Of a stretch of DNA of 34,162 bases, positions 1-34,162 are shown in pieces. The translations under genes and the position numbers were made by a program. Origin of the DNA: a virus; the IMG/VR virus record IMGVR_UViG_3300000265_000011, positions 1 through 34,162 of that record; one strand, 5' to 3'. The number at the start of each line of letters is the position of its first letter. Position 1 is the first letter of the stretch. The notes under the pieces are model-generated. The model was not told the origin of the DNA and did not search any database. It saw only the letters and a list, made by a program, of their open reading frames with translations.

Positions 1-13
1 TGGTGAAATAACT

Positions 14-120
14 GATTTAATGTACTTAAGATCTCATTAAATGTACTCAGGTCTTGTTAAATGCCTCATTAAATGTACTCAGGTCTTGTTAAATGCCTCA
101 TTAAATGTACTCAGGTCTTG
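14..120. repeat. 32-bp direct repeat block with TTAAATG boxes
   Basis: Two perfect 32-bp copies (33-64 and 65-96) are followed by a 24-bp partial copy (97-120). A degenerate copy lies at about 14-33. Each unit holds two TTAAATG boxes, so five boxes fall at 37, 57, 69, 89 and 101 with alternating 20- and 12-base spacing. No ORF of note overlaps the block. It lies about 115 bases upstream of a sigma70-like promoter. The regular boxes could be protein-binding sites, but that is inference; replication slippage alone could also make such a block. Confidence 0.85.
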
Positions 121-216
121 TGATCTTAGACCGCTCACTATCATAAAACCTCCGAAATGTCAAGCGGGTAGCATCAGGGTTTGCCAACATTCTCACAAAA
201 TCTCATAATCGTTCCG

Positions 217-224
217 CATAAATA
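217..224 (+). promoter_or_regulatory. T4-type late promoter box CATAAATA
   Basis: CATAAATA matches the NATAAATA late-promoter consensus used by T4-like cyanophages, which takes the place of a -10 and has no -35 box. It lies 72 bases ahead of the 54-aa ORF at 296 and just upstream of a sigma70-like promoter. The eight-base motif is short and can occur by chance in AT-rich DNA. Confidence 0.4.
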
Positions 225-235
225 CTGAGCGACAC

Positions 236-264
236 TTGACATTCAAACCATAAGATCTTACACT
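236..264 (+). promoter_or_regulatory. Sigma70-like promoter
   Basis: A perfect -35 box TTGACA (236-241) is followed by an optimal 17-base spacer and a -10 box TACACT (259-264). Transcription would start near 271 and give a leader of about 25 bases before the ATG at 296. This arrangement suits recognition by the unmodified host polymerase, so early expression is likely. Confidence 0.7.
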
Positions 265-295
265 GTAACAGTCAATCAACCTCAGAGAGTTTCTC

Positions 296-460
296 ATGGT
301 CTCCTATCTTAAGGCACAAAAGCGTCGGGTACGCATTACTTTGGACATGGAAGTTATGGAGGATTTCGATCCTCGTCAGATTGATTATGAGAAGATTTTT
401 AACCTCGAACCGACAGAAAAGGTTGAGGTTTATGTAGAAGATATGAATATTGACTGGTAA
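296..460 (+). CDS. Small conserved cyanophage protein, unknown function (54 aa)
   Basis: A 54-residue ORF starts at an ATG directly behind a good sigma70-like promoter and ends in TAA. The protein starts MVSYLKAQKRR, contains DFDPRQIDYEKIFNL (residues 23-37) and has an acidic C-terminal part (EKVEVYVED, 41-49). It is charged, with no membrane segment or signal peptide. I recall similar short proteins from cyanophage genomes but know of no function. Placement and charge suggest a small soluble early protein, perhaps one that binds a host factor; that is a guess. The ORF is real because start, promoter spacing and coding-like composition agree. Confidence 0.65.
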   Translation: MVSYLKAQKRRVRITLDMEVMEDFDPRQIDYEKIFNLEPTEKVEVYVEDMNIDW

Positions 461-509
461 AATATCAATTAGCAAAACGGTATCAACCGCTACAGAACGG
501 TGAGGCGAA

Positions 510-596
510 ATGTGGGATTCTATAGGAGTCGAGGGGAACACACCAAACACCCACGACGCGGATGTGACAGTCACTAAACAGTCCACAACCGCTTGA
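510..596 (+). CDS. Possible 28-aa micro-ORF
   Basis: An ATG preceded by GGTGAGG (499-505) opens a 28-codon frame ending in TGA at 594-596. The predicted peptide includes GVEGNTPNTHDADVTV. The stop codon overlaps the -35 box of the next promoter. The Shine-Dalgarno-like sequence favours translation, but the frame is too short for coding statistics and could be chance. Confidence 0.28.
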   Translation: MWDSIGVEGNTPNTHDADVTVTKQSTTA

Positions 597-621
597 TCTC
601 CTCCCCAAAACGACCTATTAT
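593..621 (+). promoter_or_regulatory. Sigma70-like promoter ahead of the 114-aa gene
   Basis: TTGATC (593-598), a 17-base spacer and TATTAT (616-621) form a plausible sigma70 promoter. Transcription would start near 628, giving a leader of about 42 bases before the ATG at 670. The -10 box lies inside a palindrome (613-625), which suggests regulated access. Confidence 0.5.
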
Positions 622-639
622 AGGTTCATCGGGGGGAGG
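600..639. promoter_or_regulatory. Nested inverted repeats over a promoter (operator or leader structure)
   Basis: The inner palindrome ACCTAT-T-ATAGGT (613-625) is perfect and covers the -10 box. The outer arms CCTCCCC (600-606) and GGGGAGG (633-639) are also perfectly complementary and share almost the same centre (619-619.5). No T-tract follows, so it does not look like a terminator. As DNA it could be an operator bound by a dimeric repressor. As RNA only the right half would be transcribed from the promoter above, so the operator reading fits better. Confidence 0.45.
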
Positions 640-669
640 AAACAAACCCCACACATCGCTCTCACTATC

Positions 670-1014
670 ATGCGTAAGATCGAACAGCAGATGAACACCG
701 CTATCAGCGATTGTGTCAACTGGAAGAACGCTGACACTGAGGTTGTTTGTGACAACGACGGTGTGTCCACTGTGTATCTCTACGGCAACAAGATCGCTGA
801 GGTTGGTGAAGATTTCGTGCAAATCTTCGACGGTGGGTATCAATCTAAGACCACTAAGTCTAGACTGAACGCTATCCTCTCTGAGCACGCAATCGAGGGT
901 GAGTATGTATTCCAACGTAACTTTAAGTGGTTCGTTCATAAGTTCGTGGGACAGGCGGGACAGTCTAAAGTCTACAACGAGTTCGAGTTTGACGGTGAGT
1001 TTATGTTCTCCTGA
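670..1014 (+). CDS. Conserved phage hypothetical protein (114 aa)
   Basis: The 114-residue protein starts MRKIEQQM and carries a segment I recognise from many phage proteins of unknown function: VYLYGNKIA (35-43), then IFDGG (52-56) and TKSRLNAIL (62-70), followed by an aromatic stretch FKWFVHKF. There is no signal peptide or membrane helix. The ATG at 670 fits the usual start of the family; no strong ribosome binding site precedes it. Codons end in C or G far more often (AAC, GAC, CTC, TTC) than in the structural genes downstream, which suggests a different origin or selection for strong expression. Function is unknown. A soluble protein expressed early from the promoter at 593-621 is the best inference. 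Confidence 0.8.
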   Translation: MRKIEQQMNTAISDCVNWKNADTEVVCDNDGVSTVYLYGNKIAEVGEDFVQIFDGGYQSKTTKSRLNAILSEHAIEGEYVFQRNFKWFVHKFVGQAGQSKVYNEFEFDGEFMFS

Positions 1015-1080
1015 TAACTAATGAGAATGAGATGCGCTCTAAAGACACTCAAACCGTACACTTTGATTTCTTATTTCACA

Positions 1081-1302
1081 ATGAACTTCGCTATCTCCAA
1101 CAGCACCGCAATCGAGAACATCGCTCTGGAAGATAACACCGCCACCCTCACTTTTGCAGGCGGTCGTGCTTATGAATACACCGTGTCCGATGTCGCCAAC
1201 TTTGTAACTTCGCTCTCTAAGGTAATCGAACAGGGTGAAAGTGTTGGCAAGTTCGTCAACATCTCGATCAAGAATGAGACCCTGCAGCGTATCGCTGCCT
1301 GA
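1081..1302 (+). CDS. KTSC-like domain protein (73 aa)
   Basis: The pattern resembles the KTSC domain: a Ser plus Ile early (NSTAIENI), a beta hairpin ending GGRAYEY (27-33), a helix, then SVGKFVNISIK (54-64) in place of the usual 'SxGxFFNxxI'. KTSC domains occur alone in phages and bacteria and beside lysyl-tRNA synthetase-like proteins; their role is not settled. The frame is open back to an ATG at 1021, but the ATG at 1081 is preferred because it starts directly at the domain and the upstream 20 residues look unrelated. Codon use is G/C-ending, as in the preceding gene. A hairpin terminator candidate follows the stop codon. Confidence 0.7.
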   Translation: MNFAISNSTAIENIALEDNTATLTFAGGRAYEYTVSDVANFVTSLSKVIEQGESVGKFVNISIKNETLQRIAA

Positions 1303-1310
1303 GTGTAATC

Positions 1311-1350
1311 GTGGGGGCATTCGTTATACACAGTGCCCCCACTTATTCTT
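1311..1350 (+). terminator. Rho-independent terminator candidate
   Basis: GTGGGGGCA (1311-1319) and TGCCCCCAC (1334-1342) form a perfect 9-bp, very GC-rich stem with a 14-base loop. It is followed by TTATTCTTT, a moderate T-rich tail. It sits 9 bases after the stop codon of the KTSC-like gene, the right place to end the left-hand transcript. Confidence 0.7.
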
Positions 1351-1367
1351 TACACACACTCCTAAAT

Positions 1368-1500
1368 CTTATTCGTTATTCTTTATTCGTGCAATCGCAG
1401 TTTATTCGTTATTCGTAACAGCAGCGATTACGATTTATTCGTTATTCGTAACAGCAGCGATTACGATTTATTCGTTATTCGTATTAACAGTAAATGCGAT
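1368..1500. repeat. 33-bp direct repeat block
   Basis: Two identical 33-bp units (1401-1433 and 1434-1466) are flanked by a degenerate copy on the left (1368-1400) and one on the right (1467-1500) that matches for the first 17 bases. Each perfect unit starts TTTATTCGTTATTCG and contains the small inverted repeat TCGTAA/TTACGA around a 9-base loop. There are no spacers, so it is not a CRISPR array. The block separates the GC-richer left genes from the AT-rich remainder. Confidence 0.85.
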
Positions 1501-1644
1501 TTGCGGGTTATTATAATAAGCGGGCGTACCGTATAAAAACGCTTAACTACCCTAACCTACAGAGGTGACAAAGCGCGAGAGTGATATAAGACTCTCAAAA
1601 AAAATCCGAGGGGTATAAGAGTAGTCTAAGAGGTTTTATCCGAG

Positions 1645-1788
1645 ATGAAAAAACGGCGACCGTATTGGAACTTTTGGAAGGTTGTATTAGCAGGATGGAT
1701 GATTAGGTATCCGAAAGTATTTCTTCGTATCTTAGGGATTCCGACAGGCATTGCATTAGTATGCATATATAAAGCGGTAACAAACTAA
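1645..1788 (+). CDS. Small predicted membrane protein (47 aa)
   Basis: A 47-codon ORF starts at ATG 1645, with AGAGG at 1629-1633 as a weak, rather distant ribosome binding site. The N-terminus is strongly basic (MKKRRPYW). A hydrophobic stretch follows, FLRILGIPTGIALVCIY (residues 26-42), consistent with one membrane segment. The positive-inside rule would place the N-terminus in the cytoplasm. I do not recognise the family. The gene is not overlapped by any better frame and ends 33 bases before the next start. Short single-span proteins are common in phage accessory regions, but no function can be assigned. Confidence 0.5.
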   Translation: MKKRRPYWNFWKVVLAGWMIRYPKVFLRILGIPTGIALVCIYKAVTN

Positions 1789-1821
1789 GAATGATTGAAA
1801 AAATCGGCGGTAAATTTTTAT

Positions 1822-2013
1822 ATGGATAAAGTTTATCACATATATGCAAAAGATAGATGTATTATTCATAATGTATCAGAGGAAGACTTTGATACAGTAT
1901 GGAGGACTTTGAATACTCTGGTAGAGTTTTTAAATACGGAGTATAAATCAGAGGATTTAAGTTACTTAGAGTGTTTATCTAGTAGGGTCAATACGATAAA
2001 CGCATCGTATTGA
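1822..2013 (+). CDS. Conserved cyanophage hypothetical protein (63 aa)
   Basis: The protein starts MDKVYHIYAKDRCIIHNVSE and ends NASY. I recall short cyanophage proteins with the same start (VYHIxAKDxCI) and the same NASY end. The frame extends to a TTG at 1795, but the ATG at 1822 fits the family start and is preferred; GGCGG at 1806-1810 is a possible but distant ribosome binding site. The protein is soluble and acidic, probably alpha/beta, with no membrane segment. Its stop codon overlaps a TTGACA hexamer that may serve the next gene. Function unknown. Confidence 0.7.
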   Translation: MDKVYHIYAKDRCIIHNVSEEDFDTVWRTLNTLVEFLNTEYKSEDLSYLECLSSRVNTINASY

Positions 2014-2038
2014 CAAGAGATAAATAAGACGTTAGAGT
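2010..2038 (+). promoter_or_regulatory. Sigma70-like promoter candidate
   Basis: TTGACA (2010-2015) and TAGAGT (2033-2038) are spaced by 17 bases. The -35 box is perfect; the -10 box matches at four of six positions. It overlaps a late-type GATAAATA box, so the downstream gene may have both an early or middle and a late start. Confidence 0.35.
2019..2026 (+). promoter_or_regulatory. T4-type late promoter box GATAAATA
   Basis: GATAAATA matches the cyanophage late consensus NATAAATA and lies 37 bases ahead of the ATG at 2064. Its position in the short gap between two genes supports it. Confidence 0.6.
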
Positions 2039-2063
2039 TTGATTTGAGGTTGATTATTCACTC

Positions 2064-2852
2064 ATGGCAAAAGGATTCACAGTAAAAGCAAAAACCCCCA
2101 CAGCGGGCAGTCAATCATCATCAGTTGAGGACTGGGATTATGAAGCAATCAAAGAGAGGATGCGAGGCAAGAGCATTGTATTCTGTCTACCAGGAAGGGG
2201 ATGTTCATTTACATTTCTAAAAGCATTTGTACAGTTAGCATTTGACTTAGTACAAAACGGAATGAGTATTCAGATTTCACAAGATTACTCATCGATGGTC
2301 AACTTTGCACGTTGTAAGTGTCTTGGTGCAAATGTACTACGTGGACCTGATCAGATTCCCTGGGATGGAAAACTACAGTATGATTATCAACTATGGATTG
2401 ATAGTGACATTGTTTTCAACACTCAAAAGTTTTGGCAACTATGTGATCTAGCAGTACCAGCAGAAGGGGAAGAGAAAGAGATTGTTGCTGGTTGGTATTC
2501 TACAGAAGATGGTCGTACTACATCAGTAGCACATTGGTTAGAGGAGGATGATTTCCGTAGTAATGGTGGTGTCATGAATCATGAAATGGTTGATGGTATC
2601 AGCAAGCGTCGTAAGCCATTCACTGTTGATTATACAGGATTCGGATGGGTTATGATTAAGAATGGTGTATTTGAGCATGAGGATATGAAGTATCCATGGT
2701 TTGCACCTAAGATGCAAGTTTTTGAGTCTGGTGCAGTACAAGACATGTGTGGAGAGGATGTGTCATTCTGTCTCGATGCTATTGAAGCAGGATTTGAAAT
2801 CTGGTGTGATCCACGTATTCGTGTAGGACATGAAAAAACCCGAGTCATCTGA
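2064..2852 (+). CDS. Putative GT-A-type glycosyltransferase (262 aa)
   Basis: The core looks like a glycosyltransferase of the GT-A kind: a beta-strand VFCLPGRG (39-46), a helix with a conserved-looking FARCKCLG (81-88), then WIDSDIVF (111-118). DSD at 113-115 would be the metal- and nucleotide-sugar-binding DxD motif. Near the C-terminus, GEDVSFCLDA (230-239) resembles the acidic ED motif of GT2-like enzymes, and His256 could be a further metal ligand. No membrane segment is seen. Such enzymes are common in cyanomyoviruses, where they may modify DNA, virion proteins or host surface glycans; the substrate cannot be read from the sequence. The last 23 bases overlap the next ORF. Assignment to the fold is fairly likely; activity is inferred. 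Confidence 0.65.
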   Translation: MAKGFTVKAKTPTAGSQSSSVEDWDYEAIKERMRGKSIVFCLPGRGCSFTFLKAFVQLAFDLVQNGMSIQISQDYSSMVNFARCKCLGANVLRGPDQIPWDGKLQYDYQLWIDSDIVFNTQKFWQLCDLAVPAEGEEKEIVAGWYSTEDGRTTSVAHWLEEDDFRSNGGVMNHEMVDGISKRRKPFTVDYTGFGWVMIKNGVFEHEDMKYPWFAPKMQVFESGAVQDMCGEDVSFCLDAIEAGFEIWCDPRIRVGHEKTRVI

Positions 2853-3000
2853 TCCAAGGGTTACAATCTATTATGATGGAAAGATCCTTTATAAAGATTT
2901 AACTTACGATGAAACAACTGAGATGCTTGACGAAATGGCATCTCAGTTTTATGATAACAATGCATACGATCCAAACAAAATCGAACTGGAGATTAACTGA
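2830..3000 (+). CDS. Conserved small cyanophage protein (56 aa)
   Basis: A 56-residue ORF begins inside the end of the glycosyltransferase gene (23-base overlap), which implies translational coupling. The protein reads MKKPESSDPRVTIYYDGK at its start, then DLTYDETTEMLDEMA and PNKIELEI. It suggests two beta strands, a helix and a final strand. I recall near-identical short proteins in other cyanophages, always without a known role. It is acidic and soluble. Confidence 0.7.
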   Translation: MKKPESSDPRVTIYYDGKILYKDLTYDETTEMLDEMASQFYDNNAYDPNKIELEIN

Positions 3001-3002
3001 TT

Positions 3003-3146
3003 ATGGCAAAGCGACCTAGTTTTACTGGCGGGCAAAAGATTGAGTCCAAACCCAAATCTACCCTTCAGGGTCAAGGGAAGAACACAAAATATGCTGCCAC
3101 ATCTCGTAATAATGCTCGCAAACCTTATCGTGGTCAGGGCAAGTAA
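3003..3146 (+). CDS. Small basic Gly/Lys/Gln-rich protein (47 aa)
   Basis: A 47-codon ORF starts two bases after the preceding stop. The product is strongly basic and probably disordered: MAKRPSFTGGQKIESKPKS, then QGQGKNTKY and a final KPYRGQGK. Similar 'MAKRPSFTGGQKIE' proteins recur at the same place in cyanophage genomes. Basic disordered peptides may bind nucleic acid, but nothing here proves it. The stop codon TAA shares its last A with the ATG of the next gene (TAATG). Confidence 0.7.
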   Translation: MAKRPSFTGGQKIESKPKSTLQGQGKNTKYAATSRNNARKPYRGQGK

Positions 3147-3452
3147 TGAAAGTCTTTGATGAATACTCACAAATTCATCAAGATGACCTTTGGGTTTATA
3201 ATAAACTTATTTTAAGTCGGAAACTTGGGTATACTTGTGGACCTTCTGGAGTCCCTGTACCCAAATCCGACTTTTTTATTGTCAGACCTTGTATGAATTT
3301 TATGGGTATGGGGCGCTTTGCTCGGAAAGAACCGATTTTAACCGTAAGAGGCATACAAAATCACGGAAAAGCTCTCTATAAATGGGAAAAATGGTAAATA
3401 TAAGTATATGGAAGATCCAGATTACTTAAGAAGGGGATTTTTAATAGACTGA
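3146..3452 (+). pseudogene. Decayed conserved cyanophage gene (internal deletion plus frameshift)
   Basis: The ORF 3146-3397 encodes 83 residues. The first 60 (MKVFDEYSQIHQDDLWVYNK..., then MNFMGMGRFARKE) match, as I recall it, the start of a cyanophage protein of about 200 residues. After RFARKE the normal middle is missing: a short unrelated stretch leads to LYKWEKW, which resembles an internal motif of the full protein, and then a stop. In another frame (3408-3452) lies EDPDYLRRGFLID followed by a stop, very like the family C-terminus. The gene therefore seems to have lost two internal pieces and its frame. The 83-residue product may still be made. A terminator-like hairpin lies inside (3214-3277). 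The full-length family has no known function. Confidence 0.6.
3214..3277 (+). terminator. Terminator-like stacked hairpin inside the decayed gene
   Basis: AAGTCGGA (3214-3221) pairs with TCCGACTT (3266-3273), TTGGGTA (3225-3231) with TACCCAA (3258-3264), and GGAC (3239-3242) with GTCC (3251-3254). The three stems nest in register, and the structure runs straight into six T residues (3272-3277). It has the form of a rho-independent terminator, though longer than usual and inside a reading frame. Confidence 0.4.
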
Positions 3453-3493
3453 TACGGGATAGAAACCCCGTAAAAAGTTCTGTTAACATAACT

Positions 3494-3498
3494 AGGAG
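3494..3498 (+). promoter_or_regulatory. Strong Shine-Dalgarno site AGGAG
   Basis: AGGAG lies 7 bases before the ATG at 3506, the best-spaced ribosome binding site in the left part of the window. It fixes the start of the 80-aa gene. Confidence 0.65.
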
Positions 3499-3505
3499 TA
3501 AAAAG

Positions 3506-3748
3506 ATGGCTATCCATCCAGAACCAGATAGAGATGTAAACTATATGAAAGAGATTTGGGGAACAACAAGCTTAATCACCGATTATTGGGCAGGAAGATC
3601 AAAACCTAAAATGCTTCGTGAGATTGCAGAAGACGATATGACACCTAAAAAGCATGATTTTAAAGTGCAAAAAGAGGTTCATGAAAGGATTCGCAATGAT
3701 GATGACTATGATGACTGGGAATATGGAACAGAACCTATATTTGGGTGA
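3506..3748 (+). CDS. Hypothetical protein (80 aa)
   Basis: An 80-residue ORF starts at an ATG with a clear AGGAG site. The protein has a central segment with WGTTSLITDYWAGRSKP, a helical stretch, and a highly acidic C-terminus (NDDDYDDWEYGTEP). There is no signal peptide or transmembrane helix. I do not recognise the family with confidence. Its stop codon TGA overlaps the late promoter box of the baseplate operon (3747-3754), and it is the last small gene before the structural block. A role in virion assembly is possible from position only. Confidence 0.65.
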   Translation: MAIHPEPDRDVNYMKEIWGTTSLITDYWAGRSKPKMLREIAEDDMTPKKHDFKVQKEVHERIRNDDDYDDWEYGTEPIFG

Positions 3749-3754
3749 TAAATA
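3747..3754 (+). promoter_or_regulatory. T4-type late promoter box for the baseplate genes
   Basis: GATAAATA matches NATAAATA exactly and sits 22 bases ahead of gp25, in the 28-base gap between genes. It is the natural start of the long late transcript through gp25, gp6, the giant protein, gp8 and beyond. Confidence 0.7.
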
Positions 3755-3776
3755 AACATAGTTTAAATACTATTAA

Positions 3777-4178
3777 ATGCCATTAGAACGGGTATCAGCG
3801 GGTTTTAAGGATATTAGTGCAAGTTTTCAGTTTAACCCACTGAATAGGGACCTTATTGCAATCAAAAATGAGACCGCAATAGCCCGTTCTATTCGAAATA
3901 TTGTAATGACTACCCCTGAAGAGAAACCATTTAATCCAAGATTTGGTTCTAGAGTATCAGATCTTTTATTTGAAAATATGGATTTTGCTACTGCAGCACT
4001 AATCAAGGATCAAATAAAAAATTCTATTGAAAACTATGAACCAAGGGTAGAACTTGATGAAGTTATTGTCATTCCAGACTATGATAATAGCGAATTTAAT
4101 ATTACTATTAAGTATTTTATCATTGGTATAGATGCTTTACCACAACAACTATCGTTCGCACTGCAGCCTACTAGATAA
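3777..4178 (+). CDS. gp25: Baseplate wedge subunit gp25
   Basis: The 133-residue protein matches the T4 gp25 / GPW family in length (132 in T4) and in layout. The conserved block FNPRFGSRVSDLLFE (52-66) is followed by a helix and a last beta region (EVIVIPDYDNSEFNI). gp25 is the lysozyme-like fold protein at the inner wedge of the baseplate, where it contacts gp6 and gp53 and helps start sheath assembly; it is not enzymatic. The gene follows a late promoter box directly and its stop TAA abuts the ATG of gp6, so the two are translationally linked. Confidence 0.93.
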   Translation: MPLERVSAGFKDISASFQFNPLNRDLIAIKNETAIARSIRNIVMTTPEEKPFNPRFGSRVSDLLFENMDFATAALIKDQIKNSIENYEPRVELDEVIVIPDYDNSEFNITIKYFIIGIDALPQQLSFALQPTR

Positions 4179-6095
4179 ATGGCAATAGTAAACTTCACAA
4201 ATTTAGATTTTGATCAGATAAAAGATAGTATAACGCAATATCTAAGATCAAACTCAAACTTTACAGATTATGATTTTCAGGGATCTAATCTATCAACTAT
4301 TATTGATGCTCTAGCATATAACAGTTACATATCAGCATATAATGCTAATATGATAACTAACGAAGTTTTTATTGATAGTGCTACCCTAAGAGAGAACGTA
4401 GTATCTTTGGCAAAGCATATTGGATACTTACCAAGATCCAGAAACTGTTCCAAAGCTATTATATCATTTATTGTCAATCTATCATCTGGTAATATATCAC
4501 CAACTTACTTAACTTTAAAATCTGGCATTATCTGCATAACCCAACTTGGAGTCACTAAAAGCAACTATATTTTCTCCTTAAGAGATGATATTGTTGCTCC
4601 TGTTGTAAATGGGATTGCAGTTTTTAATAATGTTGAGATTCTAGAAGGAAGTCTAGTCTCACAATCATTTACTGTTAATAGTATTTTTCCAAATCAGAGA
4701 TATATTTTAGATAATGCAAATATTGATACTAATACTATTAGGGCGGTCGTAAGAAAAAGTGCCGAAAGTTCTGTTACTGAGGTTTTCAGTCTTTGTAAAG
4801 ACTTTTGTGCTATTGGATCAGAATCTAGAGTATTTTTCCTACAAGAGATTGAAGACCAAAGATATGAGATAATCTTTGGTGATGGAGTATTTGGTAGGAA
4901 ACTTGAAGATGGTAATATTGTAGAACTCTCTTATATTGTTAGTGATGGTGGCGAAGAAGCTAATAATATTGAGACCTTTAAGTATGTTGGCAAGATTTAT
5001 AGTAATAATAACAGATTTGTAGATGCTGGCATTTCTATAGTATCTTCTGATGGACCATCTCAAGGTGGTAGAAACATTGAATCCATTGATTCTATTAAAA
5101 AGTTTGCACCTAGATTATATTCTACTCATGGTAGAGCGGTCACTTCATCAGATTATGAAGCTATAGTTACTCAGATTTATCCCGAAGCAGAATCAGTTTC
5201 TGTTTTTGGTGGTGAAGAGTTAGATCCACCACAATATGGTAAGGTTTTTATTACTATCAAACCATATGAGGGAGATATCTTACCAATATCAGTTAAAAAT
5301 AATATCAAAGATTCTTTAGGTAAATATGGTGTTGCTGGTATTAGACCAGAGATTATTGACCTTAAATACCTCTATGTTGAATATGATAGTAGTGTTTACT
5401 ATGATATCAATAAAGTTGGCAGTGTAAATTCATTGAAATCAAACATTGCAGATTCTATTGAAAGATATGCAGACTCTGTTGAGTTGAATAAGTATGGTGC
5501 TAGATTTAAATATAGTAAGTTCTTGAAGATTATTGATGATACTGATGCATCTATCACATCAAACATCACTAAAATTACTATAAGAAGAGATCTAAAAGCA
5601 TCTATTAATGCTTTAGCTGAATATGAGATTTGTTATGGTAATGGTATACATGTTAATAACTGTGATGGTTATAATATAAAGTCTTCTGGATTTAAAGTCT
5701 CTAACTACATCGATACCGTCTATATTACCGATATTCCTATGAGAGGGGGTATGGGTGAGATAATCCTGTTTAAGTTGAATGGAGGCGTTCCTGTAGTGCT
5801 TAGAAGGAACTATGGGAAGGTGGATTATAAGAAGGGTGAGATTGTTCTATATCCAACTATTATTACCTCTACAGAAAAAATCAAGTTCAATACCTCGGTT
5901 ATTGAAATTTCTGGATCTCCATCTTCAAATGATGTTATTGGATTACAAGATCTATATCTTCAGTTAGACACTACAAATAGTATGTTAAATATGATTAGAG
6001 ATTCAATATCTTCTGGGGAAGATACTTCAGGATCCTCGTTCATAACCTCATCAAGCTACACAAACTCAACCAGCGGACAGTATATAAGAAACTAA
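4179..6095 (+). CDS. gp6: Baseplate wedge subunit gp6
   Basis: At 638 residues it is close to T4 gp6 (660). The N-terminal helical part contains NVVSLAKHIGYLPRS (73-87), the most conserved stretch of cyanophage gp6. Later blocks include GDGVFGRKL and the RLYSTHGRAVTSSDYEAIV region. The C-terminus ends in a Ser/Thr-rich tail. In T4, gp6 dimers form the continuous inner ring of the baseplate and join neighbouring wedges, driving the shape change at contraction. The start directly abuts the gp25 stop. T4 and many relatives have gp53 nearby; I see no separate gp53 between gp25 and gp6 here. Confidence 0.93.
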   Translation: MAIVNFTNLDFDQIKDSITQYLRSNSNFTDYDFQGSNLSTIIDALAYNSYISAYNANMITNEVFIDSATLRENVVSLAKHIGYLPRSRNCSKAIISFIVNLSSGNISPTYLTLKSGIICITQLGVTKSNYIFSLRDDIVAPVVNGIAVFNNVEILEGSLVSQSFTVNSIFPNQRYILDNANIDTNTIRAVVRKSAESSVTEVFSLCKDFCAIGSESRVFFLQEIEDQRYEIIFGDGVFGRKLEDGNIVELSYIVSDGGEEANNIETFKYVGKIYSNNNRFVDAGISIVSSDGPSQGGRNIESIDSIKKFAPRLYSTHGRAVTSSDYEAIVTQIYPEAESVSVFGGEELDPPQYGKVFITIKPYEGDILPISVKNNIKDSLGKYGVAGIRPEIIDLKYLYVEYDSSVYYDINKVGSVNSLKSNIADSIERYADSVELNKYGARFKYSKFLKIIDDTDASITSNITKITIRRDLKASINALAEYEICYGNGIHVNNCDGYNIKSSGFKVSNYIDTVYITDIPMRGGMGEIILFKLNGGVPVVLRRNYGKVDYKKGEIVLYPTIITSTEKIKFNTSVIEISGSPSSNDVIGLQDLYLQLDTTNSMLNMIRDSISSGEDTSGSSFITSSSYTNSTSGQYIRN

Positions 6096-6099
6096 AAAT

Positions 6100-9000
6100 A
6101 TGGAAAAAGTATCTCTTAATAGTCTTGTAGAAAATCTTGTTCCCGAGTATGTTAGGGAAGAGTATCCCCTGCTTGTAGAGTTTTTAAAACAATACTATAT
6201 CTCACAAGAAACTTCTGGGCAATCTCTAGACCTTATTCAAAATCTAGCAGAATATGTCAAGATTGATAACTTGACAAACCTAGTAGATTCTTGCAATCTA
6301 ACTGCAAGTATTTCTTATTACGAAAAGGATATCTTTGTAGATACTACTAGAGGATTTCCATCTTCGCAAGGTCTTATTCAGATCAATGATGAGGTTATTT
6401 TTTATAATAGATCTGTAGAAGAGGAACCTATTGAGTTTGTTGGTAAGATTGATATTGGATTTAATGAGATTACCAGTACTGAAGTTGAGGACACTACATC
6501 TACTGTTGGTTGGTATGTAAGAGTTTATAACTTAGATGAATCTAAATTTATTGGCGAAGGTCTTGTAACTGGCACCAATGATGGTAATAATATCAAAGTC
6601 AACTTTACACCAGTACCTTCTTCAGATATTGATGGATATGAGACTTCTGACCTATACATCTGTAAGATCACCAGATCCAAGTTTACGGGGTGTAGAAGGG
6701 GTTTCTCGGGGGTTACAGGACTAAAGGGTAGTGTAACGTCGAATAAACTCATTTTCACGTCTACGAAGGCATCTAAGCATAAGAATGGTGATGTTGTAAC
6801 CAACTTAAATATCATCTTACTCAAAGAGTTTTTTAAAAAAATAAAAGTCCAGATTGCTCCTGGATTTGAAAATGAGGAGTTTTATGACGTTATTAATGAG
6901 TCAACTTTTGTAAAAAATATTAAAGAGTTTTATAGATCCAAGGGTTCTGAATGCTCATTTGATTTATTATTCAAAGCATTATATGGAAAACCAGTAGATA
7001 TTGTTATTCCAAGTAACTATCTGGTAGAACCTTCTAGTTCTAGATATTCCATCACAAAAAATCTTATTGTAGAACTTATTGAAGGTGATGCAAGCGAGTT
7101 AGAAAATAGAACATTATACCAAGATACCCAGTTTAATATTCCAAATACAAGGGGTATTATTACAAAACTAGAAAAACTGCAAAAAGATAATAAAGATTTT
7201 TATCGTTTATATATTGATAACTCTATTGAGGAAAACTACGATTCCACATATGGAAACTTTACCATTCATCCTAAAACTAAAAATACTACACGTATAGAAA
7301 AAAATCAAACATTTGTTGATGTTGATTCAACCATTGGATTTCCTCTTAGTGGAACTTTAGTATTAAAAGATGACTTCAACCTAGAATATCGCGTAGAATA
7401 TACTTCCAAAACATCTACACAGTTTTTGGGATGTACTGGATTAACAAGAGATTTTAAAGAGAATAGTGATATTAATCTAGATGTATATTCGTATGTCAAT
7501 GTTACGGGTGGTCAAGTTAAAGTACGTGTAACAGGTGTTCTTGATAATAGTATTGAATCTACTATATTACCATCGGTAAAAAATCTAAGAAAAAATGATT
7601 ATCTTCCAATAAAAACACTTGGTACTGAAATAAAAAATGATCCAAGATCTTCTTCTTGGATTTATAACATTCCCAAAACTTATCAAGTAAAATCTATTGA
7701 GTTATTAGATAACACTGATTTTGCTTACAGAGTTTATTTTTATGAAAAGCATGATCTATCAGTTGGTCAAAACATTACTCTAACCCCAGTATCTGACATT
7801 TCTGGTTCCTATAATGGGACTGTTGTTGAATGGAATAACCAGTTTTCTGTTATTGTAAGAGGTAGTAGAGTATTTTTAAATGAAAATATTAAATATGATT
7901 TAAAGAAAAAACTAAACAAATCAAACTTTGATGGAATAATCAACTATCCAGCTGATGTTCAGAATACTTATTATGACAGAAAAACAAATGACATTTATGT
8001 AAACTCGCAATCTTTACCACTTTATAGACCATCTCTTGAAGTTGAAGAGTTAAATGTAAATAAAAGAATACGTGCATTTTCTGGCATATTTAAAGATCAA
8101 GACACTTTAGATATTGGTAAACATGGTTTTATAACTGGAGATGCTGTAGTATACAAACCCAGAACTGTTTCATATATCCCAAGTTATACTCTTGATGCAA
8201 ATGGTGTAAGAAGCTATAAGTTTATCAATAATGAAACTGGAGATTATGAGAATAATCCAACTTTGGTTCTAATAAGAGGTAAAAAATATACCTTTAGAAA
8301 TGATATGAATCAACACCCCTTTAGGATTCAGATAGAATCCAATGGGACAGTTAGTGATCAATACAATGATGGCATTAAAAATAATGATGTAAGTAATGGC
8401 GTATTAGTTTGGGAGGTTCAAGAAGATACTCCAGATGTTTTATATTATCAATGTTTAAACCATCAAGCAATGGGTGGTGTAATCAATATTATTGACGAAG
8501 ATGAGCAAAAATCTTTAAATATTGATAAAGGAATATATTTTATTGAAAAAGTATCGCCAACTCAGATTAAACTTTATAGAAGTAGAACAAATATAGTTAA
8601 AGGTCAGTCAGTAAAATTTAGTGGCGTCGTTATCCAAGATACTATTGAATCGTATGATTATGTTTACAAAAATCTTGACAGTAGAAAGATAGAACCTCAG
8701 GATATCATCAGAAAAATAGTTCGTCACCCAGGACATGAACATTCTAATGTATCAGCAAAGATTACTGAATCACATACTATTGGTATTTGGAGAAATGGTA
8801 TTGAACTATTAAACTATAAATCTAAAGATTTCATCTCTTATGGTCAAATTAAATCTCTAGACGTTCTTTCAAAAGGTTCTGGTTATGATGTAATCAATGT
8901 TCCTCATTTGCGAATTACTGATCCAAACGGTTCTGGATGTGTATCTAACCTTTCGGTAAAAGGTTATTTAAGTAGAATCGATATATTAGATAAGGGATTT

Positions 9001-12000
9001 GATTATATTGAAACTCCAGTGATAAAAATATCTGGGGGTAATGGAACTGGAGCAAAAGCAGAAGTAGAACTTGAAAAATATGTCCATTTTTCAACTTTTA
9101 ATGCTTCTGAAGTAGATCTTGTAAATGATAGTATCGGTTTTTCTACTTATCACAAGTTTAAAGATGGAGAATCCATTCAATATGAAACTTTGGGTCAAGT
9201 AGCTATTGCTGGTTTATCCACATCTTCATATTATTTTGTATCTCTTGTTGATAGTTACAATGTGAAGTTGCATAAATCCAAATCTGATGCTTTAGATAAT
9301 AGAAATCCAATCAATCTGGATCAAATAGGAACTGGAAAGCACAATTTAAAGTCCACAAATAGAAAAAATAGAGTAAAAAGAGTAAATATTTCCCAAAATG
9401 GATATGGTTATGAGCAAAAATACAGATCATGTCCATCTTCTGGCATTAGTACATATAAAGATTTGATTAAAATCAAAGATCATGGTTATCAAAGTGGAGA
9501 AATAGTCACCTATAATCCAAAAATTGCTCCAGTTGCTGGTCTTTCATCTGGAACGGACTATTATGTACTAAAAAATCATGATGATTCTTTCAGATTATGC
9601 GCTATTTCAGGAATTTCAGCACAAAAAGACATTTTTTATAAGCAGAAAAAGTATATTAACTTTGATGGATTTATAGAGGGCGATCATACGTTCAAATATC
9701 AGGATATTGTAGTCACAATTGAGGGAAGATCTTCATTAAGTCAGGAAGATCTTAATGCTGATACAAATGCTAGAATAAGACCCATTTTTATTGGTGAAAT
9801 TGATAGTGTTTTTATCGAAAATGGTGGTCAAAAGTACGGATCTCAAGTTTCAAACTTTGTTTCTCAACCAAATATTCAGATTTTACAGGGCAGAAATGCT
9901 AGATTAAAACCCATTATTAAAAATGGCGAGATTATTTCTGTAATAATCCAAGATTCGGGAAAAGATTATTATTCCACACCAGATGTTTCTGTAATTGGTA
10001 CTGGAGTTGGTGCAAACTTGATTCCAATCGTAAAAGATGGTTATATTTCTGATATTATAATCGAAAATCCTGGAATCGGATATCAATCTGAAGGTACTCA
10101 AGCACTTGTAGTCAACAGAGGAATCTCTGGTAGTATTTCTGCAAATATTCAGACTTGGAGAATAAATCTCGTTGAAAGATATGTTTCGACTGGACTGATT
10201 TCACCAGAAGACTCTTTCTTATATGAAGGAAAGACAAAATCAAAAGGTATTCAATACGTTCATACCTATGCGCCAAGAAAACTTAGAGAGATTTCTCTTG
10301 CTAGTAGATTCTTAAATGGTGTTGAAGTTTTTAATCCAGATTTAGAACTTATTAATGGAGTTGAATCAGTTTCTTTAGCACATTCTCCAATTCTTGGATG
10401 GGCATATGATGGAAATCCAATCTATGGTCCATACGCTTATTCATCACAGACTGGTGGTAGAATAATCCAGATGACTTCAGGATATGAATTAAGAACTGAT
10501 TTAAACAAAGACAAAAATAGACCAAATCTAGTAGATTTTCCACCAGGATTTTTTATTGAAGATTATACATTCACTGGAAATGGTACATTGGATAAACATA
10601 ATGGAAGATATTGTGTTACTCCAGATTATCCAAATGGTGTCTATGCGTATTTCTGTACTGTAAACACTGAGGTTGATTCAAATGGATTATTTAAATCATA
10701 TAGAAGACCAGTTTTCCCATATGTTATTGGGAATGAATATATTTCTTCTCCTATAAAGTTTAACTTTAAACCAACATCAACTTTAGAGTATTTTGATTTA
10801 AATACTTCAGGTTTGACTAGAAATACTGCTCCATACAGCTTGCTGGCAGATACTATTAACTATCCATATTTAAAATATGATAAAGCATATAGAAATCAAA
10901 ACGCAATCGTAAAATCTACAAAGTTTGGATCAGTAACTAGTGTTGGTATTGTTACTGGTGGTTATAACTACAAAGTTGGAGATAGAGTTGTATTTGACGG
11001 ACAAATTGATACATTTAAAGCAAAAGGTATGGTTAGCAAAGTAAAGGGGGTAGATATTGAATCTATCAGTTTACTTCACTCCGAATCGCAAACATGCAAT
11101 ATTATAAAAACCAGTAAAGTATTCACTGCATTTACTGAAGACCCACATGGTTATACTCCTGGGGAGAGTGTATCATTAACATTCAATAATGAACTATTAA
11201 CAACAACTGAGATAAATGTTAAGTTTAATATAATAACATTAAAGCAAAATCTTGATATTCCTTCAGTAACTGGAATTGTTACTCATATTTCTGTTGCAAC
11301 TATTTTTGATTTGATTTATCCAAATGATGTTTATGAACTTAATAATGAAAAAATAAAGGTTTTAAGAGTAGAATCTAACAAGTCTAGATTATTAGTTCAA
11401 AGGGAATATGATGGTTCTATTGGATCAACTCACCAAGTATCTTCAGGATTTATTGAAGTTCCAAGAAAGTTCACCTTTAGTCCACAAAATTCTTTCATAA
11501 CAACAAGTTTTACAAACTCTCTAGAAAATCCGTTATATTTTATCCCCTCAGAAAATGTTGGATTGAATACAGTAACAATCAATATAAGCAATCATCCTCT
11601 TATTACTGGTGATTTACTAGATTATTCAAATGAAGGTGGAACTTCTATAACCGTAGAAAATGAAAACGGATCATTCTTACTTTCTGATGTTGAACAGATT
11701 TATGCTGTAAAAATAAACAGCAATCTGATTGGTTTGACAACTGTATCTTCTGGAATCACCACAGATCCACAACTATTGTTATTCACTAATGTTGGACTGG
11801 GTTCTGTTCACAGTCTAACTCCAAGATATTCAAATGTTTTAGAGTGTGATATTTCAGATGATAGAGTATTAGTTACTACAAGTACTCCACATGGTCTTTC
11901 TCTTGGCGATAGATTTGATCTTTATGTAGAATCGGGCATTTCTACAACTTATAAAGTAGAATATAACAAACGAAACAGAGCTGTTATCATTGGAAGAAGA

Positions 12001-15000
12001 GATTTTGAGTCTTCTGATGTAAATACTTTAAAAAACTTCATTACAATAGAAAACCATAAGTATCAACGTGGACAACAAGTAATATATCTATCATCCAATC
12101 CACAGATAACTACTGGATTAGATCATGATAAAGTATATTATGTGTCTGTTATTACTCCCAATAAAATTAAGTTAGCGAAGCAAAGATATGATGCTCTGTT
12201 GGGTATAAACTCTGTAGATATTACAGCATCTCTTGCTGGATCAATATTACCAATAAATCAACCATTAGAAGTTGTAAGATATGAAGATATTATTTTTGAT
12301 CTTTCCGATTCTTCATTATCAATCAATAATGAGAGAGAAAAAGAGGCATTTGATTTTAGATTATATTGGGATCACATGTTGACCCATGAGTTCTATTCAA
12401 CTACTAAACAACGTTCATTTGATCTGACATATAATGGTTCCATAGGTATTTCAAGTGATGCAAAAGCAACTCTAAGAAATAGTTCAAATCTACCAAAAGA
12501 GATTTATTATAATCTAGTTCCAAAGAGAAGATTTGGTAATAATACAGAAAATCTTGAACTTTACACTTATAAAAATAGATCAGATGATGGATATAGTAAT
12601 AACTCCATTAATGTTGTTGATAGTAAGTTTTCTAATACCTACAAAATCAACTCAAATACATCAAATACATTTACAGCACCTATTTTTAATGACCCAGAAA
12701 GATATGAATATACTTCTGGTAGAGGAAACGTACTAAACTATTTTGTTAAATCTCCAGTTGTTGAAGGATCTATTGCTGAAATTGAGATTCAATCTAGAGG
12801 TGAAGGATATAAGAGTATCCCTAAAATAGATAAGATTGTTTCGGAAAATGGTAGTGGTGCCATTCTAAAGGTCGAAAGTAACAATATTGGTACACCATTA
12901 AATATCGAGTTTGACGATATTGGTTACGATTATTATTCTGACAATACTATTAGACCATCATCAAAAACTCCTACAATTATTGAGTTAGATTACTTGTCTT
13001 CTGTAAAGGAAGTTAAGGTTATTTCGCCAGGTAAAAACTATTCTACTGCTCCAGATATCATCATTATTGATGGATATACCAATAAGTTAGTGGAAGATTT
13101 GGAGTTTAAGTATAACATATTCACGAGAAAAGTCGATATTATTAAAAATACATATAACTTATCTGAATATTCACCAAAAATCCTCACTATAAACAACTCA
13201 AATGGCATTGGAATCAATACTATTACATTTAATGAGGATAATAAGCATGTAACTGTAGAACTTTCTCCATCATACAGTTTCTTACAAGACTTCCCATTTG
13301 AGATTGGTGATAAAGTATTGGTCGAAAATGTAAGTGTTGGTATTGCAACTACTGGTAAAGGTTATAACTCAGAAAACTACAACTATACTACATTTACTAT
13401 TATTGATAGAGATCCTGCTCTTGGTGGTATTGGAGCAACTGTTACATACAGTCTACAAAATCTTCTTGGAGAAGGAGAATCTCCTGGTAAGTTTAATGTT
13501 TTTAACTCAGTAGGAAGAATAGTTCCATTAAAATACTTACCAACTTTTGAGATTGAAACTCAAAAGAGTAAGTTCTTTAGCAATGAACCAGTTGTAGGAA
13601 CCTCTGGTGCAAGAGGAAACATTCAGAGTATTGATTATGATAGAGACATTATTAAAGTTTATACCCTGGATGATTTTAAGGTTGGAGATGTTCTTAGAGG
13701 ACTAGTTTCTGGAAGAAGATCCAGAGTATTAAAAGTAGTCTCAGATGAGATAGATTTTCCAGTTACTTCTGGATCCGCAGTTAGAAATGGATGGTCAACA
13801 AGAAAAGGTTTCTTAAATGATCCAGAACAAAGAATACACGATAGTGATTACTACCAATACTTCTCTTACTCTGTAAAATCTGAAGTTGACTATGAAACTT
13901 GGAATCCATATGTTTCAAATCTACTCCATACTGTAGGATTTAAAAAGTTTAGTGATATTTTGGTTCCATCAGAACCAAACTCTTTTGTGGGAATAGAAAC
14001 TATTCAATCATCTGGAGATATTAGTGGTATTGCTGACATCCATAGAGTTATTGACGTAGATTGCTATCAAGATTTTGATACTATTACAGAAACTACATCT
14101 ATCATAAATGAGACTAGAAAATCTAAAGAGGTTATTCTAAGGTCTAGACTACTACAAGATTATATTGAGTCTATTGGCAATAGAGTTTTAGAACTAGATG
14201 ACATATCTTCAGAGTTTAATCAGGTTGTAAGATCTACAAGATATTCAACTATTGATGCCTACCAAAAAGTTGTTGGATTTAGAAAATACTTTGTTATTGT
14301 TGAAAATATCGATAATCCATATGAAAGACAAGCAGGTGTAGTTCTACTACTCTCTGATGGTTTAAATGTATTTAATGTTGACTATGCGAAATTGTTCCCA
14401 CAATCAACCATTGGAGATTTTGATGCGGAGATTTCTGGTGCTGAAGTTTTATTGAGATTCTTCCCAATCAGTTATAAAACGACAAACTACTTAGTCTTTG
14501 TAACTTCTTTAGAAATCGATGCTTCTACAGTTGGTGTTGGATCAATCTCAGAATCTATCCTTGGCGATGCTGTTCATATGTATTCTGAACAGATTCCAAG
14601 TATTGGTCCAGGTGTGTCTGAAGTCTTTAGATTATCTCTGAATGATACTACTAATAAGTTAATCATTCACGTTGGTGCTGATAATGGATATGTGCAGACA
14701 GAAGAGTTGATTATTACTACTGATGGTGCAGATCTATTCGTAAATGAATATGGATTTTTAAATAGTTCTGGTGGTGGTTCTGATAGTACTCCAGGTATTG
14801 CTACCTTTACATATTCTATAGATGGATCTGAAATCATTGTAACTGGTGCATTTGATTCACCAAACTCAAATGAGTTCCAAGTAGATGCATCTATTAAAGC
14901 ATTCTCCTCGACAAATACTGGTGTAGGAACTGCTGCAGTAAATGGTGCTTTATTGGAGACTACATACACTTCTTTCTCTGCATCACCAACACCAACCGCA

Positions 15001-18000
15001 TCTACATTATCATCTTTTGGTGGTAGATATGATGCAACATATGTGATTGCTTCTGTACAAGATTTAACTAATGGTACTCATTACGCAGAAGAGTTTGTTG
15101 TAATGTCAACCTGGAATAAACAGGTCGATTATGTTGCTTCCATCGTTTCAAGTGGAACTGATACTGGTATTGGAACGTTTGGTGCAATATCCAATGGATC
15201 TACTTGTAGTATAGTCTTTACTCCAGAACCAAATATCGATGTTGATGTTAGAACCTTCGAATACAAGATTGGTTACTATGATCAAACAACAACTCCAGAA
15301 CAAATCATTGATCTTGGAAACATGAGAGTTGATTCTGGATTTGGTGATTATGAAGGAACTGAACTTTCAATCAAAAAATCATTTGAACTATATCATAAAG
15401 AACAACCATTATTCCAAAAAACTATTGATGCTACTCAAGCAAGTCAACTTGATATTGATAATAATATTATCAGCACACCTGGACACTATTTTGTTACTGG
15501 AGAAGAGTTAGATTACTCTTATAAATTCTCTGATGTTGGATTAACCGATAATGCTATTTCTATTGCGTCTACTACTGTTCCAGGAATAGGTCTTACCGAT
15601 AAACTGCCTACAACGGTATATGCGATTAAAGTAGACGAGTTAAGTATTCAAGTTGCAGCATCTGCATCTGATGCATTGGCATTTAATCCAAAAATCTTTG
15701 AGGTTGCGTCTTTAGGGATTACTACAGATCATAAATTTACATCTAAAAAACAAAATACAAGAACTCTGATTTCTCTAGATAATATTGTTCAATCCCCAGT
15801 AGTTTCATCTGGAACAACTGCTCTATTGGCAATAGATTCAACTCCATTTAATGCTACCCTTGAGTTCCAATCTGTTGATGGATTCCAAGGTGGAGATCTG
15901 ATTCAGATTGATAATGAAATCATGAGAATCTTTGTTATTGGATTTAATGATAATCCAAACTTTGTTTATTGTACAAGAGGATTTATTGGAACTAAGAGAA
16001 ATACTCATCCAGCTGGAAGTGTAGTAACAAAAGTAACTGCAAACTATAATATAGTTGGCAATACCATTTATTTCCCAGAAGCACCTTTTGGAAACATTCA
16101 GTTTGAAAACTCTCTCAACAAACCAGATGAAGTCGATTACTTTGGTATTGATGTAAGATCTAAGTTCAATGGTAGAGTTTTCTTAAGAAGCTCTTCTCCT
16201 GGGTCACAGTATGATCCATACAACGATAACTTTATCTTAGATACAGTATCCGATCAGTTTAATGGATATGATGATGATTTTACTATCCAAAGTCTGGGTA
16301 GTAATGTGACAGGTATTGCATCACTAAATGCTGCTGTTCTTGTTAATAATGTTTTCCAAATTCCAGATGGTCCATTTAATAATGGAAACTATACAATGTT
16401 GGAAGTTGGTGGTGAAACTAAGATTAAGTTTACAGGATTTAGTAGCAGCACCAGTTATTATGATATTAACCAATCTGGTTTACCAAGAGGAAGAATCATC
16501 CTTTCAGTTGGTTCTACTGCTGGACTTGGTTATCAACCTTTAGTTTCTGCTGGAGGAACCGCTACAATATCTGGTACAGGATCAATTTCCAATATTTCTA
16601 TTGGCAACTCTGGTTCTGGATATAGATCTGGAATCCAAACATATGTCAAGATTGGTGTTGTAACAACATCTTTAGATTCTGATGTAGAATACATTGGATT
16701 TGCAACTGTTTATAATGGGTCGGTGGTTTCTATTGCAATCACAAATCCAGGAACTGGTTATACCTCATCAAATCCACCTCAAGTTATATTTGATGATCCA
16801 GAACCATATTGGAATATTCCTCTTCAATATCAAGCACCTTCTAGCGGACTGGGAACTGAGGCATATGTAGATCTTGTTGTAAGTCAAGATTCTAGTGTTT
16901 TAAGCTTTGAGGTAAGAAACTATGGTTATGGATTCAATGTTCGTGATCTATTAACAGTTCCTGTTGGTGGTGAAACTGGTATCCCAACTACATCGGATTA
17001 TGGTGCATTCGAATACTTCACTATTATTGTAGATCGTTTATATGCAGATGATTTCTCTGCATGGCATTTTGGAGAGTTGCAACCTATTGATTCTATTCAA
17101 GACCTCATTGATGGAAGTAGAAGATTCTTCCCAATCTATATTAATGGTCAACAAACAACTATTAGATCAAAACCAGGATCTGGTATTGAAGTTAAATCTA
17201 CACTTCTAGTATTTGTAAATGATGTTTTACAAGTTCCAGATGAAGGTTATATTTTTGAAAATGGAAGTATTATTGAGTTCCCAGTTCCTCTAGAAATAGG
17301 AACAAAAGTAGATATAGTATTTTATAGGGGTTCTGGATCAGTTGACACTAGAAATGTAGACATTATTGAACCAATTGAAAAAGGTGATTTATTTACTATT
17401 AATAGCGATAATCCATTGTATTTGCAAAATGAACGTCAAGTATTTGATATTGCGAGTACAAATACAGTTGAAACTATTGCGTATCCAGGTCCAGGATTAG
17501 ATCAAAGTGAATCCATTATCAGACCTATTGCTCTTTGCCAACAAAAGAATGATATTGCAGTGAATGGTGGTTATGTTGGAAAATCTAGATCAATTTATGA
17601 ACCACACATATCCCCAGTAGCAAGAGTGATTGATACTATCAATACAACTTCAACGGATATTTACGTTGATGGAGTTAAGATTTTCTTCGATGATCTTAGA
17701 GAATATTCTAATGAACAAACAAGAAAGCAAACGATAACAGTAGTATCACAAGAATCCATTACTTCAGCTGCTGGAACTGCTATTGTTTCTACTGCTGGAA
17801 CTATTACTGGTGTTGTTATCAGTAATAGTGGTCTTGGATATACATTTACACCATCTGTATCTATTCCAAATCCAGACAATCTAACATTTACAAATAAAAA
17901 TAACTTCTATACCAACCAAACAGTTCTACAAAGTAGCATTAGTAATGGATCAGTAGATTCAATAACTGTTGTTTCTTCTGGATCTGGATATACGGCAACG

Positions 18001-18603
18001 AATCCACCACAAGTTATTATTGAGTCTCCTAGAGCAATATATGAAGTTATAGAGAACGTTAGTTATGAAGGAGATTTTGGAGATGTGATTCAGATTAATA
18101 ATGGAAATACATATCTGGACTTAGATTTATTTGTTCCATTAGATTCATATCTAAGAGATACAGATGTTGCTTCTGTTGGAGTTGCATCTACTGGTTTATC
18201 TGCACTACAAGTTGGTGATTATTTCATTTTAGATAACACAAATGTTGGTGATGGAATAACATCTAGAGATACCACAGGAACAGTAAATGTTTCTATTGGT
18301 AATATCTTCTTAGACAATGTTTACCAAGTGCAGGCAGTTTCTACAGTATCATCTACTGTTCCAGGGGTAGGTGTTACCTTTGTAACTAGAGTGAGAGTAA
18401 ATGTAGATTCTTCTACAAATAATGCTCCTGTAGGAGTAACTACCAGAGCAGGGACTTATACATGGGGTAAAATAACTAATCTAGGAAGAAGAATGCCAAT
18501 GAGTTTTGTGGTTAATAGCAATCGTTTATCTGGAATAAATACATCACCTGTTGTTGTCAGGAAAAATCGTTTAGATTATAAATTATACCTGCAAACCTCC
18601 TAA
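6100..18603 (+). CDS. Giant baseplate-region virion protein in the gp7 slot (4167 aa)
   Basis: One unbroken frame encodes 4167 residues between gp6 and gp8, where T4 has the 1032-residue gp7. The N-terminus (VPEYVREEYPLLVEFLKQ, 14-31) is a motif seen at the start of large marine-phage virion proteins. Visible parts: an 'RGFSG...H..G' module (about 80-240); a cupredoxin-like segment (about 725-800) with His739, Cys785, His788, Met791; a YHYH-like domain (about 1425-1545) with GWAYDG and FPYVIG but YAYF at the signature; at least eight HGF-xTGD modules (His675, 1018, 1128, 1683, 1832, 1931, 1986, 3129); about a dozen GxGY beta modules (from about 926 to 3960); and a second RGFIGT...H module (3254-3312). 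It is beta-rich, with no signal peptide. It probably forms wedge core plus peripheral decoration. The gp7 equivalence is by position only. Confidence 0.8.
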   Translation: MEKVSLNSLVENLVPEYVREEYPLLVEFLKQYYISQETSGQSLDLIQNLAEYVKIDNLTNLVDSCNLTASISYYEKDIFVDTTRGFPSSQGLIQINDEVIFYNRSVEEEPIEFVGKIDIGFNEITSTEVEDTTSTVGWYVRVYNLDESKFIGEGLVTGTNDGNNIKVNFTPVPSSDIDGYETSDLYICKITRSKFTGCRRGFSGVTGLKGSVTSNKLIFTSTKASKHKNGDVVTNLNIILLKEFFKKIKVQIAPGFENEEFYDVINESTFVKNIKEFYRSKGSECSFDLLFKALYGKPVDIVIPSNYLVEPSSSRYSITKNLIVELIEGDASELENRTLYQDTQFNIPNTRGIITKLEKLQKDNKDFYRLYIDNSIEENYDSTYGNFTIHPKTKNTTRIEKNQTFVDVDSTIGFPLSGTLVLKDDFNLEYRVEYTSKTSTQFLGCTGLTRDFKENSDINLDVYSYVNVTGGQVKVRVTGVLDNSIESTILPSVKNLRKNDYLPIKTLGTEIKNDPRSSSWIYNIPKTYQVKSIELLDNTDFAYRVYFYEKHDLSVGQNITLTPVSDISGSYNGTVVEWNNQFSVIVRGSRVFLNENIKYDLKKKLNKSNFDGIINYPADVQNTYYDRKTNDIYVNSQSLPLYRPSLEVEELNVNKRIRAFSGIFKDQDTLDIGKHGFITGDAVVYKPRTVSYIPSYTLDANGVRSYKFINNETGDYENNPTLVLIRGKKYTFRNDMNQHPFRIQIESNGTVSDQYNDGIKNNDVSNGVLVWEVQEDTPDVLYYQCLNHQAMGGVINIIDEDEQKSLNIDKGIYFIEKVSPTQIKLYRSRTNIVKGQSVKFSGVVIQDTIESYDYVYKNLDSRKIEPQDIIRKIVRHPGHEHSNVSAKITESHTIGIWRNGIELLNYKSKDFISYGQIKSLDVLSKGSGYDVINVPHLRITDPNGSGCVSNLSVKGYLSRIDILDKGFDYIETPVIKISGGNGTGAKAEVELEKYVHFSTFNASEVDLVNDSIGFSTYHKFKDGESIQYETLGQVAIAGLSTSSYYFVSLVDSYNVKLHKSKSDALDNRNPINLDQIGTGKHNLKSTNRKNRVKRVNISQNGYGYEQKYRSCPSSGISTYKDLIKIKDHGYQSGEIVTYNPKIAPVAGLSSGTDYYVLKNHDDSFRLCAISGISAQKDIFYKQKKYINFDGFIEGDHTFKYQDIVVTIEGRSSLSQEDLNADTNARIRPIFIGEIDSVFIENGGQKYGSQVSNFVSQPNIQILQGRNARLKPIIKNGEIISVIIQDSGKDYYSTPDVSVIGTGVGANLIPIVKDGYISDIIIENPGIGYQSEGTQALVVNRGISGSISANIQTWRINLVERYVSTGLISPEDSFLYEGKTKSKGIQYVHTYAPRKLREISLASRFLNGVEVFNPDLELINGVESVSLAHSPILGWAYDGNPIYGPYAYSSQTGGRIIQMTSGYELRTDLNKDKNRPNLVDFPPGFFIEDYTFTGNGTLDKHNGRYCVTPDYPNGVYAYFCTVNTEVDSNGLFKSYRRPVFPYVIGNEYISSPIKFNFKPTSTLEYFDLNTSGLTRNTAPYSLLADTINYPYLKYDKAYRNQNAIVKSTKFGSVTSVGIVTGGYNYKVGDRVVFDGQIDTFKAKGMVSKVKGVDIESISLLHSESQTCNIIKTSKVFTAFTEDPHGYTPGESVSLTFNNELLTTTEINVKFNIITLKQNLDIPSVTGIVTHISVATIFDLIYPNDVYELNNEKIKVLRVESNKSRLLVQREYDGSIGSTHQVSSGFIEVPRKFTFSPQNSFITTSFTNSLENPLYFIPSENVGLNTVTINISNHPLITGDLLDYSNEGGTSITVENENGSFLLSDVEQIYAVKINSNLIGLTTVSSGITTDPQLLLFTNVGLGSVHSLTPRYSNVLECDISDDRVLVTTSTPHGLSLGDRFDLYVESGISTTYKVEYNKRNRAVIIGRRDFESSDVNTLKNFITIENHKYQRGQQVIYLSSNPQITTGLDHDKVYYVSVITPNKIKLAKQRYDALLGINSVDITASLAGSILPINQPLEVVRYEDIIFDLSDSSLSINNEREKEAFDFRLYWDHMLTHEFYSTTKQRSFDLTYNGSIGISSDAKATLRNSSNLPKEIYYNLVPKRRFGNNTENLELYTYKNRSDDGYSNNSINVVDSKFSNTYKINSNTSNTFTAPIFNDPERYEYTSGRGNVLNYFVKSPVVEGSIAEIEIQSRGEGYKSIPKIDKIVSENGSGAILKVESNNIGTPLNIEFDDIGYDYYSDNTIRPSSKTPTIIELDYLSSVKEVKVISPGKNYSTAPDIIIIDGYTNKLVEDLEFKYNIFTRKVDIIKNTYNLSEYSPKILTINNSNGIGINTITFNEDNKHVTVELSPSYSFLQDFPFEIGDKVLVENVSVGIATTGKGYNSENYNYTTFTIIDRDPALGGIGATVTYSLQNLLGEGESPGKFNVFNSVGRIVPLKYLPTFEIETQKSKFFSNEPVVGTSGARGNIQSIDYDRDIIKVYTLDDFKVGDVLRGLVSGRRSRVLKVVSDEIDFPVTSGSAVRNGWSTRKGFLNDPEQRIHDSDYYQYFSYSVKSEVDYETWNPYVSNLLHTVGFKKFSDILVPSEPNSFVGIETIQSSGDISGIADIHRVIDVDCYQDFDTITETTSIINETRKSKEVILRSRLLQDYIESIGNRVLELDDISSEFNQVVRSTRYSTIDAYQKVVGFRKYFVIVENIDNPYERQAGVVLLLSDGLNVFNVDYAKLFPQSTIGDFDAEISGAEVLLRFFPISYKTTNYLVFVTSLEIDASTVGVGSISESILGDAVHMYSEQIPSIGPGVSEVFRLSLNDTTNKLIIHVGADNGYVQTEELIITTDGADLFVNEYGFLNSSGGGSDSTPGIATFTYSIDGSEIIVTGAFDSPNSNEFQVDASIKAFSSTNTGVGTAAVNGALLETTYTSFSASPTPTASTLSSFGGRYDATYVIASVQDLTNGTHYAEEFVVMSTWNKQVDYVASIVSSGTDTGIGTFGAISNGSTCSIVFTPEPNIDVDVRTFEYKIGYYDQTTTPEQIIDLGNMRVDSGFGDYEGTELSIKKSFELYHKEQPLFQKTIDATQASQLDIDNNIISTPGHYFVTGEELDYSYKFSDVGLTDNAISIASTTVPGIGLTDKLPTTVYAIKVDELSIQVAASASDALAFNPKIFEVASLGITTDHKFTSKKQNTRTLISLDNIVQSPVVSSGTTALLAIDSTPFNATLEFQSVDGFQGGDLIQIDNEIMRIFVIGFNDNPNFVYCTRGFIGTKRNTHPAGSVVTKVTANYNIVGNTIYFPEAPFGNIQFENSLNKPDEVDYFGIDVRSKFNGRVFLRSSSPGSQYDPYNDNFILDTVSDQFNGYDDDFTIQSLGSNVTGIASLNAAVLVNNVFQIPDGPFNNGNYTMLEVGGETKIKFTGFSSSTSYYDINQSGLPRGRIILSVGSTAGLGYQPLVSAGGTATISGTGSISNISIGNSGSGYRSGIQTYVKIGVVTTSLDSDVEYIGFATVYNGSVVSIAITNPGTGYTSSNPPQVIFDDPEPYWNIPLQYQAPSSGLGTEAYVDLVVSQDSSVLSFEVRNYGYGFNVRDLLTVPVGGETGIPTTSDYGAFEYFTIIVDRLYADDFSAWHFGELQPIDSIQDLIDGSRRFFPIYINGQQTTIRSKPGSGIEVKSTLLVFVNDVLQVPDEGYIFENGSIIEFPVPLEIGTKVDIVFYRGSGSVDTRNVDIIEPIEKGDLFTINSDNPLYLQNERQVFDIASTNTVETIAYPGPGLDQSESIIRPIALCQQKNDIAVNGGYVGKSRSIYEPHISPVARVIDTINTTSTDIYVDGVKIFFDDLREYSNEQTRKQTITVVSQESITSAAGTAIVSTAGTITGVVISNSGLGYTFTPSVSIPNPDNLTFTNKNNFYTNQTVLQSSISNGSVDSITVVSSGSGYTATNPPQVIIESPRAIYEVIENVSYEGDFGDVIQINNGNTYLDLDLFVPLDSYLRDTDVASVGVASTGLSALQVGDYFILDNTNVGDGITSRDTTGTVNVSIGNIFLDNVYQVQAVSTVSSTVPGVGVTFVTRVRVNVDSSTNNAPVGVTTRAGTYTWGKITNLGRRMPMSFVVNSNRLSGINTSPVVVRKNRLDYKLYLQTS
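8257..8500 (+). other. Cupredoxin-like segment within the giant protein
   Basis: The stretch around residues 720-800 reads like a small Greek-key domain: a strand KKYTFRNDMNQHPFRI with His739, and a final hairpin YYQCLNHQAMGG with Cys785, His788 and Met791. The spacing C-x2-H-x2-M, with one upstream His, equals the ligand set of type-1 copper proteins. Many marine phage tail proteins have related segments ending 'C..H.GMGG'. Metal binding is not shown. Confidence 0.6.
10360..10740 (+). other. YHYH-like domain within the giant protein
   Basis: GWAYDGNPIYGPY begins at Trp1434 minus one, followed by DKHNGRYC (1498-1505), YAYF (1515-1518) and FPYVIG (1539-1544). Order and spacing fit the YHYH domain, which is named for its YHYH motif. 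Here both signature positions differ (A and F instead of H), so a function that needs those histidines would be lost while the scaffold is kept. Confidence 0.65.
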
Positions 18604-18622
18604 ATAGATAAAAAGTCTACCA

Positions 18623-20197
18623 ATGTCAGCAATTATAACTGATCAACTAAGAATACTTAATGCTGAGAACTTTGTCAATGCCATTGGAGTTTCTTCAAAC
18701 TCTTATTATGCATTCATTGGTCTCCCAAATGCAACTGAATATGACTCTGAGTGGGATATAACACCACCATCTCCTAAAGATTGTTTTGACGAAGAGAATG
18801 ATTATTGGGACACTATGACATCCTTAAAAAGGATTTCTAAAAATGATGTTAAAAGAGTCATTAGGAAGATCCAATGGGAAAGTGGATTTACTTATGACAT
18901 GTATAGACATGATATAAGTAGAACAAACTTATCACAACCATCTGAAGCAACTAGTCTATATTATTCAAACTTTTATGTAGTGAATAAGGATTATAAAGTT
19001 TATATTTGTATTCACAATGGTACTGATGAAAATAACTTTTCAGGTAAACCTTCATTGGATGAACCACTGTTTACCGATTTAGAACCAAAACCTGCTGGTA
19101 GCAGTAATGATGGTTATTTGTGGAAATATTTGTATACTATTAATCCATCGGATATCATTAAGTTTGATAGTATTGATTATATACCACTTCCAGATGAGTG
19201 GGGTGTAGATGAATCATCTTCAGCGATCAAACTTCATGCTTCTACTAGTGGACAGATAAAAAATGCAGTAATCGCTGATAGTGGTGCAAATATTGGTCCA
19301 GCAAATCAAGTTTATAATAGAGTACCTATTAAAGGTGATGGATCTGGAGCGGAAGCTACAGTTATTATCGATTCCGAATCTAGGTTAGATTCTGTCATCA
19401 TTACTAATGGTGGATCTGGATACACATATGCAGTATTAGATTTTGCTGGTGGGGGTTTACCAGTAGATACTATTGGTTATGAAGAACCAGATGTTGATGT
19501 TATCATTCCACCTCAAGGAGGTCATGGATACAACATTTATAAAGAGTTAGGCGCAACGAGAGTATTACTTTATTGTAGAATTGAAAATGATTTACAAAAT
19601 CCAGATTTTATTCTTGGAAATCAAGTTGCTAGATTTGGTATTGTAAAAAATCCACTAAAATATGGATCTAATGATATCCTTGATGATGATAAAGTAAGTG
19701 CATTACATGCAATTAAGCTTATTGGAAACATTTCTGATGGTAGATATTTACCAGATAGCATTATTACACAAAATGTTTCAACAGGTACTACTGCTGCTGG
19801 AAGAGTAGTTTCTTACAATGAAAATACTGGGGTTCTTAAATATTGGCAAGATAGAACTCTTTATGGATTTAACTTTGACAAATCTAGAGACTATACTCCA
19901 TCATATGGATATGGTAAAGTTGATTTTACTTCCAATGTCGGTGGTGGCGGAAGTTTATTGATTATCGGTGAAGTTTCTTCATTAGAGATTGATACAGATT
20001 TCGGAACAGAATCTAATCCTGGTATAACAACTGTAATAAATAATAGGACCTACAGTTTGGGTCAAGAATTTCAAAATGGGATATCAAATCCAGAAGTTAA
20101 AAAATACTCTGGAGACATTATCTATGTTGATAATAGACCGTCCATTACAAGATCCCAAAACCAAAAAGAAGATATCAAGGTAATCTTACAGTTTTAA
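18623..20197 (+). CDS. gp8: Baseplate wedge subunit gp8
   Basis: The N-terminal half matches T4 gp8: a start with an 'FvnaIG' helix, APP/TPPSP (around 48-51), a repeated aromatic stretch, SLYYSNFYVVNKDYKVYIC (111-129), and DGYLWKYLY (163-171), which equals DGYVWEYLF in T4. gp8 is a wedge protein that binds the gp7-gp10 arms at the baseplate periphery. At 524 residues it is longer than T4 gp8 (334). The extra C-terminal part contains a GxGY module (GGSGYTY, about residue 262) also found in the giants and in gp14. Upstream is a 19-base gap, with no obvious strong ribosome binding site. Identity is good; the extension is of unknown role. Confidence 0.85.
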   Translation: MSAIITDQLRILNAENFVNAIGVSSNSYYAFIGLPNATEYDSEWDITPPSPKDCFDEENDYWDTMTSLKRISKNDVKRVIRKIQWESGFTYDMYRHDISRTNLSQPSEATSLYYSNFYVVNKDYKVYICIHNGTDENNFSGKPSLDEPLFTDLEPKPAGSSNDGYLWKYLYTINPSDIIKFDSIDYIPLPDEWGVDESSSAIKLHASTSGQIKNAVIADSGANIGPANQVYNRVPIKGDGSGAEATVIIDSESRLDSVIITNGGSGYTYAVLDFAGGGLPVDTIGYEEPDVDVIIPPQGGHGYNIYKELGATRVLLYCRIENDLQNPDFILGNQVARFGIVKNPLKYGSNDILDDDKVSALHAIKLIGNISDGRYLPDSIITQNVSTGTTAAGRVVSYNENTGVLKYWQDRTLYGFNFDKSRDYTPSYGYGKVDFTSNVGGGGSLLIIGEVSSLEIDTDFGTESNPGITTVINNRTYSLGQEFQNGISNPEVKKYSGDIIYVDNRPSITRSQNQKEDIKVILQF

Positions 20198-20203
20198 AGA
20201 ATT

Positions 20204-23200
20204 ATGCCATCAAAAACGAATCTAAACGTCTTTCCTTATTTTGATGACTTTGATGAGGACAAAAACTATTATAAAGTTCTTTTTAAACCTGGATATCCCA
20301 TTCAGGCTAGAGAGTTATCAAACGTACAATCGATACTGCAAAATCAGATCGAACAGTTTGGAAACCACGTTTTTAAAGAAGGATCTGTTGTAATCCCAGG
20401 TAATATTAGTTTTACCAGGATTACTGGCGTTGAGGTTCAAAATACATTTAATGCTATTGATATTGATCAATACATTAATAATGCTAAGATGTACGGATAC
20501 GTTATTGTTGGTAGAGATAGTGGTCTAAGAGCTAAAGTTGTTAAGGTACTTAGAAAAATCGATTATCCAGATTTAAATAATACTCTGGTATATTTTCAGT
20601 ATTTAAATACTGGAACCAATAATGAAACTGAGTTTCAACCAGGAGAATCTCTCTACGCAGAATCTGAGATTCTTCCTATATTGAGGCGTGGTGTAACTTC
20701 TTCCACTCTCGTAAATGTAACAACTCAAAATACTGAAGACATTTATGGTGATCGTGGTGTACAAAGTACCATTGTAACTGCTTCAAGATCATCAAGCAAT
20801 ATTTCTGGACAATATCAATACGAAAATGTTAGTACTATTGATGATATTACTCTTAGAAGTGGTCAAAATTTCTTATTAGTAAAAACTCCTATTATTGGAT
20901 CAGCAGCTATTATTAGCGAAGGTGTATATTTTCTAAGAGGAAACTTTGTTAATGTTGCTGAAGAGTTACTAGTTGTAGATAGGTTTAGTTTCTTAGCAAA
21001 TGCAAAGATTGGACTAAGTATTACTGAGCAGATTATAACTTCAGATAATGATTCAACTCTATTTGATAACTCTAGAGGATTTTCAAACTATGCTGCTCCT
21101 GGAGCAGATAGATTAAAAATCACAGCAAGATTAGCATCTTTAGATTTAGATGATGATCAAACAGATAACTTTATTGAACTTACAAGAGTAGAAGACGGCA
21201 ATATTGTATTCTTAAATAGAAATCCTGAGTACAATGAGCTTGGCAATGAACTCGCCAGAAGAACTTACGATGAGTCTGGAGATTATTATATTACACCATT
21301 TACTCTAACCGTAGAGGAATCTCTAAATGACTTAGAGGGTAGCAGAGGTGTATTTAAAGAAGGAGAAGTAACTAGAGAACAAAATACTCCCAAGGAAAGT
21401 ATGGGAGTATTTAAAATATCTCCAGGAAAAGCATATGTTAAAGGATATGAGGTTGAAAGGTTAGCTAGTACTTTAATCGATTTTGAAAAACCTAGAGATA
21501 CTAAAACATTATTAAATCAGTCCATCCAATATGCCCCTGGAACAGGTCTAACTCTTAATAGGTTACATGGAACACCAAAGATTGGTATTTCAACCTATCA
21601 CGTTTCTTTGAGAGATTCTAGACTGGGATCAAATAATTTAGAAGCATCTGGCAAAGAGATTGGATTGAGCAGAGTATATGATTTTGCTCTAGAATCTGGT
21701 GCATACAACACAAGCAATCTAGATCTCAATGAGTGGGATCTAAATGCATATGATTTAGATTTCTATACAGAGATTACATTAAACCAACCAGTAACAGAAA
21801 CTGTTCCATCAAAAATTGATGGCAAATATACTGGAGCATTTTCTTTCTTAAGGTTTGGTGCATCAAATGCAGGTGTGGTTACTGCATATAGTAGTTCTGG
21901 AAGATATTCCATTGGAGAAAAAATCACTTTTAGTAATGGAGAAACTAGAGTAATCACAAATATTAGATCATATGGTATTGATGATACCAAATCAGTTTAC
22001 GGAAATGTCGGATTATCTACATTTACTGGTGATCTAAAGCAATCCAAAAAAGTTTCTTTGGGAAGTGTTGCTATTCAAGGCGAATCTGCTGGAGTATCTA
22101 CAGTAACATCACCATCAACCATATTTACCAGTATTTGTGAGGATGGAGATTTAGTATCTTATAGTATTGGCGAAAATACTATACCAAACTTTGCAAAAAT
22201 CCAATCAGTATCGACTAATAGTATTGTTATTGAACCAGTTCAATCGGTTTCTGGTATTTGTATAGGAACTCTTCCAGTATCAACAACTACTGGATTAGAT
22301 TTTGCTATTTTAACTACAGAAAGACAAGTTGGTAATAACGCATTATATACTCCGTTCCCCAAGCAAAATATTGAATCTGTAGACCTTAGTGAGTCTAGAA
22401 TTTCTATTAGAAGAGAGTATTCTGTTACTATTGCAGGTAATGGTTTTATCATTTCAGAATCTACATTATCTGCAAATGAATCTTTCCAACCATATGATGA
22501 AGAAAGATATTCTTTGGTAACTCTTGATGGAACTATTATTCCATTAGAAAGTGGAAACTTTGCATTCTCAAATGGTGGTAGAGAAGTTACATTAACTAAT
22601 CTCACTACTAATGGTCAAGCAAGATTTATTGCTTCACTGTACAAATCAACAGTTAAGAGTAGAGCAAAAGTTAAAAAGATTGAAGTTGCTACATTATCAA
22701 AATCATCTCTTGAGCAATCTGGTGTAAATATCGCTGGTGTTGGCGCAACAACTTTAAATGATGGTTTAGTATTTGGAAACTATCCATATGGCACAAGAGT
22801 TCAAGATGATAGAATCTGTTTAAATCATCCAGAAATCATTAGATTGTATGGTGTTTTCGAATCAAGAACTACAGAAGATCCGATTTTACCGAAGTTAACA
22901 ATAACTAATATTCTAACTTCTGAAAAGTCCCCAACAACTGCAAATAACATTAAAGTTGGTGAGCGTTTAATCGGAAGCACTTCAGAATGTGTTTTAGTAT
23001 GCACTAATATTATAAATCCTTCAACTATTGAAGTTGTATCGGTAAATCAAAAAACTCCTTCCACTTCTGAAGCAATAAAAGGCAAAGAAACTGGCATAAC
23101 GGCAGAAGTAGTAAACTATATCGATACGCAAAGCGTTAATATCACTGATAGATATTTACTTGAGTCTGGAGAGACTTCTCAAGCATATACATATTCATTC

Positions 23201-26200
23201 TTAAAGAGAGTTTCTAGTTCAGCATCTCCAAAAAGAAGGATTAAAGTCGTTTATGACAGGGTATATATTCCATCTGACGATGCTGGAGATATCGTATGTG
23301 TAAACTCGTATTCCAGTATTCCCAGAAATACAATTTCATCGGCACCAGGTCAGACATCAAAAACTGATATTTTAGATTTAAGACCTATTCCAGATCCTTT
23401 CCTCGTTTATGAGGGTCAAAGATCTCCATTTGAGTTCTTTGGAAAGAACTACAGTGAAACTAATAACTCATTTAGGGACATTTTAGTTGCGGATGAAGAT
23501 ATTATCTTAGACTACACATTCTATCTCGGTAGAGTAGATAGAATATTCTTGGATATTAATGAGCAGATTATTGTCAAGAAAGGTGTTGCATCAGAATCTG
23601 TAGATCCCCCAGAATCTCCAGCAAATGCTCTTGAGATTGCTAGAGTTACTTTTGCACCATATGCAAAAAATGCAAGAAAAGCAGCAGATATTCAACTTTT
23701 AATACATAAAAGATATAGAATGTCTGATATCTCTAAGTTAGAGAATAGAATTAAAAATCTTGAGTATTATACGACATTAAATCTACTAGAGCAATCAACT
23801 TCAGCGTTATCTGTTCCAGATTCTAATGGACTGAATAGATTTAAGTCTGGTTTCTTTGTTGATGATTTCTCAACCAGAAATAATCAATATGTTGTTGAGG
23901 GTCAGATTAAGAACTCAAATGATAAAGTAAATAGAGAACTACGTCCAGCTTGTTATACTACAGAGCTTGATTTAACTTTAGCAAATAATATTAACTATAA
24001 CACTAACAATGCTCCATCTGTTCATCCAGTAAAGGGCATTTTACGAAGTGTGTATGATGATGTTAAGTTTACTCGAATATCAAATATTATTGGAAATAAT
24101 ATCCAAATAACTGGTGGTGGTGGAGCTCGTAATGAAAATACAGGTAAGGGACTACTAACTTTAGCATATAATGAGGAGGTTAGGATCAGACAATCTTTTT
24201 CCACAAGAGTAGTAAATGTTACTCCGTATCTTGTAACAAACTATTATGGTCAGATTGATTTAAACCCATCTTCCGATATTTGGAGCGAAGAGACTATTCT
24301 AGAACCACTAATCATTACTGGTATTGAAGGTAGAGTCATTGAAGAAAGTGCTACTTTTACTGCTCAAGAGTTTGAATCTCAAGATGGATTTGATCCTGTA
24401 AGTTGGGGATCTTGGACAGACAACTGGACTGGATCTTCCCAAGCAGTTACTGGTACAGATTCATTTACTACATCTTCAGCAACGCAGAGTGGAAGTCTAG
24501 TAACTGTTACCACAACAACAACTAGTGGTATTAATGTACAAACTACTAATACTGGTACTGCAACTCAGCAAGGTACAACTACTAGGATAACTAATCCTAT
24601 TGAAGATAAAAATCTAGGAAATAGAGTTGTATCAGCTTCTAGTGCTGCTTATTTGAGATCAAGAAATGTTGAATTCATCGCTAAGAAGATGAAACCAAGC
24701 ACAAGATTATACGCTTTCTTTGATGATCAGGATATTACTGCACTTTGTACGCCAAAACTATTAGAAATAGAAATGGTCGATGGATCATTTACTATTGGTG
24801 AAGATGTTATATTCTATGATGAAAATAACTTTGTGATAGCGGGATATCGTTGTGCAGCACCAAATCATCAATATGGCAACATTAATGATCCAAATGCTCA
24901 AACTTTCTATGATAGAAGTCCTTATGATCAGAGTTTATTACCAACTGTTTATACAGAGTCTTCAAATATTTTAAATGTAGATACAACTGCTTCTGGTGAT
25001 TATTCTTCTGGTTATGGTGGAAATGTTTTAATAGGTGCTAGAGCGGAAGGTGTTACGAGTGGAGCAGTTGCTACGATTTCAAATAAGAGATTATTTACAG
25101 ATCAAGTTGGCGTTGTTATTGGATCATTGTTTGTACCAAATCCAAACGATGATACTAATCAAAGATTTAATACTGGTACTATTTCGTTCAAAGTTTCAAA
25201 CGACCAATCTAATGATATTATTCTTGGCGTAGAGACTACAGAAGCTACTGGACAGTTCTTCTCTTCTGGATTTATTACTCAAACACAAGAAACTACAATC
25301 CAAGTAAGAAATACTCTGATTGAAACTGCTACTATTACTCAAGAAAGAGCGATTGTTTCTACATCTACGGCATTTGTACCAACTAATACTGCCACAAGTA
25401 GTGTCTCATACACAGTATCTCCACCAGCACCGCCAAATAGACATGATCCACTAGCACAGTCATTCTTTATCCCAAATGCTGCTGGTGTATTTGTGACTCA
25501 CATGGATCTTTATTTCCAGGCAAAGTCTGAAGATCTTCCAGTATATGTTGAACTAAGATCTATGGAACTTGGACTTCCAACTACAGAAGTTTATCCATTA
25601 AGTAGAGTTGAGCTGTTACCAAGTCAGGTTAATATTTCTGATGATGCTGCTGTACCAACTAGAGTCACTTTCCAAGGACCAGTTTTCCTTGGAGGTAATA
25701 AAGAGCACTGTGTAGTTCTTCTATCTGATATCACTGATTATTATGTTTGGATTTCTAGACTAGGAGAAACTACATTTGGTGTTAATGGTGAAGAAATTGC
25801 TATTACTACCCAGAATGAACTAGGATCTCTATTTAAATCTCAGAATGGATCAACTTGGAGTCCAAGTCAATATGAAGATCTTAAGTTTACACTATTTAAT
25901 GCAAGATTTGTAGAACAGGGTAGTGTAACTCTTGTTAATAGTGATGTTTCTCAAGTAAATAATCTCTATAAAGATCCACTCAAAACATATTCTAAAACAC
26001 AAAGAGTTTCTCTTGGTGCGACTATAACTGATACTAACTTAAGGATTGGAAATACCATATATCAAGAAGGTTCTAATGCAAGTGGTGTTTATATTGGAAA
26101 TGCTGGTATTGCAACTGGAAATCTTTCTTTAGCAAATGCTGGCATTGGATATACTCCTTTTGAGTTTGGAGCACCTGCATTTACTTTTGAAGATGTTCCT

Positions 26201-27925
26201 CTAGTTTCATTAACAGGTGATGGTAAGAATGCTACTGCTGATATTACAATCGATGGTGGTGTTGCTATTGCTGCAACTATCGTAAATGGTGGTTCTGGAT
26301 ATGTTATTGGCGAAGAATTGACAGCATCTCAACTAGGAATCTCTTCTGTTGGAAGAAATCTTGTATTGTCAGTAACTGATATTTTTGGCATAAATCAAAT
26401 CATTATGGACGAAATCCAAGGTGATTTTAATGTTTCACCTACTAAAGCACTATACTTCTACAGTAATGATCCTGTTGTTGGATTCGGAACAACTACTATT
26501 AATGCATTAGGTAATGGTGGAAATGATACTGATGTAACAGTTGAATCTATAGAAACTGTTCATGATGGATTACATATTGAAGTTATCCATAAAAACCACG
26601 GAATGCATTCTCTACAAAATAGAGTGTTGATTTCTGGTGTAGAATCTGATGTTTCTCCTGCAACACTAGTAGGATCACTTTCAAGAACATCTACTGAAGA
26701 TATTGAGTTAGATGCAGATGATATTTCAGTATTTGAAACCTTTGAAAACATTCCAGTTTCTGCTCAGAATCCTGGTTATATTTCTATTGGAAATGAAATC
26801 ATTTCATATACTGGAGTTACTGGAAGTAGTTTAACGGGTATTGGAAGAGACATTGATACATCATCAATAGCAATTCCTCGCACTGTTAACTATAATCCAA
26901 AAGTATATAAGTATGAATATAATGGTATTTCTCTAAGAAGAATCAAGAAGGGACACTTCTTACAAGATGCTACGGTAGAAAACCCAATTGGACTAGACAA
27001 ATATAACATTAAGATAGATACTTCAACTGATGGAGTAGATAGATCTACTGGAGTTACATATCCAAAACTATTCTTAGCTGAAACTAAGAGTGGTGGTGGA
27101 CCTGGAGTCTATGGTTCTAAGAACATTGCCTATGAAATGATTCATCCTATTATAAATACATTAGTTCTTCCAGATGCAACACTAACTGCTACGGTTAGAA
27201 CAACAACTGGTACTAGTATTGATGGAAATGAAGAATCATTCCTTGATGCTGGAACTGTTCCATTGACTATTAATGAAGATAACTATTTTGAATCTCCTAG
27301 AGTTATTGCTTCCAGAATCAATGAACTTGCTTTTGCAGATCAACTACCTGGAAACAAATCTCTAGAAATTACTTTAAACTTATCAACAGATCAACCAGTT
27401 ATTAGTCCTATTATTGACCTGGATCGTCTTGGTGCTGTATTTGTATCAAATAGAGTAAATAATCCAATCAGTGATTATATTAATGATTCCAGAACATCCA
27501 GTAGTACAGAAGATCCAACCGCATTTACATATCAAACAAAACCAATCCAACTAGAGTTCCCAGCAACTTCTATAAAAGTTCTTGTTGAAGCATATATAAA
27601 TCAATATACTGATGTTAGAGCATTCTTTGCTGTTATGAAGTCTGCAGAAAAAGAACCAATCTATTATCCATTCCCTGGATTTAGAAATAGATTGGCATCG
27701 GGTGAAGTTATTGATATTACCAAAAATGATGGAACTCCAGATAAACAATATAGTAGAAATAATGCTCTAGGATATGCGCAAGGTGGCATCAGTTATGTTG
27801 ATTTAGAGTTTAATATTGATAATCTTGAGCCATTTAACTTCTTCTCAGTGAAGTTGTTAGGCACCTCAACAAATCAGGCATTCCCACCAAGATTTAGAGA
27901 TCTAAGAGTTATTGGATTAGCATAG
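20204..27925 (+). CDS. Large virion structural protein with DUF4815-like N-terminus (2573 aa)
   Basis: The start, with PYFDDFDEDKNYYKVLFKPG (11-30) and ARELSNVQSILQNQIEQFG (35-53), is typical of DUF4815 proteins of cyanomyoviruses. A Ser/Thr-rich linker lies at about 1400-1465. After it comes a block with YLRSRNVEFIAKKMKP, and then DPLAQSFF (1748-1755) with a jelly-roll-like region up to YYVWISRLGE; both blocks are familiar from cyanophage baseplate or fibre proteins. Near the C-terminus are GxGY modules (about 1978 and 2028) and one ISIGNEIISYTG module (about 2190). It follows gp8 by 6 bases, in the slot of T4 gp9/gp10, so a role at the outer baseplate or fibre attachment is inferred. No enzymatic motif is seen. 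Confidence 0.8.
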   Translation: MPSKTNLNVFPYFDDFDEDKNYYKVLFKPGYPIQARELSNVQSILQNQIEQFGNHVFKEGSVVIPGNISFTRITGVEVQNTFNAIDIDQYINNAKMYGYVIVGRDSGLRAKVVKVLRKIDYPDLNNTLVYFQYLNTGTNNETEFQPGESLYAESEILPILRRGVTSSTLVNVTTQNTEDIYGDRGVQSTIVTASRSSSNISGQYQYENVSTIDDITLRSGQNFLLVKTPIIGSAAIISEGVYFLRGNFVNVAEELLVVDRFSFLANAKIGLSITEQIITSDNDSTLFDNSRGFSNYAAPGADRLKITARLASLDLDDDQTDNFIELTRVEDGNIVFLNRNPEYNELGNELARRTYDESGDYYITPFTLTVEESLNDLEGSRGVFKEGEVTREQNTPKESMGVFKISPGKAYVKGYEVERLASTLIDFEKPRDTKTLLNQSIQYAPGTGLTLNRLHGTPKIGISTYHVSLRDSRLGSNNLEASGKEIGLSRVYDFALESGAYNTSNLDLNEWDLNAYDLDFYTEITLNQPVTETVPSKIDGKYTGAFSFLRFGASNAGVVTAYSSSGRYSIGEKITFSNGETRVITNIRSYGIDDTKSVYGNVGLSTFTGDLKQSKKVSLGSVAIQGESAGVSTVTSPSTIFTSICEDGDLVSYSIGENTIPNFAKIQSVSTNSIVIEPVQSVSGICIGTLPVSTTTGLDFAILTTERQVGNNALYTPFPKQNIESVDLSESRISIRREYSVTIAGNGFIISESTLSANESFQPYDEERYSLVTLDGTIIPLESGNFAFSNGGREVTLTNLTTNGQARFIASLYKSTVKSRAKVKKIEVATLSKSSLEQSGVNIAGVGATTLNDGLVFGNYPYGTRVQDDRICLNHPEIIRLYGVFESRTTEDPILPKLTITNILTSEKSPTTANNIKVGERLIGSTSECVLVCTNIINPSTIEVVSVNQKTPSTSEAIKGKETGITAEVVNYIDTQSVNITDRYLLESGETSQAYTYSFLKRVSSSASPKRRIKVVYDRVYIPSDDAGDIVCVNSYSSIPRNTISSAPGQTSKTDILDLRPIPDPFLVYEGQRSPFEFFGKNYSETNNSFRDILVADEDIILDYTFYLGRVDRIFLDINEQIIVKKGVASESVDPPESPANALEIARVTFAPYAKNARKAADIQLLIHKRYRMSDISKLENRIKNLEYYTTLNLLEQSTSALSVPDSNGLNRFKSGFFVDDFSTRNNQYVVEGQIKNSNDKVNRELRPACYTTELDLTLANNINYNTNNAPSVHPVKGILRSVYDDVKFTRISNIIGNNIQITGGGGARNENTGKGLLTLAYNEEVRIRQSFSTRVVNVTPYLVTNYYGQIDLNPSSDIWSEETILEPLIITGIEGRVIEESATFTAQEFESQDGFDPVSWGSWTDNWTGSSQAVTGTDSFTTSSATQSGSLVTVTTTTTSGINVQTTNTGTATQQGTTTRITNPIEDKNLGNRVVSASSAAYLRSRNVEFIAKKMKPSTRLYAFFDDQDITALCTPKLLEIEMVDGSFTIGEDVIFYDENNFVIAGYRCAAPNHQYGNINDPNAQTFYDRSPYDQSLLPTVYTESSNILNVDTTASGDYSSGYGGNVLIGARAEGVTSGAVATISNKRLFTDQVGVVIGSLFVPNPNDDTNQRFNTGTISFKVSNDQSNDIILGVETTEATGQFFSSGFITQTQETTIQVRNTLIETATITQERAIVSTSTAFVPTNTATSSVSYTVSPPAPPNRHDPLAQSFFIPNAAGVFVTHMDLYFQAKSEDLPVYVELRSMELGLPTTEVYPLSRVELLPSQVNISDDAAVPTRVTFQGPVFLGGNKEHCVVLLSDITDYYVWISRLGETTFGVNGEEIAITTQNELGSLFKSQNGSTWSPSQYEDLKFTLFNARFVEQGSVTLVNSDVSQVNNLYKDPLKTYSKTQRVSLGATITDTNLRIGNTIYQEGSNASGVYIGNAGIATGNLSLANAGIGYTPFEFGAPAFTFEDVPLVSLTGDGKNATADITIDGGVAIAATIVNGGSGYVIGEELTASQLGISSVGRNLVLSVTDIFGINQIIMDEIQGDFNVSPTKALYFYSNDPVVGFGTTTINALGNGGNDTDVTVESIETVHDGLHIEVIHKNHGMHSLQNRVLISGVESDVSPATLVGSLSRTSTEDIELDADDISVFETFENIPVSAQNPGYISIGNEIISYTGVTGSSLTGIGRDIDTSSIAIPRTVNYNPKVYKYEYNGISLRRIKKGHFLQDATVENPIGLDKYNIKIDTSTDGVDRSTGVTYPKLFLAETKSGGGPGVYGSKNIAYEMIHPIINTLVLPDATLTATVRTTTGTSIDGNEESFLDAGTVPLTINEDNYFESPRVIASRINELAFADQLPGNKSLEITLNLSTDQPVISPIIDLDRLGAVFVSNRVNNPISDYINDSRTSSSTEDPTAFTYQTKPIQLEFPATSIKVLVEAYINQYTDVRAFFAVMKSAEKEPIYYPFPGFRNRLASGEVIDITKNDGTPDKQYSRNNALGYAQGGISYVDLEFNIDNLEPFNFFSVKLLGTSTNQAFPPRFRDLRVIGLA

Positions 27926-27926
27926 T

Positions 27927-28154
27927 ATGGACAGATTAAAAGTAAAAGATCAATCCCATTTATATAGAGATGGTAATAGTAATGCTATTATTAATACTGA
28001 TAAAGGTCAGTATGATCTCTATATAAAAAGGAGCGAGAAACGGAAAAGTGAAAACAGTAAAATTGAGCACATCGAAAATGATTTGAATAGGTTAAAATCG
28101 GACATTAATGAAATAAAATCATTATTAATGGAGATTAAGAATGGATCCCTCTGA
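27927..28154 (+). CDS. Small coiled-coil cyanophage protein (75 aa)
   Basis: The protein starts MDRLKVKDQSHLYRDGNSNA, has a segment YDLYIKRSEKRKS, and ends in a heptad-like helix IENDLNRLKSDINEIKSLL that should form a coiled coil. I recall homologues of the same layout (KVKDxxxLxRDxxTNAIxN) beside gp13 in cyanophages. It starts one base after the preceding stop and overlaps the next ORF by 14 bases. A short coiled-coil protein in the assembly block may be a minor structural or chaperone-like part; not proven. Confidence 0.8.
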   Translation: MDRLKVKDQSHLYRDGNSNAIINTDKGQYDLYIKRSEKRKSENSKIEHIENDLNRLKSDINEIKSLLMEIKNGSL

Positions 28155-28305
28155 CATAACTCTACATTCTGTTGCAAAAAACTTTGAGTATGAAAAAAAT
28201 GCTAGAAACATAGATAGTATAAGTGATGTTCAGACTTTGCGAAATATTGCTAAGTCAATGCACAAATTATACTTAAACCAGCAAGAAGTCATTTCTAAAC
28301 TATAA
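28141..28305 (+). CDS. Small conserved cyanophage protein (54 aa)
   Basis: A 54-codon ORF starts inside the coiled-coil gene (14-base overlap) and its TAA shares an A with the ATG of gp13. The product starts MDPSDITLHSVAKNFEYEKN, then TLRNIAKSMHKLYLNQQEV, and is almost entirely helical. Similar 50-60-residue helical proteins with 'AKxxxKLYLxQQE' are found in other T4-like and marine phages. Function unknown. The tight overlaps on both sides point to coupled translation with gp13. Confidence 0.75.
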   Translation: MDPSDITLHSVAKNFEYEKNARNIDSISDVQTLRNIAKSMHKLYLNQQEVISKL

Positions 28306-29147
28306 TGGCACAACCATCAACGAGACAAGAACTAATAGACTACTGCTTAAGGAAACTTGGCGCTCCAGTTTTAGAGATAAACGTTGCTGAAGAGCAAATC
28401 GAAGATCTCGTTGATGATGCCTTGCAGTTCTTCCAAGAGCGACATTTTGATGGCGTCTACCCAACATTCTTAAAGTATAAGATTACTCAAGCAGATATTG
28501 ATAGAGGAAAAGCAAAATCTGTATCTGATGTTGGAGTAGACGTTACAGATGTTTCCACTACTGTTGCTGGAGTTGGAGTAACGTTTTCATACTTTGAAAA
28601 TGGCAACTATTTAAAAGTTCCAGATTATGTTACTGGCGTAAATAAGATTTTTACATTTGAGGGTTCTAACTCAGTATCTTCTGGAATGTTTAGTATTAAA
28701 TATCAACTATTTTTGAATGATATTTATTATTGGGGTTCTACTGAGTTGCTTACATATGCTATGACAAAAACATATCTTGAAGATATTGATTTCTTATTAA
28801 CTACACAAAAACAAATCAGATTTAATAAAAGACAAGATAGACTTTATTTAGATATTGATTGGAACAACGTTAGTGTTGGTCAATATTTTGTTATTGATTG
28901 CTACAGATTATTGGATCCTAGTGATTATTCAAAAGTTTGGAACGATTCTTTTGTTAAAAAATATCTAACTTCTTTGATTAAAAGGCAATGGGGTCAGAAT
29001 CTAATCAAGTTTAATGGAGTTAAACTTCCAGGAGGAGTTGAGTTTAATGGAAGACAACTTTATGATGATGGTCAAGCTGAGATTGATGCATTAATGCAGC
29101 AAATGACATATGACTATGAGTTACCACCTTTAGACATGATAGGTTGA
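28305..29147 (+). CDS. gp13: Neck protein gp13
   Basis: The 280-residue protein has the typical cyanophage gp13 start (TRQELIDYCLRKLGAPVLEIN, residues 6-25 and following), then DLVDDALQFFQERHFDG, the motif of the helical connector fold, and a conserved YWGSTELLTYAMT. T4 gp13 (309 residues) joins gp14 to close the filled head and connect it to the tail. Residues about 75-110 (DVSTTVAGVGVTFSYF) look like an inserted Val/Gly/Thr-rich hairpin. The gene is followed at once by gp14 and gp15, as in T4. Confidence 0.88.
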   Translation: MAQPSTRQELIDYCLRKLGAPVLEINVAEEQIEDLVDDALQFFQERHFDGVYPTFLKYKITQADIDRGKAKSVSDVGVDVTDVSTTVAGVGVTFSYFENGNYLKVPDYVTGVNKIFTFEGSNSVSSGMFSIKYQLFLNDIYYWGSTELLTYAMTKTYLEDIDFLLTTQKQIRFNKRQDRLYLDIDWNNVSVGQYFVIDCYRLLDPSDYSKVWNDSFVKKYLTSLIKRQWGQNLIKFNGVKLPGGVEFNGRQLYDDGQAEIDALMQQMTYDYELPPLDMIG

Positions 29148-29151
29148 TATT

Positions 29152-30600
29152 ATGCCATTAAATCCATTTTTTCTACAGGGATCTAAACTTGAACAAAATC
29201 TGGTTCAAGATTTAATAAATGAACAGTTGAAAATGTATGGCATTGATGTATATTATATGCCGAGACAGTTTATAAAGAAAAACTCTATTATAAAAGAAGT
29301 TGTAAAATCAGAGTTTAATAATGCGTATCCACTTGAAGCATATTTAGAAACTTATGATGGATATGGTGGGCAAGGTACTATATTATCAAAGTTTGGTATA
29401 GAAGAAGTTGATGATATTACTCTGATCATTTCTAGAGATAGATATGAGACTTATATAAAACCATTAATAGAAAATCTAGAAGATGCAGAGTTAGGTGATA
29501 GACCAAAAGAAGGAGATTTAATCTATTTTCCTTTAGGAGACAGATTATTTGAAATCAAATATGTTGAGCACGAAAAACCTTTTTATCAACTCAATAAAAA
29601 CTATGTTTATGAGTTAAGATGCGAACTCTTTAGATATCAGGACGAAATTATCGATACAACAATTGAAGATATTGACGATAATACTAAAGATATTGGATAT
29701 ATCCAAACTTTACAGATGTTTACTGGTGCTGGTGTAACTGCTACAGCATATATTAGCAATGTTGTTAAAGATGGTGTTAGAAGATTTATTCTAAGTAGTG
29801 GTGGAGATGGATATACCAGTCCACCAAAAGTCAGAATATCAATGCCGCAAGATATTCTTGGATTTGGTACTGAGTTTGCGGGTGCTCCTGCTGCTGGTAT
29901 TGCTAGTATGTTTGGTCCACAAACATTCCAATCAGTAAAATCTATTGAGATTACTAATAGTGGATATGGATATACTACATCTTCTCCACCGCAGGTTATA
30001 TTCTTAGAGGGTGGTGGACAAGGAGCATCTGCAACTGTTGAGATTGGTAGAGGAGTTCTGCAAGAGATTAGACTTATTCAAGGTGGTGGTGGATACTTAA
30101 ATCCTCCTATTGTAACTATTTCTGAACCTGTTGGAACTCCAACTGGGATCACTACAAGTCAAGCAGAAGCAGTTGCAAGAATAAATGGTGCTGGTATAGT
30201 CACATCCGTTGCATTTACAAATGCTGGTTTGGGATATACAAGAACTCCCACAGTAACATTCTCCACTCCAGATTTAACGGTTCCTGGAATAGGAACGTTT
30301 AGGTATAATGAATCTATAACTGGTCAACAAAGTGGTGCAACTGGTATCGTAAAATCTTGGAATGTTGTTACTGGCATATTAGAACTTTCCAATGTTATTG
30401 GTCAGTTTAACAGTGGAGAGGGTATTGTTGGTGCTGATTCGGAAGCTTCATACACATTAAGAATAGGTTATACCGATAATCTGGCAGATGCTGGAGATTC
30501 AAATAATAAATATGGTAAGTATGAAGATAACTACGACATACAAGTTGAAGCCGATGGAATACTCGACTTTACTGAAGAAAATCCTTTTGGAAGAGTATAG
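29152..30600 (+). CDS. gp14: Neck protein gp14 with long C-terminal beta extension (482 aa)
   Basis: Residues 1-165 match T4 gp14: MYGIDVYYMPRQF (28-40), LEAYLETYDGYGG (61-73), EGDLIYFPLGDRLFEI (120-135) and PFYQLNKNYVYEL. T4 gp14 has 256 residues, this one 482. The added part carries four GxGY modules at 218-221, 271-274, 312-315 and 359-362, each followed by PP-x-V and a strand, the same module as in the baseplate giants. The C-terminal end (EDNYDIQVEADGILDFTEENPFG) returns to a T4-like acidic tail, so the modules look inserted between core and tail. gp14 works with gp13 at the head-tail neck; the modules might be exposed neck decorations. Confidence 0.88.
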   Translation: MPLNPFFLQGSKLEQNLVQDLINEQLKMYGIDVYYMPRQFIKKNSIIKEVVKSEFNNAYPLEAYLETYDGYGGQGTILSKFGIEEVDDITLIISRDRYETYIKPLIENLEDAELGDRPKEGDLIYFPLGDRLFEIKYVEHEKPFYQLNKNYVYELRCELFRYQDEIIDTTIEDIDDNTKDIGYIQTLQMFTGAGVTATAYISNVVKDGVRRFILSSGGDGYTSPPKVRISMPQDILGFGTEFAGAPAAGIASMFGPQTFQSVKSIEITNSGYGYTTSSPPQVIFLEGGGQGASATVEIGRGVLQEIRLIQGGGGYLNPPIVTISEPVGTPTGITTSQAEAVARINGAGIVTSVAFTNAGLGYTRTPTVTFSTPDLTVPGIGTFRYNESITGQQSGATGIVKSWNVVTGILELSNVIGQFNSGEGIVGADSEASYTLRIGYTDNLADAGDSNNKYGKYEDNYDIQVEADGILDFTEENPFGRV

Positions 30601-30611
30601 GGGACTAAAAA

Positions 30612-31613
30612 ATGTTTGAATATTTTTACCACTCAATAATGAGAAAAACCATTGTTGGTTTTGGTACGCTTTTTAATAATATCAAAATAAAAACTACCAA
30701 TGCTGATAATGAAATAATATCGGAACTAAAAGTTCCGATTGCATATGCCCCTATGCAAAAGTTTTTGGCAAGACTTGAGCAATCACCAGATCTAGACAAT
30801 CCAGTAAGAATGACTCTTCCGAAGATGTCATTTGAACTTGTAGGTTTGACTTATGATAGCTCAAGAAAAGTAACTACTACTCAATCATTCTTGGTTTCAG
30901 ACAGAACTCAGAAATCAAAAATGAAGAAAGTTTATATGCCTGTTCCATATACAATGGAATTTGAGTTGAACATTATGGCTAAACATAATGACGATGCCCT
31001 ACAGATTGTAGAGCAGATTTTGCCATATTTTCAACCATCATATACTTTAACAATCGATTTGATTGATTCTATTGGTGAAAAGAGAGATATTCCATTTACT
31101 CTCAATAATATTACCATGGAAGATCGATATGATGGTGATTTTAAAGATAGAAGAGCAATTATCTATTCATTGAAGTTCTCTGCGAAAACGTATCTATTTG
31201 GACCAGTACCAAAGTCAGAAGCTGGAGATATCATCAAAAAAGTACAAGTTGGTTATTTTGCTGGGGACAAAGTAGCTTCTACAAGAGAGATTACTTATCA
31301 AACAACTCCTGTCGCATCTGTAAACTATACAAATTTTGGTGTTACAACAACTGCCTCTGATATGGAAATATCAACAAATGAGTTCTCTGTTGTTGATCCA
31401 AATGTATTATCTGAAAATAGTTATATTACTGTGGATGGTGAAACTATGAAGATCATTCGAATCAGTGATGTTAATGTTAGAGTTGAAAGAGGATCTTATG
31501 GAACAAAGATTACTCAACACGTTGCTGGAACGGCAATCAAAAATATTACTGCACAAGATAACGACTTGATTGAAGTTGGAGATAACTTCGGATTTGATAT
31601 GTCATCTTTTTGA
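30612..31613 (+). CDS. gp15: Tail sheath stabiliser / completion protein gp15 with extra C-terminal module
   Basis: The start MFEYFYHSIMR matches T4 gp15 (MFGYFYNSSFR), and QIVEQILPYFQP (131-142) is nearly identical to the T4 sequence. gp15 forms a hexamer at the top of the tail and binds the neck. The T4-like core ends near residue 205. The remainder includes a module at about 258-312, with DGETMKI, VERGSYGTKI, QHVAGTAI, which also occurs in the 4167-residue protein (3254-3312) and, in part, in the 2573-residue one. Length is 333 against 272 in T4. A 'GGGGAC' sequence lies just before the start. Confidence 0.9.
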   Translation: MFEYFYHSIMRKTIVGFGTLFNNIKIKTTNADNEIISELKVPIAYAPMQKFLARLEQSPDLDNPVRMTLPKMSFELVGLTYDSSRKVTTTQSFLVSDRTQKSKMKKVYMPVPYTMEFELNIMAKHNDDALQIVEQILPYFQPSYTLTIDLIDSIGEKRDIPFTLNNITMEDRYDGDFKDRRAIIYSLKFSAKTYLFGPVPKSEAGDIIKKVQVGYFAGDKVASTREITYQTTPVASVNYTNFGVTTTASDMEISTNEFSVVDPNVLSENSYITVDGETMKIIRISDVNVRVERGSYGTKITQHVAGTAIKNITAQDNDLIEVGDNFGFDMSSF

Positions 31614-31621
31614 GGTAGGGT

Positions 31622-32080
31622 ATGAAAAAAGCATTTGATGGTTTAGACGATGCATTTAATATTAAAAATGATACTGATGAAAATAAAAATGAAGAAAAAA
31701 TAAAAGAAGTTGAAGTTTTACCAGATAATGATCAAAAAATAGTAAAACAAAGTAAAGAAGAACATATTGATAAAGACTATGATTATACTAGAGGAAATCT
31801 TTACTCTATTATAGAAAAGGGTCAAGAAGCTATTAATGGTGTCTTAGAGTTAGCACAAGAAACTGACTCTCCAAGAGCATATGAAGTTCTTGGGCAACTT
31901 ATTAAAAACGTGTCTGATACCACAGATAAGTTAATGGATCTTCAAAAGAAGATTAAGGATATGGAAGAAGAAAAGCAAAAAGGTCCCACAAATGTTACTA
32001 ATAATGCAATGTTTTTTGGATCTACAGCGGATCTATCCAAGTTTTTAAAACAGCAGCAAAATAATACTGATGATAAATAA
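31622..32080 (+). CDS. gp16: Terminase small subunit gp16
   Basis: The 152-residue protein fits T4 gp16 (164). It has an acidic, low-complexity N-terminus (residues 1-50), then DYDYTRGNLYSIIEKGQ (52-68) and DSPRAYEVLGQLI (82-94), equivalent to DSPRHMEVFATLM in T4. A coiled-coil helix follows (DKLMDLQKKIKDMEEEK), and near the end NAMFFGSTADL corresponds to T4 ATVFMGSPTEL. gp16 forms rings that recognise DNA ends and stimulate the large terminase gp17. GAGGTAGGG just before the ATG is a good ribosome binding site. The usual partner gp17 is not found downstream within the window. Confidence 0.9.
   Translation: MKKAFDGLDDAFNIKNDTDENKNEEKIKEVEVLPDNDQKIVKQSKEEHIDKDYDYTRGNLYSIIEKGQEAINGVLELAQETDSPRAYEVLGQLIKNVSDTTDKLMDLQKKIKDMEEEKQKGPTNVTNNAMFFGSTADLSKFLKQQQNNTDDK
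32072..32079 (+). promoter_or_regulatory. T4-type late promoter box GATAAATA
   Basis: GATAAATA overlaps the last codons of gp16 and lies 24 bases before the ATG at 32104. The exact match to NATAAATA and the position at a gene junction support a separate late start for the last three genes of the window. Confidence 0.6.
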
Positions 32081-32103
32081 TACGTGGAAGATTAGTAATA
32101 AAA

Positions 32104-32976
32104 ATGTCATTCAATCATCCTATTAACAAAACAGCACATTCTTCTGCAAAAAAGCAGAACAAAATTGCTGCTATGAAAAAATCTCCAAATGAAAACGAAA
32201 GGAAGGTTGCTGACAAAAAGTTACGTCCATCCGCAAAAGTTAATGTTCCAAGCTTTCTGAAAAACGAAGTTTCATTAGTCGATAAAATCGTAGAAGAAAT
32301 CATTCAAGAGAAAAAAAATAAAGGACTCTGGTCAAATATTCATGCTAAACGTAAGCGTGGAGAATCGCCAGCGAAACCTGGGGATAAGAATTATCCAAAG
32401 ACTTTGAATGTTGAAGAAAAAGAAAACAAAGTAACTATAGAAGATGCTGATGGCAACACATTTTTAGAAGTTGTCGATTTAATCACTCCAGATCCACTAG
32501 TTTCAGAAGGGATTGTAAGAATCCCAGCTAAAACGGGGAACATTGTTTTAGTGGGTCTTACTTGGAGAGGAAGATATCATTCAATAAAGATGTTTTTCCC
32601 ACAAACAAAGTTCCCCACAAGAACTGAAGTTCAAAATGAGATAGAAAAGGTCTACCCAGGCGCACGAGTATACAGTTTTAACGTATCCGAGTATGAGCCA
32701 GGAAAACCAATGGTCCAAGTCTCTGAAGGTGCTGCCTGGACCAAAAAATCAGGGAAGAACAAAGAAGGTGGACTTAACGAAAAAGGAAGGAAGTCTTACG
32801 AGAGAGCAAATCCTGGATCTGACCTTAAAGCACCTTCTAAGAAGGTTGGCAATAAGAGAAGAGATTCATTTTGTGCAAGAATGAAAGGGATGAAGGCAAA
32901 ACTTACTTCTGCCAAAACTGCTAGAGATCCCGATAGCAGAATCAATAAAAGTTTGAGATCTTGGAATTGCCGATGA
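32104..32976 (+). CDS. Composite phage protein with GLWxNIHAKRKRG, a middle module and a DUF6321-like C-terminus (290 aa)
   Basis: The lysine-rich protein shows three parts. Residues 58-98 carry GLWSNIHAKRKRGE (74-87) and KPGDKNYP, a motif common in marine phage proteins. Residues about 145-205 (TWRGRYHSIKM, YPGARVYSF) resemble residues of the next protein. Residues 211-290 contain AWTKKSGKNKEGGLNEKG, SFCARM (255-260) and LRSWNC (284-289), typical of the small basic domain I know as DUF6321. There is no membrane segment. The high charge suggests binding to nucleic acid or packing inside the head, but no function is established. Its stop overlaps the next ATG (ATGA). Confidence 0.7.
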   Translation: MSFNHPINKTAHSSAKKQNKIAAMKKSPNENERKVADKKLRPSAKVNVPSFLKNEVSLVDKIVEEIIQEKKNKGLWSNIHAKRKRGESPAKPGDKNYPKTLNVEEKENKVTIEDADGNTFLEVVDLITPDPLVSEGIVRIPAKTGNIVLVGLTWRGRYHSIKMFFPQTKFPTRTEVQNEIEKVYPGARVYSFNVSEYEPGKPMVQVSEGAAWTKKSGKNKEGGLNEKGRKSYERANPGSDLKAPSKKVGNKRRDSFCARMKGMKAKLTSAKTARDPDSRINKSLRSWNCR

Positions 32977-33296
32977 AAAACTTTAAACAATTTATGTCAG
33001 AGTCAGTCAATATTTCTGGCGACTTCAACGGAAACCTATACATCAACTCTCAAGATCAACAATCTCAAGAGGAAGTTGGTGAGAGTTATGTTGCCGATAT
33101 AACTTGGCAAAATAGCATATATAGAATTGAGATGGTAACAAAGACTGGAATACCATCAAAGCAGGAATTGGCTGAAAAACTTCAGAGTGAATATCCTGGT
33201 GCAATGGTACATAACATCTATCCAGCAGAAGAAAAGAACTTTAATATTAAAAAAGCAAAAAGATACCACCCTTCAAAACTGGAATGGATTGACTGA
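32973..33296 (+). CDS. Conserved cyanophage protein (107 aa), paralogous domain with the preceding gene
   Basis: The start MKNFKQFMSESVNI and the segment GDFNGNLYINSQ are typical of short cyanophage proteins. The frame is open upstream to a TTG at 32961, but the ATG at 32973 overlaps the previous stop (ATGA) and fits the family start, so it is preferred. Residues about 40-85 (ADITWQNSIYRIEM, IPSKQELAEKLQSEYPGAMV) align with residues 150-190 of the preceding protein. The end reads KRYHPSKLEWID. Function unknown. The protein is soluble, with a predicted beta-beta-helix-beta arrangement. Confidence 0.75.
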   Translation: MKNFKQFMSESVNISGDFNGNLYINSQDQQSQEEVGESYVADITWQNSIYRIEMVTKTGIPSKQELAEKLQSEYPGAMVHNIYPAEEKNFNIKKAKRYHPSKLEWID

Positions 33297-33298
33297 TT

Positions 33299-34162
33299 AT
33301 GGCACAGTGGAATAAGAATACACAAGACTTTCTAAATCAAGAAAGAAGTCTCTTTGAGGTTAATGGTGTTGCAACAAGGGACGGAAGAATAGTAGATAAC
33401 ATTAACAGATTTCCCGTAAGTATAAATCCAGATGCTTTTGGGAGAACGAGAGTATCATTGCCATTAACTTTATTTGATTCTTCACACAGATTTGCCGACA
33501 ATAATCTTTGGAGCACGGCAACTGTAACTGGAGGATCTACCAGTTTTAATGCTAGTCAAGGATTAGTTGATTTAACAGTAACTACTGTAGCAAACGCAGA
33601 AGTAGTTAGAGAAACAACAAAGGTATTTGCTTATCAGCCAGGAAAATCTCTTCTTGTAATGAGCACCTTTGTTCCAGCAACACCACAAACAAATCTTCGC
33701 CAGAGGATTGGATATTATGGTGCTAGTAATGGAATGTATTATCAACTAGATGGATTAACTCCAGCATTCGTAGAAAGAAGTTTAGTTACTGGATCAGTAA
33801 CAGAAACTCTCATTAGTCAAACTGGTGGTGTTTATGGTGCTGGTGATACTGGATGGAATGGAGATAAACTAGATGGAACTGGTCCATCTGGTCTCACACT
33901 ATCTAAAGATAAAGCACAAATTCTTTGGATGGATATTGAGTGGTTGGGACTTGGATCTGTAAGAATGGGATTTGTTATTGACGGTCAATTTATTACTTGC
34001 CACACATTCCACCACGCAAATAGAATTTCATCTACTTATATCACAACTGCTTCATTACCTTTACGATACGAGATTAAAAATACTGGTGTTACTGCTGGCG
34101 GCACTTTAAAGCAGGTTTGTTCCACAGTCATTTCTGAAGGTGGTTATGAGCTTCGTGGATTA
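33299..34162 (+). CDS. Virion structural protein, partial (cut by window end)
   Basis: An ORF opens at ATG 33299, two bases after the previous stop, and runs without a stop to the end of the window (288 codons). It starts MAQWNKNTQDFLNQERSLFE and shows blocks familiar from cyanophage structural proteins: GRTRVSLPLTLFDS, NLWSTATVTGG, VFAYQPGKSLLVMSTF, LRQRIGYYGA, QILWMDIEWLG, FVIDGQF, CHTFHHAN and ISEGGYELRG. It is a beta-rich surface protein of the virion, possibly in the tail or fibre. No catalytic motif is visible. The 3' end lies outside the window. Confidence 0.8.
   Translation, partial: MAQWNKNTQDFLNQERSLFEVNGVATRDGRIVDNINRFPVSINPDAFGRTRVSLPLTLFDSSHRFADNNLWSTATVTGGSTSFNASQGLVDLTVTTVANAEVVRETTKVFAYQPGKSLLVMSTFVPATPQTNLRQRIGYYGASNGMYYQLDGLTPAFVERSLVTGSVTETLISQTGGVYGAGDTGWNGDKLDGTGPSGLTLSKDKAQILWMDIEWLGLGSVRMGFVIDGQFITCHTFHHANRISSTYITTASLPLRYEIKNTGVTAGGTLKQVCSTVISEGGYELRGL

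Follow-up and report, generated by a model that had tools for sequence, protein, structure and literature searches.

Results

Gene content of the locus

The window, that is, the whole stretch of DNA analysed here, is a 34,162-base IMG/VR virus record classed as a likely fragment. Assignments by PHROGs place several baseplate genes in it, together with connector, sheath-stabiliser and small-terminase genes. The T4 gene numbers used below were taken in part from annotated relatives (S-B05 and S-SSM7) and are for the remaining part those that we assume from general knowledge of T4. The genes of interest are the following.

3777-4178: baseplate wedge protein (PHROGs)
4179-6095: gp6-like protein (PHROGs)
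6100..18603, + strand: giant gp7-like baseplate wedge protein of 4167 amino acids, bearing the predicted cupredoxin domain (open reading frame; phrog_2885)
18623-20197: gp8-like protein (PHROGs)
20204-27925: phrog_358 protein of 2573 amino acids (full-length match to a PHROG without known function)

The 4167-residue protein matches the baseplate wedge family phrog_2885 with an E value of 0 and lies between gp6 and gp8; the protein that follows gp6 in S-B05 and S-SSM7 is annotated as gp7, the baseplate wedge initiator. The phrog_358 protein sits between gp8 and the connector genes, and no gp9-like gene is seen there. A separate part of gp7, residues 1427-1524 (10378-10671), is a YHYH domain (Pfam E 1.4e-22) whose name-giving motif appears as Y-A-Y-F, so that the zinc or hydrolase site proposed for this family may be lost.

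Four candidate ligands in one domain

The preliminary description of this DNA had proposed that the giant baseplate protein contains a cupredoxin-like region with the four ligands of a type-1 copper site, His739, Cys785, His788 and Met791. All four can be read directly from the translation at these positions.

8182..8508, + strand: cupredoxin domain as modelled, residues 695-803 (AlphaFold2)
8314..8316, + strand: His739, putative ligand upstream of the others, part of an H-P-F motif (paired by hhalign with the His in plastocyanin P-P-H-N)
8452..8454, + strand: Cys785, putative ligand through its thiolate, last residue of model strand 86-91 (sequence, model and profile alignment)
8461..8463, + strand: His788, putative ligand, in the loop preceding the last strand (sequence, model and profile alignment)
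8470..8472, + strand: Met791, putative axial ligand, just ahead of the last strand (sequence, model and profile alignment)

His739 lies within NDMNQHPFRI and the three downstream residues within YYQCLNHQAMGG. Cys785 is the only cysteine of the domain; the protein as a whole has 17, and the spacing C-x2-H-x2-M occurs in it once. At the DNA level, a pattern corresponding to YYxCxxHxxMxG had a single match in the window, whereas 100 shuffled versions gave none.

Sequence homology and predicted fold

Used alone as a phmmer query, the window sequence retrieved no copper protein from the PDB, just two unrelated proteins at E values of 0.3-0.4. When 14 relatives were added to the window copy to form a profile, 36 PDB sequences were retrieved at E <= 10 (best E 0.0017), and every one of these is a plastocyanin, amicyanin, rusticyanin, auracyanin, azurin or pseudoazurin, copper nitrite reductase or multicopper oxidase. 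With a 121-row profile (hmmsearch) the best PDB match, plastocyanin 2plt, reached E 2.8e-5, and 57 of the 60 matches listed out of 72 are copper proteins by title, many of them variants of one protein. No phage protein is named among these 60 of 72 matches, nor among the 50 structural matches listed (see below).

The domain profile was also compared by hhalign with the aligned plastocyanin genes of seven cyanophages, which gave a probability of 85% and, counted as one comparison, an E value of 6e-6 over 68 columns. In this alignment His739, Cys785, His788 and Met791 fall on the residues of the plastocyanin motifs P-P-H-N and C-x-P-H-x-G-A-G-M that we take to be the known copper ligands. The first His of the domain is followed by Pro, where plastocyanin usually has Asn. 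Two plastocyanin rows of the 121-row profile align Pro on Pro and so displace the His; this shifted register was rejected in favour of that given by the 2gb2 amicyanin row and by hhalign, which place His on His. A separate plastocyanin gene (petE) was present in seven of the eight domain-bearing phage records searched. An origin of the domain from phage petE is unsupported, the identity printed in the profile alignment being 19%.

Pfam does not file the window copy under any family, since no model reaches its gathering score on it. At E <= 0.01, PF00127 (Copper-bind) is matched singly by 30 of the 121 relatives but not by the window copy, which stays below the curated cut-off of 21.2 bits and hence does not count as a family member; the whole record has no match at E <= 10. 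Its best single match is PF25489 (At5g54830-like), with E 6e-5 and 23.5 bits against a cut-off of 27; the copy covers just the C-terminal third of this model, which is matched by 42 of the 121 relatives at E <= 0.01.

AlphaFold2 models the domain with confidence (pLDDT 95.8, pTM 0.88) as a beta sandwich of nine strands; the cupredoxin superfamily is characterized by a Greek-key sandwich of about eight. His739 (residue 45 of the model) immediately precedes a strand, Cys785 (91) ends one, and His788 (94) and Met791 (97) occupy the loop before the last strand. Such a placing of His, Cys, His and Met relative to the strands is the cupredoxin layout. All 50 matches listed by VIA-align are cupredoxin-fold chains by title, among them the N-terminal domain of nitrite reductase (Z 10.1, rmsd 2.5 over 93 residues) and rusticyanin (Z 9.4, rmsd 2.1 A over 91 residues). 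Foldseek gave moderate values, the best match having E 9.5e-4 and a TM-score of 0.55, with immunoglobulin domains next at about 5e-3. In the model, the strand positions, together with the plastocyanin register of the alignment, argue against the four residues being far apart. Judged from sequence and prediction, the region from about residue 695 to 803 is a genuine cupredoxin domain whose His-Cys-His-Met type-1 site is intact.

Conservation and loss of the ligands

Copies of the domain were collected in three pattern scans and are to be read as samples among the matches listed. The pattern of the first scan, YYQCxxHxxMxG, leaves the upstream His free. Among the matches listed, this His was present in 119 of 120 viral copies, four of which are near-copies of the window, and in 104 of 105 copies from the genome collection; the figures refer to copies with enough upstream sequence, six viral and 15 genome-collection copies having been dropped as too short. 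For the second scan, YYQ and MGG were required but neither the Cys nor a His, and the ligand columns of the profile were masked. Loci already found in the first scan, intact by choice, were left out, and the 84 new copies among the matches listed, some of them further copies away from the pattern, comprise 68 with all four ligands, 15 without His, Cys and His, and one whose upstream part is missing. Hence 15 of 83 readable copies have lost the three residues together and none has lost just one or two. Twelve of the site-less copies read F-A-T/V/I-M at the ligand positions, the others GNRM, YSNM and DSRM. The third scan was anchored upstream of the first His and demanded no ligand; leaving aside three sites that were too short, all four ligands were found in 114 of 119 copies among the matches listed. 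Its exceptions are three copies without His, Cys and His, one without the second His and one without the Cys and the second His. The ligands, whose conservation in homologues the preliminary description had wished to see examined, do not vary freely.

Among the 61 columns compared for conservation in 47 non-redundant copies, those of the four ligands hold ranks 3, 6, 7 and 8 (column median 60%). Over all scans, the partial variants are MCHM, HCYM and HSTM, and the axial ones HCHE and HCHQ. The ligand columns were excluded when a tree of 175 non-redundant copies was built; with 89 of its 172 inner branches open, this tree calls for at least 10 changes among the intact, partial and completely lost states; subtracting the three partial copies leaves about seven complete losses, a rough figure. 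The tree and second-scan counts refer to copies aligned over enough of the domain for all ligands to be read. Within the domain, the window differs from 97%-identical relatives by 19 synonymous nucleotide differences and five in residue-changing codons, none of them at the ligands.

Mostly complete loss with retention of the domain is what would be expected if the residues serve one shared ligand, and retention after such loss implies that the fold does not depend on the site. The suggestion that the residues might only keep the fold, also made in the preliminary description, is disfavoured on this account, several lineages having retained the domain after losing the whole site. A metal site that is real but can be dispensed with would be expected to give this mostly all-or-none pattern. 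For most copies, a disulphide inside the domain in place of a metal can be excluded, 282 of 311 full copies having exactly one Cys (19 have none and 10 have two).

A site-less lineage (L010, L259, L260, L261, L262, L264, L271, L277, L281, L290, L292, L317 and L325), in which H, C and H are replaced by F, A and T/V/I and the rest of the domain is kept, constitutes a natural control. Its member L010 is an annotated tail fibre protein in S-B43.

Insertion into gp7

Alignment with other gp7 proteins shows the domain to coincide with an insert.

8107..8496, + strand: match to positions 276-410 of 412 of the gp9 family phrog_677 (residues 670-799)
8158..8520, + strand: insert relative to five gp7 homologues, residues ~687-807 (BLASTP blocks end at 642-700 and resume at 766-808)

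About 120 residues are absent from the gp7 homologues L316, L344 (P-TIM68), L345, L346 (S-B05) and L347 (S-SSM7), in all of which both flanks align; by alignment, the insert is placed in a hairpin between TGDAVVY and GIYFVEK. The nearest relatives (L001-L004, L313 and L342) have it. A search with the whole gp9 family found no match to the N-terminal part of gp9 in the window, itself a fragment, so that the two parts that make up a phrog_677 protein are not joined here. Likewise, the records of L001, L002 and L004, also fragments, carry the C-terminal part of gp9 alone, within the gp7 frame, as does that of L342 within a partial gp7 frame. A gp9 may lie outside these fragments. The record of L316, whose gp7 has no insert, contains a separate frame of 555 amino acids with both gp9 parts. 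Most simply read, these sequences would mean that in this lineage gp7 has acquired the C-terminal domain that normally belongs to gp9.

Occurrence in phages, viruses and bacteria

Of 50,697 phage records, 324 were matched in a tblastn search with the window domain, and 319 of the 324 bear Synechococcus, Prochlorococcus or cyanophage in their names. Among the 60 matches listed, 47 are annotated as gp9, the baseplate wedge tail fibre connector, and the remaining 13, to which the podovirus P-GSP1 contributes one, as gp10, fibre, tail-pin or hypothetical proteins; in most cyanophage records listed the module forms the end of gp9. The preliminary description was right to place the site in a giant baseplate protein, gp7, but this protein is not a lone oddity, the domain being common in marine phage tail proteins. 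A second type of query matched 42 records, including proteins annotated as S8 peptidases. A cupredoxin-type domain is seen in cyanophage proteins annotated as subtilisin-like or S8 peptidase (H127, H128 and H134; BFVD ranks 15 and 17). Among the predicted viral structures of BFVD there were 53 matches at E <= 0.001; "beta-sandwich" proteins of Pithovirus and Marseillevirus match the cupredoxin model at ranks 20, 32, 43, 45 and 50.

The genome-collection matches listed are largely from marine Flavobacteriaceae and other Bacteroidetes, with Gammaproteobacteria and others also represented; some resemble phage (for example L174, L193 and L217, by similarity), so that the counts mix hosts and viruses. 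In 73 of 109 genome-collection frames with a readable stop, the stop lies within 28 residues of the start of YYQC. Six bacterial proteins were put to Pfam. Three end with the domain, following DUF285 and Ig-like or InlB-type repeats, one of 131 amino acids has an apparent signal peptide, and two of 500-580 amino acids carry the domain internally. Bacterial proteins of about 500 amino acids (L228, L243, L190, L191, L200 and similar) show the variant H-D-F ... C-R-N-H-K-x-M-G-G; the two tested, L228 and L243, have no NCBIfam match. The L228 protein exceeds the PF25489 cut-off with 28.5 bits. Neighbouring genes were listed for five bacterial loci, and Pfam was applied to one of these neighbours. 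This gene, L178:7203-7757, is found close to a flavobacterial copy that stands alone, and its product, a cupredoxin-type protein, matches PF00127 (E 4e-10) and has a sorting tail for type-IX secretion. Taken together, the sequences place the domain in a large family of portable modules, whose members occur both in the tail proteins of marine phages and in bacterial proteins that mostly look secreted.

Discussion

The claim that gp7 holds a cupredoxin domain with a complete type-1 ligand set has stood up to profile searches, profile-profile register, predicted fold and conservation, and that this domain is a cupredoxin homologue with a selected site is, in our judgement, nearly certain. Short motifs do arise by chance, and the four residues were first picked out by eye; a chance motif in a beta-rich phage protein is nonetheless ruled out for practical purposes by the profile, fold and conservation results.

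With plastocyanin, amicyanin and rusticyanin (PF00127) the phage domain shares fold class, ligand order and register. Its C-x2-H-x2-M spacing is amicyanin-like, and the title of a Foldseek match names the loop CTPHPFM, presumably that of amicyanin. In contrast to these small blue copper proteins, it sits inside a virion protein and is not a free electron carrier; it has His-Pro-Phe in place of His-Asn, it stays below the Pfam score, and site-less lineages exist. In laccases, the type-1 His is likewise followed by Pro-Phe. The cupredoxin domains of copper nitrite reductase and laccases are the best structural matches, yet those enzymes differ in that a single domain is present here and Pfam sees in gp7 no partner domains for a type-2 or type-3 site. 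The partial match to PF25489, the best that a single Pfam model gives for the window copy, concerns the C-terminal third alone.

Metal sites have been proposed for phage tails before, on YHYH domains or HxH motifs (PMC7824862, PMC7029224 and PMC11705849). The HxH iron sites of tail fibres and the associated Ferrojan or Trojan-horse proposal resemble the present case in placing a metal on the tails of marine phages; according to PMC11705849, they consist of iron at His pairs of fibre trimers, whereas here a single chain would provide His, Cys, His and Met in a cupredoxin. The YHYH domain, another predicted metal binder borne by tails and present in the same gp7, belongs to a different family (PF14240) and is predicted in PMC7824862 to be a zinc hydrolase; its signature is altered in the gp7 copy. 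Plastocyanin genes of phages are treated in PMC3037559, which also points to virion proteomics of S-SM1. In the open-access literature found, mostly judged from listings, there was no report of a cupredoxin as a virion part, and mentions of cupredoxins or blue copper concerned unrelated matters. The cupredoxin family itself is known; that literature does not describe a module of this kind that is widespread in phage tails and has a type-1 ligand set both complete and under selection.

What might such a module do? We propose that it is probably a portable, metal-bound cupredoxin, with copper the most likely metal, serving as a metal-tuned contact domain of marine phage tails; as an overall explanation, a cupredoxin module with one metal ion and a contact face has in our estimate a probability of about 0.75. 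The module, placed in a hairpin loop of gp7 and elsewhere at the end of gp9, would probably bulge from the baseplate, and we infer a position on the virion surface. The domain would fold with a preformed pocket. Virions assemble in the cytoplasm, so that the domain would probably take up copper once the cell has lysed or on reaching the host surface; a gene for copper loading was not identified. A single ion, most likely copper, would then enter the pocket and stiffen or tune an exposed loop face through which the module would touch the host surface, a fibre or an adjoining subunit. The parts of this proposal differ in strength. Binding of a metal in nature is very likely, and the identification of that metal as copper is favoured with less assurance; that the role is one of contact or stiffening rather than electron transfer, which is argued from the company the domain keeps, we would put at even odds.

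One could instead envision a redox device, in which a working blue-copper centre exchanges electrons with proteins of the host surface or of photosynthesis, or senses redox state, and thereby triggers or aids infection. The complete ligand set in plastocyanin register invites this idea, as do the cyanophage-type names of nearly all the phage records, the separate plastocyanin gene in most of those searched and the location of one flavobacterial stand-alone copy (at L178) close to a PF00127 protein. However, Pfam shows no redox partner domain in gp7, the domains found in company with the module are structural (tail, fibre and surface repeats), several lineages have dropped the site while retaining the domain, and non-phototrophic bacteria have the domain too. 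Structural and surface company and the existence of lineages without the site favour a contact module over an electron-transfer device, which we regard as unlikely. Thiolate and imidazole sites can hold several soft metals, and the pocket might take zinc, silver or iron, or carry a scarce metal from lysed to new cells; the iron proposed at the HxH motifs of T4 gp37 and of marine phages (PMC11705849) offers a parallel. Against this, the HxH sites are arranged differently, and it is in copper proteins that this set of ligands, their spacing and the fold are found; we hold this alternative to be as improbable as the redox device.

The fold might also persist as an inert spacer or binding module, with the ligands as leftovers of a metal-free relic. 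The lineage with F-A-(T/V/I)-M and other lineages with replacements do retain the domain, and the fold evidently needs no site. Leftover ligands should nevertheless decay singly, whereas most of the losses seen are complete, few columns are better conserved than those of the ligands, and the site is intact in nearly all third-scan copies among the matches listed. These observations make a relic very improbable.

It is tempting to speculate further that marine T4-like virions as a rule contain blue-copper domains maintained by selection. Each particle would carry several copper centres at the periphery of the baseplate (on gp9, or here on gp7); these would receive their metal outside the host and serve at host contact as a redox switch or a metal-dependent one, or else as a shuttle moving copper between cells. 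This wider picture is tentative and, in our view, unlikely.

Cupredoxins are among the best-studied metal proteins, and the 324 phage records include many cultured marine cyanophages, so that the metal prediction can be tested on phages already in laboratories. If it is true, the metal content of purified virions should stand in a fixed ratio to gp9 or gp7, marine phage particles would represent a pool of copper, and metal-dependent steps at the baseplate would become testable. The analysis also names a module, common to phage tails and proteins of marine bacteria, that the annotated records listed do not call a cupredoxin.
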